The notes below the pieces were generated by a model, which was given only the letters and a program-made list of their open reading frames with translations, was not told where the DNA came from and ran no database searches. Position numbers and translations under genes: made by a program. From assembly GCF_008039615.1 (NCBI RefSeq), contig NZ_VDUZ01000005.1, forward strand, positions 124,001 through 188,000: DNA of 64,000 nt, written 5' to 3'. The DNA comes from Vineibacter terrae (GTDB taxonomy: Bacteria > Pseudomonadota > Alphaproteobacteria > Reyranellales > Reyranellaceae). Numbering within the stretch: position 1 is the first letter of the stretch; each line of letters begins with the position of its first letter. Shown here piece by piece: positions 1 through 64,000 of this stretch.

Positions 1-543
1 GGGCACGGCGATCGCGAACAGCCACTGCCATGGCCCCAGGGCCAGGATCGCCGCCGCCGCGGTCGGCCCCAGCGCTGCCGAGGTGGCGACGATAAGCGCG
101 TTGATGCCCATGCCGTGTCCCAGCGCGGCGCGCGGATACGTAAAGCGGATCAGCGCCGGGTTCACGCTCATGATCCCGGCGGCGCCCAGGCCCTGCACGG
201 TACGTGCGATCACAAGCATGGTGAGCGAGTCCGAAAGCGCGCAGATCAGCGATGCCAGGGTGAACACCACCACGCCGGCGCGGAACACGCGGCGGTAGCC
301 GAGCACGTCTCCCAGCGACGACAGCGGCAGCAGCGAAACCATGACCGCGATCTGGAAGGCATTGACGATCCAGATCGAGCGGGCGGCCGTCGTATCGAGG
401 TCGCGTGCGATCACAGGCAGGGCGATGTTGGCGAGCGAGCCGTTGAGCACCGTCATCGACAGGCCAAACGCCATGGCAGCGACGGCCCAGTGGCGTCGCG
501 GCACCGGCAGACCATCGCCGGCATCGATCGGTAGAGCCACCAT
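1..543 (-). CDS. MFS drug/solute exporter, N-terminal part (runs off window)
   Basis: The reverse strand reads in frame from an ATG at 543 to the window edge (181 codons). The protein starts MVALPIDAGDGLPVPRRHWA and shows the first five or so membrane helices. An MFS motif A-like stretch, LGDVLGYRRVF, follows helix 2, and the region ARTVQGLGAAGIMSVNPALI resembles the DHA2 (14-helix) drug:H+ antiporter branch. The start lies 4 bases after the TAA stop of the dioxygenase upstream, so the two are probably co-transcribed. The substrate cannot be read from this. Seen: open frame and helices. Inferred: export role. Confidence 0.8.
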   Translation of the reverse strand, partial: MVALPIDAGDGLPVPRRHWAVAAMAFGLSMTVLNGSLANIALPVIARDLDTTAARSIWIVNAFQIAVMVSLLPLSSLGDVLGYRRVFRAGVVVFTLASLICALSDSLTMLVIARTVQGLGAAGIMSVNPALIRFTYPRAALGHGMGINALIVATSAALGPTAAAAILALGPWQWLFAIAVP

Positions 544-547
544 CGCT

Positions 548-1417
548 TTACTGGGCCACAGTAGGTGCGTCGCCCGCCACTGTGGTGCGCTGCATCAGGC
601 GCCTGTGCCTCACCGCATCGTACGGCGTGGCGCGGTGCAGGACGGCCCGGTTGTCCCAGATGATCAGGTCGCCTGCGCGCCAGTGATGCGAGAAGCAGAA
701 GGCGGGCTGTGTCGCGTGCGCCGTCAGGGAGTCCAGCAGCGCGCGGCCCTCGGCGAACGGCCAGCCCAATATGTGCGAGGCATGCGAGCTCACGTACAGG
801 GCCTTGCGGCCGTTGATCGGATTGACCCGGACCAGGCGCTGCTTCACGGGCGGCACCTCAGCCTTCTGCGCCTCGGTCAGCACGGTCGGGTCGACCAGGC
901 CGCGCGAATAGGCCAGCGAATGCTCGGCCACCAGCGTCTCGATCTGCTGCTGCATCGCCTCGGACAGGCTTGCATGGGCGGCGCGCAGGCTGGCGAATTC
1001 GGTGTTGCCGCCCTCCGGCGGGCAGATACGCGCCGACAGCAGCGAGCACAGCGCCGGCACCCGCTTGAAGGAGCTGTCGGTGTGCCAGAAGTAGTTGGCC
1101 TTCTGGTAGACCATGCGGCGGTCGTCCGGAGGGATCGTGGCGCCGGTATCGATGTCGAGGTTGGATTGGCGCGCGAACGGCGTGCCGCCGGCCGGGTTGG
1201 CGCTGACGGTTGTTTCCAAGGGGCCGAACAGCTTGCTGAACGCGATCTGCTGCGCATCGTCGATCGGCTGGTCGCGCAGCAGCACGACGGAGTGCTCCTC
1301 GAAGGCAGCGCGGATCTCGCCGAAAGCCACGGCATCGACCGGGTGCGTCAGGTCGATGCCGCCGATCTCGACGCCGAACAGGGGATGCAGCTTGCGGAAC
1401 GTCAGGGCCATGGTCAC
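548..1417 (-). CDS. TauD/TfdA-family Fe(II)/2-oxoglutarate dioxygenase
   Basis: A 289-residue protein of the TauD/TfdA family, the usual length. These enzymes use Fe(II), O2 and 2-oxoglutarate to hydroxylate small acids (taurine, 2,4-D, alkyl sulfates). The N-terminal FGVEIGGIDL signature is present. The iron triad is H112 and D114 (WHTDSSF) plus H261 (VLHRATPYD), with R272/R277 as the 2-oxoglutarate-binding arginine candidates in RHRRLMQR. The frame opens at a GTG (1417); an ATG two codons in (1411) is equally possible and neither has a strong ribosome site. It is followed at 4 bases by an MFS transporter, so catabolism or detoxification of an imported or exported acid is possible; the substrate is unknown. 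Confidence 0.85.
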   Translation of the reverse strand: MTMALTFRKLHPLFGVEIGGIDLTHPVDAVAFGEIRAAFEEHSVVLLRDQPIDDAQQIAFSKLFGPLETTVSANPAGGTPFARQSNLDIDTGATIPPDDRRMVYQKANYFWHTDSSFKRVPALCSLLSARICPPEGGNTEFASLRAAHASLSEAMQQQIETLVAEHSLAYSRGLVDPTVLTEAQKAEVPPVKQRLVRVNPINGRKALYVSSHASHILGWPFAEGRALLDSLTAHATQPAFCFSHHWRAGDLIIWDNRAVLHRATPYDAVRHRRLMQRTTVAGDAPTVAQ

Positions 1418-1650
1418 GGGCTTGTAACACGTGAAGGCACTCTAGCGCGACCGGACAGCGTTGGCCGTGCAAGTGCTGCAAGGCAGGCATATGGCGCTTT
1501 TTTCATCGCCCTGGGGCGCAGCGAAGCACCCTGCGATCGCGCCAACGATTTTTCCCCATGATGCAGGCCGTCGTCATGGAATTGTCGCGCGGCCGTCATC
1601 GCGTGTTTATCGCCGCACCCTAGGCATCGCTGCGCAAGACAGGAGCGCGC

Positions 1651-2604
1651 GTGACGGTCGATGCCATCATCACGGCCGACGTCCTGGACGTCGACACCAA
1701 GCCGGTGCGGGCGGATCGCCGTCGGCGTCCCCGGCCGTGGCGTCTGGCCTGGCTGCTGCTGCTGCTGCCGTCGCTGCTGTGCCTGGCGGCTTTCACCTAC
1801 CTGCCGGTGCTGCGGGTGGTGCTCGATGCGCTGTACGCCGCGCCGCACGGTACCGGCAGCGCAGCGCGCTTCGTCGGGCTGGAGAACTTCGCACGGGTCC
1901 TGGGTGATCCCGCCTTCCGTCAGGCGGCACAGAACAACCTCCTGTACGCCATCGGCACCGTCGTTCCCAGCGTGGTGCTGGCGCTTCTCTTCGCGCTCGC
2001 CGTCTGGCGTTCGTCGCGATTCAACACCGTGATGCGCACGATCCTGTTCCTGCCGTCGCTGGTGCCGCTGGTCGCGGCCGCATCGCTGTTCTTCTTCATC
2101 TTCCTCCCGGGCATCGGCTTGCTCGACTACTATCTGGGCAAGATCGGTGCATCAGGCCTCAACTGGATCGGCGATTCGGACGTCGCCCTGTGGTCGATCG
2201 TCGGGCTGACGGTCTGGAAGAACGCCGGCTACTACATGCTCTTCTACATCGCCGGGCTGCAGGCCGTGCCGCGCGATCATATCGAGGCTGCCACGGTCGA
2301 TGGCGCCAATGCACTGCAGCGTCTGTGGCATGTGATCCTGCCGGCGCTGCGGCCGACCACGGCTTTCGTGGTCACCATTGCCCTGATCCACATGCTGACA
2401 TCGGTGGACCACGTCGTGGTGCTGACCAAGGGCGGCCCGAGCAACGCCACCAACCTGCTGCTGTTCTACATCTTCCAGGAAGCGCACGAGAATTTCGATG
2501 CCGGCAAGGCAGCCGCCGCCACGGGGATCAGCGTCGCCGTGCTGCTGGTCGTGTCGCTGGGTGCGCTGCGCGGCATGGACCCGGGAGGCGGCCGTGCGTC
2601 TTGA
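1651..2604 (+). CDS. ABC sugar/glycerol-3-phosphate-type permease 1 (UgpA/MalF-like)
   Basis: A 317-residue inner-membrane protein of the carbohydrate ABC permease family: a basic N-terminus, then about six helices. The EAA loop reads EAATVDGANALQRLWHVILPALRP (near residues 213-236). Translation starts at GTG 1651 behind AGGAG at 1640-1644. The downstream permease overlaps it by 11 bases, so the two form one operon. The glycerophosphodiesterase downstream suggests glycerol-3-phosphate or glycerophosphodiesters as substrate (Ugp-like). No ATPase gene (ugpC) is in the window, and the partner genes are damaged, so this importer may be dead. Confidence 0.85.
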   Translation: MTVDAIITADVLDVDTKPVRADRRRRPRPWRLAWLLLLLPSLLCLAAFTYLPVLRVVLDALYAAPHGTGSAARFVGLENFARVLGDPAFRQAAQNNLLYAIGTVVPSVVLALLFALAVWRSSRFNTVMRTILFLPSLVPLVAAASLFFFIFLPGIGLLDYYLGKIGASGLNWIGDSDVALWSIVGLTVWKNAGYYMLFYIAGLQAVPRDHIEAATVDGANALQRLWHVILPALRPTTAFVVTIALIHMLTSVDHVVVLTKGGPSNATNLLLFYIFQEAHENFDAGKAAAATGISVAVLLVVSLGALRGMDPGGGRAS

Positions 2605-4207
2605 GCGCCGTCTTGGCCCGGCGCTGATCGTCGCCGCCATCGCGGCTGCGGCCTTCGTCTGGGCGACGCCCTTCCTGTGGACCCTGGTCGCATCGTTGCG
2701 GCCCGAAAGCGCCGGCAGCGTCGACATGGCGTCGCTGTGGCCCGACTTTGCGCCGACCCTGGCCAATTTCCGGCTGGCGCTGGAGAGCGGCGACTTCGGC
2801 CTCTACTACATCAATACCGCGATTGTCGTGGTCGGCATCCTGGGCGTCCAGGTCGTCACGATCAGCCTGGCCGGATACGCCTTCGCACGCCTGCAATTCA
2901 CCGGGCGGGACGTGCTGTTCTATGTGTTCCTGCTGCAGCTGATGCTGGTGCCGCCGGCTCTGATCGTGCCGAACCTGCGCACCATCGTCGATCTCGGCCT
3001 CTACGACACACTGGCCGGTGTGATGGCGCCGTATTTTGCGTCGGCGTTCGGCACCTTCCTGATGCGCCAGACCTTTCTCGGCATTCCGCGCGACTTCGAG
3101 GAGGCGGCCGCGATTGACGGCGCGCCGTGGTGGGCGATCGTCTGGCACGTCCTGCTGCCCTTGGCGCGGCCCGGCCTGGTGGCTTTCGCAATCGTATCGG
3201 TGACGGCGCAATGGAACGAATTCCTGTGGCCTCTGATGGTGATCAACGATCCCGCGAGCCACACGCTCACCATCGGGCTCGCGACCTTCACCAAAGGTGC
3301 GGAAGGCGCCAGGGAGTGGGGCGTCCTGGCCGCCGGCACCCTGCTGGTGATGGCGCCGCTGGCCGTCGCGTTCGGGCTCGATACGGCGAACCCGCCGCGC
3401 ACCTGGGCCGAGCTGGTGGATGCGGCGAAGAAGCTCACGAAGCGCGATGGCGAGAAGATCGAGCGCCACGGCTTCATGATGCCCGGCAACTACGACACGC
3501 TGGGCTGGCTGATGAGCGCGCTGTCGATGTCCAACGGCGGCCGGTACTTCAATGAAAGCTACGGCGGCGAGGTCTACTACGATACGCCCTCGATGGTGGG
3601 TGCGGCGCGCCTGGTGGAGGACCTGGTGCACAAGCACAAGGTGATGCCGGCAGGTGTCGTCGACTCGGGCGCCGTGTCGACGGCCTTCTTCGCCGGCAAG
3701 GCGTCCATGATCCTGCAGTCCACCGGTTCCCTGTCCTTCATTCGCGAGAACATGAAATCCGCTTACAGCGTTGCCTTCGTGCCGCGCAAAGTGCGCAATG
3801 CCGTGCCCATCGGCGGCGCCTCGCTGGTGATGTTCAAGGGCCAGAGCGAAGCCAGCCAGGAAGCGGGATGGAAATTCATCCGCTGGCTGTCGTCGACCGA
3901 GGTCCTGGCCGGCTGGAGCCGATTTATAGGCTACTTCGCGCCGCGCAAATCGGCCTACGACATGCCCGAGATGAAGGCGTTCATCGCTCGTCACCCCGAC
4001 GCCAAGGTGGCGCTCGACCAGCTCGCCTATGCGCAGCCCTGGTTCGCGACCTATCAGACCGTGGCCGTGCGCAAGGCGCTTGAGGACGAGATGCAGGCGG
4101 TCCTGAACGGCAAGAAGAAAGCCGACCAGGCCGTCAAGGATGCGCAGCGCAAGGCCGACGAGCTGCTGCGTCCCTACGTCGAGCAGACCGCGCTGAAGCT
4201 GCCGTGA
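2594..4207 (+). CDS. In-frame chimera: UgpE/MalG-like permease fused to the C-terminal half of an extracellular solute-binding protein
   Basis: One uninterrupted frame of 537 codons from GTG 2594. Residues 1 to about 263 are a MalG-type permease: helices, then an EAA loop EEAAAIDGAPWWAIVWHVLL, ending inside its last helix at LLVMAPLAVAFGL. Immediately after (about 3380) the protein becomes a sugar/glycerol-phosphate binding protein, entering at ANPPRTWAELVDAAKKL, a stretch normally near residue 150 of a ~430-residue UgpB-type protein, and running to a normal C-terminus. The permease tail, the intergenic space, the signal peptide and the first lobe of the binding protein are missing. By MalG topology the binding-protein part would face the cytoplasm, so it cannot capture substrate. 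I read it as the scar of a several-hundred-base deletion; misassembly is the alternative. Confidence 0.8.
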   Translation: MRLERRLGPALIVAAIAAAAFVWATPFLWTLVASLRPESAGSVDMASLWPDFAPTLANFRLALESGDFGLYYINTAIVVVGILGVQVVTISLAGYAFARLQFTGRDVLFYVFLLQLMLVPPALIVPNLRTIVDLGLYDTLAGVMAPYFASAFGTFLMRQTFLGIPRDFEEAAAIDGAPWWAIVWHVLLPLARPGLVAFAIVSVTAQWNEFLWPLMVINDPASHTLTIGLATFTKGAEGAREWGVLAAGTLLVMAPLAVAFGLDTANPPRTWAELVDAAKKLTKRDGEKIERHGFMMPGNYDTLGWLMSALSMSNGGRYFNESYGGEVYYDTPSMVGAARLVEDLVHKHKVMPAGVVDSGAVSTAFFAGKASMILQSTGSLSFIRENMKSAYSVAFVPRKVRNAVPIGGASLVMFKGQSEASQEAGWKFIRWLSSTEVLAGWSRFIGYFAPRKSAYDMPEMKAFIARHPDAKVALDQLAYAQPWFATYQTVAVRKALEDEMQAVLNGKKKADQAVKDAQRKADELLRPYVEQTALKLP

Positions 4208-4282
4208 TTGTTGCAGCTCAGTCGCTCCGGGCGCGGCTCGGAATGACGGGCTGCCGGAACAACGGCGAGAAGGAGCACATCC

Positions 4283-5143
4283 ATGATCATCGCCCAGATC
4301 ACCGACCTGCACGTCCGTCCCCCGGGCCGGTTCGCCTATGAGCGGGTCAACACGAACGCCATGCTCAAGGCCGCGGTCGACGCGCTGGTGCGGCTGGAGC
4401 GGCGCCCCGACGTCGTGCTGGCTTCCGGCGATCTGACCGATTGCGGCCTCGCCGAGGAGTACGTGGCGCTGCGCGAGCTGCTCGCGCCGCTGTCGATGCC
4501 GGTCTACCTCGTGCCGGGCAACCATGACCGGCGCGAGAACATGCGCGCCGTCTTCCAGGCCGACGGCTATCTGCCGGCCGAGGGCGAGTTCCTGCACTAT
4601 GTGATCGACGACCATCCGGTACGGCTGATCGGCCTGGACACCGTGGTGCCCGGCGAAGGCCATGGGCTGATGTGCCTGCGGCGGCTCAACTGGCTGGAGA
4701 CGCAGCTGGCGCGCACGCCGGGCGAGCCGACGGTGATCTTCATGCATCATCCGCCGTTTCTCACCGGCCTGGCCGACATGGATCGCATCAATTGCCGCGG
4801 CGGCGATTCGATGGCCGATATCGTGGCCCGCTTCCCCAATGTCGAGCGGGTGCTGTGCGGTCATCACCACCGACCGATCCAGGCGCGCTGGGCCGGCACC
4901 TTGGCGTCGGTCTCGCCCAGCACGGCGCACCAGGTGGCGCTCGACCTCAAGCCCGACAACAGCCCGACCATGTTCAACCTGGAGCCTCCGGCGTATCAGC
5001 TCCATGTCTGGTCGCCTTACTCGGGGCTCGTCAGCCACACGGCCTATGTCGGCGACTATGGCGGGCCGTACCCCTTCGTGCTCGACCCCGACTACCCCGG
5101 CCACGGCGCCGACAATGCCGCGCCGGCGGAAGCGGCGGAGTAG
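4283..5143 (+). CDS. GpdQ-like glycerophosphodiesterase (calcineurin-type metallophosphoesterase)
   Basis: A 286-residue cytoplasmic metallophosphoesterase with the full bimetal set: D8 and H10 (ITDLHV), D50 (SGDLTD), N80-H81 (PGNHD), H155/H156 (FMHHPP), H194 and H196 (CGHHHRP). Length and spacing match Enterobacter GpdQ (D8, H10, D50, N80, H156, H195, H197), which hydrolyses glycerophosphodiesters to glycerol-3-phosphate. A ribosome site, AAGGAG at 4270-4275, precedes ATG 4283. Its place behind Ugp-like permeases supports a role in using glycerophosphodiesters as phosphorus source. Other phosphodiester substrates are possible. Confidence 0.82.
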   Translation: MIIAQITDLHVRPPGRFAYERVNTNAMLKAAVDALVRLERRPDVVLASGDLTDCGLAEEYVALRELLAPLSMPVYLVPGNHDRRENMRAVFQADGYLPAEGEFLHYVIDDHPVRLIGLDTVVPGEGHGLMCLRRLNWLETQLARTPGEPTVIFMHHPPFLTGLADMDRINCRGGDSMADIVARFPNVERVLCGHHHRPIQARWAGTLASVSPSTAHQVALDLKPDNSPTMFNLEPPAYQLHVWSPYSGLVSHTAYVGDYGGPYPFVLDPDYPGHGADNAAPAEAAE

Positions 5144-5187
5144 GCGTGATGAGCCGGCGCAATGTCCTGCTGATTGTCGTCTTGTCG

Positions 5188-6732
5188 TCAGATGCGCCGG
5201 CCAGCACCTTCCCAGTACGGGTCGCGCAGCTTGCGCTTGAAGATTTTTCCTGAATCCTCACGCGGCAGCTCGGTGCGGAACTCGACCTGGCGCGGCACCT
5301 TGTAGCCGGCCACGCGCTCGCGCAGATGCGCCTGCACGGCGGCGGCGGTGAGCACGGCGCCCGGGATCGGCTGCACGACGGCGCAGAGCTTCTCGCCGTA
5401 TTCGTCGTCGGGAATGCCGAACACGGCGCAGTCGGCGACACCTGCCATCTTGTGCAGCTCGGCTTCGATCTCGGCGGGGTAGATGTTGACCCCGCCCGAG
5501 ATCACCATGTCGTTGGCGCGGCCGCACAGGTAGAGGTAGCCATCCCGGTCGAGATAGCCGACGTCACCCAAGGTGACGAGGCCCTGTCGATCGGCCCGCC
5601 GCCGCTTGTCGTCGTCGCCGTGATAGGTGAAGTCGGGAAAGTTCCGGTTGCGGCAGATGACCTCGCCGGTGCCGCCTGCGGCCACGTCGCTGCCGTCCTC
5701 GGCGATGATCCGCACGTCGCATGACGGCAGCGCGCGCCCGACGGTGCCGGGATGCGCCAGCCATTCCTGCGAATTGCAGTAGGTGACCGCGCCGGTCTCC
5801 GTGCCGCCGTAGTGCTCGTGGATGATCGGTCCCCACCAGTCGATCATCGCCCGCTTGACATGCACGGGGCAGGGCGCCGCGCCGTGCATCACGAAGCGGA
5901 GGCTTGAAAGGTCGTAGCGCGCCCGCACCTCGGCCGGCAGGCGCAGCAGGCGCACGAACATGGTCGGCACGGCCAGAAGATGCGTGACGCGCTCCTGCTC
6001 GATACGGCGCAGCAGGGTCTCGGCATCGAAGCGCGGCTCGATGATCAGCTTGGCGCCCATCGCGAAGAAGCGCAGGCTGAAGGCGTTGGGCGTCGAATGA
6101 TAGAGCGGGCCGGCCAGCAGGCAGGTGATGTCGGATGGTCTGTCTGCGTAGCCGAGACCGAAGATCACGGCGGCATTGCGCTCGGCTGCTTCTGCCTGTG
6201 CCTCGCTGGTCGGCGCGCGCCGAACGCCCTTGGGCCGTCCCGTCGTGCCCGAGGTGTAGATCATCGAGCCCAGCGCGGCGACACGGCCGCCTTGGCGCGG
6301 CGCGTGGCGTGCCAGCCAGTCCGTCCACCCGGTGACACCAGCCGGCAGCACGGCCGACTGAGGCGCCAGGCCGTAGGCGGCGACGATCGCATCAGGCGTC
6401 TCCACCACCAGCGTCAGCACCCCGGCCGGGATCGCATCGGCCATCCGGTGATGGAGATCGGCATGGATCACGATCGCCTTGGCGCCCGAGTTGACGAAGA
6501 CATAGCCGGCTTCGTCGACCGAGTTGTGCCAGTTCACCGGCGTCACGTAGGCGCCGATCAGGCTGGCGCCGGCGCTGGCGGTCAGGAAGGCGAAGTCGTT
6601 GCGCAGGCACACCGCGACCACGTCGCCGGGGCCGATGCCGTGCGCGGCGAAGCCGGCCGCTGCCCGCTCGGCCTCCCGCATCACCTCGTCATCCGGCCGG
6701 CGGCGATCACCGGCCAGGATCCATGCCGCCAT
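5188..6732 (-). CDS. Acyl-CoA ligase (AMP-forming), last gene of an lva-like cluster
   Basis: A 514-residue adenylate-forming enzyme that activates a carboxylic acid to its CoA thioester. The P-loop motif MIYTSGTTGRPKGV is at 157-170, YGGTETG further on, and the C-terminal lysine lies in SGKIFKRKL. The frame is open to 6759, but AAGGAGG sits just upstream of ATG 6732, so that start is chosen. It lies downstream of the dehydrogenase, DUF6285 and kinase genes on the same strand, matching the position and role of LvaE in the Pseudomonas levulinate operon. The exact acid is not readable from sequence. Confidence 0.85.
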   Translation of the reverse strand: MAAWILAGDRRRPDDEVMREAERAAAGFAAHGIGPGDVVAVCLRNDFAFLTASAGASLIGAYVTPVNWHNSVDEAGYVFVNSGAKAIVIHADLHHRMADAIPAGVLTLVVETPDAIVAAYGLAPQSAVLPAGVTGWTDWLARHAPRQGGRVAALGSMIYTSGTTGRPKGVRRAPTSEAQAEAAERNAAVIFGLGYADRPSDITCLLAGPLYHSTPNAFSLRFFAMGAKLIIEPRFDAETLLRRIEQERVTHLLAVPTMFVRLLRLPAEVRARYDLSSLRFVMHGAAPCPVHVKRAMIDWWGPIIHEHYGGTETGAVTYCNSQEWLAHPGTVGRALPSCDVRIIAEDGSDVAAGGTGEVICRNRNFPDFTYHGDDDKRRRADRQGLVTLGDVGYLDRDGYLYLCGRANDMVISGGVNIYPAEIEAELHKMAGVADCAVFGIPDDEYGEKLCAVVQPIPGAVLTAAAVQAHLRERVAGYKVPRQVEFRTELPREDSGKIFKRKLRDPYWEGAGRRI

Positions 6733-6750
6733 CGTTTCCTCCTTTTCATT

Positions 6751-6874
6751 CTCCCCCACGCAGTGGGGGAGGTGGCCGAAGGCCGGAGGGGGACCTCACG
6801 TGATGGTTCGCATGACGCACACCACGTCGGGTCCCCTCCGCCCCTTCGGGGCACCTCCCCACTACGTGGGGAGG
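6751..6874. repeat. Family C-like palindromic intergenic repeat
   Basis: Two GC-rich hairpin arms (CTCCCCCACGCAGTGGGGGAG at the left, an imperfect partner CTCCCCACTACGTGGGGAG at the right, with GGCCGAAGGCC and CCCCTTCGGGG in between) fill the gap between the acyl-CoA dehydrogenase and ligase genes. The layout resembles the other family C copies. It could attenuate or process the polycistronic message here. Confidence 0.75.
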
Positions 6875-6883
6875 ATAAAAGCA

Positions 6884-8194
6884 TCATTCAGCCGCGGCTT
6901 TCTCCAGCGCCGCGAACTCGCGCCGACGCGGGCCCATGAAGCCGAACAGGAAGCCCGCCACCTTGCGCATCTGGATCTCTTCCGAGCCTTCCGTGATGCG
7001 GTAGCGGCGATGATGGCGGTAGATGTGCTCGAACGGCTTGTGACGCGAATAGCCGATGCCGCCATGCACCTGCATGGCCCGGTCGGCGGCCTCGCAGCAC
7101 AGCCGGTTAGCCCAGTAGTTGCACATCGAGACCTTGTCGGAGAGCACCTTCTCGACCTCCGGGTGCGGCATCTGGTCCATTTCCCACGCCGTCTTGCGGA
7201 TCAGCAGCCGCAGCATCTCGGCTTGGGTGGCCAGCTCGACCAGCGGCCACTGGATGGCCTGGTTCTCGGCCAGCGGCCGGCCGAACGGCTTGCGCTGGCG
7301 CGCGTACTTCACGCTCTCGTTGATGCAGTACACCGCCGCGCCCAGCGAGCCCGCGGCCTGGCGGATGCGGTTCTCGTGCACGAAGGACTGCGCCAGTGCC
7401 AGGCCGCCCTCCAGCGGGCCGAACAGCGCGTCCTCCGGCACCCACACATCCGTGAAGCTCACGCGCGGATGGTCGGTGGGCATGTTGAAGGTCCACATGT
7501 ACTCCTCGACCTTCACGCCGGGCGTGCTCGTCGGCACCAGGAAGCAGCTGATGCCGCGTCCGTCGCCGTCCTTGCCGCTGGTGCGCGCGAAGAGCGCGCA
7601 ATGCGTCGCCACGTGCATGCCCGTGGTCCACATCTTGGCGCCGTTGATCAGCCAGCCGGGCTTGCCGTCACGCTCCTGCCGCACGGCGCGGGTCGCCATG
7701 TGGGTCGCGTCCGAGCCATGCTCAGGCTCGGTGAGGCCGAAGGTGATGCGCCGCCGCCCCTCGAGGGACCCGAAGATGAACTCCTCCTTCTGGGCCGGCG
7801 TGCCGAAGTCGCGCATCATCACGATGAACGGGAAGTTGCCGACGATGGAATGCTCGTTCTGCAGGTCGTTGTGCAGGCCCAACCCCTTGCTGGCGAAATG
7901 CTCACGGATCACCGCCATCCACAGGTTCGAGCCGTCGCGGCCGCCGAACTCCTTGGGCAGCGAGAAGCGGAAATGGCCAGCCTTGTCGGCGCGGCGCTTG
8001 GCCTCGCGCAGCAGGTCCTCCCATTCCTTGCGCGGCAGGCCCTGGTCGTCCCAGTTGGTGCGCGCATGCTCGCGGCGATGGTCGAAGAAACGCTCGTTGT
8101 CGTCCTGCGCCTGCAGCGGCTTGATCTCCGCCTCGATGAAGCGGTCGAGCTCGGCCAGGTAGTCGGTCAGCTCCTTGGGCAGATTGAAATCCAT
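6884..8194 (-). CDS. Acyl-CoA dehydrogenase-family flavoprotein (LvaC/ACAD10-11-like context)
   Basis: A 436-residue acyl-CoA dehydrogenase: the N-terminal helical domain, then the FAD-binding core (FGLTEPEHGSD, WLINGAKMWTTG), then a C-terminal helical domain with MQVHGGIGYSRHKPFEHIYRHHR and ITEGSEEIQ. The start is ATG 8194, preceded by GGGAGAAGG; the open frame further upstream is only repeat sequence. With the APH-like kinase and DUF6285 genes upstream it forms the split equivalent of ACAD10/ACAD11. In that family the kinase phosphorylates a 4-hydroxyacyl-CoA and the dehydrogenase domain removes the phosphate. An ordinary alpha,beta-dehydrogenation is the simpler alternative. Confidence 0.85.
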   Translation of the reverse strand: MDFNLPKELTDYLAELDRFIEAEIKPLQAQDDNERFFDHRREHARTNWDDQGLPRKEWEDLLREAKRRADKAGHFRFSLPKEFGGRDGSNLWMAVIREHFASKGLGLHNDLQNEHSIVGNFPFIVMMRDFGTPAQKEEFIFGSLEGRRRITFGLTEPEHGSDATHMATRAVRQERDGKPGWLINGAKMWTTGMHVATHCALFARTSGKDGDGRGISCFLVPTSTPGVKVEEYMWTFNMPTDHPRVSFTDVWVPEDALFGPLEGGLALAQSFVHENRIRQAAGSLGAAVYCINESVKYARQRKPFGRPLAENQAIQWPLVELATQAEMLRLLIRKTAWEMDQMPHPEVEKVLSDKVSMCNYWANRLCCEAADRAMQVHGGIGYSRHKPFEHIYRHHRRYRITEGSEEIQMRKVAGFLFGFMGPRRREFAALEKAAAE

Positions 8195-8240
8195 GGTCCT
8201 TCTCCCTTTGGTGGTGTGTTCGGCGTCTGAAGTTATGGGG

Positions 8241-8328
8241 ACCGCTTCATGGTGAGCTTGTCGAACCATGAAGCGGTTCGCACGGAGGTCGTACGAGGCT
8301 TCATGGTTCGACAGGCTCACCATGAAGC
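8241..8328. repeat. Family A palindromic repeat (copy 1)
   Basis: Two hairpins in tandem: 8241-8277 (ACCGCTTCATGG...CCATGAAGCGGT) and 8298-8328 (GCTTCATGG...CCATGAAGC, with TTCGACAGGCTCA in the loop). The same two-hairpin unit recurs at 20715-20830 and 23915-24001. It sits inside the operon between DUF6285 and the dehydrogenase genes. Confidence 0.9.
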
Positions 8329-8354
8329 GACGCGGCAGACTTCGCTTCCTGCAT

Positions 8355-8747
8355 TCATTCTGATGTCGCGGCTTTGTCCTCGGCCAGCGCCCGGCGATAG
8401 GCCGAGTAGGCCGGCTGGTCGATCGCGAGCTTGGTCATGGTCGTCCGTCGCAGATGCGCGACCAGGTCGGGATTCTGCGCCGTGAGCGTGCCGTTCTCGA
8501 GCTGCTCGCACAGCGCCTCGTTGAGCGCTTCCAGGGAGCCGTCGGCACCGAGCAGCGTGCGCAGGCGCTGATGCTCCTCGGCGTTGGCTTGCGGCGCGAT
8601 CTCGAGCTCGCGGCGCACGATGTCGAGCGCGTTGGCTGCGACGCGGGCATGGAAGGCGGTGTGGCCCTGCAGCTGCGGCATGGCGTGCTGGCGCAGGAAG
8701 TCGGCGACCGCGGCGAGGATCTCGATGGCGGAGGGCTGGTCCTGCAT
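8355..8747 (-). CDS. DUF6285 small protein, candidate LvaB-like kinase partner
   Basis: A 130-residue protein, mostly helical, beginning MQDQPSAIEILAAVADFLRQ and containing a conserved-looking NALDIVRRELE segment. I recognise it as a DUF6285-type protein, the small gene that habitually follows APH-like kinase genes in acyl-CoA catabolic clusters. The ATG lies 2 bases after the TGA of the kinase gene, so the two are translationally coupled. In Pseudomonas putida the small protein LvaB is needed with LvaA to phosphorylate 4-hydroxyvaleryl-CoA; that this gene is its counterpart is my inference from size and position. Confidence 0.75.
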   Translation of the reverse strand: MQDQPSAIEILAAVADFLRQHAMPQLQGHTAFHARVAANALDIVRRELEIAPQANAEEHQRLRTLLGADGSLEALNEALCEQLENGTLTAQNPDLVAHLRRTTMTKLAIDQPAYSAYRRALAEDKAATSE

Positions 8748-8749
8748 GG

Positions 8750-9778
8750 TCAGGCCCAGCCCTTGCCGGTGATCAAGGCCAGCAGGTCGATCTCCGTCTC
8801 GGAGGCGCGACGGCCGATTGCCGCGCGCTCCACCGAGCGGTCGGCGCCGCTGGCGAATGTCGCATACATGCCCATGCAGCCGATCCCCCATCTCAACGTG
8901 CCGTACACTTCCCAGAACCGCACCCGGTCGCGATCCACCGTGCGGCCGCCCGCGGCTTCGTAGCCGGCGAACAGATCCTCGCGCTGGCCGAAGCCGCCGA
9001 CCGGCTGGTCGATGTTGCCGAAGCGCCAGGAGTTCACCGAGATCCAGGCCAGATCCTCCATCGGGTCGCCGATATGGGCGCCTTCCCAGTCGAGCACGGC
9101 GCGCACACCCTCTGGCCCGATGATCAGGTTGCCGTGGCGGAAATCGCCATGCACCAGGACGAGGTCGGTCTGCGCGTAGGCCGGCGCGCGCTCGGCGAGC
9201 CAGCGGAACGCCAGCGCGAACACCGGATGCGGGTGGCGGTAGGACCGGTACAGCGTGCGGACGTTGCCGAGCTCGGTCAGGATCGGCGCCACGCGCAGCC
9301 CGGGCACGGCAGACGCCGTGAGCCGATGCAGGCGCGCCAGGATGGCGCCGCACTGGCCGGCGAGAAGCGGGCGGGCCGCGGCGAAGGCCTCGTCGCGCAG
9401 GATCCGCCGCGCCAGGGTCTCGCCTTCGATGCGGTCCATGAAGAAGCCGTGGCCGAGGCCATCGTCGGGCTGCAGCACGTAGCGCACGCGCGGCGCCGGC
9501 AATCCGGCGCCGGCGGCGGCCTGGACCACAGCCGCTTCCCGCTCCAGCGACAGCAGGTTGCTGCGCCCCACATCGACGCCGCGCGGCGCGCGGCGCAGGA
9601 CCAGCGGCAGCAGTCCATTCTTGCCCTGCGCCCCGTCGCACCGCACGTCGAACGACCAGGTTTCCTTGTTGGCGCCGCCGGACAGCCGTTTCAGGTTTGC
9701 GATGCCGGTGGCGCCCGGTATGGCGCCCGCGATGGCCTTGCCTACCAGGCCGGCGAAGGGATCGGCGTCAGTGCCCAT
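8750..9778 (-). CDS. APH-fold kinase of acyl-CoA cluster (LvaA / ACAD10-11 kinase-domain-like)
   Basis: A 342-residue phosphotransferase of the aminoglycoside-phosphotransferase/ACAD10-11 family. It has an N-lobe with LSGGANKETW, a Brenner-type catalytic loop LVHGDFRHGNLI, and a metal-binding VLDWEGAHIGDP. Despite the fold name, members next to acyl-CoA dehydrogenases are acyl-CoA (4-hydroxyacyl) kinases rather than resistance enzymes. It is first in the operon after the TetR gene (18-base gap) and coupled to DUF6285. Substrate assignment is from context only. Confidence 0.8.
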   Translation of the reverse strand: MGTDADPFAGLVGKAIAGAIPGATGIANLKRLSGGANKETWSFDVRCDGAQGKNGLLPLVLRRAPRGVDVGRSNLLSLEREAAVVQAAAGAGLPAPRVRYVLQPDDGLGHGFFMDRIEGETLARRILRDEAFAAARPLLAGQCGAILARLHRLTASAVPGLRVAPILTELGNVRTLYRSYRHPHPVFALAFRWLAERAPAYAQTDLVLVHGDFRHGNLIIGPEGVRAVLDWEGAHIGDPMEDLAWISVNSWRFGNIDQPVGGFGQREDLFAGYEAAGGRTVDRDRVRFWEVYGTLRWGIGCMGMYATFASGADRSVERAAIGRRASETEIDLLALITGKGWA

Positions 9779-9796
9779 GCTCTCGTGTCTCGTTGT

Positions 9797-10483
9797 CTAT
9801 GATGGTGGCTTCAGGGCGTGCTCGACGGCCTTGATGGCCGTGCGGCGCAGCGTCCGCAGGTCCATGCTCTCGGGACTGATCATCCACAGGAAGCAGACGC
9901 CGGTGAGCAGGCTGAGGATCAGGGTCGCCGCCGATGGCACGTGCAGGTCGCGGCTGACCTCGCCGGCGCGCTTGGCGTGCCGCAGCTGCTCCTCGAAGCG
10001 GGTGCGGAAGGAGCCGGTAGCGGCCACGAACGTGTCGCGGATCTCCTGGATGACGCCCAGCGATTCTGCCATCAGCACGTAGTAGGCGCGCATCGCGCTG
10101 CCGGCGCGATAGAACGTCTGCATGTAGATGTCGACGACCTCGCAGATGGCCGGCAGGCCCTTGGGCGCGCTCAGCGAATCGGGAAAGGCCTGGCGGTAGA
10201 AATTGGCGTGCATCTGCCCGACCAGCGCCTTCACCATGTTCTCCTTCGAGCCGTAGCGCTGGTTGACGAGGCCGCGGCTGTAGCCGGCGCGCGTGCCGAT
10301 CTGCTCCAGGGTCGTGGCGCCGAAGCCTTGCTGGGCGATCAGGTCCGCCGCCGCCGACAGCATCCGTCGCTCCGATTCGGCCCGCCGCTCGGCCTGCGTG
10401 CGTCGCGGCCGCGCGGCGGCGGTCTTGGTGCGCGGGCGCGCGCCGCCGGTATCGCTGAGCGTTGCCATGGCCGGACCGTACAT
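9797..10483 (-). CDS. TetR-family regulator of the lva-like cluster
   Basis: A 228-residue protein with an N-terminal TetR helix-turn-helix (LIAQQGFGATTLEQIGTRAGYSRGLVNQRYGSKENMVKAL) after a basic, proline-rich leader, and a ligand-binding helical C-domain. ATG 10483 or 10468 could be the start. It heads the catabolic cluster and is divergent from phnC, so it is likely the cluster's acyl-CoA- or acid-responsive repressor. Confidence 0.82.
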   Translation of the reverse strand: MYGPAMATLSDTGGARPRTKTAAARPRRTQAERRAESERRMLSAAADLIAQQGFGATTLEQIGTRAGYSRGLVNQRYGSKENMVKALVGQMHANFYRQAFPDSLSAPKGLPAICEVVDIYMQTFYRAGSAMRAYYVLMAESLGVIQEIRDTFVAATGSFRTRFEEQLRHAKRAGEVSRDLHVPSAATLILSLLTGVCFLWMISPESMDLRTLRRTAIKAVEHALKPPS

Positions 10484-10621
10484 AGTTGATGACGTGATAG
10501 CAAGTTATTAGCGCCGATTGCCCCCACAGCCGGCCTGTGGACTGACACCTAACTGCAATCATTCCGTCACGGGTCGGCAGCTAAAGCTGCGTACCGCTGT
10601 CGGAAGTCGAACCCGGGGGTC

Positions 10622-11458
10622 GTGATGCTGCGTCTGCAACAGGTGACGAAGCGCTTTGCCGAGAAGCGGGCGGTGGATGGCGTCACCGCCGTCATTCCCA
10701 AGGGCCAGCTCGTGGGCGTGATCGGCCGCTCGGGGGCCGGCAAGTCGACATTGCTGCGCATGATCAACCGCCTGGAGACGATATCGGAGGGTCGGATCCT
10801 GTACGACCAGGCCGATGTCGGCGCGCTCGGCGGCCGCGGCCTGCGCGCCTGGCGCGCGCGCTGCGCCATGATCTTCCAGCAGTTCAATCTCGTGGGCCGG
10901 CTGGACGTGCTGACCAATGTGCTGATCGGCCGCTCCTTCAACGTGCCGACCGGCCGGTCGCTGCTGAAGCTGTGGTCCGACGCCGACAAGGCGGCGGCGC
11001 TGGCGGCGCTGGACCGCTTCGACATGGCCCATCTCGCGGCCCAGCGCGCCGACACGCTGTCGGGTGGCCAGCAGCAGCGCGTGGCGATCGCGCGCGCGCT
11101 CGTGCAGGAGCCGGACATCATCCTGGCCGACGAGCCGGTGGCGTCGCTCGATCCGCGCAACACGCGCCTGGTGATGGACGCGCTGCAGGCCATCAACCGC
11201 GACCTCGGCATCACGGTCATGTGCAACCTGCACAGCCTCGACCTCGCCCGCGAATACTGCGACCGGCTGCTGGGCCTGGTGGCGGGCCGGCTGGTGCTGG
11301 ACGAGGCGCCCAATGCGCTTTCCAACGCCCGGGCACGCGAACTCTACGGCCTGGAGGCCGGTGACGTTGTCGGCGACCCCGAGCCGCTGCCGGCCGCGGC
11401 CTATGTCGCATCGACAACCCATCTCAGCATCGCCGCGTCCGGCATCCCGGCGCAGTGA
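10622..11458 (+). CDS. phnC: Phosphonate ABC transporter ATPase PhnC
   Basis: A 278-residue ATPase with Walker [10 protein letters not shown] (35-43), Q-loop MIFQQFNLV, signature LSGGQQQR, Walker [14 protein letters not shown] and the H-loop in CNLHS. Q-loop and spacing are typical of PhnC. It starts at GTG 10622 or ATG 10625, behind a GGGGG stretch. It supplies energy for uptake of phosphonates with PhnD and the two PhnE permeases that follow. Confidence 0.93.
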
Positions 11459-11483
11459 CATCATCCCCTACACGGAGATCGTC

Positions 11484-12398
11484 ATGTTCCATCGTCGCCA
11501 TTTCCTGCTCGCCTCGTCGGCCGCTGCCGTGTTCGTCGCCGCCGGCACCGCCCGGGCGCAGTCGTGGAAGGCCAAGTACCCCGAGCTGGTGTTCGCGGTC
11601 GTGCCGGCCGAGAACGCCTCGGGCGTCACCGAGCGCTATGCGCCCTTCATCGAGTATCTGTCCAAGGAGCTGGGCGTGAAGGTGACGCTGCGCGTCGCCA
11701 ACGACTACGCCGCCGTGATCGAAGGGCAGCGTTCGGGCAACATCCATATCGGCGGCTACGGTCCTGCGTCCTATGCCCGTGCCTACATCACCGGCGTCAA
11801 GGTCGAGCCGTTCGCCACCACCATCAACACCGACGGCTCGGTGGGCTACTACTCGGTCTTCTATGTGCGCGCCGACAGCCCCTACAAGAGCATCGACGAC
11901 CTGAAGGGCAAGAACCTCGGGCTGGTGGACCCCAACTCGACGTCGGGCAACAACGTGCCGCGCTTCGCGCTCAACAAGATGAAGATCAACCCCGACAGCT
12001 ACTTCGGCAAGGTGGTCTACACCGGCAGCCACGAGAACGCGATCATCGCCCTGCAGCAGCGCACGGTCGACGTCGCCGCCAACTGGCTGAACTCCGACGA
12101 CGACTCCAACCTGACCCGCATGGCCAGCAAGGGCATGGCGAAGAAGGAGGACTTCCGCATCATCTACAAGTCCGACCTGATCGCAAACTCGCCCTTCGCC
12201 TACATGGCCGACCTGCCCGACGACCTGAAGGCCGCGATCCGCAAGGCGTTCGCCGAGGCCCCGACCAAGGCCAAGGCGGCGTTCGACAAGCTGTCGGACG
12301 GCAAGGACCAGGGCTTCAAGACCGTCGACCACAAGTTCTATGAGCCGGTGGTCGAGCTGGTGAAGTTCATCGACCAGCTGCGCAAGACCAAGAGCTGA
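11484..12398 (+). CDS. phnD: Phosphonate-binding periplasmic protein PhnD
   Basis: A 304-residue binding protein. It has an N-terminal export signal (MFHRRHFLLASSAAAVFVAA, cut near ARAQ), then the PhnD core (FAVVPAENASGVTERYAPFIEYLSKELG..., GGYGPASYARAY, LVDPNSTSGNN). ATG 11484 has GGAGA upstream; the longer open frame is a shadow of phnC. An intrinsic-terminator-like hairpin follows directly, which would give more PhnD than permease. Confidence 0.93.
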   Translation: MFHRRHFLLASSAAAVFVAAGTARAQSWKAKYPELVFAVVPAENASGVTERYAPFIEYLSKELGVKVTLRVANDYAAVIEGQRSGNIHIGGYGPASYARAYITGVKVEPFATTINTDGSVGYYSVFYVRADSPYKSIDDLKGKNLGLVDPNSTSGNNVPRFALNKMKINPDSYFGKVVYTGSHENAIIALQQRTVDVAANWLNSDDDSNLTRMASKGMAKKEDFRIIYKSDLIANSPFAYMADLPDDLKAAIRKAFAEAPTKAKAAFDKLSDGKDQGFKTVDHKFYEPVVELVKFIDQLRKTKS

Positions 12399-12410
12399 CG
12401 CCACGACATC

Positions 12411-12448
12411 GCCGCCGGGTCCGAAACGGGCCCGGCGGCTTCCTTTTT
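12411..12448 (+). terminator. Intrinsic terminator/attenuator between phnD and phnE
   Basis: A 12-bp stem (GCCGCCGGGTCC paired with GGGCCCGGCGGC, one G-T pair) with a GAAAC loop, followed by TTCCTTTTT. It lies 12 bases after the phnD stop, and its T-tract runs into the TTG start of phnE. This fits partial termination within the operon, keeping binding-protein mRNA in excess. Confidence 0.85.
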
Positions 12449-13349
12449 GACGCTGGTCCAGCCCTTGTCCTCGCCTCCCCTCAAGCTCGACACGCCGCGC
12501 CTGGCGGTGCTCCACGAGGCCTATCGCGACGCGGTGCGCGCCAAGCGATGGCGCTCGGTCCTGATCGCCGTCTGCGTGGCCGTCGGTATCGCGGTCTCGG
12601 CCGTTTCGGCCGAGGTCGATCTCGGCAAGCTGTTCACCAACATCGACAAGTTCAGCAGCTATATCGGCCGCCTCTTCGTGCTGGAGAGCGGCCAGATGGT
12701 GTGGACCGACCCGGTCGAATGGTACTGGGGGCTGCAGCGCTGGCTGTCGCTGCTGGGCGAGACCCTGCTGATCGCCTATGTCGGCACGGCGCTGGGCGCC
12801 GCAGCCGGCATCGTGCTGGCGTTCCTGGCGGCGAGCAACGTCTCGCCGCATCCGGTGGTGCGGGCCGTCACGCGGCGCTACCTGGAGTTCTGCCGCACGT
12901 TCCCCCAGCTCGTCTTCGCGCTGATCTTCGTCATCGCCTTCGGCCTGGGGCCCCTGCCGGGCGTGCTCGCGATCGCGATCCACACCATGGGCGCGCTGGG
13001 CAAGCTGTTCTTCGAGGTGGTGGAGAACATCGACATGAAGCCGGTGGAAGGCGTCGCCGCCACCGGCGCATCCTGGCCGGCGGTCGTGCGCATCGGCGCC
13101 TTCCCCCAGGTCCTGCCCAACTTCGTGAGCTACACGCTGCTGCGCTTCGAGATCAACGTCCGCGAGGCTTCGGTGATGGGCTTCGTCGGCGCCGGCGGCA
13201 TCGGCCAGGACCTGATCGAGGCGATCCGCAAGTTCTACTACGCCGACGTATCGGCGATCCTGGTGCTGATCATCGTGACCGTGGCGCTGATCGACTTCGG
13301 CACCGAGCGCATCCGGCACCGGCTGATCGACGCGGGGACATCGGCATGA
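12447..13349 (+). CDS. phnE: Phosphonate ABC permease PhnE (first)
   Basis: A 300-residue permease. A charged N-terminus is followed by helices and the family segments WLSLLGETLLIAYVGTALGA, FPQLVFALIFVIAFGLGPLPGVLA, VEGVAATGA and VMGFVGAGGIGQDLIEAI (EAA-loop region). The start is inferred as TTG 12447, overlapping the attenuator T-tract; no ATG fits better. It overlaps the second permease by ATGA. Confidence 0.88.
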   Translation: MTLVQPLSSPPLKLDTPRLAVLHEAYRDAVRAKRWRSVLIAVCVAVGIAVSAVSAEVDLGKLFTNIDKFSSYIGRLFVLESGQMVWTDPVEWYWGLQRWLSLLGETLLIAYVGTALGAAAGIVLAFLAASNVSPHPVVRAVTRRYLEFCRTFPQLVFALIFVIAFGLGPLPGVLAIAIHTMGALGKLFFEVVENIDMKPVEGVAATGASWPAVVRIGAFPQVLPNFVSYTLLRFEINVREASVMGFVGAGGIGQDLIEAIRKFYYADVSAILVLIIVTVALIDFGTERIRHRLIDAGTSA

Positions 13350-14194
13350 GCACGACCGTCGAAGCCATGCGCCGACGCTATCCCGACGTATTCGTCCCGG
13401 CGTGGCGGCGCAACCGCGCGATGCTGGCTGTGCTCGCCGGGCTCGTGGCGCTGTTTATCTACGGCCTGGCGGCATTGGGCTTCCTTCATCCCCGGATGAT
13501 CGATGGGCTGGGCAAGCTCGCCTCGGTCTTCGTCATGATGCTGCCGCCGGACCCGGGCTCGGTCGACCGCGCGATCATCTATCTGAAGGCGCTGGGCGAG
13601 ACCCTGGCGATCGCCTTCCTGGGCACGCTGCTGGGCGCGGCGCTGGCCTTTCCGCTCGGCTTCCTGGCGGCGCGCAACGCCACCATCGGCCGGGTCGTGC
13701 GCTTCCTGACGCGCCGCTCGCTCGACACGCTGCGCGGCGTCGACGTCCTGGTCTGGGCGCTGATCTGGATCAACGTCGTGGGGCTGGGGCCGTTCGCCGG
13801 CGTGCTGGCCGTGATGACCTCCGACATCGGCTCCTTCGGCAAGCTGTTCTCCGAAGCGATCGAGGCCGCCGACAAGCGGCCGGTCGAGGGTGTCCTGTCG
13901 ACCGGCGGTGGCGGCCCGCACCGCGTGCGCTTCGGCATCCTGCCCGAGGTCCTGCCGGTGATGGCAAGCCAGGTGCTGTACTTCATCGAGTCCAACACGC
14001 GCTCGGCCAGCATCATCGGCATCGTCGGCGCCGGCGGCATCGGCCTGCACCTGGCCGAGCAGATCCGGGTCCTCGAGTTCCAGCACGTGGCCTTCATCAT
14101 CATCCTGGTGCTGATCGCGGTGGCTGCGATCGACTGGCTCTCGACCCGCCTGCGGCTGGGGCTGATCGGCACCAGGCGCGTGGCGACGGCGTAG
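13346..14194 (+). CDS. phnE: Phosphonate ABC permease PhnE (second)
   Basis: A 282-residue permease homologous to the preceding one (LKALGETLAIAFLGTLLGAALAFPLGFLAARN, DVLVWALIWINVVGLGPFAGVLAVM, SIIGIVGAGGIGLHLAEQIRVLEF). ATG 13346 overlaps the stop of the first permease. Two PhnE proteins per transporter are usual in alphaproteobacterial phn loci. It converges on phnF, whose stop follows at once. Confidence 0.93.
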   Translation: MSTTVEAMRRRYPDVFVPAWRRNRAMLAVLAGLVALFIYGLAALGFLHPRMIDGLGKLASVFVMMLPPDPGSVDRAIIYLKALGETLAIAFLGTLLGAALAFPLGFLAARNATIGRVVRFLTRRSLDTLRGVDVLVWALIWINVVGLGPFAGVLAVMTSDIGSFGKLFSEAIEAADKRPVEGVLSTGGGGPHRVRFGILPEVLPVMASQVLYFIESNTRSASIIGIVGAGGIGLHLAEQIRVLEFQHVAFIIILVLIAVAAIDWLSTRLRLGLIGTRRVATA

Positions 14195-14914
14195 TCAGAA
14201 TTCGACGACGAACGTCATCAGGTCGCCCAGCATGCGGCCATGGCCGTAGTCGATCGGGCGGCCGTCGGGCTCGATGTTGACGCTGTCGGTGACCAGCACG
14301 GCGCGGCCGCGGCGCACGCCCAGCAGGCGCGCGTCGGCGTTGGAGATCAGCTGCGCCGAGATGCGCGTGGTGCGGCGCTTGTAGTCGGGGACGCCGCAGC
14401 GGCGCAGCGCCGCGGTGATCGACCGCTCCGCCTTGAACGCCTCGACGATGGCGGGCACGCGCGCCTTGCAGAAGTAGTGGCTGACGATGCCGACCGGCCG
14501 GTCGTCGGCGAAACTCATGGTCTCGAGCCGGATCAGCGTCGTGTCCGCCGGCACCTCCAGCGCCTCGGCGATGGCCGCGTCGGCCGGCACCTCCGACGAT
14601 TTGATCAGCTGGCGCGACGGGCGGCGCTGGGCGCGGCCGACATTGTCGCTGAAGCGCGTGCGCGGCGTGACGGCGTAGTGGATCGGCGGGTCGGGCACGA
14701 AGATGCCGCGCCCTTGCTCGGCACGCAGCAGGCCCTCGTTCTCCAGGTGCGACACCGCCTGGCGCAGCGTGTGGCGGTTGACGTCGAAGCGCTCGGCCAG
14801 GGCGTACTCGCCGGGCAGGCGGTCACCCGGCTTCCAGGCGCCGGCCTGCAGCTCGGCGGCGAGCGTCTCGGCGATGCGGCGCCATTTGGGCGGCGCGGCC
14901 TCCTTGGTGCGCAT
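14195..14914 (-). CDS. phnF: GntR/HutC-family regulator PhnF
   Basis: A 239-residue GntR-family protein with an N-terminal winged helix (PGDRLPGEYALAERFDVNRHTLRQAVSHLENEGLL...) and a C-terminal UTRA-type ligand domain (LIRLETMSFADDRPVGIVSHYF). It is divergent from phnG with 93 bases between; a palindrome in that gap is its likely operator. Confidence 0.9.
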   Translation of the reverse strand: MRTKEAAPPKWRRIAETLAAELQAGAWKPGDRLPGEYALAERFDVNRHTLRQAVSHLENEGLLRAEQGRGIFVPDPPIHYAVTPRTRFSDNVGRAQRRPSRQLIKSSEVPADAAIAEALEVPADTTLIRLETMSFADDRPVGIVSHYFCKARVPAIVEAFKAERSITAALRRCGVPDYKRRTTRISAQLISNADARLLGVRRGRAVLVTDSVNIEPDGRPIDYGHGRMLGDLMTFVVEF

Positions 14915-14977
14915 GTCGTCAAACCTTCATCGGCAGGTCTTGCAACGGTCATCGGGCAAGGCTACGTTGACAATCAT

Positions 14978-14991
14978 CTTGTATAGACAAG
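14978..14991. promoter_or_regulatory. Probable PhnF operator ahead of phnG
   Basis: Palindrome CTTGT-ATAG-ACAAG in the phnF-phnG gap, just downstream of a TTGACA box (14967-14972) and 16 bases before the phnG start. GntR/HutC regulators bind short palindromes of this kind, and TATAGAC-type cores are reported for PhnF. Repression of phnG-N and of phnF itself is inferred. Confidence 0.7.
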
Positions 14992-15007
14992 TGAGCGTGT
15001 TGTCGAG

Positions 15008-15460
15008 ATGGAAAAGACGGACGACATCGCGAGCCGCAAGCGCCGCCTGGCAGCGCTGGCCCGCACCGACCGCGACGCGCTCGAAGGCGCGCTGCGCAGA
15101 ATCACGCCGGTGCCGCGCTACGACGTGGTGAAGCCGGCCGAGACCGGCCTGGTGATGGTGCGCGGCCGTGCCGGCGGCACCGGCGCGCCGTTCAACCTCG
15201 GCGAGATGACCGTGACGCGCTGCGTCGTGCGCGGCGAGGACGGCGCGCTGGGCGTCGGCTACGTCGCCGGCCGCGATCGCCGCAAGGCCGAGCTGGTGGC
15301 CGTCTTCGATGCGCTGCTGCAGGACCCGGCGCGGGCGCAGGCGCTCGAGGACGACGTGATCGCGCCGGCCGAGCAGCGCCGCCAGGTGCAGCGCGCCCGG
15401 ACCCTGGCCCGCGCCGCCGCCACCCGCGTCGACTTCTTCACCGTGGTCCGGGGAGAGTGA
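15008..15460 (+). CDS. phnG: C-P lyase complex subunit PhnG
   Basis: A 150-residue PhnG: RITPVPRYDVVKPAETGLVMVRGRAGGTGAPFNLGEMTVTRCVVR and GVGYVAGRDRRKAELVAVFDALLQ are the family core. It is a subunit of the PhnGHIJ core that, with ATP, forms the alpha-D-ribose 1-phosphonate triphosphate intermediate. First gene of the phnG-N operon; start ATG 15008. Confidence 0.92.
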   Translation: MEKTDDIASRKRRLAALARTDRDALEGALRRITPVPRYDVVKPAETGLVMVRGRAGGTGAPFNLGEMTVTRCVVRGEDGALGVGYVAGRDRRKAELVAVFDALLQDPARAQALEDDVIAPAEQRRQVQRARTLARAAATRVDFFTVVRGE

Positions 15461-15461
15461 C

Positions 15462-16046
15462 ATGACCACGACCGCACTGCCCGGCTTCGCCGACGCCGTC
15501 CACGACGCCCAGGGATCGTTCCGCAAGCTGCTCGAGGCCATGGCCCATCCGGGCCGCATCGTGACGGTGCCCGGACCGCGCGCCGTGCCGCAGGGCCTCG
15601 ATCCTGCGACGGCCTCGCTGCTGCTGACCTTGTGCGACGGCGAGACGCCTGTCTGGCTCGATGCCGCGGCCGAGGCGGTCGCCGGCTGGCTGGCGTTCCA
15701 CACCGGCGCGCCGGTTGCATCGGCGACCGGCGTCGCTGCCTTCGCCGTGGCGCTGGCGCCGCTGCAGATGCCGGCGCTGGATGGGTTCGACTGGGGCACC
15801 GACGAGGTGCCGGAGGCCAGCACCACCCTCATCGTGCAGGTCAAGGCGCTGGCCGACGATGCCGGCTGGACCTTGCGCGGGCCGGGCATCGCCACGCAGG
15901 CACGGCTTTCAGTCGCCGGCCTGTCACAGAACTGGTGCACAGATCGGCGCGCCATGCAGGCGGCATTCCCGCGCGGCGTCGATGTCGTGTTCACGTGCGG
16001 CCATCGTGTCGCGGCGCTGCCGCGCACGACGATCATGGAGTCGTAG
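15462..16046 (+). CDS. phnH: C-P lyase complex subunit PhnH
   Basis: A 194-residue PhnH: PGFADAVHDAQGSFRKLLEAMAHPGRI at the N-terminus, and a C-terminal AFPRGVDVVFTCGHRVAALPRTT. It is a dimer-forming subunit of the PhnGHIJ core. A GGGGAGAG ribosome site lies within the end of phnG; the start is 1 base after the phnG stop. Confidence 0.92.
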   Translation: MTTTALPGFADAVHDAQGSFRKLLEAMAHPGRIVTVPGPRAVPQGLDPATASLLLTLCDGETPVWLDAAAEAVAGWLAFHTGAPVASATGVAAFAVALAPLQMPALDGFDWGTDEVPEASTTLIVQVKALADDAGWTLRGPGIATQARLSVAGLSQNWCTDRRAMQAAFPRGVDVVFTCGHRVAALPRTTIMES

Positions 16047-16048
16047 TC

Positions 16049-17152
16049 ATGTACGTGGCGGTCAAGGGCGGCGAGCGGGCGATCGCCAACGCCCATGCCT
16101 GGCTGGCGGAAGAGCGGCGCGGCGATCCCGGCGTGCCCGAGCTCAGCATCGCGCAGATCCGCGAGCAGCAGCGTCTGGCGGTCGACCGGGTGATGACCGA
16201 AGGCTCGCTGTACGACCCCGACCTGGCGGCGCTGGCGCTCAAGCAGGCGCGCGGCGATCAGGTCGAGGCCATCTTCCTGCTGCGCGCCTATCGCACGACG
16301 CTGGCGCGTTTCGGCGCCAGCCTGCCGCTGGAGACCGGCCGCATGACGGTGCGGCGGCGCGTGTCGGCGATCTTCAAGGATGTGCCAGGCGGCCAGGTGC
16401 TGGGCCCGACCTTCGACTACACGCATCGCTTGCTCGATTTCACGCTGGCCGCCAACGGCGAGCCGCCCGCGGCCCCGGTCGCCGAGGCGCCGCTGGCAGA
16501 CACGCTGCCGCCGGTGATCGACGTGCTCAACCGCGAGCGCCTGATCGAGGCCGAGGTGGTGCCGGCCGACGAGGCGCCGCCGGCCGACCTCACGCGCGAG
16601 CCGCTGCGCTTCCCGGCCTCGCGTGCCATGCGCCTGCAGAACCTGGCGCGTGGCGACGAGGGCTTCCTGCTGGCATTGGGCTACTCGACCCAGCGCGGCT
16701 ACGGCCGCAACCATCCCTTCGCCGGCGAGATCCGCTTCGGCGAGGTGACGGTCGAGCTCGAGGCGCCGGAGCTGGGCTTTGCCGTCGAGCTGGGCGACAT
16801 CGAGCTCACCGAATGCCAGATGGTGAACCAGTTCGCCGGCTCCAAGACCGAGCCGCCGCAGTTCACGCGCGGCTACGGCACCAGCTTCGGCCACGGCGAG
16901 CGCAAGGCCATGGCCATGGCGCTGGTCGACCGCTCGCTGCGCGCCGCCGAGCTGGGCGAGGAGGTGAGCTCGCCGGCGCAGGACACGGAGTTCGTGCTCT
17001 ACCACAGCGACAACGTCGAGGCGCAAGGCTTCGTGCAGCATCTCAAGCTGCCCCACTACGTCGATTTCCAGTCGGAGCTCACCGTCATCCGCGCCATGCG
17101 GCGCGCCGCGGCGCAGACGGCGGAAGCAGCGCTTGCGGAGGCCGCGGAATGA
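16049..17152 (+). CDS. phnI: C-P lyase nucleosidase subunit PhnI
   Basis: A 367-residue PhnI, usual length. MYVAVKGGERAIANAHAWL is the classic N-terminus, and QNLARGDEGFLLALGYSTQRGYGRNHPF and DIELTECQMVNQFAG are core motifs. PhnI attaches phosphonate to the ribose of ATP with loss of adenine. Start ATG 16049 lies 2 bases after phnH and the end overlaps phnJ by ATGA. Confidence 0.95.
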   Translation: MYVAVKGGERAIANAHAWLAEERRGDPGVPELSIAQIREQQRLAVDRVMTEGSLYDPDLAALALKQARGDQVEAIFLLRAYRTTLARFGASLPLETGRMTVRRRVSAIFKDVPGGQVLGPTFDYTHRLLDFTLAANGEPPAAPVAEAPLADTLPPVIDVLNRERLIEAEVVPADEAPPADLTREPLRFPASRAMRLQNLARGDEGFLLALGYSTQRGYGRNHPFAGEIRFGEVTVELEAPELGFAVELGDIELTECQMVNQFAGSKTEPPQFTRGYGTSFGHGERKAMAMALVDRSLRAAELGEEVSSPAQDTEFVLYHSDNVEAQGFVQHLKLPHYVDFQSELTVIRAMRRAAAQTAEAALAEAAE

Positions 17153-18081
17153 ACGCGATGACCGAGCCCGTGGCCGAGGACGGCTACAACTTCGCCTTCC
17201 TCGACGAGCAGACCAAGCGGATGATCCGGCGCGCCATCCTCAAGGCGGTGGCGATCCCCGGACACCAGATCCCGTTCGGCAGCCGCGAGATGCCGCTGAG
17301 CTACGGCTGGGGCACCGGCGGCATCCAGGTGACGGCCGCCGTCATCGGCCGTGACGACACGCTGAAGGTGATCGACCAGGGCGCCGACGATACCACCAAC
17401 GCCGTCAGCATCCGCGGCTTCTTCCGCCGCATGACCGGCGTGGCCACGACCGAGCGCACCGACCAGGCCACGATCGTGCAGACCCGGCACCGGATCCCCG
17501 AGACCCGGCTCGCCGAGGGCCAGGTCATCGTCTACCAGGTGCCGATCCCCGAGCCGCTGCGCTGGCTGGAGCCACGCGAGACCGAGACCTGCAAGATGCA
17601 CGGCCTGGCCGAGTACGGCGCCATGCACGTGAAGCTCTACGAGGATATCGTGCGCTACGGCCGCATCGAGACGGCCTACGACTATCCCGTGATGGTCAAC
17701 GGCCGCTACCTGATGCGGCCCTCGCCGATCCCCAAGTTCGACAACCCCAAGATGGACCGCATGCCGGCGCTGCAGCTGTTCGGCGCCGGGCGCGAGAAGC
17801 GCATCTATGCCGTGCCGCCCTACACGTCGGTGAAGTCGCTCGACTTCGAGGACCATCCGTTCGAGGTCGAGCGCTGGGAGCATTGCTGCGCGCTGTGCGG
17901 CTCCAACGACAGCTTCCTCGACGAGATCGTGGTCGATGACAGCGGCAACCGCGCCTTCGTCTGCTCCGACACGGACTATTGCGGCGAGCGCCGCGCCCAG
18001 GGCCATCAGGGCGCCGGCATGCCGGCGGGCTACGGGCAGGCGGCCGCGGACGGCGCCGCCCCGGGCCGGAAGGGGGATTGA
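17149..18081 (+). CDS. phnJ: C-P lyase radical-SAM subunit PhnJ
   Basis: A 310-residue PhnJ, the enzyme that breaks the carbon-phosphorus bond. Fe-S cysteines C247, C250 and C272 and the thiyl-radical cysteine C278 have the same spacing as C241, C244, C266 and C272 of E. coli PhnJ (HCCALCGSND ... VCSDTDYCGE). The glycine-radical region is in SYGWGTGGIQVT. All catalytic residues are present, so the complex should be active. Confidence 0.96.
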   Translation: MNAMTEPVAEDGYNFAFLDEQTKRMIRRAILKAVAIPGHQIPFGSREMPLSYGWGTGGIQVTAAVIGRDDTLKVIDQGADDTTNAVSIRGFFRRMTGVATTERTDQATIVQTRHRIPETRLAEGQVIVYQVPIPEPLRWLEPRETETCKMHGLAEYGAMHVKLYEDIVRYGRIETAYDYPVMVNGRYLMRPSPIPKFDNPKMDRMPALQLFGAGREKRIYAVPPYTSVKSLDFEDHPFEVERWEHCCALCGSNDSFLDEIVVDDSGNRAFVCSDTDYCGERRAQGHQGAGMPAGYGQAAADGAAPGRKGD

Positions 18082-18084
18082 CCG

Positions 18085-18861
18085 ATGAAGGAGCAACCCA
18101 TCCTCGAGGTCCGGGACCTGACCAGGCGCTTCGGGCTGCGCACCGCCGTGCGCGACGTCGGCTTCGAGCTCTGGCCCGGCGAGGTGCTGGGCATCGTGGG
18201 CGAGTCCGGGTCGGGCAAGACCACGCTGCTGAACTGCGTCGGCGGCCGCCTGCCGGCGGATGACGGCACGGTGCTCTACCGCACCGCCGCCGGTCCGGCG
18301 GTCGACATGCTGGCCCTGGCCGAGGCCAAGCGCCGCCGGCTGCTGCGCACCGAGTGGGGCTTCGTGCACCAGAACCCGCGCGACGGGCTGCGGCTGGACG
18401 TCAGCGCCGGCGGCAATGTCGGCGAGCGGCTGATGGCGCTGGGCCACCGCCACTACGGCAACCTGCGGCAGGCGGCGATCGACTGGCTGGCGCAGGTCGA
18501 GATCGACACCGCGCGCGTCGACGATGCGCCGCGCGCCTTCTCCGGCGGCATGCAGCAGCGCCTGCAGATCGCGCGCAACCTGGTGACGCATCCGCGCGTG
18601 GTGCTGATGGACGAGCCCACCGGCGGGCTCGACGTCTCGGTGCAGGCGCGCCTGCTCGACCTGCTGCGCCGGCTGGTGCGCGAAACAGGCGTGTCGGCCG
18701 TGATCGTCACCCACGACCTGGGCGTGGCGCGGCTGCTTGCCGACCGGCTCCTGGTGATGAAGGGCGGCGAGGTGGTCGAAGGCGGCCTGACCGACCGCCT
18801 GCTCGATGATCCGCATCATCCCTACACCCAGCTCCTCGTGTCCTCAGCGCTTTCGGTGTGA
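18085..18861 (+). CDS. phnK: C-P lyase-associated ATPase PhnK
   Basis: A 258-residue ABC-type ATPase: Walker A GESGSGKTT, FVHQNPRDGLRL Q-loop, signature FSGGMQQRLQIARNL, Walker B VLMDEPTGGLDV, and a C-terminal HPYTQLLVSSAL typical of PhnK. In E. coli it docks on the PhnGHIJ core. Starts 3 bases after phnJ. Confidence 0.94.
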   Translation: MKEQPILEVRDLTRRFGLRTAVRDVGFELWPGEVLGIVGESGSGKTTLLNCVGGRLPADDGTVLYRTAAGPAVDMLALAEAKRRRLLRTEWGFVHQNPRDGLRLDVSAGGNVGERLMALGHRHYGNLRQAAIDWLAQVEIDTARVDDAPRAFSGGMQQRLQIARNLVTHPRVVLMDEPTGGLDVSVQARLLDLLRRLVRETGVSAVIVTHDLGVARLLADRLLVMKGGEVVEGGLTDRLLDDPHHPYTQLLVSSALSV

Positions 18862-18863
18862 CC

Positions 18864-19574
18864 ATGCGTGCCGACGAACCTGCTCTTCGCATCCGCTCCC
18901 TGCGCAAGACCTTCACCCTGCATCTGCGCGGCGGCGTGCGGATCGACGCGCTGCGTGGCGTCGACCTCGACCTGTTTCCGGCCGAAAGCGTGGTGCTGCG
19001 CGGCCCCTCGGGCGCCGGCAAGAGCACGCTGATGCGCTGCATCTACGGCAACTACGCCGCCGATGGCGGCAGCATCAGGGTCGCGCATGACGGCACCTCG
19101 GTCGAGCTGGTGGGCGCGGCCCCGCGGCAGGTCCATGACCTGCGGCGGCGCACCCTGGGATATGTCAGCCAGTTCCTGCGCGTGATCCCGCGCGTGCCGG
19201 CCATCGACATCGTGGCCGAGCCGCTGCTGGCGCGCGGCATCGCGGCGGCCGATGCGCGCAGGCGCGCCGCGGCGCTGCTGGAGCGCCTCAACATCCCCTC
19301 GCGCCTGTTCGACCTGCCGCCGGCCACATTCTCGGGCGGCGAACAGCAGCGGGTGAACATTGCGCACGTCTTCATCGCCCGCTATCCGATCCTGCTGCTT
19401 GACGAGCCGACCGCGTCGCTGGACGACGCGAACCGCGGTGTGGTGGTCGAGCTGATCCAGGAGGCGCGCCGCGACGGCGCGGCCATCCTGGCGATCCTGC
19501 ATGACGCGGCGGCGCGCGAGGCGCTGGCGACGCGCATCTTCGATCTGGCGCCGCGGTTGGCGGAGGTGGCCTGA
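18864..19574 (+). CDS. phnL: C-P lyase-associated ATPase PhnL
   Basis: A 236-residue ABC-type ATPase with Walker A GPSGAGKST, VSQFLRVIPRVPAIDIVAEPLL (PhnL-typical), signature FSGGEQQRVNIAH and Walker B LLLDEPTASLDD. ATG 18864 is 2 bases after phnK (a GTG at 18858 would overlap). Ends overlapping the phnM ATG by one base. Confidence 0.94.
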   Translation: MRADEPALRIRSLRKTFTLHLRGGVRIDALRGVDLDLFPAESVVLRGPSGAGKSTLMRCIYGNYAADGGSIRVAHDGTSVELVGAAPRQVHDLRRRTLGYVSQFLRVIPRVPAIDIVAEPLLARGIAAADARRRAAALLERLNIPSRLFDLPPATFSGGEQQRVNIAHVFIARYPILLLDEPTASLDDANRGVVVELIQEARRDGAAILAILHDAAAREALATRIFDLAPRLAEVA

Positions 19575-20710
19575 TGTCTGAGCTGGTTCTCACGGACGCG
19601 CGCATCGTCACGCCGCAGGCCGTCGTCACCGGCACCGTAGTGGTGCAGGGCGGCGTCATCGCGGCGATCGACGCGGGGCGCGCGGCGGCGGGCGAGGGGC
19701 TCGACGGCGACTATCTGATCCCCGGCCTGGTCGAGCTGCACACCGACAACATGGAGCGGCACTTCGCGCCGCGGCCCGGCGTGCGCTGGCCGTCGGTGTC
19801 GGCCGCCATGGCGCACGACGCGCAGATCGCCGCCGCTGGCATCACCACGGTGTTCGATGCCATCGCGCTGGGCTCGACCCAGGACCACGACATGCGCATC
19901 ACGTCGCTGGCCGAGATGCTGGGCGGCACCCGCACGGCGCGCGACAACGGCATGCTGCGCAGCGACCACCTGCTGCATCTGCGTTGCGAGGTGAGCTACC
20001 CGCAGATGCCCGACATGCTGGCCGACATGATCGGCGATCCCCGCGTCAGGCTGGTGTCGATCATGGACCACACGCCGGACCAGCGGCAGTTCGTGAACCC
20101 GGACAAGTACCGCGAGTACTACAAGGGCAAGTATGGCTTCAGCGAGACCGAGCTCGACACCTATCTCGACATGGCCCGCGCCCGCGGCGCGCGCCACAGC
20201 GCCGACAACCGCCGCGCCGTGACGACGATCTGCCAGCAGCACGGGGTGCCGATGGCGAGCCATGACGACGCCACGCCCGATCACGTCGCCGAGGCCCTGG
20301 CCGACGGCATGGTGGTGGCCGAGTTTCCGACCACGGTCGAGGCGGCACGGCTGTCGCGCGCGGGGGGCATGAAGGTGGTGATGGGCGGCCCCAACCTGAT
20401 CCGCGGCGGCTCGCATTCCGGCAACGTCTCGGCCGGCATGCTGGCCGAGCTGGGCCTGCTCGACATCGTCTCGTCGGACTATGTGCCCACCAGCCTGGTG
20501 GAGTCGGCATTCAAGCTGGCGCAGGACGTGCCCGGCATCGACCTGCCCAAGGCGATGGCGGCAGTGTCGCAGACGGCGGCCGAGGCCGTCGGCCTGAGCG
20601 ACCGCGGCGCCATCGAGGTCGGCCGCCGCGGCGATCTCGTGCGCGTGCGCCTGGTGGATGGCCAGCCCGTGGTGCGCACGGTCTGGCGTGACGGGACGAG
20701 GGTGGCATGA
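19574..20710 (+). CDS. phnM: RPnTP hydrolase PhnM
   Basis: A 378-residue amidohydrolase-superfamily enzyme that removes pyrophosphate from ribose 1-phosphonate triphosphate before C-P cleavage. Motifs include GLVELHTDNMERHFAPRPGVRW (metal-binding HxDN), MDHTPDQRQF, SHDDATPDH and GGPNLIRGGSHSGNVSA. Full length for the family. Confidence 0.95.
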   Translation: MSELVLTDARIVTPQAVVTGTVVVQGGVIAAIDAGRAAAGEGLDGDYLIPGLVELHTDNMERHFAPRPGVRWPSVSAAMAHDAQIAAAGITTVFDAIALGSTQDHDMRITSLAEMLGGTRTARDNGMLRSDHLLHLRCEVSYPQMPDMLADMIGDPRVRLVSIMDHTPDQRQFVNPDKYREYYKGKYGFSETELDTYLDMARARGARHSADNRRAVTTICQQHGVPMASHDDATPDHVAEALADGMVVAEFPTTVEAARLSRAGGMKVVMGGPNLIRGGSHSGNVSAGMLAELGLLDIVSSDYVPTSLVESAFKLAQDVPGIDLPKAMAAVSQTAAEAVGLSDRGAIEVGRRGDLVRVRLVDGQPVVRTVWRDGTRVA

Positions 20711-20714
20711 CGAC

Positions 20715-20830
20715 GACTGCTTCATGGTGAGCTCAGGTGAATGCTTCGCATTCAACGGGTCAAACCATGAAGCAGTCCGCACCAACGTTGTGCGAGAGCC
20801 TTCATGGTTCGACAAGCTCACCATGAAGGC
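20715..20830. repeat. Family A palindromic repeat (copy 2), inside the phn operon
   Basis: Hairpin 20715-20777 (GACTGCTTCATGG...CCATGAAGCAGTC, with an extra internal stretch containing AATGCTTCGCATT) and hairpin 20798-20830 (GCCTTCATGG...CCATGAAGGC). It separates phnM from the HD-domain gene and fills almost the whole gap. Confidence 0.9.
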
Positions 20831-20847
20831 TTCCAATCTGAAGGGCC

Positions 20848-21399
20848 ATGATGACGACGATCGACGATCTCTTCTCGCTGCTCGCCCTGGCGGGCGCGCG
20901 GCAATATGGCGGCGAGCAGGTGTCGCAGCTGGCGCATGCGCTGCAGACCGCGACCCTGGCGGTCGAGGCCGGCGAGCCGGCGCCCGTGATCGTGGCGTCG
21001 CTGTTCCATGACATCGGCCATCTGCTGGGCGAGGGCGATCGCGGGCTGGCGTCCCAGGGCATCGATGCGCGCCATGAGGACTCGGGCGCCGAGGCGCTGC
21101 GGCCGCTGTTCGGCGATGCTGTGGCCGAGCCGGTGCGCCTGCACGTGCCGGCCAAGCGCTGGCTGTGCTTCGCCGAGGGCGGCTACTGGGATTCACTGTC
21201 GCGTGGATCACAGGTCAGCCTCGCGGTGCAGGGCGGGCCGTTCGACGCGGCCCAGGCGGCGGCATTCATGGCGCAGCCGCATGCCGAAGCCGCAGTGCGC
21301 GTCCGCCGCTACGACGACCTCGCCAAGGTGCGCGGCCGCGGCACGCCGGGGCTGGCGGAATTCCGCAGCTGGACGACGATGCTGCGCGAAGATGCCTGA
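20848..21399 (+). CDS. PhnZ-like HD-domain protein of the phosphonate operon
   Basis: A 183-residue HD-domain protein of the phosphonate-operon HDIG type. Candidate iron ligands are H30, H54-D55, H76, H99 and D156/D157. The substrate-side residues Y20, E23 and K103 are spaced as in PhnZ (Y24, E27, H34, H58, D59, H80, H104, K108, D161). PhnZ is a diiron oxygenase that cleaves a hydroxyphosphonate made by the 2OG enzyme PhnY; no PhnY is seen nearby. AAGGG precedes ATG 20848. Its end overlaps phnN by 8 bases, so it is part of the operon. Oxygenase versus phosphohydrolase activity cannot be settled from sequence. Confidence 0.82.
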   Translation: MMTTIDDLFSLLALAGARQYGGEQVSQLAHALQTATLAVEAGEPAPVIVASLFHDIGHLLGEGDRGLASQGIDARHEDSGAEALRPLFGDAVAEPVRLHVPAKRWLCFAEGGYWDSLSRGSQVSLAVQGGPFDAAQAAAFMAQPHAEAAVRVRRYDDLAKVRGRGTPGLAEFRSWTTMLREDA

Positions 21400-21973
21400 C
21401 GGCAGGCGCCTGGTGCTGGTGGTCGGCCCCAGCGGCGCCGGCAAGGACAGCGTGATCCGCGGCGTCCAGGCGGCGCTGCGCGGACAGGCGGACGTGGTCT
21501 TCCCGCGCCGCGTGATCACCCGGCCGCACGATGCCACCGGCGGCGAGGATCACGAGCCCTGCGATCCGGCGGCGTTCGAGCGCCGGGCGGCCGCCGGCGA
21601 CTTCGCGCTGCACTGGCAGGCCAACGGCCTGCGCTACGGCGTGCCGGCCGGCATCGACCGCGACCTCGCCGCCGGCCGTGCCGTGGTGGTCAACGTGTCG
21701 CGGGCCATCATCGCCGATGCCGAGGCGCGCTATCCCGGCCTGCAGGTCTGTGTGATCACTGCGCCGCCATCCGTGCTGGCCGCGCGCCTGCGCGCTCGCG
21801 GCCGCGAATCGGCCGCCGATATCGACGCGCGGCTGGGCCGCGCCGATGCCTTCGCCGTGGCCGCACGTCACGTGCGCACCATCAGCAACGACGGGGCGCT
21901 GGAGGACAGCGTGCGGGCGCTGGTAGCGGTGATCGCCGCTTCTTCCCGCGACGGCCAGACCATTCGCATATGA
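21392..21973 (+). CDS. phnN: Ribose 1,5-bisphosphokinase PhnN
   Basis: A 193-residue guanylate-kinase-like P-loop enzyme (VVGPSGAGKDSVI, RRVITRPHDATGGEDHE) that turns ribose 1,5-bisphosphate into PRPP at the end of the C-P lyase pathway. ATG 21392 lies inside the HD gene's last codons. Its own last codons form the left arm of a long inverted repeat that follows. Confidence 0.92.
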   Translation: MPDGRRLVLVVGPSGAGKDSVIRGVQAALRGQADVVFPRRVITRPHDATGGEDHEPCDPAAFERRAAAGDFALHWQANGLRYGVPAGIDRDLAAGRAVVVNVSRAIIADAEARYPGLQVCVITAPPSVLAARLRARGRESAADIDARLGRADAFAVAARHVRTISNDGALEDSVRALVAVIAASSRDGQTIRI

Positions 21974-22103
21974 CCTCGCTGTCATCCCGAGCGCCCCCTT
22001 CGACAGGCTCAGGAGAGGGATCTCCTGCGGCAAGGCGCACGGTGCGCAATTCGCGGGAGATCCCTCGCTACGCTCGGGATGACGGTAGGGGCATATGCGA
22101 ATG
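21961..22103. repeat. Family B inverted repeat (copy 1) at the end of the phn operon
   Basis: The outer arms CATTCGCATATG (21961-21972) and CATATGCGAATG (22092-22103) are perfect complements; the left arm is the end of phnN. Inside lie the family B arms GTCATCCCGAGCG (21981-21993) and CGCTCGGGATGAC (22071-22083) with further pairing. It could act as operon terminator or mRNA stabiliser between convergent genes. Confidence 0.88.
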
Positions 22104-22132
22104 CCCCGCCTGCGCGGGGAGAAGGGAGGCGA

Positions 22133-22873
22133 TCACGCCGCCGCCAGCGCGTAGCGGGAGACCTGGCGGAACAGGGCGCCGGGGGAGGGCTCGACGAACA
22201 GCCATAGCGCGCTCAGCGTCAGCGGCGCGGCGATGGCTGGCGCGAGGTAGTCGGCCAGCGCCGACACGGCGCGGCTGCGGGCCGGCTCGTCGAGGCGCCC
22301 GGTCAGGGTGAAGTGCAGGCGGAAATCATCCATCACGTAGGGGTAGCCCCAGCGGATGAGGTTGGCCTCCTGCCGCGGCGTCAGGCCAGATGCGCGGCGG
22401 CGTTGCAGCTCGGCATCGTCGGGCGGCCGCCGGAAGACGTCGAAGGTGCGCACGATGTCGTCGACCAGCGCCCGCAGCGCCGCCGTCTCCTCGACCGGGC
22501 GCAGCGCCACGAAGCCCGACAGCGCCGTCACCTCCAGCCGGCCCAGGGTCACCGGGTCGCGTGCCGCCGTGAAGCTGCGCAACGTGTTGTCGAGCGCATG
22601 GCTGGACCGGTCGGCAGCCAGCCGGAAGGGCGGCTTCAAGGTCGCGTGGAAGCCGTAACGGGCCGGGTCCTCGGTCCAGGCTGCCGCCGTGGTCTCGTCG
22701 ACGCCGTCAAGCCGAGGCCGCTGCAGGCCCATGCCGCGCGCCGCATCGCGGCCGAGCCAGGCGCTGGCCAGGTTGTGCAGCATGCTGTCGGGATCGACGG
22801 CGGCGTAGATGGCGAAGCGATGCACGGCGGCGGACTCGAGGCGACGGGTGAGCGGACTTTGCAACGCCATCAT
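22133..22873 (-). CDS. DUF1045 phosphonate-locus 2H-type phosphoesterase
   Basis: A 246-residue protein of the DUF1045 phosphonate-operon family. The two 2H-phosphoesterase motifs are H76-A-T78 (YGFHATLKPPF) and H187-F-T189 (FRLHFTLTG), so hydrolysis of a cyclic phosphate is likely. No phnP is present; this protein is a candidate for opening 5-phosphoribosyl 1,2-cyclic phosphate in its place. GGAGAG precedes ATG 22873/22870; a GTG at 22825 would give a shorter protein starting at HRFAIY. Confidence 0.8.
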   Translation of the reverse strand: MMALQSPLTRRLESAAVHRFAIYAAVDPDSMLHNLASAWLGRDAARGMGLQRPRLDGVDETTAAAWTEDPARYGFHATLKPPFRLAADRSSHALDNTLRSFTAARDPVTLGRLEVTALSGFVALRPVEETAALRALVDDIVRTFDVFRRPPDDAELQRRRASGLTPRQEANLIRWGYPYVMDDFRLHFTLTGRLDEPARSRAVSALADYLAPAIAAPLTLSALWLFVEPSPGALFRQVSRYALAAA

Positions 22874-22896
22874 GACTCTCCGATGTCAGGTCTTCA

Positions 22897-23035
22897 CCTC
22901 TCCCGCAAGCGGGAGAGGTCGGCGGGCGCGTAGCGGCCGACGGGTGAGGGCCTCGCACACGGCATCTCGTGCTTGGGCCCTCACCTTCCCATGCCTTCGG
23001 CATGGGCCCCTTCCTCTCCCGCTTGCGGGAGAGGA
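22897..23035. repeat. Family C-like palindromic repeat (copy 1)
   Basis: CCTCTCCCGCAAGCGGGAGAGG at the left and CCTCTCCCGCTTGCGGGAGAGG at the right, each a hairpin and each the partner of the other, with CCCATGCCTTCGGCATGGG between. It lies between the DUF1045 start and the acid phosphatase stop. Confidence 0.88.
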
Positions 23036-23038
23036 GAT

Positions 23039-23893
23039 TTAGGGTCCCGGCCAGCCCTGCAGCACGTCGAGCTTGGCCTTGCGTTGGGCGGCGCGCGGCT
23101 GCTTGAAGTCGTGCAGGTAGGGCGCGGTGTCGAACGAGCCGTAGCTGGGGTTGGGCAGCATGATCCACTCGCGGCCCCAGCGCTCGATGTTCTCCTGGTA
23201 CACCTTCAGTCGGTCGGCCTCGCTGCCGCGATAGGCGTCGACGAAGTCGCCGAAATTGTCGCCCAGGCTGAGCAGGACGCGGTAGTCCTTGGCGACATGG
23301 GCGCGGCGGGTGCCCTTGGCCGAGCCCCAGTCCGGGCGCTCGCGCGCCATGAGGAACGTGTCGATGTTGCCGCCCATCGGGAAGCCCAGTCTCTCCATGT
23401 TGCGGCGCGTCGGCGCCTCCTCCTCGGCGCTGCGGTTGGTGATATAGAACACCTTGATGCCCTTGGCGTCGGCATACTTGGTGAACTCCAGCGCGCCGGG
23501 GATCGCGGTCGACATCTCGGCCGACACGAACTTCGTCCAGGTCTTGGAGTCGAAGGTCTGATCGGCCTTGATCATCCACACCTGGTAGGCCGAGTTGTCG
23601 AGCACGGTCTCGTCGATGTCGAGGATCACCGCCGGCGGCAGGCTCTCATAGGCGCCTGTCTGCTCTGCGGGCGCAGCCGTCCACTTCGTGTCGGCCAGCG
23701 CCTGCTCCAGCCGGATGCGCGCCAGCGTGTAGGCCGCCAGGCAGCTGGCCTTGTACTCGACCGAACGCTGCATCCACAGTGTCGCCAGCAGCGCATCATG
23801 GGGCGCCGGTCCGTCCTGGGCCCGCGCCGCCGCGATGGGCGCGGCGAGCACGGCGAGACTGAGCGCGAGAGCGCGCAGACGGCGCATGGTCAT
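23039..23893 (-). CDS. Secreted HAD acid phosphatase (5'-nucleotidase e(P4)-like)
   Basis: A 284-residue protein with a signal peptide (MTMRRLRALALSLAVLAAPI, cut near ARAQ) and no lipobox cysteine. The HAD nucleophile pair is D92 and D94 (ILDIDETVLDN), followed by VFYITNRSAEEEAPTRRN and LLSLGDNFGDF. The family (e(P4)/OlpA) dephosphorylates nucleotides and other monoesters in the periplasm, which fits its place next to nucleoside salvage genes. GGGAGAA precedes ATG 23893. Confidence 0.86.
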   Translation of the reverse strand: MTMRRLRALALSLAVLAAPIAAARAQDGPAPHDALLATLWMQRSVEYKASCLAAYTLARIRLEQALADTKWTAAPAEQTGAYESLPPAVILDIDETVLDNSAYQVWMIKADQTFDSKTWTKFVSAEMSTAIPGALEFTKYADAKGIKVFYITNRSAEEEAPTRRNMERLGFPMGGNIDTFLMARERPDWGSAKGTRRAHVAKDYRVLLSLGDNFGDFVDAYRGSEADRLKVYQENIERWGREWIMLPNPSYGSFDTAPYLHDFKQPRAAQRKAKLDVLQGWPGP

Positions 23894-23914
23894 GGCGAGT
23901 TCTCCCCTGGGATA

Positions 23915-24001
23915 GCTTCATGGTGAGCCTGCCGAACCATGAAGCGGTGCACCACGGTGCGCGCGTGGGCCTTCATGGTTCGACAAGCTCACCATGAAGG
24001 C
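23915..24001. repeat. Family A palindromic repeat (copy 3)
   Basis: Hairpins 23915-23945 and 23969-24001 (GCCTTCATGG...CCATGAAGGC). The second one overlaps the last codons and stop of the adenosine deaminase gene. Confidence 0.9.
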
Positions 24002-25002
24002 TTGTTTGACTTCGTGTACGCCGCGACCCGTTCGCTCAGACGACGTTTTGTGCCGGTGTCGGCGAAGGCGGCGTCGACCGCGGTTCGCGTGATGCGCAGC
24101 AGATCCTGTGCGCCGAGCCCGAAGGCGTCGGCCGCCATCTGGTATTCGCGGCCGATGCTGGTGTCGAAGTACGGCGGGTCGTCCGAGTTCAGCGTCACCT
24201 TGCAGCCGGCGTCGATCAGGCGCCGCAGCGGATGGACGGCGAGGTCGGGGTACACACCCAGCGCCACGTTGCTGCCGGGGCACACCTCCAGCACGATGCC
24301 GCGTCGCGCGATCTCTTCCAGCAGGCGCGGATCCTCGCTGGCGCGCACGCCGTGGCCGATGCGGGTGACGGGCAGGGCCGCGATCGTGGCCCGCACGCTG
24401 TCGGCGCCGCCGACCTCGCCGGCATGCGCCGTGCACGGATAGCCGGCATCGGCCACCAGCCGGTAGGCGGGCGCGAAGTCGGCCGGCGCATGGCGCAGCT
24501 CGTCCCCGGCCATGCCGAAGCCCACGACGTAAGGATGCCGCTGCTCCAGCATCAGGCGGGCCATGGCCAGGGCGCGATCGGGTCCGCGGTGGCGCAGGCA
24601 GATCGCGATCAGGCGGCCGACGATGCCGAACTCTTTTTCGGCGGCATCGATGCCCGCCGCCAGGGCCTCGAGCTGCGCGGCGTAGTCCATGCCGACATCC
24701 AGCGCGTGCTCCGGCGAGGTGAAGAGCTCGACATAGATTGCGCCCTCGGCGGCGCAGCGCCGCAGGTAGTCGTAGATCACGTCGCGGTAGTCCTGCGGCC
24801 GGCGCATCGCGCTGCTGGCGCTGTCGTAGGCCCGCAGGAAGCTGTTGAAGTCGCTCCAGGCGAAGCGGTGCTCGTCGGCGAACAGCGCCTCGGGCATGGC
24901 GATGCCGTTGCGCGCGGCCAGGCGGCGCACCAGCGCCGGCGGCGCCGAGCCCTCGATGTGGCAGTGCAGCTCGACCTTGGGCAGGGTGGCGATGGTGGTC
25001 AT
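23989..25002 (-). CDS. add: Adenosine deaminase
   Basis: A 337-residue adenosine/adenine deaminase. Zinc ligands H13 and H15 (VELHCHIEGS), the catalytic HAGE in CTAHAGEVGG, and TLNSDDPPYF are present. ATG 25002 is the start; the open frame beyond it is a family B repeat. The last residues (KPSW and the stop) are read from family A repeat copy 3, so the original C-terminus has been altered slightly. It works with the phosphorylases upstream in purine salvage; adenine deaminase activity is an alternative. Confidence 0.88.
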   Translation of the reverse strand: MTTIATLPKVELHCHIEGSAPPALVRRLAARNGIAMPEALFADEHRFAWSDFNSFLRAYDSASSAMRRPQDYRDVIYDYLRRCAAEGAIYVELFTSPEHALDVGMDYAAQLEALAAGIDAAEKEFGIVGRLIAICLRHRGPDRALAMARLMLEQRHPYVVGFGMAGDELRHAPADFAPAYRLVADAGYPCTAHAGEVGGADSVRATIAALPVTRIGHGVRASEDPRLLEEIARRGIVLEVCPGSNVALGVYPDLAVHPLRRLIDAGCKVTLNSDDPPYFDTSIGREYQMAADAFGLGAQDLLRITRTAVDAAFADTGTKRRLSERVAAYTKSNKPSW

Positions 25003-25031
25003 GGTGAAGGTGTCGTGTTGGACAAATTCAC

Positions 25032-25118
25032 TGTCATCCCGAGCGCAGCGAGGGATCTCCTGCGGAAGACGCACGGTGCGCCGTTCGCGGGAGATCCCTC
25101 GCTGCGCTCGGGATGACA
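25032..25118. repeat. Family B inverted repeat (copy 2)
   Basis: TGTCATCCCGAGCGCAGCG at the left and CGCTGCGCTCGGGATGACA at the right, extended inward by GAGGGATCTCC/GGAGATCCCTC. Located between adenosine deaminase and the 2OG oxygenase. Confidence 0.92.
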
Positions 25119-25144
25119 TGGAGCGGCAGTGAGGCTTGCCTTGC

Positions 25145-26017
25145 TCATATGAAGCCCCGCAGCGGCAGCGTGGGGCGTTGCAGCCAGTTGTCGGGGGCGT
25201 AGGCGGCGCGGCCGTCGATCAGGTGCAGGCTGTAGGCATGGCGCGGGCGGGCCGAACGGTTGGCACTGCTGGCATGCGGCAGCAGGCCGTGCAGCACGAT
25301 CACGCTGCCGCGCCGCACCGGCAGCGCGACCGGCGGCGTTTCGGGCCACGGTGTGTCGTTCACGACGGCCATCGTCAGCGCGCCCTTGGCGTAGTGGAAG
25401 CGACGGCGCAGGGGGCCGCTATGGCCGCCGGGGATGGCCCACAGGCAGCCGTTGTCGATATCGGCATCGTCAAGCGCCAGCCAGAAGCCCACGACGCTGG
25501 ACGGGTTGGTGTAGAGGAAGGTCGCGTCCTGGTGCCAGTCGACCTCGCCGCCGATATGGGGCTGCTTGAAGATGTACATCGATTGCAGCAGCAGCGGCGC
25601 CGCGAGGTCCAGCGCCGCAGCCAGTCCGGCGAAGCGCTCGCTGCGCGAGATACGGTCGAACACCGGATCGAGATCGTGCAGCGCATGGCCGATCTTGTTC
25701 AGCGCCAGCGCCTTGGGCACGGCGAGGCGGCCATCCGGATCGACGGCGCCGGCCTCGCAGAAGAAGCGGATCGCGCCGCCCGATTCGCGGAAATACGCGT
25801 CGCGCGCGTGCTCCTGGGTCGTGGCCGAGAACACGGTGGGCGTCTCGGCTGGGTCGAAGGCATCGACCAGCTCAGCGGCGCGGGCCTGCAGCGCATCGCA
25901 GTCGGCCGGCGGCACGAAGCCTTCGAGGATCAGGAAGCCGTCGCGGGCATAGGCCGCGCGCATCGCGGCATCGAGCCGGCCGTCGGCGGGGGCGGCGAAG
26001 CGGGCGGGCGCGGTCAT
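25145..26017 (-). CDS. PHYHD1-like Fe(II)/2-oxoglutarate oxygenase in nucleoside operon
   Basis: A 290-residue phytanoyl-CoA-dioxygenase-family protein, close in sequence to animal PHYHD1 (shared NKIGHALH, QSMYIFKQPHIGGEV, NGCLWAIPGGH and NWLQ blocks). Iron ligands are H162, D164 and H248; R259 (PRHAYSLH) is the 2-oxoglutarate arginine. ATG 26017 fits the family start. It lies between thymidine phosphorylase and adenosine deaminase on the same strand, suggesting a nucleoside-related substrate; PHYHD1's own substrate is not something I can state. It is not PhnY. Confidence 0.85.
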   Translation of the reverse strand: MTAPARFAAPADGRLDAAMRAAYARDGFLILEGFVPPADCDALQARAAELVDAFDPAETPTVFSATTQEHARDAYFRESGGAIRFFCEAGAVDPDGRLAVPKALALNKIGHALHDLDPVFDRISRSERFAGLAAALDLAAPLLLQSMYIFKQPHIGGEVDWHQDATFLYTNPSSVVGFWLALDDADIDNGCLWAIPGGHSGPLRRRFHYAKGALTMAVVNDTPWPETPPVALPVRRGSVIVLHGLLPHASSANRSARPRHAYSLHLIDGRAAYAPDNWLQRPTLPLRGFI

Positions 26018-26054
26018 GCCGCACGCTCCGTCGGAGGGCGGACTGTCGGTTCCT

Positions 26055-26255
26055 GTCGTCCAGAGCGAAGCGAAGGACCTTGCGGTGGTTGGTCCGGCAC
26101 TGATCTTGCCGATGACGGGTCGGACCGCGTCGCTCCAGCGACGCTCATGGACAACCGCCCGGAAGAGCGCCGCTGGAGCGGCGCGGTCCCAGCCGTCACC
26201 AGAACCGTCGATGACTGGCACCAGCCACGAGGTCCTTCGCTTCGCTCAGGACGAC
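26055..26255. repeat. Nested inverted repeat (family D) between thymidine phosphorylase and the oxygenase
   Basis: Outer arms of 26 bases at 26055-26080 and 26230-26255 (core GCGAAGCGAAGGACCT and its complement, one mismatch overall). Inside are two perfect 18-bp palindromes, GCGTCGCTCCAGCGACGC (26127-26144) and GCGCCGCTGGAGCGGCGC (26167-26184), which differ from each other at a few positions. Confidence 0.88.
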
Positions 26256-26279
26256 AAGCGCCATATGCGACGGCTGCGG

Positions 26280-27626
26280 TCATGGCGCGGCTCCCGGGCC
26301 GTCGCGGCCATCGATGCGGGCGTGGATCACGGGTGGCGCGGGCGGCGCGGTGTCGGCGATCCGGATGGCCTGGCGCAGTTCAGCCACAGCCGCGTCGGCG
26401 TCGGCATCGTCGGCGGCGTGGATCAGGGCCAGCGTCTGGCCCGCGGCGACGGCCTGGCCGACACCGACGACATCGGACAGGCCGACGGCAGGATCGATCG
26501 CGTCGCTGGCCCGCCGGCGTCCGCCGCCGAGGCTCACGACCACGAGGCCGACCGCGCGCGCGTCCATGCCGGCGACCACGCCGGCGCGCTGGGCGGTGCA
26601 TGGCCGCGTCACGGGGGCACGCGGCAGATATCGCGCGGCGTGCGCGGTGAAGTCCCGAGGGCCGCCCAACGCGGCGACCATGCGGGCGAAGGCTTCGGCA
26701 GCGCGGCCGTCGGCGAGGCATGCCTCCGCCTTGGCGCGGGCCTCGGCGAGCGAGCCGGCCAACCGGCCCAGCACCAGCATCTCGGCCGCCAGCGCCAGCA
26801 CGACCGCATGCAGGCGTGGCGTGCGCGCCTGTGTGCCGGTGAGATAGGCCACGGCCTCGGCAACCTCCAGCGCGTTGCCGACAGTGGCGCCGAGCACCTG
26901 GTCCATGTCTGTGATCAGGGCTGTCGTGGGCAGACCGGCGCCCGATGCGACAGCGACGATGCTGTCGGCAAGCGCGCGCGCCATCGCGTCGCTGGCGGCG
27001 AAGGCGCCGGAGCCTGTCTTCACGTCCATCACCAGGCCGTCGAGGCCTTCGGCCAGCTTCTTGGACAGGATCGAGGCGGTGATCAGCGGGATCGATTCCA
27101 CCGTCGCGGTCACGTCGCGGATGGCGTAGAGGCGCCGGTCGGCCGGCGCCAGGTCGTCGGTCTGGCCGATGATGGCGCAGCCGGCCTCGCGCACGACGCG
27201 CTGGAACTGCGCAATATCGGGGTCGGTGCGATAGCCCGGGATCGCGGCCAGCTTGTCGAGCGTGCCGCCGGTATGGCCCAGGCCGCGGCCGGAGATCATG
27301 GGCACCACACCGCCGCAGGCGGCCACGATCGGCGCCAGCATCAGGCTCACCTTGTCGCCGACGCCGCCGGTGGAGTGCTTGTCGAGCACGGGGCCGCGCG
27401 GCTTCAGCGACGCCCAGTCCAGCGTGATGCCCGAGCGTGTCATGCACGAGGTCAGCGCCACGCATTCGGCGCGCGTCATGCCGCGCAGGAAGGTGGCCAT
27501 GGCGAAGGCCGCGACCTGCGCCTCGCTGAGGCTGCCGTCGGTGATGCCGCGCACCAGGAAGGCGATCTCCTCGGCTGCCAGCGCCGCGCCGTCGCGTTTG
27601 CGGCGGATGATCTCCTGCGGCAGCAT
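26280..27626 (-). CDS. deoA: Thymidine phosphorylase
   Basis: A 448-residue pyrimidine-nucleoside phosphorylase: MLPQEIIRRKRDG N-terminus, the phosphate-binding LDKHSTGGVGDKVSL, ISGRGLGHTGGTLDKL, and DVKTGSGAF. It cleaves thymidine/deoxyuridine to base and deoxyribose 1-phosphate. The start lies 3 bases after the purine nucleoside phosphorylase stop, so the two are coupled. Confidence 0.93.
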   Translation of the reverse strand: MLPQEIIRRKRDGAALAAEEIAFLVRGITDGSLSEAQVAAFAMATFLRGMTRAECVALTSCMTRSGITLDWASLKPRGPVLDKHSTGGVGDKVSLMLAPIVAACGGVVPMISGRGLGHTGGTLDKLAAIPGYRTDPDIAQFQRVVREAGCAIIGQTDDLAPADRRLYAIRDVTATVESIPLITASILSKKLAEGLDGLVMDVKTGSGAFAASDAMARALADSIVAVASGAGLPTTALITDMDQVLGATVGNALEVAEAVAYLTGTQARTPRLHAVVLALAAEMLVLGRLAGSLAEARAKAEACLADGRAAEAFARMVAALGGPRDFTAHAARYLPRAPVTRPCTAQRAGVVAGMDARAVGLVVVSLGGGRRRASDAIDPAVGLSDVVGVGQAVAAGQTLALIHAADDADADAAVAELRQAIRIADTAPPAPPVIHARIDGRDGPGAAP

Positions 27627-27629
27627 GGC

Positions 27630-28484
27630 TCAGCCCGCGCCGCTGCTGCTGTCGGCGAGGAAGGCGTGCAGCACGCGCCTGATGTCCTCGGCGCCCTGCC
27701 GCGCCGCCACGCGCAGCGTCTCGAGGTGGCTCAGCGGCTCGCTGCCCATGCCGGCGGCGAAGTTGGTGATCACCGACAGCGCCGCCACCTTCATCTTCGC
27801 ATGCCGCGCCAGCACCACCTCGGGCACGGTCGACATGCCCACGGCATCGGCGCCCAGGCGGGCGGCCGCGCGGATCTCGGCCGGCGTCTCGAAGCTGGGG
27901 CCCGCGAACCAGATATAGACGCCCTCATGCAGCGTGACGTTGCTGGCCGCGGCGGCTTCCAGCAGGCGCCGCCGCAGGGCGGGATCGTAGGCATCGACCA
28001 TATCGACGAAGCGGTTGTCGCCGGCCTCGCCGAACAGCGGCGACACCCCGGTGAAGTTGATGTGGTCGGTCACGAGCATGGTGCTGCCCGGCGCCATCTG
28101 CGGCCGCAGGCTGCCGGCGGCATTGGTGAGCAGCAGCATCTCGCAGCCCAGGCGCGCCAGGGTGCGCACCGGCACCTTCATCACGTCGGCGCGGCCGTGC
28201 TCGTAGTAGTGCGCGCGGCCATGCAGCAGCGCCACCGGCGTGCCGGCGAGGTGGCCCAGCACCAGCCGGCCGGCATGGCCGCCGACGCTGGGCACGGGGA
28301 AGCCGGGCAACTCGCCGTAGGGCAGCGTCGCGGCGGGGCTGACCTCGTCGGCGATCCCGCCCAGCCCGGTGCCCAGCACCAGGCCGACGCGCGGCACGAA
28401 GCCGGGCGCGTGGCGCTGGACGAGGGCGACACTGGCCTGCACGGGGTCATTCATCGTCGGGTCAGTCTGACTCATTTCCGGCAT
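27630..28484 (-). CDS. Purine nucleoside phosphorylase (trimeric type)
   Basis: A 284-residue PNP of the PF01048 trimeric class: LVLGTGLGGIADEV, GHAGRLVLG, LLLTNAAGSL, IWFAGPSFETPAEIRAA, VGMSTVPEVVLARH and VITNFAAG. The Asn in VITN points to 6-oxopurine specificity. ATGs at 28484, 28475 and 28454 are all possible starts. First gene of the salvage operon (PNP, deoA, oxygenase, add). Confidence 0.9.
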   Translation of the reverse strand: MPEMSQTDPTMNDPVQASVALVQRHAPGFVPRVGLVLGTGLGGIADEVSPAATLPYGELPGFPVPSVGGHAGRLVLGHLAGTPVALLHGRAHYYEHGRADVMKVPVRTLARLGCEMLLLTNAAGSLRPQMAPGSTMLVTDHINFTGVSPLFGEAGDNRFVDMVDAYDPALRRRLLEAAAASNVTLHEGVYIWFAGPSFETPAEIRAAARLGADAVGMSTVPEVVLARHAKMKVAALSVITNFAAGMGSEPLSHLETLRVAARQGAEDIRRVLHAFLADSSSGAG

Positions 28485-28742
28485 CGGCGGCGTGAAAGTT
28501 GAGGCGTGGCATGCCTGTGAAGGTGAGCGGGCGCTTTTCAGGCGTCCCTGGCCAGCGCAGTTTCAGAAATCCCAGGAAGCTTGAATATCGCCGTGATGAC
28601 AAGGGCTTCGGTGGACAGGGTGATATCTCCAGAAACTTGCGCGGTTTGCGGGGTTTCGATCGCATCCGACACGCCGTCATCCCGAGCGGTTGTGGTTCCG
28701 ATCTTCCTGGTCCGGGCCAGGCGATCGGATATGGCGCCGTTG

Positions 28743-28917
28743 CCCCTCGCCCCGCGGCAGCGGGGAGAGGGAGGGGCCCATCGCGAAGCGATGGGAAGGT
28801 GAGGGGTACGAGCGATCAGTCCCAGTTTTTTGCTGCTGGCTTGATCGTTCCTACCCCTCACCTTCCCATGCCTTCGGCATGGGCCCCTTCCTCTCCCCGC
28901 TGCCGCGGGGCGAGGAG
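28743..28917. repeat. Family C repeat, long form (copy 2)
   Basis: About 175 bases: outer arms CTCGCCCCGCGGCAGCGGGG and its complement, inner hairpins CCCATCGCGAAGCGATGGG and CCCATGCCTTCGGCATGGG, and a central variable loop. An almost identical copy in the opposite orientation is at 35971-36143. Its right half encodes the tail of the DUF3987 protein. The rest of the gap 28485-28850 holds no gene I can support; a truncated family B arm (GTCATCCCGAGCG) is at 28677-28689. Confidence 0.93.
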
Positions 28918-30368
28918 ACAGCACTGCGCAACGCCGGGTTCACCAGCCAGCGGCGGCGCAGCGGACCACGGCTGCCGACGCGCTGCTCGATGGCGTGCAG
29001 CCAGCCGGCATCGACCAGCAGCTCGATCACCTGGTCGGCGCCGGCGGCGTTCACCGCCTGGGCCAGCGCCTCCCGCCGGACCTGCTCGCGGGAGACGCCG
29101 TCCAGGGAGCGGCTCGCCAACCAGCGCAGCACGAGGCGGGCATGGTGGTGATGCGCGCTGGCGCCGGCCATGCCGAGCACGGCCCGCGCATGCGGCCACA
29201 GGTAATCGCGCCACAGGCTGGCGGCCGATTGCATGGCCCAGGCCGGCACTTGCGCCGGCTCGCTCATATCGGCGACGCCCATGGCTTCATCGAGAAGTGT
29301 CAGCACGCCCGCCAGGCGCAGCACGATGCCTGGGCCCTTGCCCCACCATGCCGCCTCGCGTCCCTGCAGGCCTGAAGCGTCGGCATAATGCGCCAGCCGG
29401 AACCGGTCGAGGACGAGCAGCGCCTCGGGCGTCAACGGCATGTCGCGCGGACCGTCGGGCAGGTGCTGCAGCCTGGCCAGCGCCGCCGCGGCATCGTCGG
29501 CGGGCGGCACCGCGTCGGCCAGCGCCTGGAACGGCGGCCGCCGTGGCCAGGCGAACAGGAAGCGCGCGGCGATGCTGTCGTCGTCGCCCGCGAACGCGGC
29601 CGCGATCGCATCGGGCCGCGCGGTGCCCAGCACCGAGACGGCGGGACAGTCGATGCGGATCGGTGGCCCGTCCTTGGGCACGACGCTGCAGGCCATGCCC
29701 GACCATGCCGACAGCCACAGGCCGCCTCTGCCGCGCACCATGTCGCGCAGCCAGGGGGAGCTGCCGTCACGCGTCAGCAGCAGGCCGCGCGGCGTGGCCT
29801 GCAGCGCACCGGCGAGGGTCTCGATTCCCGCGTCATCCAGGGCAAGGGGCCGCGTCTCGGGACGTGCCGGCAGCGGCGCGGCCGGCATGTCCGGCCATGG
29901 CAGGCGGTTGCGGATGGCGTGCTTGATCGCCGCTTTCCAGCGCTCGCGCTGGTCGGCCTGTGCTGCCGCGCGCCGGTTTCCGGCATCGTCGAAATCGGCT
30001 TGCTGCGCCTGCGCTATCGCCTGGACGAGGCGCAGCGACGTGGCGAGTGCCGGCGTCTTGCCCGACGAGGGCGGGCCGATCAGGGCCGTCCACAGCACGC
30101 AGGGCTCCGACCAGGAGGTCGACGGCGCGATGCGCCGCGCGGCGCCGACCAGGCCGGCAGCCACGGTCAGCAGCGACAGCGCGACATGATCGACCGGAGC
30201 GCTGGCGCCGTGCGCCGCATGCGCCGTCCAGCGTCTCCAGGCTGGCGGCAGACGATCGAGCGGGAAGGCCGGCAACGCGCTCTGCCTGTCCTCGAGCAGC
30301 GACAGGTCCGGCGCGGGCCAGGCAATGGGCGCATCTTCCGGCACAGCGGCGACGGCGGGAGCAACCAT
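28851..30368 (-). CDS. DUF3987-family ATPase-like protein with repeat-derived C-terminus
   Basis: A 505-residue protein of the DUF3987 (YfjI-type) family often found on plasmids, islands and prophages. It has a P-loop, LIGPPSSGKTPAL, early in the chain, followed by the long helical DUF3987 body. The natural end seems to be near RRRWLVNPALR; the last 20 or so residues (SSPRGSGERKGPMPKAWEG) and the TAG stop are encoded by family C copy 2. The upstream region is unusually AT-rich with a good promoter. Function unknown; a replication-related helicase or primase role is often guessed for the family. Confidence 0.75.
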   Translation of the reverse strand: MVAPAVAAVPEDAPIAWPAPDLSLLEDRQSALPAFPLDRLPPAWRRWTAHAAHGASAPVDHVALSLLTVAAGLVGAARRIAPSTSWSEPCVLWTALIGPPSSGKTPALATSLRLVQAIAQAQQADFDDAGNRRAAAQADQRERWKAAIKHAIRNRLPWPDMPAAPLPARPETRPLALDDAGIETLAGALQATPRGLLLTRDGSSPWLRDMVRGRGGLWLSAWSGMACSVVPKDGPPIRIDCPAVSVLGTARPDAIAAAFAGDDDSIAARFLFAWPRRPPFQALADAVPPADDAAAALARLQHLPDGPRDMPLTPEALLVLDRFRLAHYADASGLQGREAAWWGKGPGIVLRLAGVLTLLDEAMGVADMSEPAQVPAWAMQSAASLWRDYLWPHARAVLGMAGASAHHHHARLVLRWLASRSLDGVSREQVRREALAQAVNAAGADQVIELLVDAGWLHAIEQRVGSRGPLRRRWLVNPALRSAVSSPRGSGERKGPMPKAWEGEG

Positions 30369-30505
30369 GGGCGCACCTGCGGTGTGGTGTGAAGGACGGT
30401 GTTGCTTGACGACAGCAACCGGCGATCTGGTAGCGTCGAAGCCGAAGCTGCGGCGCGAGCCAGCGCCCGTTAGCCCCGGCGGCGGGAACGCAGACCAGGA
30501 TATTA

Positions 30506-30534
30506 CATATAGAGTGCGAGGCGCAAAAAATCAA
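30506..30534 (-). promoter_or_regulatory. Sigma70-like promoter for the DUF3987 gene
   Basis: On the reverse strand TTGATT (30534-30529) and TATATG (30511-30506) are separated by 17 bases, in an AT-rich pocket (about 30500-30555) that stands out from the GC-rich surroundings. Confidence 0.5.
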
Positions 30535-30863
30535 GAGAGAATAAAATAGGAATTTCATCCGATGGTTGATAATGGCTCACCTGGACGCCTGCCGGTGTGA
30601 CGGCGATTGTGATGGATCGAACGAGGCTGTGCTTGCTGCATTCGTCAACGCAAAGCCGTGTGCCCGGGTGGCGGCAGCTCAGGCGCGACGTCAATGAAGC
30701 GAGGGGAACGAAAAGAGTCCCGTCGCGCCTGTGCGGGATCGCATCGCCACATTTCCCGTCATCCCGAGCGCCCCTGCGACAGGCGCAGGTTTCCCCTCGC
30801 CCCGCTGCCGCACTACGGGATCCACACATCCAGTCTCAGAGCGCTTGTGTTCCGAAACATAGG
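30535..30863. other. Gene-poor stretch with repeat fragments
   Basis: No credible gene. The first 20 bases are AT-rich. A broken family B arm (CGTCATCCCGAGCG) is at about 30758-30771, followed by a fragment resembling family C (CCCCTCGCCCCGCTGCCGC, about 30795-30813). It looks like layered repeat debris. Confidence 0.6.
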
Positions 30864-30956
30864 ACTGTCATCCCGAGCGCCAGCGAGGGATCTCCCGCGA
30901 AGGGCGCACCGTGCGTTCTTCGCGGGAGATCCCTCGCTGGCGCTCGGGATGACAGT
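30864..30956. repeat. Family B inverted repeat (copy 3)
   Basis: A near-perfect long palindrome: arms begin ACTGTCATCCCGAGCGCCAG and end in its complement, continuing inward through GCGAGGGATCTCCCGCGAAG, with a short loop. The longest perfectly paired member in the window. Confidence 0.93.
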
Positions 30957-31069
30957 GAAGACGAGGAGATAGCTGAGGCGGCCGGGTCGGCATCGCCATA
31001 TTCTCGCCGCGCCGTGCGGTGATGACGGCTTCGGTCGCATCGGGCATCGTCGCCCGGCACGAGGAGCGC

Positions 31070-31807
31070 ATGACCGATCTCGATCCCATCGGGTTGTTCT
31101 TTGGCGGCATGGAGAAGCTGGGGCCAGGCCGCGACGCGGACACGGTGCAGGTCCTGCGCAGCCTGCCGCGCGAGCGCTTCGACGTGGTCGTCGATGCCGG
31201 CTGCGGCGCGGGACGCCAGACGCTGGCATTGGCGAAGGCGCTGGGCTGCCGCATCGATGCGGTGGACAGCCATCAGCCTTTCCTCGACTCGCTGGGCCGC
31301 CGGGCGGCGCAGGCCGGCGCGGCGTCGCTGATCCACGCACGCTGCATGGACATGAAGGACATACCCGCGGTCTTTCCCGATATCGACCTGCTGTGGTCGG
31401 AAGGCGCGGCTTACAATATCGGCTTCGCCAACGCGCTCGTGTGCTGGCGACCGGCGGTCCGCGCCGGCGGGTTCGTCGTCGTCAGCGAGCTCGTCTGGCT
31501 GCAGGACGACCCGCCGCCGATGGCGCGGGCGTTCTTTCAGGCGTGCTATCCCGACATGAAGCCGATGGCGGCCAATATCGCCATCGCCGGCGACGCCGGC
31601 TATCGTGTGCTGGGCACGCACACGCTGCCGCGAGAAGCCTGGGTCGAGGGCTACTACGCGGTGCTGCAGCCGCGCGCCGCCGCGCTCGCCGATCACGCCG
31701 ACGCCTCGGTCCGGGCGCTCGCCCAGGAGATCGCGAAGGAGATCGAGGTCTTCAGCGCCTGCGGCGGCAGCTACGGCTATGTCTTCTACGTGCTTGAGCG
31801 GCCGTGA
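31070..31807 (+). CDS. Class I SAM-dependent methyltransferase
   Basis: A 245-residue methyltransferase: motif I VVVDAGCGAGRQTLALA, an acidic strand-2 end (DAVDSH), and LLWSEGAAYNIGF in the motif IV position. The start is ATG 31070 behind GAGGAG; the open frame begins earlier. Isolated between repeats, with no clue to substrate (small molecule most likely). Confidence 0.78.
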   Translation: MTDLDPIGLFFGGMEKLGPGRDADTVQVLRSLPRERFDVVVDAGCGAGRQTLALAKALGCRIDAVDSHQPFLDSLGRRAAQAGAASLIHARCMDMKDIPAVFPDIDLLWSEGAAYNIGFANALVCWRPAVRAGGFVVVSELVWLQDDPPPMARAFFQACYPDMKPMAANIAIAGDAGYRVLGTHTLPREAWVEGYYAVLQPRAAALADHADASVRALAQEIAKEIEVFSACGGSYGYVFYVLERP

Positions 31808-31865
31808 TGGGCCCTTCGACGTGGGGGGCCGCTAGTACCCGGAATCACTGGTTGGTGACACACCT

Positions 31866-31950
31866 GTCATCCCGAGCGCAGCGAGGGATCTCCTGCGGCA
31901 AGGCGCACGGTGCGCCATTCGCGGGAGATCCCTCGCTGCGCTCGGGATGA
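31866..31950. repeat. Family B inverted repeat (copy 4)
   Basis: TGTCATCCCGAGCGCAGCG arm and the matching CGCTGCGCTCGGGATGA arm, just downstream of the methyltransferase gene. Confidence 0.9.
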
Positions 31951-32019
31951 TGGATGTATCAGCGACCAATGATCCGGGCACTGTCCCAATGAAGGCTCGC
32001 AAGGGCGTGTGATGGCCGC

Positions 32020-32457
32020 TCAGGATGAAGGCGGCTTGCTCGCCTGCGTCAGCGTCTTCGGCGCGAGCAGGCGATAGCTCGCCGTCACGAGCTTGGCGAC
32101 GTCGGTCCAGTCGGTGTCGCCGTCCAGGAAGATGCCGGCGATGTCGGGCCACCACACCGGCTTGAAGAAGGGCGGCTTGCGGAACGCATCGTCGTCGACG
32201 CCGGGCAGGAGCGAGCGGAAGGTGAGCACGCAGGCCGACCCCTCGGTCGCGGCCGCCTTGGCATAGGCCGGCGGCCATCCCGAATCGATCATGAGGACGT
32301 GGGCGAAGGTGTTCCTGCGAATCCGCCACCGCACGCCGACCCAGGCGGCCTCCTCATGGGCTTCGGGCAGCCCGAGGCAGATCGGCCTGAGGCGCGCGAT
32401 GATGCGGGCCGGAACGTCGGGGCGTGCCGCTTTCGAGGATCGAGGTCCTGTTCGCAA
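32020..32457 (-). CDS. MmcQ/YjbR-family protein
   Basis: A 145-residue protein with the CyaY-like fold family pattern (LPEAHEEAAWVGVRWRIRRNTFAHVLMID ... FRSLLP ... WWPDIAGIFLDGDTDWTDVAKLVTASYRLLAPK). No ATG is available upstream of the conserved region; TTG 32457 is the only start codon I see, and it abuts a half copy of repeat family B, which may have replaced the original 5' end. Function of the family is poorly defined (DNA-binding suggested). Confidence 0.65.
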   Translation of the reverse strand: MRTGPRSSKAARPDVPARIIARLRPICLGLPEAHEEAAWVGVRWRIRRNTFAHVLMIDSGWPPAYAKAAATEGSACVLTFRSLLPGVDDDAFRKPPFFKPVWWPDIAGIFLDGDTDWTDVAKLVTASYRLLAPKTLTQASKPPSS

Positions 32458-32484
32458 AGATCCCTCGCTGCGCTCGGGATGACA
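32457..32484. repeat. Half copy of family B repeat (copy 5)
   Basis: Only the right arm (ATCCCTCGCTGCGCTCGGGATGACAGT type) is present, directly upstream of the YjbR-type gene. Single arms suggest decay or transposition of half units. Confidence 0.8.
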
Positions 32485-32546
32485 GTCCTGGTTCTCGGGA
32501 TGCAGCCTCTCTGAGGATGACGTCCTGAGCGATCGTCAAGGCGGGC

Positions 32547-33041
32547 TCAGGCGCGCGTCTTCATGTGCTCCACGAGCTGGTCGAGCGCGGCGCCCCAGCC
32601 GCTGTGGAAGCCCATGTCCTCATGCTGCCGGCGGCCCGACTCGTCGCTGTGCATGGCGGTGGCGGTGTAGCGCGTTTGCCGTCCCAGGTCCTCCAGCGCG
32701 ATGATGGCGGTGAAGTTGAAGCCCGCGCCGCTCTTGATGGGGCGCCAGCCGGGAAGGAGGGCATCGGTCCACACCAGCCGCTCTTTCGGGACGACCTCGA
32801 GATAGCAGCCGCTGTTGTCGAACGCCTCGCCGTCGGGGCCGCGCATCACGGTCCGGAACATGCCGCCGGGCCGCAGGTCGATCTCGCAGTGCGTGGTGCG
32901 CCATGGACGCGGGGTGAACCAGACCTTGATGTGCTCGGGCGTGGTCCAGGCTTCCCAGACCAGGTCGCGCGGCACATCGACGACCCGCTCAAGAACGAGA
33001 TCGAGCGCGGGATCGAGCTGCCATGGTGTGGATTTTGTCAT
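32547..33041 (-). CDS. SRPBCC/AHSA1-domain protein
   Basis: A 164-residue START-like protein of the AHSA1 type ([59 protein letters not shown]). Typical partner of ArsR regulators in small operons; hydrophobic ligand binding is assumed, no enzyme activity known. Third gene after the ArsR and VOC genes, 41 bases behind. Confidence 0.85.
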
Positions 33042-33082
33042 GTGCTTGCACCTTGCGTTGGAGTGACGTGCCGGCCGGTGAT

Positions 33083-33490
33083 TCAGGCCTGGGATTGCAC
33101 ATGGGCGGGATCCATGTAGGCGACCTCCCAGTGGTGGCCGTCGAGATCGAGGAAGCTGCGCAGCTGCATGAAGCCATAGTCCTGCGGTGGCTTGGCCTCC
33201 TGGCCGCCGGCCGCGAGCGCGGCGGCGGCGATACGATCGACGTCCGGCTTGCTCTCGACGCCAATCGTGATCAGCGCCTCGGCGGTCGTGCCGTCGGCGA
33301 TCTTCTTGCTGGTGAACTCGCTGAACTTCGGATGCGTGAGCAGCATGGCATAGATGTCGTCAGAGATGACCAGGCAGGCTGCGGTCTCGTCGGTGAACTG
33401 CGGATTGAACGTCCAGCCCAGCGCCTTGAAGAAGGCCATCGCCTTGTCCAGGTCCTTCACCGGCAGGTTGACGAAGATCTTGGTGCTCAT
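33083..33490 (-). CDS. VOC-family (glyoxalase/bleomycin-resistance fold) protein
   Basis: A 135-residue single VOC protein: [20 protein letters not shown], a middle [13 protein letters not shown] strand, and [17 protein letters not shown] with the usual C-terminal metal-side residues. ATG 33490 overlaps the ArsR stop (ATGA). Substrate unknown. Confidence 0.85.
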
Positions 33491-33846
33491 GGAGCATCCT
33501 TTCCCTGTTTGCCGTGGAGATGCATGAGGTAGTCGTCGAGCTGGTCGAGACGGCGTTCCCACAGGTCGCGCTGCCGCGCCAGCCAGTCCTCCGCCAGCCG
33601 CAGGCGCCGGGGCGCGAGCTGGTAGGTGCGCACCCGGCCCTTCTTCTGCGAGCGCACCAGGCCGGATCGTTCGAGGATGCCGAGATGTTCCACGAAGGAC
33701 GGCAGCGCCATGTCGAACGGTGCCGCCAGCTCGCTGACGGATGCCGGGCTGCGGCTCAGCCGCTCCAGCACACGCCGCCGCGTGGGATCGGCCAGCGCCC
33801 TGAAGACGCTGTCGATCGGGGCGGGGGCAGCTCCCGCGGCAACCAT
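33487..33846 (-). CDS. ArsR-family repressor
   Basis: A 119-residue winged-helix protein (FRALADPTRRRVLERLSRSPASVSELAAPFDMALPSFVEHLGILERSGLV). No metal-binding cysteine motif is present, as in the ArsR proteins that pair with SRPBCC genes. It heads the ArsR-VOC-SRPBCC operon, and a perfect 10-bp-arm palindrome 47 bases upstream is its likely operator. Confidence 0.88.
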   Translation of the reverse strand: MVAAGAAPAPIDSVFRALADPTRRRVLERLSRSPASVSELAAPFDMALPSFVEHLGILERSGLVRSQKKGRVRTYQLAPRRLRLAEDWLARQRDLWERRLDQLDDYLMHLHGKQGKDAP

Positions 33847-33892
33847 GAACGCACCCCCTTCCTGAACCAGCGCCGCGATCCTACGGCTGCCT

Positions 33893-33918
33893 ATTACTTA
33901 GGGCAATACCTAAGTAAT
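33893..33918. promoter_or_regulatory. Perfect palindrome, probable ArsR operator
   Basis: ATTACTTAGG (33893-33902), 6-base spacer, CCTAAGTAAT (33909-33918). AT-rich in a GC-rich gap, 47 bases upstream of the ArsR start and about 48 bases beyond the end of the SDR gene. Autorepression is inferred. Confidence 0.75.
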
Positions 33919-33965
33919 GCCTGTTGCGAGGAGTCCGGGCGTCGGGATGGCAGCTGCACTGCGCA

Positions 33966-34712
33966 TCAGCGTCGCAACTTATCCTCCGCCTCGCCGCGGG
34001 CCTCGCGCCTGAGTCTCCCGAGAAGCTCGTCCCAGCTCTCTCGTCTCGGACCGTCACCCCAGACAATTTCGAAAGTTGCTCGTGAGGCGCGCGGATGCTG
34101 CATTGCCTCAACGAACGCTTCGGCGACATCCGCGCGGGCAATGCGGTTGCGAGGCGCGAGCGGAAGGTCACCTTGGCCGACAACGACGGCATGCTCACGA
34201 GCCGGCCGATCGACGAGAAACCCGACGCGGATGATCGTGTAGTCCAAGCCGCTGCTACGGATTTCGTCCTCGACGCGCCGACGCCAGACGAACGTATTCC
34301 TCTTAAGCAGGTTGAGCAGTGTCCTTGCCACCGAGGGCGTATGGATGCCGATCGTGTTGAGATACACGAAGCGGCCACGAAACTCAGCTCTGTGCGCGGC
34401 CGCAAGCGTGTCGAGGACGCCGTCATGGTCTGTCGCCTTGACCAGGCGCTCGGAAGCGTATCGTCCGCTGGGCGCACCGGCTGTGAAAATGATGTGGTCC
34501 ACAGCCCGTAGTGCCGGGGGGAGCGTGCTGGCCTTCGTGAGGTCCCCGGCGACCACCTCAAACGCGGATCCCAGTTCAGCAGAAGCTCTCGCAGGATCGC
34601 GCGCCAGCACGCGAACCCGAAAGTTTCGTTCGTGCAGCAAGCGGGCGATCAGAAGCCCGGTGCCACGTGTGCCTCCAACGACCAGGACACGGCTCTTGCC
34701 AGCCTCGCTCAT
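33966..34712 (-). CDS. NAD(P)-binding atypical SDR (NmrA-like)
   Basis: A 248-residue Rossmann protein: VLVVGGTRGTGLLIARLLHERNFRVRVLARDP is the nucleotide-binding start, with AVDHIIFTAGA after it; no YxxxK catalytic pair is evident, as in NmrA/atypical SDRs. ATG 34712 overlaps the TetR stop by four bases. Codon use is slightly less GC-biased than in the neighbours. Role (redox sensor or reductase) unknown. Confidence 0.82.
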   Translation of the reverse strand: MSEAGKSRVLVVGGTRGTGLLIARLLHERNFRVRVLARDPARASAELGSAFEVVAGDLTKASTLPPALRAVDHIIFTAGAPSGRYASERLVKATDHDGVLDTLAAAHRAEFRGRFVYLNTIGIHTPSVARTLLNLLKRNTFVWRRRVEDEIRSSGLDYTIIRVGFLVDRPAREHAVVVGQGDLPLAPRNRIARADVAEAFVEAMQHPRASRATFEIVWGDGPRRESWDELLGRLRREARGEAEDKLRR

Positions 34713-35296
34713 GGAACCTCCGGCTCAAGTGCTTTTCGGAGTGTCCAACGCATCGCATCGAGTGCGCGCTTGCGATCTTCGCCGGCTTCCAGGATGTCGG
34801 CGGTCTCGTGGATGACCGCGAACAGCAGCCGTCCGGTGAGGTAAGCATCTGCTTTGGCAAACGCTCCAGCGTCCTGGCCGGCTCGGATGACGCCTATCAA
34901 GCGGCTGATTGGATTGTCACCCTCCGGGATAGGACGCCGGTGGGCGAAATCCGTATGGAACAGCACCGTGTGCAATCCACCCAATTCCGCCATGGAATCA
35001 ACGAATGCAACCGCGAGCTGCTCCAGAAGAGACGGCCAATCCAGCTCCGCGCCGGTTTTGATGTGGATGGGGTGAGCCTCGTCGAATTGCCTGATGATGC
35101 GCCGACGTATCGCTTCAAGAAGATCGTCCCACGTGGGGAAGTAGAGATAGAAAGTGCCTTTCGCTGCGGCTGCTTCGCAGACGACGTCCTCGACGCGCAC
35201 AGCTGGGCCGTCTCTTTTCAGCAGGCGTTCTGCGGCTTCGATGATCTCCTGTCGCCGGACATCCGGGGCCAAGCGACGGCGAGTGCGTGCTTGCAT
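34709..35296 (-). CDS. TetR-family regulator of the SDR gene
   Basis: A 195-residue protein from ATG 35296 (the open frame continues upstream to 35350, through the operator region). HTH: EIIEAAERLLKRDGPAVRVEDVVCEAAAAKGTFYLYFPTWDDLLEAI. The gene is the first of a two-gene operon with the SDR, and two TGAC-N5-GTCA palindromes lie immediately upstream. Confidence 0.85.
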   Translation of the reverse strand: MQARTRRRLAPDVRRQEIIEAAERLLKRDGPAVRVEDVVCEAAAAKGTFYLYFPTWDDLLEAIRRRIIRQFDEAHPIHIKTGAELDWPSLLEQLAVAFVDSMAELGGLHTVLFHTDFAHRRPIPEGDNPISRLIGVIRAGQDAGAFAKADAYLTGRLLFAVIHETADILEAGEDRKRALDAMRWTLRKALEPEVP

Positions 35297-35309
35297 GAGC
35301 TTTTCTTGC

Positions 35310-35343
35310 TGACCGTAAGTCAGTATATAATGACCATTGGTCA
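35310..35343. promoter_or_regulatory. Two tandem TGAC-N5-GTCA operators for the TetR regulator
   Basis: TGACCGTAAGTCA at 35310-35322 and TGACCATTGGTCA at 35331-35343. Both are 13-bp dyads with identical outer half-sites, and their centres are 21 bp apart, two helical turns. A TATATA -10-like box lies between them (35324-35329, reverse strand). Confidence 0.75.
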
Positions 35344-35361
35344 GTTGCAAGGGAAGTCAAA

Positions 35362-35414
35362 TGGCGCACCAGTGCGTCCCACGCGGGAGATCCCTCGCTG
35401 CGCTCGGGATGACA
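35362..35414. repeat. Half copy of family B repeat (copy 6)
   Basis: Right half only, ending in GATCCCTCGCTGCGCTCGGG ATGACAG, between the TetR operators and the YciI-type gene. Confidence 0.8.
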
Positions 35415-35443
35415 GCTGTGTCAGCCTCCTGCGATTCCGGGTG

Positions 35444-35824
35444 CTAGGCTTGCATGCCCGGAAGCGACGCGCCCGGAATGTAGCGCCTGACCGGGCGGAT
35501 CTCGTAGACGGCGGTGGGATTGGCGCGGCGCAGGTCGCGGGCCACCGCGATCGCGGCGTCGCGGTCGGCGCAGTCCACGACGTAGAGGCCCAGCAGCTGC
35601 TCCTTGGTCTCGGCGAAGGGGCCGTCGATGACCATGCCGGCGCCCGGGCCGCGCAGCGTGACGGCCTGGCCCGTCGTGCCCAGCCGGGCCGACGGCCCCA
35701 GGGCCTTCTCCCGGTCGAGCCGCTCATGCACCTTCAGAAGGCCGGTCATCACGGCTGCATCTTCTTCCGCTGTCCAGGACTCGACGATCTTCTCCTCGTG
35801 ATAGGCCAGGATCGCATAGAGCAT
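35444..35824 (-). CDS. YciI-family (DGPF-domain) protein
   Basis: A 126-residue protein with the DGPFAETKEQLLGLYVVD signature of YCII-related proteins, often linked to ECF sigma factors, though none is seen here. Single gene between repeats. Function undefined. Confidence 0.85.
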   Translation of the reverse strand: MLYAILAYHEEKIVESWTAEEDAAVMTGLLKVHERLDREKALGPSARLGTTGQAVTLRGPGAGMVIDGPFAETKEQLLGLYVVDCADRDAAIAVARDLRRANPTAVYEIRPVRRYIPGASLPGMQA

Positions 35825-35970
35825 GGGATATCCTTCCTGTGCTGGCGGCGTGCGGCAGTATCCAGTGACGATCGGCGTCTGCCAATCCCGACATCCGGAA
35901 ATCGGGCTGCTGATGTTTGCAGGAAACTGTCATCCCAAGAGGTGTGTGACGTAATCCTTCGGTGCTGTCT

Positions 35971-36143
35971 CCTCGCCCCGCGGCAGCGGGGAGAGGAAGG
36001 GGCCCATGCCGAAGGCATGGGAAGGTGAGGGGTGGGAACGATCAAGCCATGCGGCAAAAACAGGGACTGATCGCTCGTACCCCTCACCTTCCCATCGCTT
36101 CGCGATGGGCCCCTCCCTCTCCCCGCTGCCGCGGGGCGAGGGG
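35971..36143. repeat. Family C repeat, long form (copy 3, inverted relative to copy 2)
   Basis: Reverse complement of 28743-28917 apart from a handful of differences in the central loop. Same outer arms and inner hairpins. The two copies face each other across 7.1 kb. Confidence 0.93.
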
Positions 36144-36168
36144 TGAACGGCCATCGCCGGCATGCGCA

Positions 36169-36978
36169 TCACCCCCAGGTCAGCGGGTCGAGGTGGAGGT
36201 AGAACGCCAGCCGCTCCGGGTCGGGCGCGATATCGAGCGCCGCGAACAGGCTCTCATGCGCGGCCCGTGCCTGGTCCGGCGATGTCCAGGTCTCGCGGGC
36301 GTTGGCCAGGAGCAGGGCGAGGTCGGCATGGCGGTCGGCGGTGCCCAGCCGGCCGAGATCGACGAGGCCGACACAGCGCAGGGTCGCGGGATCGACCATG
36401 AGGTTGGGCAGGCAGGCGTCGCCATGGCAGACGACGCGGTCGCGTTGCTCCTGGGCCAGCCGCCCGGGCAGCTGCGCCCGCAGCCGTGCCAGCAGCGCCG
36501 GCGCGGGAATGTCGCGAAGCTGCGGGTCGAGAAAGTCCGGATTGACGGCATCGCGCGCGACGACGTCGGCGGCGCGGGCCATCATCGTTTCCAGGCCGCG
36601 CGCGAAGGGGCAATCGGCGACCGGCAGAGCGTGCAGCGCCTTCAGGCGCTGCGCGATCGAGGGCCACGCCCGGATCAGGTCGGCGGCCGGAAGGTCGCTG
36701 GCCGGCACGCCGGGCACCGTGCTGGTGATCAGGCATGCCGTGCCGTGCACCGTGATCCAGTCGAGGACGCGCGCCGTGCCCAGGCCACAGGGTGCCAGCC
36801 ACGCGACGCGGCGGCGCTCGCCATCCAGCGCCGCCATGCGCGCGCCCGTGGCCAGCTTGGCGTAGGCCGCGCCGTCGCTGCTGCGATAGACCCGGTCGCC
36901 TGACTCGCCCGTGTGGACGGCAATCCACGTCGCGCTTCCGCGCAGGCGCGGCAGCAGGGCGGTATCGGGTATGATCAC
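36169..36978 (-). CDS. aph(3''): APH(3'')-like aminoglycoside (streptomycin) phosphotransferase
   Basis: A 269-residue kinase that matches APH(3'')-Ib (StrA) along its length: GESGDRVYRS, VPGVPASDLPAADLIRAWPS, DVVARDAVNPDFL, VVCHGDACLPNLMVDPATL, VDLGRLGTADRHADLAL, and the C-terminus ERLAFYLHLDPLTWG. Catalytic residues are visible: K41, H185-x-D187, N192, D207. That enzyme phosphorylates the 3''-hydroxyl of streptomycin. The GC content is like its neighbours, so it appears native to the chromosome rather than a recent plasmid gene. Activity is inferred. Confidence 0.85.
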   Translation of the reverse strand: MIIPDTALLPRLRGSATWIAVHTGESGDRVYRSSDGAAYAKLATGARMAALDGERRRVAWLAPCGLGTARVLDWITVHGTACLITSTVPGVPASDLPAADLIRAWPSIAQRLKALHALPVADCPFARGLETMMARAADVVARDAVNPDFLDPQLRDIPAPALLARLRAQLPGRLAQEQRDRVVCHGDACLPNLMVDPATLRCVGLVDLGRLGTADRHADLALLLANARETWTSPDQARAAHESLFAALDIAPDPERLAFYLHLDPLTWG

Positions 36979-37008
36979 TGATGCATCTCGTCGGTTGGTG
37001 GGGCAGCG

Positions 37009-38604
37009 TCACGTCGGCCGCAGCATCGGCAGCTCGAGCCGGTGCGTCACGCCGATGGCCTGCAGGAAAGCCTCGTCATGGCTCACGACCAGCAGCGCGC
37101 CGTCATAGGCCCGCAGGCCCGCCTCGACCGCCTCGATGGCCTCGATATCCAGGTGATTGGTGGGCTCGTCCAGGATCAGCAGCGCGGGCGGCGTGGGACC
37201 GCTCAGCACGCAGGCGAGTCCGGCGCGCAGCACCTGGCCGCCGCTGAGGCTCGATACAAGCTGCAGCGCGGCGTCGGCGCGGAACATGAAGCGCGCCAGC
37301 GCGGCGCGACAGTCGTTCTCGCCGGCGCCGGGATTGAGGCGCCGGAAATTGTCGCGGATCGACAGCGCCGGTTCGAGCGCCGACACGCGCTGGTCGAGCA
37401 TCGCGGCATCCGCCAGGCATCGCACCGTGCCCGACCATGGACGCAGCGCGCCGGCGGCCAGCGCCAGCACCGTGGTCTTGCCGCTGCCATTGGGGCCGGC
37501 GATGGCGATGCGCTGCGGACCGGTGATCACGAGCGAAAAGTCCGTGATCACCGGGCGGCCCGGCGTGTAGCCGGCGCTCACCGCGTCCATCCGCAGCACC
37601 GTCCTGGCGGCCGGCAGTCCGGTCGACGGCAGGGTCACGGTCAAGGGCTGCAGCACCTCGATGCGGGCGCGGGCGGAATCGGCCAGCGCTGTCGCCTGCG
37701 CGCGCCGCCGCTCGGCCAGGCGTGCGTTGGCGCCGGCGGTGTTCTCGCTGCTGCTGCGCCGTCCATTGAGGACGATGCGCGGGATGTCGCCCTTGGCGCG
37801 CTGGCGCCGCCCGGCCGCATCCTTGCGGGCCTTGCGCTCGGCGCTGCGCTGGGCGCCCTGCGCGACGTCCGCCAGGCGCTGCTCGGCGGCGGCGAGGTCG
37901 TGGTGCGCGGCGGCCAGGGCGACGGCCTTGCGTTCGCGATAGTGGCTCCAGTTGCCGCCGTAGCGCGTCGTGCCCAGCGTGGTCAGCTCGACGATCGCAT
38001 CGAGAGTGTCGAGCAGCGCACGGTCGTGGCTGACGACGACGGCGCCGCCGCGCCAGGCCGCCAGCAGGTCGAGCACGGCGGCGCGTCCATCGCGGTCGAG
38101 ATTGTTGGTCGGCTCGTCCAGCAGGATGAAGTCCGGCGCGGCGAGGATGAGCGCCGCCAGCGCCGCGCGCGTGCGCTGGCCGCCGGACAGCGCCGCCAGA
38201 AGCGTGCCGGGCGGCGCATCGAGCCCGACCCGGCCCAGCGCCGCGGCGATGCGCGTCTCCAGGGTCCAGTCGGCGAGGGACAATTCCGCAGCGCCCGCGT
38301 GGCCGGCCTCGGCGCGCTGCAGCAAGGCAAGCGCCGCGGTGACGCCCAGGAGGTCGGCCACGGTCTCGTCTGGCGCCACCTGGACGGTCTGGCGCAGCAC
38401 GCCCAGCGTGCCCTCGACACGCACGCTGCCGGATAGCGGCGCGAGCGTGCCGGCGATCAGCTGCAGCAAGGTCGTCTTGCCGACGCCGTTGCGCCCCACG
38501 AGCCCGGTGCGGCCCGGGTCGAACGTCAGCGACAGATCGGAGAAAAGGGTGCGGCCGTCAGGCGTCGACCACGTCAGGTCGGACACGGCGATGGAGGCGG
38601 ACAT
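37009..38604 (-). CDS. ABC-F family ATPase
   Basis: A 531-residue protein with two ATPase domains and no membrane segment. Domain 1 has GRNGVGKTT (37-45), LSGGQRTR and LLDEPTNNLD; domain 2 has GPNGSGKTT, SSLSGGQVLRAG and LILDEPTNHLD. The charged linker (residues ~240-300) matches ABC-F proteins. The family works on ribosomes (translation factors or antibiotic protection). ATG 38604 is the chosen start. The gene is 30 bases upstream of the aph gene on the same strand, so the two may be one transcript. Confidence 0.88.
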   Translation of the reverse strand: MSASIAVSDLTWSTPDGRTLFSDLSLTFDPGRTGLVGRNGVGKTTLLQLIAGTLAPLSGSVRVEGTLGVLRQTVQVAPDETVADLLGVTAALALLQRAEAGHAGAAELSLADWTLETRIAAALGRVGLDAPPGTLLAALSGGQRTRAALAALILAAPDFILLDEPTNNLDRDGRAAVLDLLAAWRGGAVVVSHDRALLDTLDAIVELTTLGTTRYGGNWSHYRERKAVALAAAHHDLAAAEQRLADVAQGAQRSAERKARKDAAGRRQRAKGDIPRIVLNGRRSSSENTAGANARLAERRRAQATALADSARARIEVLQPLTVTLPSTGLPAARTVLRMDAVSAGYTPGRPVITDFSLVITGPQRIAIAGPNGSGKTTVLALAAGALRPWSGTVRCLADAAMLDQRVSALEPALSIRDNFRRLNPGAGENDCRAALARFMFRADAALQLVSSLSGGQVLRAGLACVLSGPTPPALLILDEPTNHLDIEAIEAVEAGLRAYDGALLVVSHDEAFLQAIGVTHRLELPMLRPT

Positions 38605-38744
38605 GAGCTCGGATTTCCTTCCCGGCAAGGCGAATGGGCATTGCGATGGGGGAGAAATCCATTGTCCGGCATCCTGTGGCAGTGACTGGCCGCAGTAAAA
38701 TAAGCGCGGCGCGGGCCATCTTCAAGGCATCGACATAAGCGGCG

Positions 38745-39686
38745 TCATTGCGCCTTGCGTCGGCGGCGGCCCGTCTCGTCGCCGCGGCCCAGGGCGGCAT
38801 ATGCCGCGGCGAGGAAGTCCAGCAGCGCGCGCACCGACGGCAGCTGGCCGCGCCGCGACGGGAACACCGCGTGCGTGATCCCCGGCCTTGGCGACCAATC
38901 CGGCAACAGGTCGACCAGGCGCCCGGCCTCGACGTCCTCGTCGATGACGAGGGTCGGAAACTGGCAGACGCCGATGCCGCGCAGCGCCGCCAGCCGCAGC
39001 GCCACCATGTCCTCGGTGACCAGGCGCGGCGTGTGGCGGACCGTGGCGGCCGCGCCCTGGGGCCCGTCGAGATGCCATTCATGCGCCTGCTGCGTCGGAT
39101 CCCATGCCAGGCTCGGCAGCGCGGCAAGATCGGCCGGGACGCGGGGCCGGGCTGCGCGCTTGAGCAGGGCGGGGCTCGCGACCAGCCGCTGCGGGCTGTC
39201 GGCCAGCTTGCGGATCACAAGGTCGCTGTCGTCGAGCTGCGGGAAGCGCACGCGAATGGCGAGATCGAAGCCCTCGCGGATCACGTCCACGCGCCGGTTG
39301 GTGCTCTCCAGCAGCACCGTCACCTTGGGGCATTCGGCCATGAAGCGGGCGACCATCTCGCCGACCTGGAAGTAGATCACCGACGATGGGCAGCTCATGC
39401 GCACGACGCCCTGCGGCTCGGACCGCATGCGGTCGATCACCTCCTGCGCCGCCTCGGCCTCGACCACCATCGCCACGCAATGGCGGTAGTACTCCTGTCC
39501 GATGCCGGTCACCGCGAAGCGCCGTGTCGAGCGCTGGATCAGGCGCACGCCGAGCTGTGTCTCCAGGCGTCCGATGCGCCGGCTGAGCCGCGATCGCGGC
39601 ATGCCGAGCTTGCGGGCCGCGGCGGCGAAGCCGTTCTGCTCGACCACGTCGACGAACAGCCTGAGATCGTTGAGGTCCGGCGTCAT
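38745..39686 (-). CDS. LysR-family regulator
   Basis: A 313-residue LTTR: HTH DLRLFVDVVEQNGFAAAARKLGMPRSRLSRRIGRLETQLGVRLIQRSTRRFAVT, and an effector domain starting after GVVRMSCPSSVI. Divergent from the pirin gene. ATG 39686 touches a perfect palindrome, so the site overlaps its own ribosome site. Confidence 0.88.
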   Translation of the reverse strand: MTPDLNDLRLFVDVVEQNGFAAAARKLGMPRSRLSRRIGRLETQLGVRLIQRSTRRFAVTGIGQEYYRHCVAMVVEAEAAQEVIDRMRSEPQGVVRMSCPSSVIYFQVGEMVARFMAECPKVTVLLESTNRRVDVIREGFDLAIRVRFPQLDDSDLVIRKLADSPQRLVASPALLKRAARPRVPADLAALPSLAWDPTQQAHEWHLDGPQGAAATVRHTPRLVTEDMVALRLAALRGIGVCQFPTLVIDEDVEAGRLVDLLPDWSPRPGITHAVFPSRRGQLPSVRALLDFLAAAYAALGRGDETGRRRRKAQ

Positions 39687-39704
39687 TGTCCTATTTATAG
39701 GACA
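39687..39704. promoter_or_regulatory. Perfect palindrome between LysR and pirin genes
   Basis: TGTCCTAT-TT-ATAGGACA, directly abutting the LysR start codon; AGGACA in it serves as the regulator's ribosome site. Likely LysR binding site or autoregulatory element for the divergent pair. 98 bases from the pirin start. Confidence 0.72.
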
Positions 39705-39802
39705 TAATAGCATGCCGCTGACGGCTACTGCCAGGCCCGACGCGTCGACATATTGGCGCCAACGCAAGCGCCCATCCGGGCCATGCACCAAGGAGACTCA
39801 CC

Positions 39803-40669
39803 ATGAGAAAGGTTCTCGGGGTCTACAGCGCCCCGCGGCCGCACTGGGTCGGCGACGGCTTTCCGGTGCGCTCGCTGTTCTCGCACGCCAGCCATGGCGC
39901 GCATGTCAGCCCGTTCCTGCTGCTGGACTATGCCGGCCCGGCGGAATTCACGCCGGCCACGACGCCGCGCGGCGTCGGGGAACATCCGCATCGCGGGTTC
40001 GAGACCGTGACCATCGTCTATCGCGGCGAGGTCGAGCACCGGGATTCGACCGGCCAGGGCGGCGTCATCGGGCCAGGCGACGTGCAGTGGATGACGGCGG
40101 CCAGTGGCATCCTGCACGAGGAATTCCACTCACAGGCCTTCACCCGCAAGGGTGGCACCCTCGAGATGGTCCAGCTCTGGGTCAACCTGCCGGCCAAGGA
40201 CAAGAATGCCGCGCCGGGCTACCAGTCGCTGCTCGACCGGGACATCCCGGCAGTCGCGCTGCCCGATGATGCCGGCACGCTGCGGGTGATCGCCGGCGAC
40301 TATGACGGCCATCGCGGGCCGGCGCGCACCTTCACGCCCATCGACGTGTGGGACCTGCGCCTGCGGCGCGACGGCAGGACGTCGCTGCCCCTGCCCGAGG
40401 GGCATACCGCTGCCGTCGTCGTGCTGAAGGGCACCGTGATGGTCAACGACGACGCCATCGCGCGGGAAGGCCAGCTCGTCCTGCTCGACAGGACGGGCGG
40501 CGATGTCACGGTGGAAGCCAACGGTGAGGCATCGCTGCTGATCCTGGGCGGCGCGCCGATCGACGAGCCGGTCGTCATGCACGGACCGTTCGTGATGAAC
40601 ACGGCGGACGAGATCCGGCAGGCGATGCGCGACTTCCAGGCCGGCCGCTTCGGCGCGATCGCGTCCTGA
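39803..40669 (+). CDS. Pirin-family protein
   Basis: A 288-residue bicupin pirin with the iron-binding HPHRGFET (H62, H64) and ASGILHEEF (His and Glu ligands) motifs. Some bacterial pirins oxidise quercetin; others bind metabolic enzymes. Good ribosome site (AAGGAGA) before ATG 39803. Controlled by the divergent LysR regulator, by arrangement. Confidence 0.9.
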   Translation: MRKVLGVYSAPRPHWVGDGFPVRSLFSHASHGAHVSPFLLLDYAGPAEFTPATTPRGVGEHPHRGFETVTIVYRGEVEHRDSTGQGGVIGPGDVQWMTAASGILHEEFHSQAFTRKGGTLEMVQLWVNLPAKDKNAAPGYQSLLDRDIPAVALPDDAGTLRVIAGDYDGHRGPARTFTPIDVWDLRLRRDGRTSLPLPEGHTAAVVVLKGTVMVNDDAIAREGQLVLLDRTGGDVTVEANGEASLLILGGAPIDEPVVMHGPFVMNTADEIRQAMRDFQAGRFGAIAS

Positions 40670-40675
40670 CTTTCG

Positions 40676-40706
40676 GCGAGCCCCGGCGCCCGGCACCGGG
40701 GCTCGC
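40676..40706 (+). terminator. Hairpin after the pirin gene
   Basis: GCGAGCCCCGG paired with CCGGGGCTCGC (11 bp, 9-base loop), 6 bases after the pirin stop. No T-run follows, so termination may need help or be weak; it also faces the convergent IclR gene. Confidence 0.6.
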
Positions 40707-40783
40707 TCGACGCGCCGGCGGTTCGATTTTCGGGCAGCCGGCAGCCTCCTGCGGGATGGGCCTGCCGTGCGGCCGCGCGATGG

Positions 40784-41575
40784 CTAAGCGGACGGGAACT
40801 CCAGCGGCTCGAACGCCTTCACCTCGCGCAGCAGGATGCCGGCCATCTTCTGCAGGCGGCGGTCGCCAAGGGCCTCGACAGAGTAGACGGCGGAGATCGC
40901 CGCGCTCACCTCGCCGCGGCTGTTGCGAATGACGGTGCCGATGCCGAAGGTGTTGTGGATCACGCCCTGGTTGAGGCCGTAGCCGGTCTGCCGCGCGCTC
41001 CTTACCGCCTGCAGCACCGCGGCGGTGCCGGTGTGGTACTCGGCATAACGTTCGGAATTGGATGCGGCGATGGCGCGTGCCTGCTCGGGCGGCATGGTCG
41101 CGAGGATCGCGACGCCGGCCGCGCCGATGCCCAGGGGGTAGCGCACGCCGTCGCCGATGCCGGTGTCATGCAGGACAGTGTCCTTGCTGCCGACGCGCTT
41201 GATGCTGATGATGTCATTCATCAGCGGCAGGTAGGCGTAGATCACCGCCGCCATCCGCCGCGCGAGCTTCTCCATCAGGCTTGCCAGCCGCGGCTGAATC
41301 CCGCCGTAGCGCGTCGCGTCGATCAGGGCATGGACCTGGACGCCCAGATAGTAGCGCTTGCTGAAGCCGTCGAAGATCACCATGCCGTTCCAGGCAAGCG
41401 CATTCAGCAGCCGGTGGGCCGTGGCGACGTGCAGCCCGGTCTGCGCCGCCAGCTCCTTCAGACGGATGCCGTGGGTGTTGTTCCTGCCGACCACAGCCAG
41501 CAGGCTCATCGCGCGGTGGATCGCCTGCGCTCCCTTGGGTTCTGTCCTGTCGATCGCTCCCACGGACACGGGCAT
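40784..41575 (-). CDS. IclR-family regulator
   Basis: A 263-residue IclR protein with the winged HTH (GIRLKELAAQTGLHVATAHRLLNAL) and the C-terminal effector domain (GVAILATMPPEQARAI, GYGLNQGVIHNTFGIGTVIRNSRGEVSAAISAVY). Divergent from the hydratase/transport operon and presumably its regulator. Confidence 0.88.
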   Translation of the reverse strand: MPVSVGAIDRTEPKGAQAIHRAMSLLAVVGRNNTHGIRLKELAAQTGLHVATAHRLLNALAWNGMVIFDGFSKRYYLGVQVHALIDATRYGGIQPRLASLMEKLARRMAAVIYAYLPLMNDIISIKRVGSKDTVLHDTGIGDGVRYPLGIGAAGVAILATMPPEQARAIAASNSERYAEYHTGTAAVLQAVRSARQTGYGLNQGVIHNTFGIGTVIRNSRGEVSAAISAVYSVEALGDRRLQKMAGILLREVKAFEPLEFPSA

Positions 41576-41662
41576 CCGGATGGAACCTCCTGCGGCTGTC
41601 GCGGCGATAGTTACAGCGAAGGCGCTGCCGGCCCAAGGACAATCGCGGCGCTACCCGACGCC

Positions 41663-41708
41663 TTGACCAATTCTTACAATATGATATTCACCATCTCACA
41701 ATATGAGA
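41663..41708 (+). promoter_or_regulatory. Promoter with IclR-type operator candidates
   Basis: TTGACC (41663-41668) and TATTCA (41685-41690) spaced by 16, with ACAATATGA repeated at 41676-41684 and 41698-41706 (22 bp apart). The second copy sits in the dyad TCTCA-N5-TGAGA (41694-41708). AT-rich against its surroundings, in the gap between the IclR and hydratase genes. Confidence 0.6.
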
Positions 41709-41729
41709 ATATGAGCCCGGGAGCCGTTC

Positions 41730-42602
41730 ATGCCGATCCGCGCCGATGCCATCGGCCAAACCCGCAGCACGGATACGGAGATCACCGCCCGTGACGCCCT
41801 GGCCTATGCAGCCGTGCTGGGGTTCGACAGCGAGGAGTGCCTCGACGACGCGCGGCCCGGCGGCCTCGTGGTCGTGCCGATGCTCTGCACGCGGCTGGAA
41901 TGGATCCTGGCCGGCGACGACCAGCGCGCGTCCGCGCTTGGCCTGACGCTGCCGGAACGCCGCCGCGCCGTGCACGCGCTGCAGGATTCGCGCTTCCTCC
42001 ATCCGCTGCGCGTGGGGATGCGGGTGAGGTCGACGAGCCGCAACGAATACATGCGGCAGACCTCCGCCGGCACCTTCGTGCTGACGAGCTTCGAGCATCG
42101 CGAGATCGAGACCGGCGACCTGCTCATCAAGTCCTGGTCGGGTTCGATGCTGCGCGGCCTGCCGCTCGGCCAGAGCGCTGCCGGCGCGCCGCCGGCCGAC
42201 TTCATCGAGGCAGGACCGGCGGAGAACCTGGCGCATGCCAGCGACGTGCTCCTGCCGCGCACCCTGCCGCACCTCTACAGCGAGTGCGCGCAGATCTGGA
42301 ACCCGATCCACACGGAACGCGCGGTCGCGCTCGCCGCCGGCCTGCCCGACATCATCGTGCACGGCACCATCACCTGGGCGATCAGCGCACGCGAGGCCCT
42401 CAAGACGGCAGGCGGCAGCGTGGAGGCGCTGGCCAGGCTGTCGGCGCGCTTCCGCGGCATGGTCATCCCCGGCACGTCGATTGCCGTCAGGACCGCAGCA
42501 CCGGCGGCGGACGGCCGCGTGCCGTTCGCGACCGACAACGCTGCAGGCGAGCTGGCGCTGGCGAACGGCCTGATCGAGATCGATCGCGCGCGGGCTTCCT
42601 GA
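41730..42602 (+). CDS. MaoC-like double hot-dog (R)-hydratase/dehydratase
   Basis: A 290-residue protein with two hot-dog halves. The hydratase-2-type motif is in the second half (WNPIHTERAVALAAGLPDIIVHGTITW), with the catalytic Asp of the classical motif replaced or shifted. It hydrates or dehydrates an enoyl-CoA-type substrate. First gene of the IclR-regulated operon, with a transporter next to it, so the imported compound is probably degraded via a CoA thioester. Confidence 0.75.
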   Translation: MPIRADAIGQTRSTDTEITARDALAYAAVLGFDSEECLDDARPGGLVVVPMLCTRLEWILAGDDQRASALGLTLPERRRAVHALQDSRFLHPLRVGMRVRSTSRNEYMRQTSAGTFVLTSFEHREIETGDLLIKSWSGSMLRGLPLGQSAAGAPPADFIEAGPAENLAHASDVLLPRTLPHLYSECAQIWNPIHTERAVALAAGLPDIIVHGTITWAISAREALKTAGGSVEALARLSARFRGMVIPGTSIAVRTAAPAADGRVPFATDNAAGELALANGLIEIDRARAS

Positions 42603-42616
42603 CGGGGCGGGCGGTC

Positions 42617-43531
42617 ATGGACTACGTCCTGCAGCGCCTGCTGCACGGGGTGCTGACATTGCTCGCCGTGACGATCGTGGTGTTCCTGCTGTCGCGGCTC
42701 AGCGGCGATCCGCTGTCGCTGATCCTGGACCCGGCCGCGACGGCGGCCGATCGTGCCGTCGAGCTGGCGCGGCTGGGGCTCGACCGCAGCTATATCGACC
42801 AGTACCTGATCTTCCTGGGCAATGCGCTGGGCGGCGATTTCGGCGAGTCCATCTTCTACAAGGCGCCGGCGTTCAGTGTCTTCATGCAGCATCTGCCGGC
42901 GACGCTCGAGCTCGGCGTCGTGGCGATCGCCGTGTCGGCGGCGATCGCCATTCCGGCGGGTGTCGTCTCGGCCGTGCGCAAGGGCGGCATCCTCGACACT
43001 GCCGCAAAGGCGTTCGCGCTGACCGGCCAGTCGGCGCCGATCTTCTGGATCGCGCTGATGCTGGTGCTGGTGTTCTCGGTGGTGCTGGGCTGGCTGCCGA
43101 CCTCGGGACGCGGCGGGCTTTCGCATCTGGTCCTGCCGGCGCTCACCCTCGGCTGGTACAGCAACGCCTTCCTGATGCGCGTGACCCGCTCGAGCATGCT
43201 GGACGTGCTGGATGCGGACTACATCCGCCTGGCCCGGCTCGAGGGGCTGCCCGAGCGGCGCATCGTCTGGGTCCACGCCCTGAAGAATGCGGCCGGCACC
43301 ATCGTCACCACGCTCGGGTTGATGACGATCAGCCTTGTCACCGGCGCGGTGGTCACCGAGACCGTGTTCGCCTGGCCGGGGGTCGGACGGCTGATCGTCG
43401 AGTCGATCTTCCATCGCGACTTTCCGGTGGTGCAGGCCGCCGTGACGGTCATCGCCGCGATCGTGATCCTGATCAATCTTGCGGTCGATCTGATCTTCGC
43501 GTGGATCGATCCACGCGTGCGGCTGGGTTGA
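42617..43531 (+). CDS. Dipeptide/oligopeptide-type ABC permease (DppB-like)
   Basis: A 304-residue permease: MDYVLQRLLHGVLTLLAVTIVVFLLSRLSGDPL N-terminus, an EAA loop around DYIRLARLEGLPERRIVWVHALKNA, and the C-terminal VETVFAWPGVGRLIVESIFHRDFPVVQ. ATG 42617, 14 bases after the hydratase stop. Confidence 0.9.
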   Translation: MDYVLQRLLHGVLTLLAVTIVVFLLSRLSGDPLSLILDPAATAADRAVELARLGLDRSYIDQYLIFLGNALGGDFGESIFYKAPAFSVFMQHLPATLELGVVAIAVSAAIAIPAGVVSAVRKGGILDTAAKAFALTGQSAPIFWIALMLVLVFSVVLGWLPTSGRGGLSHLVLPALTLGWYSNAFLMRVTRSSMLDVLDADYIRLARLEGLPERRIVWVHALKNAAGTIVTTLGLMTISLVTGAVVTETVFAWPGVGRLIVESIFHRDFPVVQAAVTVIAAIVILINLAVDLIFAWIDPRVRLG

Positions 43532-43535
43532 CGCC

Positions 43536-44420
43536 ATGGCGGAGGTCTCGTTCCCGCACGCGCAGGAGCGCCGGCCCGGCCGTGGCTTCGCTGCCTTGCG
43601 CCGCCTGCCTCTGCTGTCGGGCGCCATCATCGCTGCAGCGCTGCTGGCGGCGCTGCTGGCCCCCTGGATCGCGCCGTACGACCCGGCGGCGGTCGATCTG
43701 CTGCGCCGTTTCGCACCGCCGGCGTGGATGGACGGCGGCTCCTCGCTGCACATCCTGGGCAGCGACGACCTCGGACGTGACGTGCTGAGCCGGCTGATCT
43801 GGGGCGCGCGGGTATCGATGCTGGTGGCGGTCGCCTGCGTCGTCTCCGACGCGATCCTGGGAACCGCGATCGGGATCGTCGCCGGCTATTGCGGCGGCCG
43901 CGTGGACAGCGTGCTGATGCGGCTTGCCGACATCCTGCTGGCGCTGCCGTACCTGCTGATCGCGCTGGTCGTCGTCAGCGCCGTGGGCGCGAGCCTGTCC
44001 AATGTGATCGTGATCATCGTCGTCCTGCGGTGGGCGGCGCTGTCGCGGATCGTGCGCGGCGAGACGATGATGCTGAAGCAGCGCGAGTTCGTGGCGCTGG
44101 CCAAGGTCGCGGGAATCGGACCGGTGCGCATCATGTGGCGCCACATCCTTCCCAACGTGATGAACTCGGTGGTGGTCGTGTCCACGCTCGGCGTCGGCGC
44201 GGTCATCCTGTTCGAGTCGGTGCTGAGCTTCCTGGGCGTCGGCGTGCCGCCGCCCACCCCGTCATGGGGCGGCATGGTCGCCGACGGCCGCAACTATCTC
44301 ACCAGCGCGTGGTGGGTCTCGCTGTTCCCAGGCCTCGTCATCACCGCGGTCTGCCTTGCCGCGAACCTGTGCGGCGACTGGCTGCGCGAGGCGATGGACC
44401 CGAAATCCAATCGGCGCTGA
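43536..44420 (+). CDS. Dipeptide/oligopeptide-type ABC permease (DppC-like)
   Basis: A 294-residue permease: LGSDDLGRDVLSRLIWGARVSM signature, EAA loop FVALAKVAGIGPVRIMWRHILPN, and LSFLGVGVPPPTPSWGGM. Starts 4 bases after the previous gene. Confidence 0.92.
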   Translation: MAEVSFPHAQERRPGRGFAALRRLPLLSGAIIAAALLAALLAPWIAPYDPAAVDLLRRFAPPAWMDGGSSLHILGSDDLGRDVLSRLIWGARVSMLVAVACVVSDAILGTAIGIVAGYCGGRVDSVLMRLADILLALPYLLIALVVVSAVGASLSNVIVIIVVLRWAALSRIVRGETMMLKQREFVALAKVAGIGPVRIMWRHILPNVMNSVVVVSTLGVGAVILFESVLSFLGVGVPPPTPSWGGMVADGRNYLTSAWWVSLFPGLVITAVCLAANLCGDWLREAMDPKSNRR

Positions 44421-44455
44421 GACTGACCGAAACGAGTGCAAGAGGGAGAACCGCG

Positions 44456-45976
44456 ATGGCAAGCCTGCGTGACCTGACAAAGCCGCTGCTGGCAGCGGCG
44501 ATAGCGGCCGGCGCAAGCCTCGTGCCTTGGGCCGCCGCGGCCCAGAGCCGCATCACCATCGCCATCAACACGCTCGGTCCCGAGACCTGGTGGCCGCAGG
44601 ACATCGCGAACAACAAGTACCTGACCGGAACGATCGGCGATCCGCTGGTGCGGCTGGTGTCGCCGTACAAGCTGGAACCGGCGCTGGCGTCGTCATGGAA
44701 GGTCTCCGACGACGGCCTGACCTACGAGTTCACGATCCGCAATGATGTCCTGTTCCATGACGGCAGCAAGCTGACGGCCGAGGATGCCGCCTTCACTTTC
44801 GCGCCCGAGAACGCCCAGAACTACGTCGGCTTCTCGCGCATGAAGAACGGCAACATCGTCTCGGTCGAGGCGCAGGGCGACCGCGTCATCATGAAGCTGA
44901 AGGAAGCGATTCCGTTCATGATCGACGGCTACATCTCGCGCATATCGATCCGGCCGAAGGCCTATCTCCAGCGCGTGGGAGTCGAAGGCTTCAACAAGCA
45001 GCCGATCGGCACCGGGCCTTTCAAGGTCGTGGAGCATGTCAAGTCCCAGCACGTGAAGATGGTCGCCAACGACAACTACTTCGGCGGCCGGCCCAAGGTT
45101 GACGAGCTGATCTGGCGCGTGGTGCCGGAGCCGGCGACGCGGCTGGCGATGCTGCGCAACGGCGAGGCGGACGTCACCTACAACGAGCTCGGCGCGAGCA
45201 CCGGCGAGCTGCAGCGCTACGGCATGCGCGCGGTCTCGTTCGGCCTGCCGCGCCAGAGCGTCCTGGTCTTCAACCACCTGCTGCGCAAGGAGAACCTGCC
45301 GAGCCGGTTCGCGGATGTTCGCGTGCGGCGGGCCTTGACGATGGCCATCGACCGCGAGGCGGTCGCCAATGCGATCTATTTCGGCAAGGACCGGGCCGCG
45401 GCGCTTCTCATCATGCCGCGCGACACGCCGTCGCTCGACCCGAAGTACCGGCCGTTGGCCTATGATCCGGTCCGCGCCAAGGCCCTGCTGGCGGAGGCGG
45501 GCCTGTCGGGCGGCTTCAAGGTCGACCTGTATGCGCCCAACAACCTGAAGGATCTGGCCGTGCTGATGGTGTCGTACTGGCAGCGCATCGGCATCGACGC
45601 CAAGCTCAGCCTGCTCGACCCGGCATCGCTCAACAATGCCTGGTTCAATCGCACGCTGAGCGGCGATGCCATCATCCTGTCGCAGATCCTTGCGAACGGC
45701 GTGGCGAGCCTCGTCTATCTCGATCCGGCGGCGCAGGTCGTGACCTACTACAGCCCCGAGACCGACGCCCTGCGCGTGGCAGGCACGGCGATCGTCGATC
45801 CTGCCAGGCAGGACGAGTGGTTCCTCAAGGTGTTCGCGCCGAAGCTGGACCAGCTCTATCCGGTGCCGGTGATCCTCGAGGGGCGCGACGGCGTGTTCGG
45901 CCTCGGCCAGCGGGTCAAGGACTGGAGCAAGTTCGAGCTGCACGCGATGGGCTTCCAGTGGCTGACGCCGCAATAG
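44456..45976 (+). CDS. Family 5 extracellular solute-binding protein
   Basis: A 506-residue SBP_bac_5 protein with signal peptide (MASLRDLTKPLLAAAIAAGA, cut near AAAQS). The core includes EPALASSWKVSDDGLTYEFTIRNDVLFHDGSKLTAEDAAFTF, QPIGTGPFKVVE and VRRALTMAIDREAV. GAGGGAG upstream of ATG 44456. Binds the substrate for the adjoining Dpp-like importer; a peptide or other polar compound. Confidence 0.9.
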   Translation: MASLRDLTKPLLAAAIAAGASLVPWAAAAQSRITIAINTLGPETWWPQDIANNKYLTGTIGDPLVRLVSPYKLEPALASSWKVSDDGLTYEFTIRNDVLFHDGSKLTAEDAAFTFAPENAQNYVGFSRMKNGNIVSVEAQGDRVIMKLKEAIPFMIDGYISRISIRPKAYLQRVGVEGFNKQPIGTGPFKVVEHVKSQHVKMVANDNYFGGRPKVDELIWRVVPEPATRLAMLRNGEADVTYNELGASTGELQRYGMRAVSFGLPRQSVLVFNHLLRKENLPSRFADVRVRRALTMAIDREAVANAIYFGKDRAAALLIMPRDTPSLDPKYRPLAYDPVRAKALLAEAGLSGGFKVDLYAPNNLKDLAVLMVSYWQRIGIDAKLSLLDPASLNNAWFNRTLSGDAIILSQILANGVASLVYLDPAAQVVTYYSPETDALRVAGTAIVDPARQDEWFLKVFAPKLDQLYPVPVILEGRDGVFGLGQRVKDWSKFELHAMGFQWLTPQ

Positions 45977-46011
45977 GGGCGGCGTCGGGCGATCCATCGA
46001 AGGCGCAGCCG

Positions 46012-46998
46012 ATGACCCAGCCGCTGCTCAAGGTCGACGACCTGCGAACCTACCTGTTCACGCGCAACGGTATCGTCCGCGCCGTCGACGGCGTGAGCTT
46101 CCATGTCGATGCCGGCGAGACGCTCGGCATCGTCGGCGAATCCGGCTCGGGCAAGTCCATGACCGCCCTGTCGATCCAGCGGCTGCTGCCGCGGCCGGCC
46201 GGCCGGATCGTCGGCGGCGAGATCCGCCTCGAGGGCGAAGACCTCGTCGCCAAGTCCGAGCGGCAGATGTCGGCGATCCGCGGCCGCAGCATGGCGATGA
46301 TCCTGCAGGACCCGATGTCGTCGCTCAATCCGGTCTTCACCATCGGGCAGCAGGTGTCGGATCCCTTGCGCACGCACCGCAAGCTGCCGCCGGGCGAGCT
46401 TCGCAAGGCGGTGGAGCGGCTGCTCGAGATGGTCCGGATTCCGGCACCGCAGACGCGCGTCAACGACTATCCGCATCAGATGAGCGGCGGCATGCGCCAG
46501 CGCATCGTGGGCGCGATCGCGCTGTCCTGCGAGCCGAAGCTGCTGATCGCCGACGAGCCGACCACGGCGCTCGATGTCACCGTGCAGGCGCAGTACCTGC
46601 GCCTGCTGCGCGACCTGCAGGCGCGGCTGGGCCTGGCGATCATCATGATCACCCATGATTTCGGTGTCGTCGCGCGCATCTGCGACCGGGTCGCCGTGAT
46701 GTATGCCGGCCGCATCGTCGAGACCGCCGCGACCACGACGCTGTTCGACCGGCCGGCGCATCCCTACACGCAGGCGCTGATGCGGTCGATGCCGCGGCTG
46801 GACCAGCGGTCGGACCGGCTGCCGGCGATCGACGGCCAGCCGCCCGATCTGCGCCAGACGCTGACCGGGTGCCGCTTCGCGCCGCGCTGCGCGCACGCCT
46901 CCGATATCTGCCGCCAGCAGTATCCGGAGATGACGGTGGTATCGCCGGGGCATGCGGTCAATTGCTGGCATGCCGATCGCATGATGGCCGCGTCATGA
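46012..46998 (+). CDS. Oligopeptide-type ABC ATPase (DppD-like)
   Basis: A 328-residue ATPase: Walker [11 protein letters not shown]-loop [11 protein letters not shown], signature [15 protein letters not shown], Walker [15 protein letters not shown]-loop MITHDF, and the C-terminal cysteine-rich oligopeptide domain (GCRFAPRC). Intact. Overlaps the next ATPase gene by ATGA. Confidence 0.92.
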
Positions 46999-47984
46999 GC
47001 GGTCCGCTGCTCAGCGTGCGCAGCCTGGCGCGCCATTTCCGGGTGAAGCGGCGGCAGGGTCTGTGGCGCAGATCGGCCACCGTGAAAGCCGTCGACGACG
47101 TGAGCTTCGAGGTGGGCGAAGCCGAGACATTCGGCCTCGTCGGCGAGTCAGGCTGCGGCAAGACCACCACGTCGCGGATGGTGCTGCGGCTGGAGCGCCC
47201 GGACGGCGGTGAGATCCGGTTCGCCGGCGCCGACGTCCACACCCTGCGTGGCCAGGCGCTGTTCGGCTATCGCCTGGCGGTGCAGGCGGTGTTCCAGGAC
47301 CCCTACAGCTCGCTGAGCCCGCGCATGCGGGTGCGAAACATCGTCACGGAACCGATGGACGCGGGCGGGCAGCAGGCGCCACGCGCGCGGGCGGATGCGG
47401 CGCGGCGCCTGCTTGGCCTGGTCGGGCTCAGGCCGGACGCCGCCGATCTCTACCCGCACGAGTTCTCCGGCGGGTAGCGACAGCGCATCGCGATCGCGCG
47501 GGCGCTGTCGACGAGCCCGCGGCTGATCGTGCTGGACGAGCCGGTGTCGGCGCTGGATATCTCGATCCGGGCGCAGATCATGAACCTGCTGCGCGACATC
47601 CAGGACAGGACCGGCGTCAGCTTTCTCCTGATCGCGCACGATCTGGCCGTTGTGCGGCACATGAGCCGCCGGGTCGGCGTGATGTATCTCGGCAAGCTGG
47701 TGGAGATGGCGGACAGCGACGAGCTGTACGTGCGGCCACTGCATCCTTACACCAAGGCGCTGCTCGCGGCCGGGGCGCCGATCCATCCCGCCGAGCGCGA
47801 CAAGGAAACGATCCTGGGCGGCGAGATGCCCAGCCCGTTGAGCCCGCCGTCCGGCTGCGCCTTCCGGCTGCGCTGCCCGATGGCGATGGCCAGATGCAGC
47901 GAGGTGGCGCCGACGCTGAAATCACACGCGGGGCACCTCGTCGCCTGCCACCTTCATGACGATCGTTCACCTGACGCCGGATGA
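46995..47984 (+). pseudogene. Oligopeptide-type ABC ATPase (DppF-like) with an amber codon in the signature motif
   Basis: The frame 46995-47984 would encode a 329-residue DppF-type ATPase (Walker A GESGCGKTT, QAVFQDPYSSLSP, Walker B LIVLDEPVSALD, C-terminal CAFRLRCPMA). Codon 161 is TAG at 47475-47477, exactly where the signature HEFSGG-Q-RQRIAIARAL needs its glutamine: a single C-to-T change from CAG. The truncated product lacks Walker B. Everything else is in frame and well conserved, so the lesion is recent, an error in the read, or a suppressed codon. A GTG at 47529 could only restart a fragment. Confidence 0.88.
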
Positions 47985-48132
47985 CGCCGCCAAGGCCGAT
48001 CGGCCCGGGTCCGCCCGTCGTGGCGGCTGACTGCGGGAGGATAGGCGCGGCGCGGCGGGTGGTTCGTCTTTCGGATAGCTGGTCGCTTTCTTGCGGCGTT
48101 GGATGCCGTCGGGACCCGATACAGGAGGTGTG

Positions 48133-49605
48133 ATGTTCGCTTGGCCGCCGGCAGCAAGCACCCCCGGGGCCGGACTGTTCGGATGCCAGTGCCATAGCCC
48201 GGCCTTCGCCCGGCTGCAGGAGCGCATGACCGGGGCCGTCTCGCGGCGTGGCTTCCTGACCGGGACGGCCACGGCCGTCGGCGTCGCGGCCCTGGGCGCC
48301 CGAGGGAGCCTGGCCCGCATCCCGGATGCGCCGAGATCGCCGATCGCCTTCACCAATCTGCGCCTGTTTGACGGGAAGTCGGACGCGCTGCGGGGTGGCC
48401 TCAGGGTCGTCGTCGACGGTTCGAAGATCAGGGCGGTGGAGCCCGTGGAGAAGCCGCTGGCTGCCGGCGTGCAGGTGGTGGATTGCGGCGGCCGCACGCT
48501 GATGCCGGGGCTGATCGACGCGCATTGGCACAGCATGATGGCGTCCGTGTCCTTGAACGTGCTGCTGACGGCCGATGTCGGCTACCTCAATCTGCTGGCG
48601 GGCGAGGAGGCCGGGCGGACGCTGATGCGCGGCTTCACCAGCATCCGCGACCTGGCAGGCCCCAGCTTCGGCCTGAAGCGCGCCATCGACACGGACATTG
48701 TGGCCGGTCCGCGGATCTGGCCGTCGGGCGCCATGATCTCGCAGACGGGCGGGCATGGCGACTACAGGATGCCCTACGAAGTTCCCGCGGCGCCGAACGC
48801 GCCCCTCAGCCATGGCGACGTGATCGGGGGCGGTGCCATTGCCGACGGACCGGACCGCGTGCGTGTGCGCGCCCGCGAGCAGCTGATGCTGGGCGCCAGC
48901 CAGCTGAAGCTGGCCGCCGGCGGCGGCGTGTCCTCGAACTATGATCCGATCGACGTCAGCCAGTACACCGAGGCCGAGTTCCGCGCCGCCGTCGAGGCTG
49001 CCGAGAACTGGGGCACCTATGTCACGGTGCACGCCTATACACCGCGCGCCATCCAGACGGCGATCCGTGGCGGCGTGCGGTGCATCGATCACGGGCAGCT
49101 GATGGACGAGGCGACCGCGCAGATCATGGCCGAGAAGGACATATGGCTGAGCCTGCAGCCGTTCCTCGACGACGAGGACGCGACACCCTTTCCGGAGGGC
49201 TCGGCGAACCGGGCAAAGCAGCTGCAGATGTCGAAGGGCACCGATACGGCCTACGCGCTCGCGAAGAAATACAATCTCAAGACCGCGTGGGGCACCGACA
49301 CGCTGTTCGATGCCAGGCTCGCCACCCGTCAAGGAGCGCAGCTCGCGAAGATGGTCCGCTGGTACACGCCGGCCGAGGTCCTGAGGACGGCGACGAGCAC
49401 CAATGCCGAGCTGCTGGCGATGTCGGGGCCGCGCAGCCCCTATCCCGCCAAGGTCGGCGTGCTCGAGGAAGGCGCGCTCGCCGACCTGCTGCTGGTCGAT
49501 GGCGATCCGATCGCCGATCTGAAGCTGGTGGCTGATCCGGAGAAGAGCTTCGTCCTGATCATGAAGGATGGACGGATCTTCAAGAACACCCTGCCGGCGA
49601 AGTGA
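48133..49605 (+). CDS. Amidohydrolase (prolidase/imidazolonepropionase-like), Tat-type signal
   Basis: A 490-residue metal-dependent hydrolase. A twin-arginine segment (SRRGFLTGTATAVGVAALG) near residue 40 suggests export. Metal motif GLIDAHWHS, lysine in QLKLAAGGG, then VTVHAY, IDHGQ and WGTDTLFD. AGGAGG at 48124-48129 precedes ATG 48133. Similar proteins hydrolyse Xaa-Pro or aryl dipeptides; it may process the substrate of the neighbouring peptide-type importer. Confidence 0.85.
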   Translation: MFAWPPAASTPGAGLFGCQCHSPAFARLQERMTGAVSRRGFLTGTATAVGVAALGARGSLARIPDAPRSPIAFTNLRLFDGKSDALRGGLRVVVDGSKIRAVEPVEKPLAAGVQVVDCGGRTLMPGLIDAHWHSMMASVSLNVLLTADVGYLNLLAGEEAGRTLMRGFTSIRDLAGPSFGLKRAIDTDIVAGPRIWPSGAMISQTGGHGDYRMPYEVPAAPNAPLSHGDVIGGGAIADGPDRVRVRAREQLMLGASQLKLAAGGGVSSNYDPIDVSQYTEAEFRAAVEAAENWGTYVTVHAYTPRAIQTAIRGGVRCIDHGQLMDEATAQIMAEKDIWLSLQPFLDDEDATPFPEGSANRAKQLQMSKGTDTAYALAKKYNLKTAWGTDTLFDARLATRQGAQLAKMVRWYTPAEVLRTATSTNAELLAMSGPRSPYPAKVGVLEEGALADLLLVDGDPIADLKLVADPEKSFVLIMKDGRIFKNTLPAK

Positions 49606-49639
49606 TGGAGTGCCGACGGCCGTTCGGCGGATCGCAAGA

Positions 49640-50713
49640 TCAAGCCGCCGGTTCAGGCCCGCCGGCGTCGGTCTCGTCGATCCAGGCGCGCATCAGCGTG
49701 TAGCCCACGGCCAGCACGGTGGGGCCCAGGAACAGGCCGATCAGGCCGAAGGCGACCAGGCCGCCGATCACGCCGGCCAGGATCAGCAGCAGCGGCAGGT
49801 CGGCGCCGCGGCGGATCAGGATCGGGCGCAGGAAATTGTCGACGGCGATGGCCAGCACGGTGAACACCACCAGGATGGTGCCCGACGTCGGGTGCCCGTC
49901 GGCATAGAGCCAGATCACGGCCGGGATCAGCACCAGGCCGGGGCCAAGCTGAGCGATGCAGAGCATGAACATCACCGCCGACAGCACGCCGGCGAAGGGG
50001 ATGCCGACGATCACCAGGCCGACCGCGCCGATGGCGGCCTGCACGAAGGCCGTGACCACGACGCCCAGCGCCACGCCGCGGATGGCACGGGCGCCCAGGA
50101 TCACGGCCTGCTCGCCGCGGCTGCCGGCGAGCCGGATGCCGAAGCGCCGCACCATGGACGCGGCCTGCTCGCCCTTGGCGTACATGATGGCGGCGATGGC
50201 GACCGTGAGCAGGAACTGCAGCAGCACCGTGCCGAAGCTGCCCACCGCCTCGATGAACCACTGCGTGACGCGGCCGGCATAGGGCCTCGCCTTCTGCAGC
50301 AGCTCGCGCACGCCTGTATCGCCGATATCCTGCCAGAAGCGCGCGGCGTCGGGGCCGACCAGCGGCACCTTGCCCAGCCAGTCGGGCGGCGGCGGCAGGC
50401 CGGTCGTGGCCAGGGACTCACCCCAGCCGATGATCTGGCCGGAGTGCTGCGCGATGGTGCCGATGGCGAGCCAGAACGGCAGCACGAACACCAGCAGCAG
50501 CACCAGTGTCATCACCGTGACGGCCAAGCCCCGGCGGTTGCCGAGGCGTTCCTGCACGCGCAGCATCAAGGGCCAGGTCGCGATCACCACGGTCGTGGCC
50601 CAGATCACCGCCGGCAGGAACGGCTGCAGGATCCACAGGCAGGTGCCGACCAGCACCACGAGGGCTACCACCGCCAGCGTGACGCGGGCGATGTCGGTGC
50701 GGGTCTCCGTCAT
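49640..50713 (-). CDS. AI-2E-family transporter (YdiK/PerM-like)
   Basis: A 357-residue membrane protein with about eight helices in the AI-2E exporter-family pattern (ALVVLVGTCLWILQPFLPAVIWATTVVIATWPLM; late VDNFLRPILIRRGADLPLLLILAGVIGGLVAFGLIGLFLGPTVLAVGYTL). Substrate unknown; family members range from autoinducer export to Na+/H+ exchange. Convergent with the amidohydrolase. Confidence 0.88.
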   Translation of the reverse strand: MTETRTDIARVTLAVVALVVLVGTCLWILQPFLPAVIWATTVVIATWPLMLRVQERLGNRRGLAVTVMTLVLLLVFVLPFWLAIGTIAQHSGQIIGWGESLATTGLPPPPDWLGKVPLVGPDAARFWQDIGDTGVRELLQKARPYAGRVTQWFIEAVGSFGTVLLQFLLTVAIAAIMYAKGEQAASMVRRFGIRLAGSRGEQAVILGARAIRGVALGVVVTAFVQAAIGAVGLVIVGIPFAGVLSAVMFMLCIAQLGPGLVLIPAVIWLYADGHPTSGTILVVFTVLAIAVDNFLRPILIRRGADLPLLLILAGVIGGLVAFGLIGLFLGPTVLAVGYTLMRAWIDETDAGGPEPAA

Positions 50714-50811
50714 GGCGCTCTCAGTCCATCGCTCGCGTGCGTCCTCACGGCGATGCTAGCGCAAAGCTGGCGGCCGGCAAAGCGCGCACGCGGCCGGCGC
50801 GAGGGCCGCGG

Positions 50812-52395
50812 TCAGATCGGCGCGATCGAGCGGTACTTGGGCGGGTGGTCGTCGGCGCGGCGCTCGCGCACGCTGTCGAGGATCTCCACCAAGCGGCTCC
50901 GGGTGTCGCGCGGATCGATGATGTCGTCGATGCCGAACCCCTCGGCGGCGCGCAGGGCGCCGATCTGGGTGCGGGTCTCGTCGATCATCTGCTGGCGCCG
51001 CGCCACGGGATCGGGCGCCTGCTCGTACTGCTTGCGGAACGCCACGTCGATGGCGCCCTCGATCGACATGGCGCAGATCTCCGCCGATGGCCACGCCAGG
51101 CAGGCATCGGCGGCGAAGCTGCGACCGCCGCACATCGCGAAATAGCCCAGGCCATAGCCCTTGCGCAGCACGACCGAGACGCGCGGCACGCTGGCGTGGC
51201 CCCATTCGAACACCAGCTTGGCGCTGCGCCGGCCCAGGCTGGTGCGCTCGGCGCTGGAGCCGATCGAGAAGCCGGGCACGTCGATGAACGAAACCAGCGG
51301 CAGGCCGAAGGCATCGCACAGGGCGATGAAATGCGCGCCCTTGTCGCAGGCGTCCGCGTTGATCATGCCGCCCAGCTTCATCGCCTGGTTGGCGATGAAG
51401 CCCACCGGCCGGCCGCCCAGCCGCGCCAGGGCCGTCACCAGGTTGCCCGCGAAGCTGGGCTTGAGCTCCAGCAGCGAGCCGGGATCGGCGATGCGCGCCA
51501 GCACCTTGCGCACGTCGTAGGCCTTGCGCGTCGACACCGGCACCAGGCCGAGCAGGGAGTCGTCCAGGCGCGCGATCGGGCGCGGGTGCGCGGCGATCTG
51601 CTGCGGCGCGCGGGCGTTGCCGGGCAGGTAGCCGAGGAAGGCGCGCGTGGCGGCGAACGCCTCGTCCTCGCTGGCCACGCCGAGATCGGCGATGCCCTGG
51701 CGGTCGACCTGCACGTCGGCGCCGCCCAGCGTCATGGCGTCGGTATCCTCGCCGGTCGCCGCCTTGACCAGGGCCGGCCCGGCGATGCCCATGGTCGACA
51801 GGCCGCGCACCATGACCACGAGATCGGCCATGCCGGCGTAGTTGGTCGGGCCGGCGAAGCCGGCGCCCAGCATCAGCGCCACCATGGGAATCCAGCCCGA
51901 GGCGCGCGCGAAATTGTGGAACGTGGCGTTGGCGTTGGCGAAGTGCCGCGAATCCTGGCCGTCCTGGATGCGGTGCCCGCCGCCGTCGAGGATCATGATC
52001 AGCGGCATGCCGCGCGTGATCGCGACCTGCAGGGCGCGCTGCACCTTGGCGCTGCCCAGCCGCCCGATGCTGCCGCCATGCACCGAGAAATCCTGCGAGA
52101 ACACCATCACCGGCCGTCCGTCGATGCGGGCCGTCCCAGCGACGACGCCGTCGGCCGGCGCGGCGGTGCGCACCGGCGCCGCGGCGGCGCCGATGCCGTC
52201 CTCCTCGGCCGTGACCAGGCCGCCGATCTCGGTGAAGGAGTCGGCATCGACCAGGCGCGCGATGCGCGTGCGTGCGCTCAGCCGGCCGCGGCCGGCGAGC
52301 TTGTCGACGGCTGCTTTGCGCGCCGTGTCGCCCAGGGTCGTGCGCACCGCGTCGATGCGGTCGATCAGGTCTTGCATCGTGACATTGCCGGCCAT
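50812..52395 (-). CDS. Acyl-CoA carboxylase carboxyltransferase subunit
   Basis: A 527-residue biotin-dependent carboxyltransferase (PccB/MccB-like): crotonase-fold halves with SQDFSVHGGSIGRLGSAKVQRAL, GAGFAGPTNYAGMADLVVMV, FIDVPGFSIG and RKGYGLGYFAMCG. ATG 52395 is the start. No biotin carboxylase subunit is nearby, so it must use one encoded elsewhere. Same strand as the ligase and TetR genes upstream, forming one catabolic operon. Confidence 0.86.
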   Translation of the reverse strand: MAGNVTMQDLIDRIDAVRTTLGDTARKAAVDKLAGRGRLSARTRIARLVDADSFTEIGGLVTAEEDGIGAAAAPVRTAAPADGVVAGTARIDGRPVMVFSQDFSVHGGSIGRLGSAKVQRALQVAITRGMPLIMILDGGGHRIQDGQDSRHFANANATFHNFARASGWIPMVALMLGAGFAGPTNYAGMADLVVMVRGLSTMGIAGPALVKAATGEDTDAMTLGGADVQVDRQGIADLGVASEDEAFAATRAFLGYLPGNARAPQQIAAHPRPIARLDDSLLGLVPVSTRKAYDVRKVLARIADPGSLLELKPSFAGNLVTALARLGGRPVGFIANQAMKLGGMINADACDKGAHFIALCDAFGLPLVSFIDVPGFSIGSSAERTSLGRRSAKLVFEWGHASVPRVSVVLRKGYGLGYFAMCGGRSFAADACLAWPSAEICAMSIEGAIDVAFRKQYEQAPDPVARRQQMIDETRTQIGALRAAEGFGIDDIIDPRDTRSRLVEILDSVRERRADDHPPKYRSIAPI

Positions 52396-52411
52396 GCTCG
52401 TCGTTCCATTC

Positions 52412-54010
52412 CTACGGGGTGGTGCCAGGGGTCGTTGCCAGACGTTCGCGCCTGATGCGGATGCCGGCCGCCTCGCGGTCCCAGGTGTCGGCGGTGACGC
52501 CGTCGTCGCGCAGGAGCTTCTTCTGCACCTTCTGGGTCGGCGTCTTGGGCAGCTCGGGCAGGATGCGCACGTAGCGCGGCACCATGAAATGCGCCATGCG
52601 CGGCAGCAGGAAGCGCAGCAGGTCGGCCGGGTCGATGCGCCGGTCCGCCACCGGGGCGATGACCGCCAGCACCTCGTCCTCGCCGTGCTCGGACGGCACC
52701 GCGACAGCCGCGGCCTCGCGCACATCGGGATGCGCCATCAGCTCGGCCTCGACCTCGAAGGACGACACGTTCTCGCCGCGCCGGCGAATCGCATCCTTGA
52801 GGCGGTCGACGAAGAAGAAGTTGCCGGCCTCGTCACGGCGGAAGCCGTCGCCGGTGTGGAACCAGCCGTTGCGCCAGGCGCGCGCCGTCGCCTCGGGGTT
52901 GTTGTGGTAGCCGTGGTTCATCGCCCACGGCACGTCGGTGCGCAGGATCAGCTCGCCGATCGCGCCGGGCGCCACCTCGCAGTCGTTCTCGTCGACGATC
53001 CGCGCCTCGACCCCGGGCCGCGGCCGGCCGCAGGTGCCGCGCACGGTGGGATTGCGCTCCGACACCAGCGGACACGACGTCTCGGTCATGTTGAACGTGG
53101 TGTAGATATCGACGCCGAAGCGCTCGGCGAACGCCTGGGCCTCGTCGCTCAGCGGCACCACCATGGCCTTGGACAGCGGATGGTCGCGGTCGCGGGCCGT
53201 CGGCGGCGCTTTCAGCAGGAAGGGCACCATGGCGCCCAGCAGCGTGAGGCAGGTCGTGCCGGTGGCGCGTATGGTGTCCCAGAACGACGCGGTGTCGAAG
53301 GCTTCGACCAGGGCGATCGAGCCGCCCTTCAGCAGCATGCGATAGACGGCGTTGGTGCCGCCGGCGTGGAACAGGGGCAGGTTGACCATGTTGCGGTCGT
53401 CGGCCGTGACGGCGTGGAAGGCGAGCGCCGTCTCCGCCGCCTGCAGGTAGGAGCAAAGCACGCCTTTCGACGGACCGGTGGTGCCCGACGTGTAGATCAC
53501 GTGCTGCGTGTCCCAGGGCATGATGTCGCGTGCCGGCGGCCGGGGCTCGCCACCCGGCGCCGTGATCGAGGCCGAGGTTGCGACCGCAAGACGCTGCGCG
53601 AGCGACGGGCAGCTGACCGCCTCCAGGCGGGGCAGCAGGTCGGGATGGCCCAGGATGAGGCGCGCGCCCGACGTCCTGACCGCATGCTCCAGCAGCTGCC
53701 CGCGATAAGCGAGGTTGAGCGGCACATGGACGGCGCCGAGATAGTTGATGGCGAACCACAGGCGCAGCGCATCGGGCCCGTTGGGCATCCATGTCAGCAC
53801 CGGATCGTCCTGCGCGACGCCGAGTTCCTGCAGCGCCGCCGCCGTCTCGACGACGATGCGGCGGAGCGCCGCATAGGTCCACGACTGGCCGCTGGCGGCG
53901 AACTGGACGAAGACCTTGTCGGGCGTCTCCTGCGCGCGCCGGTCGAGCAGCGGCCGCAGCACGCAGGCCTCGGGCGGCGGCACACGCCGGTCGTGCCAGG
54001 CGGCGCTCAT
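52412..54010 (-). CDS. Acyl-CoA ligase (CaiC-like, AMP-forming)
   Basis: A 532-residue adenylate-forming ligase with HVIYTSGTTGPSKGV, FNMTETSCP, WFHTGDGFRRDEAGNFFFVDRLKDAIRRRGENVSSFEVE and a C-terminal PKTPTQKVQKKLL lysine. It resembles the CaiC/crotonobetaine-CoA ligase branch. The start overlaps the TetR stop by four bases (ATGA). Confidence 0.87.
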   Translation of the reverse strand: MSAAWHDRRVPPPEACVLRPLLDRRAQETPDKVFVQFAASGQSWTYAALRRIVVETAAALQELGVAQDDPVLTWMPNGPDALRLWFAINYLGAVHVPLNLAYRGQLLEHAVRTSGARLILGHPDLLPRLEAVSCPSLAQRLAVATSASITAPGGEPRPPARDIMPWDTQHVIYTSGTTGPSKGVLCSYLQAAETALAFHAVTADDRNMVNLPLFHAGGTNAVYRMLLKGGSIALVEAFDTASFWDTIRATGTTCLTLLGAMVPFLLKAPPTARDRDHPLSKAMVVPLSDEAQAFAERFGVDIYTTFNMTETSCPLVSERNPTVRGTCGRPRPGVEARIVDENDCEVAPGAIGELILRTDVPWAMNHGYHNNPEATARAWRNGWFHTGDGFRRDEAGNFFFVDRLKDAIRRRGENVSSFEVEAELMAHPDVREAAAVAVPSEHGEDEVLAVIAPVADRRIDPADLLRFLLPRMAHFMVPRYVRILPELPKTPTQKVQKKLLRDDGVTADTWDREAAGIRIRRERLATTPGTTP

Positions 54011-54672
54011 CGCGATGTCTCCTCGGCGCGGCCGGGCCTGATCGCCAGCCGGTCACGCACCTGCGCCAGGAGGATGGCCCTGGAGCGGGCGAGATCGCGG
54101 GTCGAGCGGTCCATCAGGTACTGGATCATGAGGCCGCGCATGGCTGCCAGCAGGAAGGCGGCCTCGGCCTGGCAGTCGACGCGGCGGCCGATCTCGCCGC
54201 GCCGGCGCGCCTCCAGCAGGTCCGCGGCCAGGCCGTCGCGCCATTGCTGCGTGAAGCGGGCCACGTCCTGCCTGAGCTCGGGCGTGACGCAGAGCGACTC
54301 GACATAGATCGCATACAGCGCCGCCGTCGCCGCAGCGCTGCGGTCGGCGCTGCCCAGATGCGCCTCGATGCGGATCTGCAGGGCCCTGAGCCCGCTGGCG
54401 CCGTCGAGCTTGCGGGCGAGATGGGCCTTGAACCAGGAGTCCATCGCCTCGAGCAGCGCCTTGATCAGGCCGATCTTGCTGCCGAAGCGCTGCACCGGAA
54501 GGCCGCGGCTGTAGCCGGCCGCGATGCCGACATCGGCCAGGCTGGTGCCGGCCATGCCGTGGCGCGCGATCAGGCGCTCGGCGGCGCGCAGCATGCGCCG
54601 ATCGGACTCGCCGCGCCTTGCGGCCTGCGAGCGGCGCGGCGGCGCGGCCGCCGCCTCGTGAACCGATGCCAT
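54007..54672 (-). CDS. TetR-family regulator
   Basis: A 221-residue TetR protein (LIARHGMAGTSLADVGIAAGYSRGLPVQRFGSKIGLIKALLEAM). It heads the ligase/carboxyltransferase operon and is divergent from a tripartite-type binding protein. A palindrome 16 bases upstream is its probable operator. Confidence 0.87.
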   Translation of the reverse strand: MASVHEAAAAPPRRSQAARRGESDRRMLRAAERLIARHGMAGTSLADVGIAAGYSRGLPVQRFGSKIGLIKALLEAMDSWFKAHLARKLDGASGLRALQIRIEAHLGSADRSAAATAALYAIYVESLCVTPELRQDVARFTQQWRDGLAADLLEARRRGEIGRRVDCQAEAAFLLAAMRGLMIQYLMDRSTRDLARSRAILLAQVRDRLAIRPGRAEETSR

Positions 54673-54687
54673 CGATTCGACTCCCTA

Positions 54688-54713
54688 AAAATTGCTTGCT
54701 GGTTAGCAATTTT
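54688..54713. promoter_or_regulatory. Palindromic operator in the TetR/TTT divergent gap
   Basis: AAAATTGCT (54688-54696), 8-base spacer, AGCAATTTT (54705-54713), perfect 9-bp arms in an 80-base gap. Positioned to control both the TetR operon and the binding-protein gene. Confidence 0.78.
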
Positions 54714-54752
54714 CTGGATGATATCCAACCGCTGATGAGGAGGGAAGTGAAG

Positions 54753-55748
54753 ATGGGATTTCGGATCGGGCGGCGCGCCGTGATGGCGCAGGCGGCGGCG
54801 GCCGGCGCGGCGGCGGCCCTGGCATCGGGCGGCGCCGGCGCCCAGGCAGGCTGGCCCGGCAAGCCGGTGCGGTTCATCTGCGGCTACGCCGCCGGCGGCC
54901 TGACGGACATCTTCGCCCGCATCTCCGCCGAGTATCTCGGCGCCAGGCACAAGCAGCCCTTCGTGGTCGAGAACAAGACCGGCGCCGGCTCGATCATCGC
55001 CGCCGACTTCGTCGCCAAGTCGCCGCCGGACGGCTACACGATCCTGTTCACGAACTCGACCGCGGTGTTCCAGAACCCGGTGATCTTCAAGAACATCCCC
55101 TATGACGCGGCCAAGGATTTCGTGCCGGTGGCGATGATGTCGGCCGGCAAGACGCCGCTGTGCCTCCACAAGTCGGTCGAGGGCAACGGCCTGGAGGCCC
55201 TGGTGGCCTACGCCCGCAAGAACAAGACCAGCTTCGGGACGACGGGCATCGGCTCGCTGGCGCATGTCTTCTGCATGAAGCTGAACGAGACGTTCGGCAT
55301 CAACATGGAGCCCGTCCATTATCGCGGCGAGGCGCCGATGTGGACGGACCTGTCCGGCGGCGTGGTCCAGGCCGCCTGCTCGACGCTGCAGGGCGCCTCG
55401 TCGGCGATCCAGGCGGGCAACGCCCGGCCGGTGGCGGTGCCCACGCGCCGGCGCGCGCGGCGGCTGCCCGACGTGCCGACCTTCGCCGAGCAGGGCGCGA
55501 CGCACCCGTACTTCCTGCTCGAGAGCATGGTGTGCTGCATGGCGCCGGCCGGGACGCCGCGCGACATCATCGAGACGCTGTCGGCCGGCATGGTGGCGAT
55601 GAACAGCACGCCCAAGGTCGAGCAGCTGGTCGACCAGTTCGGCCTCGACCAGGGGGCGCAGGGCTGGCAGGACTTCGCCGCCTTCATCCGCGACATGGGC
55701 CCGCTGCTGACGGCGGCCGTCAAGGACCTGAACATCGTGCCGCAGTAG
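54753..55748 (+). CDS. Tripartite tricarboxylate transporter (Bug-type) binding protein
   Basis: A 331-residue TctC/Bug receptor with a signal peptide (RRAVMAQAAAAGAAAALASGGAGAQA), WPGKPVRFICGYAAGGLTDIFARISAEYLG, VVENKTGAGSIIAADFVAKSPPDGYTI and [24 protein letters not shown] at 54737-54745 sets the start at ATG 54753. No TctA/TctB membrane subunits are near, which is common for Bug proteins. The shared operator suggests it supplies the acid for the divergent ligase. Confidence 0.9.
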   Translation: MGFRIGRRAVMAQAAAAGAAAALASGGAGAQAGWPGKPVRFICGYAAGGLTDIFARISAEYLGARHKQPFVVENKTGAGSIIAADFVAKSPPDGYTILFTNSTAVFQNPVIFKNIPYDAAKDFVPVAMMSAGKTPLCLHKSVEGNGLEALVAYARKNKTSFGTTGIGSLAHVFCMKLNETFGINMEPVHYRGEAPMWTDLSGGVVQAACSTLQGASSAIQAGNARPVAVPTRRRARRLPDVPTFAEQGATHPYFLLESMVCCMAPAGTPRDIIETLSAGMVAMNSTPKVEQLVDQFGLDQGAQGWQDFAAFIRDMGPLLTAAVKDLNIVPQ

Positions 55749-55756
55749 GCCTCGCT

Positions 55757-55840
55757 GTCATCCCGAGCGCAGCGAGGGATCTCCTGCGAGAAAGCGCGGT
55801 GCGCTGTTCGCAGGAGATCCCTCGCTGCGCTCGGGATGAC
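55757..55840. repeat. Family B inverted repeat (copy 7)
   Basis: GTCATCCCGAGCGCAGCGAG arm and matching CTCGCTGCGCTCGGGATGAC arm, between convergent binding-protein and dehydrogenase genes. Confidence 0.93.
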
Positions 55841-55865
55841 GGGCAGCCGCAGTTGCAGGTCAGGG

Positions 55866-56999
55866 CTACAGGCTGCGGCCGATGATCTCCTTCATGATCT
55901 CGGTGGTGCCGCCGTAGATGCGCTGGACGCGGGCGTCGGTGTAGGCGCGGGCGATCGGGTATTCCGACATGTAGCCGTAGCCGCCGTGCAGCTGCAGGCA
56001 GGTGTCGACGACGCGGCCCTGCAGCTCGGTCAGCCACCACTTGCACATGGCGGCGGTCGGGACGTCGAGCTTGCCCGCCATCAGCAGGCCGATGCAGTGG
56101 TCGAGGAAGACGCGCGCGACCTTCACCTCGGTCTTGACCTCGGCCAGCTTGAAGCGGCTGTTCTGAAAGTCGGCGATCGGCTTGCCGAACACCTTGCGGT
56201 CGCGGGTATAGGCCAGCGTCCACTCCAGCGACGCTTCCATCACGGCGACGGCGGCCATGCCGATCAGCAGGCGCTCGCGCGGCAGCTCCTGCATCAGGTA
56301 GGCGAAGCCGCGGCCTTCGTCGCCGAGCCGGTTGGTGATCGGCACGCGCACCTGGTCGAAGAACAGCTCCGACGTGTCCTGCGCCTTCAGGCCGATCTTC
56401 TCCAGGTTGCGGCCGCGCGAGAAGCCGGGGCGGTCGGCCTCGACCAGGATCAGCGACACGCCCTTGGCGCCAGCGGCCGCGTCGGTCTTGGCGATCACGA
56501 TGATCAGGTCGGCGAGCTGGCCGTTGGTGATGAAGGTCTTCTGGCCGCTGATGACGTAGTTGTCGCCGTCGTGCACGGCCGTGGTGCGCACGCTCTGCAG
56601 GTCGCTGCCGGTGCCGGGCTCGGTCATGGCGATGGCGCCCACGACGTCGCCGCTGGCCATGCGCGGCAGCCAGGCCTGCTTCTGCGCCTCGTTGCCATAA
56701 TGCAGGATGTAGTGGGCGACGATGTCGGAGTGCACCCGGAAGCCGGGCCCGTTGTGCATGCCGCGCAGCATCTCCTCGGTGAGGATGGCCGTGGTCAGGA
56801 AGTCGGCGCCGCCGCCGCCATACTCGGCCGGGATGTCGGTCAGCAGCAGGCCGGTCTCGCCCGCCTTGCGCCACACCTCGCGGCTGACGATGCCGTCCTT
56901 CTCCCATTGCGCGTGATAGGGCGCGATCTCCTTGTCGATGAACCGCCGCGCCGTGGTGCGGAACTGCTCGTGCTCGGTCGTGTAGGGCAGGGTCTGCAT
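55866..56999 (-). CDS. Acyl-CoA dehydrogenase
   Basis: A 377-residue acyl-CoA dehydrogenase: IAMTEPGTGSDLQSVRTTA, YVISGQKTFITNGQ, LQLHGGYGYMSEYPIARAYTDARVQRIYGGTTEIMKEIIGR (catalytic Glu in the last segment, GGTTE/YGGT type). AAAGGAGG lies just upstream of ATG 56999. Divergent from the TetR-ligase pair. Confidence 0.92.
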   Translation of the reverse strand: MQTLPYTTEHEQFRTTARRFIDKEIAPYHAQWEKDGIVSREVWRKAGETGLLLTDIPAEYGGGGADFLTTAILTEEMLRGMHNGPGFRVHSDIVAHYILHYGNEAQKQAWLPRMASGDVVGAIAMTEPGTGSDLQSVRTTAVHDGDNYVISGQKTFITNGQLADLIIVIAKTDAAAGAKGVSLILVEADRPGFSRGRNLEKIGLKAQDTSELFFDQVRVPITNRLGDEGRGFAYLMQELPRERLLIGMAAVAVMEASLEWTLAYTRDRKVFGKPIADFQNSRFKLAEVKTEVKVARVFLDHCIGLLMAGKLDVPTAAMCKWWLTELQGRVVDTCLQLHGGYGYMSEYPIARAYTDARVQRIYGGTTEIMKEIIGRSL

Positions 57000-57041
57000 G
57001 TGCCTCCTTTGGGGCGGTCTCGCCGGACTGGCAATGCGACT

Positions 57042-57064
57042 TATTAGTTGACCGTTTTCTAATA
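57042..57064. promoter_or_regulatory. Inverted repeat in the dehydrogenase/TetR gap
   Basis: TATTAG (57042-57047) and CTAATA (57059-57064) with an 11-base spacer containing TTGACC; AT-rich in a GC-rich gap. Candidate operator for the TetR regulator that follows. Confidence 0.5.
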
Positions 57065-57123
57065 GGCTCGTGTCAAGCTGCAAGTTGCGCAGCGCGGCCC
57101 CCGGCTGATGAGGCAGCATCGAC

Positions 57124-57777
57124 ATGAAGACGGCGGCGGTGAGGGCCAAGGAGGCGGCGGCGCCGGTCGCGCCGCGGCAGCGGCGCACGCAGGCCGAGCG
57201 GCGGGAGGAGGCCGGGCGCCTGATGCTCGAGGCCGCGACCCGCATCGTCGCCGACAAGGGGCTGGACGAGTTCACCCTGGCCGACGTCGCCGACGCCGCC
57301 GGCTACAGCCGCGGCCTGCCGATCCACTATTTCGGCTCGAAGGCGGACCTCATCGCGGCCATATCGGGCCATATCAGGGAGTGGTTCTTCGCCGGCCTGA
57401 AGGCGCGCGCCGGCCGCCGCCCCGGCCTCGCCAACCTGATCGCCGGCATCGATTTCTACTTCGACGCCTGCCGGCGCGAGCCCGTCATGCTGCGGGCGCT
57501 GCAGACCGTGCTGGCGGGCGGGCTGAACAAGCCGGCGCTGGTCGATGCGATCGCGGCACTGAACCGCGACTCCGCCGGCGCGATCGCGACGGACATCCGC
57601 GCCGGCATCGCCAACGGCGAGATCCGCCGCGGCGTCGACCCGGACACCTGGTCGATCCTGGTGCTCGCCGCCGTGCGCGGCGTGATCGCGCAGTGGCTGG
57701 TGGCGCCGGCGCAGGTGGACGTGGCGGCGCTGCGCGCCGATTTCGTCGCATCGCTGCGGCGCAGCTTCGCGCCCTGA
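57124..57777 (+). CDS. TetR-family regulator
   Basis: A 217-residue TetR protein (RIVADKGLDEFTLADVADAAGYSRGLPIHYFGSKADLIAAISGHIREWFF). Located between the divergent dehydrogenase gene and a co-directional ligase gene, which it likely controls. Confidence 0.87.
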   Translation: MKTAAVRAKEAAAPVAPRQRRTQAERREEAGRLMLEAATRIVADKGLDEFTLADVADAAGYSRGLPIHYFGSKADLIAAISGHIREWFFAGLKARAGRRPGLANLIAGIDFYFDACRREPVMLRALQTVLAGGLNKPALVDAIAALNRDSAGAIATDIRAGIANGEIRRGVDPDTWSILVLAAVRGVIAQWLVAPAQVDVAALRADFVASLRRSFAP

Positions 57778-57826
57778 TCGCCGCGCGGCGCTCGATATCC
57801 AAGAGGGAACGGACGGAGGAAACACC

Positions 57827-59392
57827 ATGAGCCACCCGGTTCTGCAGGCGCCCACGGCCACGACCATGACCTTGCGGGCGCTGGCCCGCTTCCCCGACCG
57901 TCAGGCCTTCGTGTGGGACGGCGGCAGCCTGACCTATGCCGCGACGCTGCGCCTGATCGGCCGGCTGCAGGCGGCAATGGCGGCGTCAGGCCTCAGGAAG
58001 GGCCAGACGATGGCATGCCTGGCCGCCAACAGCGCCGAGACCTGGTGCGCCGGCGTGGCGGCGCAGGCGCTGGGGCTGGTGGTCACCTGGCTGCACCCCC
58101 TGGGCTCGCTCGGCGACCATCTCGACGTCGTTGCCGATTCGGGGGCCGAGGCGCTGATCGTCGACCCGCGCACGCACGGCCAGCGCGGTGGCGAGCTCGC
58201 CGCCCAGGCTGCCGACCGGCTGCGCACCGTGCTCACCATGGGCCGCGCCGATTTCGGCCACGACGTGATGGCGGCGGCCGAGAAGCTGGGCGAGGCCAGC
58301 CCCGTCGACCTCACCGACCCCGACGACTTCGCCCTCATCAACTACACCGGCGGCACCACGGGCAAGTCCAAGGGCGCGATCCGCCGCCATCGCTCGGTGG
58401 CGGCCAGCACCCTGGCGGTGGCGGCGGGCTTCGAGTTTCCGGCCGTGCCGCGCTACCTGGCGGCCGCGCCCATCACGCATGTCTCGGGCAGCAAGGTGCT
58501 GCCCTCGCTGCTGTGTGGCGGCACGGTGCACCTGCTGAAGGGCTTCGACCCGGAGAAGTTCCTGGCCACCATCGCGCGCGAGAGGATCAACTGCACCTTG
58601 ATGGTGCCGACGATGATCTACGTGCTGCTGGATCATCCGGCGCTGGACAGGACCGACCTGTCGTCGCTGGAGCTGATCCTGTACGGCGCCTCGCCGATGT
58701 CGCCGACGCGGCTGGTCGAGGGGCTGGAGCGCATCGGCCCGGTGTTCAGCCAGCTCTACGGCCAGACCGAGTGCTACCCCGTGAGCGTGCTGCGCAAGGG
58801 CGACCATGACGCCAGGCGCCCGGAGCTGTTCGCCTCCTGCGGCTTTGCGTTGCCGTCCTGCGCCGTCAGCCTGCGCGACGAGGCCAACAACCCGGTGGCT
58901 CAGGGCGAGGCGGGCGAGATCTGCCTGCGCGCGCCGCATGCCATGGAGAGCTACTGGAACCGCCCCGAGCGGACCGAGGAGGTGTTCAAGGGCGGCTGGC
59001 TGCATACCGGCGACATCGCCCGTGCCGACGAGCGCGGCTATCTCTACATCGTCGATCGCAAGAAGGACATGATCGTCTCGGGCGGCTTCAACATCTTCCC
59101 GCGCGAGGTCGAGGACGTGCTGGCCTCGCATCCCGACGTCGCCCAGGTGGCGGTGATCGGCGTGCCGCATGAGAAGTGGGGAGAGGCCGTCACGGCGCTG
59201 GTCGTGGCCAAGGCAGGCACCAGGCCTTCGCCCGAGGCGCTGGCGCAGCTGGTGAAGTCCCGCAAGGGCGGCACGCATGCGCCCAAGCAGATCGAGATCG
59301 TCGACAGCCTGCCGCTCACCGCCGTCGGCAAGGTCGACAAGAAGGTGCTGCGCGCCAGGTACTGGGCCGGCCAGGCGCGGCAAGTCGGGTAG
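57827..59392 (+). CDS. Acyl-CoA ligase (AMP-forming)
   Basis: A 521-residue ligase: FALINYTGGTTGKSKGAIRR, FSQLYGQTECYP, WLHTGDIARADERGYLYIVDRKKDMIVSGGFNIFPREVED and a C-terminal LTAVGKVDKKVLR lysine. GGAGGAAACACC precedes ATG 57827. Feeds CoA thioesters to the dehydrogenase encoded across the divergent gap. Confidence 0.9.
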   Translation: MSHPVLQAPTATTMTLRALARFPDRQAFVWDGGSLTYAATLRLIGRLQAAMAASGLRKGQTMACLAANSAETWCAGVAAQALGLVVTWLHPLGSLGDHLDVVADSGAEALIVDPRTHGQRGGELAAQAADRLRTVLTMGRADFGHDVMAAAEKLGEASPVDLTDPDDFALINYTGGTTGKSKGAIRRHRSVAASTLAVAAGFEFPAVPRYLAAAPITHVSGSKVLPSLLCGGTVHLLKGFDPEKFLATIARERINCTLMVPTMIYVLLDHPALDRTDLSSLELILYGASPMSPTRLVEGLERIGPVFSQLYGQTECYPVSVLRKGDHDARRPELFASCGFALPSCAVSLRDEANNPVAQGEAGEICLRAPHAMESYWNRPERTEEVFKGGWLHTGDIARADERGYLYIVDRKKDMIVSGGFNIFPREVEDVLASHPDVAQVAVIGVPHEKWGEAVTALVVAKAGTRPSPEALAQLVKSRKGGTHAPKQIEIVDSLPLTAVGKVDKKVLRARYWAGQARQVG

Positions 59393-59529
59393 GCCGCGCC
59401 GCCGCGCAGCGACTGGCGCCGTCGCTTGTGCGCTGGGGGTCGGCGCAGGCTGCCCGAAATCCGGAACGGGGACCATCCGACACTGTATTCTACCGGCGGC
59501 TGGGCCGGCCCAGCGCTTCCGGGAACCAG

Positions 59530-61446
59530 ATGGGCCTCGTGATGATCCGCCGGGTATATCGATCACGTGTTCGGATTTGGGCGTGCCTGTTGCCGCTTGC
59601 AGCGTACGTGGCTTGGGTCACCCGGCCGCTCGCCCAGACATCCGACACCACATCGCCGCTGCCCCAGGCGCAACGTCTTCCTGCCGTGCCGTCGGTGGTG
59701 AGCACGTTTGCCGGCGGCGATGGGCCGGGGCGGCCCGGCGGCACCATCGAAGTGCTGGCGGGGTCCGACCGCGAAACGCGCATGATGACGCTCCTGGGCT
59801 ATACGCGGCTCATCGCCTTCGGTCCCGATCTGACGCTGCGGCCGGACATTCTGGAGTCCTATGTCGTCGAGGAGGGACGGCGCTTCACGTTCCGGCTGCG
59901 TCCCGGCCATCGCTGGTCGGATGGTCATCCCTTCACGGCCGAGGATTTTCGCTATTGGTGGGAGGACGTCGCCAACAATCGCGACCTCAACCCCAACGGT
60001 CCGACGGTCGAGATGCTGGTCGATGGCCGGCCGCCGGCGTTCGAGGTGATCGACGCCCAAACCGTCCGGTTCACCTGGCATGCGCCGAACCCCTATTTCC
60101 TTGAAGCTCAGGCGCGCGCCCTGCCGCTCTTCATCTACCGGCCGGCGCACTACCTGCGCCAGTTCCATGTCCGATACGCGCAACCCGCGGCATTGCGGGC
60201 GGCGATGCAGCGGTACCAGACGAGCGACTGGGCGAGTCTGCACCATCGGCTCGACCAGATGTACGTCAACGACAATCCCGATATGCCATCGCTGCTGCCC
60301 TGGGTTCCCAGGACGCGGCCGCCCTCGACCCGGCTGGTTTTCGAGCGCAACGTCTATTATCACCGAATCGACGAACGTGGCGTGCAGCTGCCCTATATCG
60401 ATCGCGTGATCCTCAACGTCGTCGCGCCCTCGGTCATTCCGCTCAAGGCCGGCACGGGAGAAGCCGACCTGCAGACCAGCTACTTGAAGTTCGACAACTA
60501 CACCTATCTCAAGAAGGGCTCGAACAGCTTCCCGTTCGAGGTCTACCTGTGGGAGACCGGCACGGGATCGGAGCTGGCACTGTATCCGAATTTCAATCAC
60601 GCCGATCCCGTCCTGCGCAAGCTGTTCCGCGACGCTCGCTTCCGTCGCGCGCTGTCGCTGTCGATCGACCGCGAGGAGATCAACGAGGCGGTGTTCCTCG
60701 GCCTTGCTCACCCCAGCAACAATACGGTGCGGCCCGATTCGGCCCTGTACCGCCGCGAGTACGGCGAGAAGTGGGCGACATTCGATCCGCAGCAGGCCAA
60801 TCGCCTGCTCGACGAGCTCGGGCTTGTCCGGCGCGGGCGCGACATCCGCCTGCGGCCTGACGGCCGTCCGCTGGAACTGGTCGTCGAGATGTCGGGCGAT
60901 ACCAAGGAGCAAGCCGACGTCCTCAGCCTGATCGCCTCGACGTGGCGTCAGGTCGGGATCAAGATGGTGTACCGCAATCAGTCGCGCGACCTGCTGCGCC
61001 AGCGCGTCACCGCAGGCCAGACCATGATCGCGGTGTGGGCCGGCGTGGAAAATGCCATGCCGACGGCCACCTCGAGCCCGCGCGAATTCGTGCCAGCGAC
61101 GCAAGGCGATCTGCAGTGGCCGCGTTGGGGACTGTACCGCGAGAGCAACGGCAAGGCGGGCGAGCCCTGCGACCAGCCGGAGGTGCAGCGCCTGATCGAT
61201 CTGCTGGGAAAGTGGGAGCGCGCGACGGATGAAGCGGATCAGCGCGCGATCTGGCACGAACTATTGGCCGCGCATGCCGATCAGCAGTTCACCATCGGGG
61301 TCATAGCCCGATCGCAGCAGCCGGTGGTCGTCAGCCGCCGGCTGCGCAATGTGCCGCGCAAGGGTATCTACAGCTGGCATCCCGGTGCCTACTTCGGAAT
61401 CTATCGCCCGGACACGTTCTGGCTCGATGGCGATCGGCCTCGATAG
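59530..61446 (+). CDS. Large family 5 solute-binding protein (orphan)
   Basis: A 638-residue SBP_bac_5-like protein with an N-terminal signal/anchor (VRIWACLLPLAAYVAWV, then ARPLAQTSD region). The core includes LRPDILESYVVEEGRRFTFRLRPGHRWSDGHPFTAEDFRYWW and FRRALSLSIDREEIN. It is longer than typical 500-540-residue members, and the insertion between 150 and 330 resembles the long ABC-type binding proteins that lack neighbours. No permease adjoins. ATG 59530 or 59542. Confidence 0.8.
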   Translation: MGLVMIRRVYRSRVRIWACLLPLAAYVAWVTRPLAQTSDTTSPLPQAQRLPAVPSVVSTFAGGDGPGRPGGTIEVLAGSDRETRMMTLLGYTRLIAFGPDLTLRPDILESYVVEEGRRFTFRLRPGHRWSDGHPFTAEDFRYWWEDVANNRDLNPNGPTVEMLVDGRPPAFEVIDAQTVRFTWHAPNPYFLEAQARALPLFIYRPAHYLRQFHVRYAQPAALRAAMQRYQTSDWASLHHRLDQMYVNDNPDMPSLLPWVPRTRPPSTRLVFERNVYYHRIDERGVQLPYIDRVILNVVAPSVIPLKAGTGEADLQTSYLKFDNYTYLKKGSNSFPFEVYLWETGTGSELALYPNFNHADPVLRKLFRDARFRRALSLSIDREEINEAVFLGLAHPSNNTVRPDSALYRREYGEKWATFDPQQANRLLDELGLVRRGRDIRLRPDGRPLELVVEMSGDTKEQADVLSLIASTWRQVGIKMVYRNQSRDLLRQRVTAGQTMIAVWAGVENAMPTATSSPREFVPATQGDLQWPRWGLYRESNGKAGEPCDQPEVQRLIDLLGKWERATDEADQRAIWHELLAAHADQQFTIGVIARSQQPVVVSRRLRNVPRKGIYSWHPGAYFGIYRPDTFWLDGDRPR

Positions 61447-61500
61447 CGCACGACGGCGCCCGGCACGGTGGTATCGTAAATGATGGACTGACCCGGCGAT

Positions 61501-62727
61501 CTAACGGGGAGCGGGCATCGGATAGCAGCGTGTCACCGCATCGAACGGGCCGTGGGCGGCGAGGCGCTGCGCCAGGGCATGGCGGTGGACCTCGGACGGG
61601 CCGTCATAGATGCGGAACGGACGGATATCGCGGTAGATGCGCTCGATGACCGTGTCCCGGGTTATCCCGATCGAGCCCAGGATCTGCAGGCAGCGGTCGA
61701 CAATTCTGCCGAGCAGCTCCGAGCACAGCACCTTGGTCATGCTGGTCTCGTTGCGCGCGTAGTCGCCGCGGTCGAGCAGCCAAGCCGCCTGCCAGACCGC
61801 GAGGCGGCACACATGCAGGTCGATCTCGTTGTCCGCCAGCATGAAGCCGACGCCCTGATGCTCGATCAGCGTCTTGCCGAACGAATGGCGGCGGCCGGCA
61901 TGCGCGACGGCGATGGCATGGCAGCGCGCCGCCTGGCCCAGCCAGCGCATGCAATGCGTGAGGCGTGCCGGCCCCAGCCGCACCTGCGCGTTGCGGAAGC
62001 CCTGGCCGACCTGCCCGAGCACGTCCTCATGGGGCACGAAGAGGCCATCGAAGGTCACCTCGGCATGGCCGCCGGGCGTGTTCGAATCGATCGTCTCGAG
62101 CATCCGGTCGATCTTGAAGGCGGGATCGCCGGCATCCGTCAGGAACATGGTCGCGCCCAGGTCGCGGCCGGCCACGTCGAACGTGCGCGCCATCACGATG
62201 TTGAGCGTGGCGCCGATCGCCGCGCTGATCATGTACTTGCGGCCGGAGATGACGTAGCCGCCGTTGACCTCGCGCGCCTGCGTCTGCAGCAGCGACGGAT
62301 CGGACCCGGCGCCGTCGGTCGCGGTCTCCGTCATGGAGAAGACCGTCCTGATCCGGCCGGCGACGATATCGGGCAGCCAGCGCGCCTTCTGCTCCGGCGT
62401 CGCCACCTGATGGAGCAGGTTGACGTTGCCCTCGTCGGGCGCCTGGATGTTGAACGCGAGCGGTCCCAGCGGCGACCAGCTCGCGGCCTCGAACACGACC
62501 GCCATCGATCGGTGGTCGAGCCCCAGGCCGCCGTATTCCCTGGGGCCATGCGGCGACAGCAGCCCCGCGGCCCGGGTCAGCGCCACCATCTCCTCGCGCA
62601 GTGAATCCTCGACGGTGTAGACGCCGTTGCGCGGGTCGTTCTCGAAGGGGACGATCTTGTCCGTCACGAACTCCAGCACGCGCTGGCGCAGCGTCGCGAG
62701 CTCCTGCGGCAATTCGAAATCAATCAT
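61501..62727 (-). CDS. Acyl-CoA dehydrogenase-family protein paired with an APH-like kinase
   Basis: A 408-residue acyl-CoA dehydrogenase (FSMTETATDGAGSDPSLL, YVISGRKYMISAAIG, ITRDTVIERIYRDIRPFRIYDGPSEVHRHALAQRL). ATG 62727 overlaps the stop of the kinase gene upstream by 8 bases. This is the two-gene equivalent of the ACAD10/ACAD11 kinase-dehydrogenase fusion, and the second such pair in the window. Confidence 0.87.
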   Translation of the reverse strand: MIDFELPQELATLRQRVLEFVTDKIVPFENDPRNGVYTVEDSLREEMVALTRAAGLLSPHGPREYGGLGLDHRSMAVVFEAASWSPLGPLAFNIQAPDEGNVNLLHQVATPEQKARWLPDIVAGRIRTVFSMTETATDGAGSDPSLLQTQAREVNGGYVISGRKYMISAAIGATLNIVMARTFDVAGRDLGATMFLTDAGDPAFKIDRMLETIDSNTPGGHAEVTFDGLFVPHEDVLGQVGQGFRNAQVRLGPARLTHCMRWLGQAARCHAIAVAHAGRRHSFGKTLIEHQGVGFMLADNEIDLHVCRLAVWQAAWLLDRGDYARNETSMTKVLCSELLGRIVDRCLQILGSIGITRDTVIERIYRDIRPFRIYDGPSEVHRHALAQRLAAHGPFDAVTRCYPMPAPR

Positions 62728-63760
62728 CGGCATGATCCTGCTGAAGAAGAAGCTTCGCGCGGCGCAGCAGCGACGGGATGGCGAGCGCGAAGCGCTCCCA
62801 AGTCGGATCGACCCGGCGGCCGTTGCGGTGGAGCTTGAGGTTGAGCCCGGCGATCGCGCCCATGCGGAAATGGGCGAAGGCCTGATGCCAGGCGAGGCGG
62901 TCGAGCGCCGGTCCGCCGGCGGCACGATAGGCCTGGATCAGGTCGGCCTGAGGCGGCGGTCCGTGCGGGCGCCATTGCGGATGCCAGGCATCGGCATCGG
63001 CGATCATCATGTACCAGCCGATATCGAGCCCCTGCGGGCCGATGACCGCCAGATCCCAGTCGACGACTCCCGCGAGCCGGCCCTGCTCGAACAGGATATT
63101 GCCGGGCTGGAAGTCGCCATGGACCAGCCCGACCGGGCTTGCCGTGGGCATCGTCCCGCCCAGCCTGTCGGCCAGGTCGTGGCAGGCCTCCCGCCACTGC
63201 GCATCCTCGGCGTGGCGGACCAGCGCCGTCCATCGCGCCAGCTCGCTTTCCAGCGTCACCGGTTCTTCCCAGCCGCCCAGCACGGCGCGCCAGTCCAGCC
63301 GATGGAAGTCCGCCAGGCTCTCGATGCCGCTGGTCCAGAGACGGGGGATCAGCGCCGGCGTCTCGAGGAAGCTGGCGTCGGGCTCCCAGACGATGAAGGT
63401 GCGGCCCGGCAGCCGCTCCATGATGATGAACGGGCTCCCCAGCGCCGCGTCGTCGGCGCTGGCCCAGCGTATCGCGGGGACCGGCAGGCCGCTTGCGTGC
63501 AGCGCCTTGAGCAGCGGCGCCTGACGGTAGATGTCCGTGCTGCCGCGCCGCGGAACGCCCACCGGCGCCAGCTTCAGGATGTACCGGCCGGCCACGCCGG
63601 CGGCACCGGCCAGGTCGACGCCGAAGGTGAGCCCGGCATGGCCGTCGGCCATCGGCGCGATGTCCGTGCAATGAACGGGTGCAGGTTCCGCCGTCTTGAA
63701 GAAGATATCCAGCCGCGCACGCAGCGACGCAAGCGGTCCTTGCGCTGGAGCACCCACCAT
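62720..63760 (-). CDS. APH-fold kinase paired with acyl-CoA dehydrogenase (ACAD10/11 kinase-like)
   Basis: A 346-residue kinase with LVHGDFQPGNILFEQ catalytic loop and GVVDWDLAVIGPQGLDIGWYM metal motif, plus a family-typical helical C-lobe. ATG 63760 has AAGGTGG upstream; the frame is open to 63871, so an earlier start is possible. Translationally coupled to the dehydrogenase. Likely an acyl-CoA or hydroxy-acid kinase rather than a resistance enzyme. Confidence 0.8.
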   Translation of the reverse strand: MVGAPAQGPLASLRARLDIFFKTAEPAPVHCTDIAPMADGHAGLTFGVDLAGAAGVAGRYILKLAPVGVPRRGSTDIYRQAPLLKALHASGLPVPAIRWASADDAALGSPFIIMERLPGRTFIVWEPDASFLETPALIPRLWTSGIESLADFHRLDWRAVLGGWEEPVTLESELARWTALVRHAEDAQWREACHDLADRLGGTMPTASPVGLVHGDFQPGNILFEQGRLAGVVDWDLAVIGPQGLDIGWYMMIADADAWHPQWRPHGPPPQADLIQAYRAAGGPALDRLAWHQAFAHFRMGAIAGLNLKLHRNGRRVDPTWERFALAIPSLLRRAKLLLQQDHADD

Positions 63761-63931
63761 TTCCACCTTCGCGTCGTTGCGTGACGAGCCGGCGAGATCG
63801 CGCGAAAGCGGCCGGCGCATGCCGGCCGTCGCTGCGCAATTCAGGATCGCAGCGGGGCTGCGGCCTGGCAATAGATCGCCGTTGCGTTTCGTACCGCGTG
63901 GCGGACGTTGGCGTATTTTGGCGCTTGCCGC

Positions 63932-64000
63932 CTACTGCCAGTCGAGCAGGGCGCGTTCCAGGCGGTTCATCAGCGAGGTGATGCCCAGTCCCAGGAAGGC
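63932..64000 (-). CDS. ABC permease C-terminus (SsuC/TauC-like), runs off window
   Basis: The last 22 residues (AFLGLGITSLMNRLERALLD then WQ and a TAG stop) match the end of BPD_transp_1 permeases of the sulfonate/nitrate/taurine class. The rest lies beyond the window. Confidence 0.65.
   Translation of the reverse strand, partial: AFLGLGITSLMNRLERALLDWQ

What the first reader, a model, noticed from the sequence alone, without database searches (positions are those of the whole stretch)
5188..10483. TetR-kinase-DUF6285-dehydrogenase-ligase cluster: a probable 4-hydroxyacid (lva / ACAD10-11-type) catabolic operon lacking the ketoreductase
Gene order on one strand is TetR, APH-fold kinase, DUF6285 (2-base gap), acyl-CoA dehydrogenase, acyl-CoA ligase. 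This matches the logic of Pseudomonas lvaABC and lvaE, where LvaA plus the small LvaB phosphorylate 4-hydroxyacyl-CoA and the LvaC dehydrogenase-like protein removes the phosphate. The SDR (LvaD) that reduces the 4-keto acid is absent, so the natural substrate may already be a 4-hydroxy acid (for example 4-hydroxyvalerate, a lactone-derived acid) rather than levulinate. DUF6285 as the LvaB counterpart is the weakest link.
Basis: partly seen in the sequence, partly recalled or inferred. Interest (0 to 1): 0.72.

Follow-up and report, generated by a model that had tools for sequence, protein, structure and literature searches.

The report
Hydroxy-acid kinase cluster with different dehydrogenase
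A bacterial gene cluster carries the same two-part kinase that is known from levulinic-acid breakdown, but its partner dehydrogenase lacks the residues that let the known enzyme handle a phosphorylated substrate, so it looks like a second, uncharacterised version of that chemistry.

Summary
The gene order is real: TetR, APH-fold kinase, DUF6285, acyl-CoA dehydrogenase, acyl-CoA ligase, all minus strand. The link treated as safe failed: the dehydrogenase is not an LvaC/ACAD10/ACAD11 enzyme. It has the canonical Glu instead of Asp and lacks all three phosphate-binding residues (ACAD11 R626, H634, R637), as do all 82 aligned class members. It belongs to a separate, highly conserved class, here 'ACADw'. 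In a 397-genome sample all 35 ACADw genomes carry the kinase-DUF6285 pair (34 by Pfam, one by a divergent fusion), unlinked in 11 of them; among close relatives 27 of 28 do. A true ACAD11/LvaC-type dehydrogenase with its own kinase does lie in this window, at 61.5-63.9 kb. Best reading: an LvaAB-type hydroxyacyl-CoA kinase coupled to a new dehydrogenase partner. Substrate and phosphate-release step remain open. New variant of a known kind.

The parts
9797..10483 (-). TetR-family regulator
   Evidence: TetR_N 48.7 bits; no NCBIfam equivalog reached its cut-off
8750..9778 (-). APH-fold kinase, LvaA-like; HGDxxxxN and DWE motifs intact
   Evidence: APH 110 bits; 33% identical to the LvaA-position kinase of the Stutzerimonas lva operon; alignment; among the ACADw-partner kinases in the tree
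8355..8747 (-). DUF6285 protein = LvaB-type kinase subunit; predicted five-helix protein
   Evidence: PF19802 120 bits; 35% identical to the Stutzerimonas LvaB-position protein; AlphaFold mean pLDDT 96.2; fused to the kinase in relatives
8243..8329 (.). REP-like inverted doublet between DUF6285 and dehydrogenase
   Evidence: 32-nt arms, 97% complementary; 152 copies of the core in the genome with up to 1 mismatch, 0 for the reversed control
6884..8194 (-). Acyl-CoA dehydrogenase of the 'ACADw' class (FHRQ[S/G]E at the ACAD11 R626/H597/R631/H634/R637/D753 columns); not LvaC
   Evidence: best PDB relatives are caffeyl-CoA reductase CarC and other ordinary ACADs, ACAD11 ranks far lower
6766..6860 (.). 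inverted repeat between dehydrogenase and ligase
   Evidence: 12-nt arms, 92% complementary
5188..6732 (-). acyl-CoA ligase, NCBIfam PRK12406 subfamily
   Evidence: 753.6 bits against cut-off 701; AMP-binding 196 bits
61501..62733 (-). the ACAD11/LvaC-type dehydrogenase of this window (RLGPARLTHCMRW, catalytic Asp in IYDGPSEVH)
   Evidence: 54-55% identical to the Stutzerimonas LvaC-position protein; best PDB match ACAD11 2wbi; motif RHRHRD
62720..63871 (-). APH kinase beside the LvaC-type dehydrogenase, without DUF6285
   Evidence: APH 114.7 bits; in the DUF6285-less kinase branch; three PF19802 places in the genome, none here

Best explanation
The cluster encodes a catabolic module for a hydroxylated carboxylic acid. 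The ligase makes the CoA ester (inferred from family). The APH-fold kinase with the LvaB-type DUF6285 subunit phosphorylates a hydroxyl of the acyl-CoA (reported for LvaAB in the literature, inferred here from homology of the pair). The dedicated dehydrogenase, ACADw, takes the kinase product or its immediate successor onward (inferred from near-obligate co-occurrence), but with a canonical catalytic Glu and without the R/H/R phosphate pocket of LvaC/ACAD10/ACAD11. It is therefore a second, distinct dehydrogenase partner of the LvaAB-type kinase. TetR is the likely local repressor (inferred). The substrate is unidentified; a ready-made hydroxy acid rather than a keto acid fits the missing SDR.
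For: LvaB identity of DUF6285: lva operons with DUF6285 in the LvaB slot; LvaB of KT2440 is a 12-kDa protein that interacts with LvaA in a pulldown, and lvaA, lvaB and lvaC are each needed for growth on levulinate (PMC6692424 passages). Unity of the pair: adjacent kinase in 38 of 38 sampled DUF6285 loci and 10 of 11 plasmid loci; single-chain fusions in both partner classes, e.g. L035 and L037 with ACADw, L218, L219 and L222 with the LvaC type; confident fusion model, pLDDT 92.2, pTM 0.91. Coupling to ACADw: of 397 genomes 46 have PF19802, 35 have ACADw, 34 both (Fisher p 7e-38 by genome, 1e-19 by genus); the exception, G247, has a kinase-DUF6285 fusion, missed by the Pfam search, directly beside its ACADw, so 35 of 35. 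In 11 of these genomes the listed places lie far apart or on different contigs, so adjacency alone does not make the signal. The kinase tree groups 75 of 76 ACADw-partner kinases apart from the 16 LvaC-partner ones. SDR in 1 of 16 ACADw operons. Import genes near relatives: TRAP transporter in Sulfitobacter; a gene cluster whose representative is Peripla_BP_6 in 6 of 16 ACADw operons.
Against: No biochemistry of an ACADw was found. In 18 of 80 ACADw loci no DUF6285 lies in the fetched flank (some flanks are cut by contig ends), and the genome's own second ACADw (65% identical, C22) has no kinase or DUF6285 in the 16.6 kb fetched around it. Among 41 close relatives PF19802 is missing in 2 of 28 ACADw genomes and present in 3 of 13 without ACADw; one of the two, G407, holds the pair cut by a contig end, the other, G397 (87% complete), lacks kinase and DUF6285. 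Co-occurrence is partly inherited: the 35 genomes are 19 genera. The same genomes nearly all hold the ACAD11/LvaC-type DNA motif too (34 of 35, against 78 of the other 362), so the kinase product could go there instead. The 87-leaf group of ACADw-partner kinases has support 0.0, and one ACADw-partner kinase (L048) falls on the LvaA side. The fold of DUF6285 matched nothing clear in the PDB.
Confidence: 0.55

Rival explanations
1. Division of labour: the kinase-DUF6285 pair makes a 4-phosphoacyl-CoA, an ACAD11/LvaC-type enzyme encoded elsewhere (in this window at 61.5 kb, or on contig C22) releases the phosphate, and ACADw is an ordinary dehydrogenase for another turn of beta-oxidation of the same compound.
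For: R626, H634 and R637 matter for phosphate handling in ACAD11 and are absent in ACADw. The HCMR-region DNA motif occurs in 34 of 35 ACADw genomes against 78 of the other 362 (a DNA pattern, not each match was translated). 19 loci hold both dehydrogenase types, 18 of them with DUF6285, among them many Bradyrhizobium, the Sulfitobacter plasmid and the window.
Against: It does not explain why ACADw, rather than the LvaC type, tracks the pair: LvaC-type genomes lack a PF19802 hit in 11 of 31 (one of the 11, G247, has a divergent fusion). The window's LvaC-type gene already has its own kinase next door.
Confidence: 0.25
2. One reading: a 4-hydroxyacid route in which this dehydrogenase is the LvaC/ACAD11 counterpart.
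For: Gene order, kinase-DUF6285 pair, missing SDR. His242 (ACAD11 H597) and Arg399 are present in 99 of 99 ACADw rows and in 44 of 44 and 41 of 44 LvaC-type rows; His242 with Arg or Lys at 399 occurs in only 1 of 61 other ACADs.
Against: Catalytic Asp replaced by Glu and R626/H634/R637 absent in 82 of 82; separate clade; ACAD11 is a distant PDB match.
Confidence: 0.1
3. The kinase acts on a tertiary or other non-4 hydroxyl, as 25-hydroxysteroid kinase does, to drive an ATP-dependent dehydration, and ACADw then oxidises the product.
For: Ranks 2 to 4 of the Foldseek matches of the kinase-DUF6285 fusion model are 25-hydroxysteroid kinase (9fsg, 9ft5); that enzyme phosphorylates tertiary steroid alcohols and its lyase was unknown (PMC8449060 passages). 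A third kinase-DUF6285 pair in this genome sits with a carboxyltransferase and a ligase.
Against: The passages read name no DUF6285 or LvaB partner for that kinase; a shared APH fold says little about substrate, and antibiotic kinases follow closely in the list.
Confidence: 0.1

Closest known systems
Pseudomonas lva operon (LvaR, LvaABCDEFG)
   Same: APH kinase followed at once by DUF6285/LvaB, then an acyl-CoA dehydrogenase gene; an acyl-CoA ligase in the set
   Different: dehydrogenase of another class, no SDR, no DUF485 and symporter genes, TetR instead of the LvaR-type regulator
ACAD10/ACAD11 (kinase-ACAD fusions) and their bacterial relatives
   Same: kinase plus ACAD logic; His242 and Arg399 shared
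   Different: no Asp, no R/H/R pocket; kinase not fused to the ACAD; DUF6285 present, whereas the word LvaB does not occur in the two ACAD10/11 papers
Sulfitobacter pontiacus plasmid cluster (L006/L128)
   Same: ligase-kinase-DUF6285-ACADw in one run, ACADw 75% identical
   Different: followed by two enoyl-CoA hydratases, thiolase and a TRAP transporter; LvaC-type gene about 8 kb away
25-hydroxysteroid kinase of Sterolibacterium
   Same: APH-fold kinase used to turn an alcohol into a leaving group
   Different: steroid substrate; no DUF6285 or ACADw named in the passages read

Membership tests
LvaA-LvaB type hydroxyacyl-CoA kinase | APH-fold kinase with HGDxxxxN and DWE motifs | tested here: met
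   alignment with LvaA-position kinases
LvaA-LvaB type hydroxyacyl-CoA kinase | LvaB-family (DUF6285) protein encoded next to the kinase | tested here: met
   PF19802 120 bits; DUF6285 occupies the LvaB slot in lva operons. KT2440 LvaB itself was not available
LvaA-LvaB type hydroxyacyl-CoA kinase | phosphorylation of a hydroxyacyl-CoA | not testable with these tools
   needs an enzyme assay
lva operon | LvaC-type dehydrogenase (catalytic Asp; R, H and R of the HCMR region) | tested here: not met
   Glu402; Phe271, Gln279, Gly282
lva operon | LvaD-type SDR | tested here: not met
   no SDR among the nine genes scanned in 4283-13349; no hit of the lva-operon SDR in the window at E 1e-4
lva operon | LvaR-type regulator and LvaFG transport genes | tested here: not met
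   TetR instead; no LvaR, LvaF or LvaG hit in the window at E 1e-4
lva operon | LvaE-type ligase | tested here: inconclusive
   a ligase is present, but the best window match to the lva-operon ligase is another gene, 57875-59386, at 31%
ACAD10/ACAD11 class | catalytic Asp and R626/H634/R637 | tested here: not met
acyl-CoA dehydrogenase superfamily | N, middle and C-terminal ACAD domains with catalytic Glu | tested here: met
ACADw class (defined here) | FHRQ[S/G]E signature with N275, R278, Q279, H394, H395, R397 (99 of 99) and H273 (98 of 99) | tested here: met
   clade support 1.0

The most novel reading that the evidence does not exclude
ACADw is a second, independently evolved ACAD-fold enzyme that processes phosphorylated acyl-CoAs. 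It uses Glu as base and a different set of polar and basic residues (His242, Asn275, Arg278, Gln279 and the RHHRRYR stretch just before the catalytic Glu) in place of the LvaC/ACAD11 pocket, and it works only where an LvaAB-type kinase is present.
Probability: 0.3. Interest if true: 0.75.

Novelty: new variant of a known kind. Interest (0 to 1): 0.55.

Why it matters
DUF6285 is named as of unknown function, and a search of the held library found no paper with that name. The synteny and fusions here give it a testable identity: LvaB, the second subunit of a hydroxyacyl-CoA kinase. If the ACADw partner is confirmed, hydroxy-acid removal by phosphorylation has two dehydrogenase solutions, and the new one is spread through alpha- and betaproteobacteria. 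Comparing the two should help to settle how a flavin dehydrogenase expels phosphate, which the ACAD10/11 authors call unclear.

Tried and rejected
Rejected: (1) dehydrogenase as LvaC counterpart, by residues and tree. (2) DUF6285 as an unrelated small protein, by synteny and fusions. (3) SDR loss as a peculiarity of this cluster: it is the rule in its class. Led nowhere: PDB sequence search with DUF6285 (best E 0.17); Foldseek (best E 1.9) and VIA-align (best Z 6.3 over 44 residues, none of 8 or more) gave no interpretable relative, which says neither that the fold is new nor old. Three literature searches for a pathway with kinase and dehydrogenase genes showed no title or abstract start that describes this cluster (listings only). 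The CoA-binding arginines named for the ACAD11 kinase (R86, R176) could not be mapped with certainty on the phmmer alignment and are not used. Substrate guesses from neighbours (hydratases, binding protein, TRAP, carboxyltransferase) stay guesses.

Limits: the ACADw loci L014-L093 are the best 80 of 580 confirmed matches of a capped scan and therefore close relatives. Around the DUF6285 places of the phylum sample 38 loci from 35 of 46 genomes were fetched. Some genes entered the motif counts twice: the 98 ACADw rows are 95 distinct sequences and the 39 LvaC-type rows 38; dehydrogenases under 320 aa were dropped before the count. The gene caller used for operon runs is home-made; operon counts are of the 73 loci that one search prints, fused kinases are not among them, and its SDR count is for one sequence cluster only. 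A plasmid locus (L013, Nonomuraea) has DUF6285 without an adjacent kinase, and a Comamonas cluster (L125) shows LvaC type, SDR and kinase with no DUF6285 annotated.
Full report
What is there. The five genes are real and in the stated order. Better starts are 8194 for the dehydrogenase and 6732 for the ligase. The 2-base gap between kinase and DUF6285 is right. Two inverted repeats interrupt the run; the one at 8243-8329 is a genome-wide REP-like doublet with 152 core copies at up to one mismatch.

DUF6285 is LvaB. The lva operon of P. putida KT2440 has seven genes; LvaB is a 12-kDa protein that interacts with LvaA in a pulldown, and lvaA, lvaB and lvaC are each essential on levulinate (PMC6692424, passages only). 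KT2440 itself could not be read here, so the identity rests on gene order. A Stutzerimonas plasmid holds a divergent PrpR-type regulator gene, then kinase, DUF6285, histidine phosphatase, dehydrogenase, SDR, ligase, DUF485 and cation-acetate symporter genes. In the genus of G333, 9 of 149 genomes have DUF6285. Eight of their loci were fetched and the ninth (L209) was in hand: L296, L297 and L298 have LvaR, A, DUF6285, C, D, E, F, G; L299 (cut by a contig end), L300 and L209 the same as far as LvaE; L302 has the P. citronellolis layout with DUF6285 between LvaA and the phosphatase; L301 and L303 are partial. The window protein is 35% identical to the Stutzerimonas LvaB-position protein, its kinase 33% to the LvaA-position one.

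The pair is one enzyme. In 38 sampled DUF6285 loci the kinase is adjacent on the same strand in all 38; in 11 plasmid loci it is adjacent in 10. Of the 80 ACADw loci, 62 carry DUF6285, and 16 of these have it fused to the kinase in one frame. Fusions also occur beside LvaC-type dehydrogenases (L218, L219, L222), in another part of the kinase tree, so fusion probably arose more than once. The fusion L053 models with pTM 0.91, the window DUF6285 alone as five helices with pLDDT 96.2.

The dehydrogenase is not LvaC. In ACAD11, R626, H634 and R637 beside the catalytic Asp753 matter for handling the phosphorylated substrate (PMC12440821, sections 7 and 10 read). At these columns the LvaC-type rows read R, H, R and D in 38 of 39 (one is truncated at the last), while the window class reads F, Q, S or G and E in 98 of 98 (95 and 38 distinct sequences; 82 of 82 on a separate MAFFT alignment). 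In a midpoint-rooted tree with 30 of the genome's 43 listed dehydrogenases the two classes fall in separate, well supported clades (1.0 and 0.96) whose common ancestor is the root. Shared traits exist: His at the ACAD11 H597 column and Arg three residues before the catalytic acid, in 99 of 99 ACADw and in 44 of 44 and 41 of 44 LvaC-type rows; His with Arg or Lys occurs in only 1 of 61 other ACADs, itself ACAD11-like. ACADw adds N275, R278, Q279 and an RHHRRYR stretch before Glu402 (H394, H395, R397 and R399 in all 99 rows; the whole stretch in all 82 rows), and H273 in 98 of 99.

Yet ACADw and the kinase pair belong together. In one sample of 397 genomes PF19802 is in 46, ACADw in 35 and the LvaC type in 31 at E 1e-85. 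ACADw and PF19802 coincide in 34 of 35 (p 7e-38 by genome; 18 of 19 genera, p 1e-19). The exception, G247, has a divergent kinase-DUF6285 fusion beside its ACADw. In 11 of the 35 (G134, G075, G187, G377, G255, G269, G140, G211, G231, G297, G295) the listed places are far apart or on different contigs. Of the 12 DUF6285 genomes without ACADw, 11 have the LvaC type at that cut-off, and the twelfth (G353) has one next door. By contrast, 11 of 31 LvaC-type genomes have no PF19802 hit, G247 among them. Among 41 close relatives PF19802 is found in 26 of 28 ACADw genomes and in 3 of 13 others; of the two misses G407 has the pair cut by a contig end, and G397, 87% complete, lacks both genes. In the 38 fetched loci the nearest dehydrogenase within 2.5 kb is ACADw in 13, LvaC-type in 10, another in 1 and none in 14. 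The kinase tree puts 75 of 76 ACADw-partner kinases with 12 others in one group and the 16 LvaC-partner kinases in another, but the first group has support 0.0 and one ACADw partner (L048) falls on the LvaA side. Near relatives are not independent, so genus counts are the fairer figure.

What it most likely does. Ligase, kinase-DUF6285 and ACADw fit a route that activates a hydroxy acid with CoA, phosphorylates the hydroxyl and moves the product into beta-oxidation. The first two steps rest on homology, the last on co-occurrence only. Whether ACADw itself expels phosphate is open. A DNA motif for the ACAD11/LvaC HCMR region is present in 34 of 35 ACADw genomes against 78 of the 362 others, and 19 loci hold both dehydrogenases, so a division of labour is a serious rival. 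25-hydroxysteroid kinase, a tertiary-alcohol kinase whose lyase was unknown in 2021 (PMC8449060 passages), is among the best fold matches and keeps substrates other than 4-hydroxy acids in play.

The genome has two more kinase-DUF6285 pairs, a second ACADw and a second strong LvaC-type gene on contig C22.

Verdict. Observation confirmed, interpretation partly supported, a new variant of a known kind. Rand et al. 2017 was not held; statements about KT2440 come from PMC6692424 passages, and those on ACAD10/11 from PMC12440821 (abstract, passages, sections 7 and 10) and PMC11342911 passages.

Noticed in passing
   Followed up: yes
window 8249-8323, 20804-20824, 23920-23995: REP-like 21-bp core ATGGTGAGCTTGTCGAACCAT, often in inverted doublets about 55 bp apart; 5 in the window with up to 3 mismatches, 152 in the genome with up to 1.
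   Followed up: partly
window 2498-4207 (+): One frame joins an ABC permease domain to the C-terminal part of an extracellular solute-binding protein: a deletion chimera or an assembly fault.
   Followed up: no
window 10622-13349 (+) and 4283-5143 (+): PhnC, PhnD and PhnE phosphonate-transport genes start divergently from the TetR gene; a metallophosphoesterase (best NCBIfam match SpdA, below its cut-off) lies on the other side.
   Followed up: no
L005 5209-9962 (-): Another kinase-DUF6285 pair of this genome, in a run with a carboxyltransferase and a ligase instead of a dehydrogenase.
   Followed up: partly
L302 3660-6992: lva cluster of the P. citronellolis layout with DUF6285 between LvaA and the histidine phosphatase, where the published LA18T cluster is said to lack lvaB.
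   Followed up: partly
L008 8345-8998, L009 8348-9109, L124 9381-10058: A histidine phosphatase gene follows DUF6285 in several LvaC-type operons, but no gene in the 80 ACADw loci got that label; its role beside a kinase is unexplained.
   Followed up: no
window 36169-36978 (-): A further APH-family gene (104.5 bits) away from any dehydrogenase of either class.
   Followed up: no
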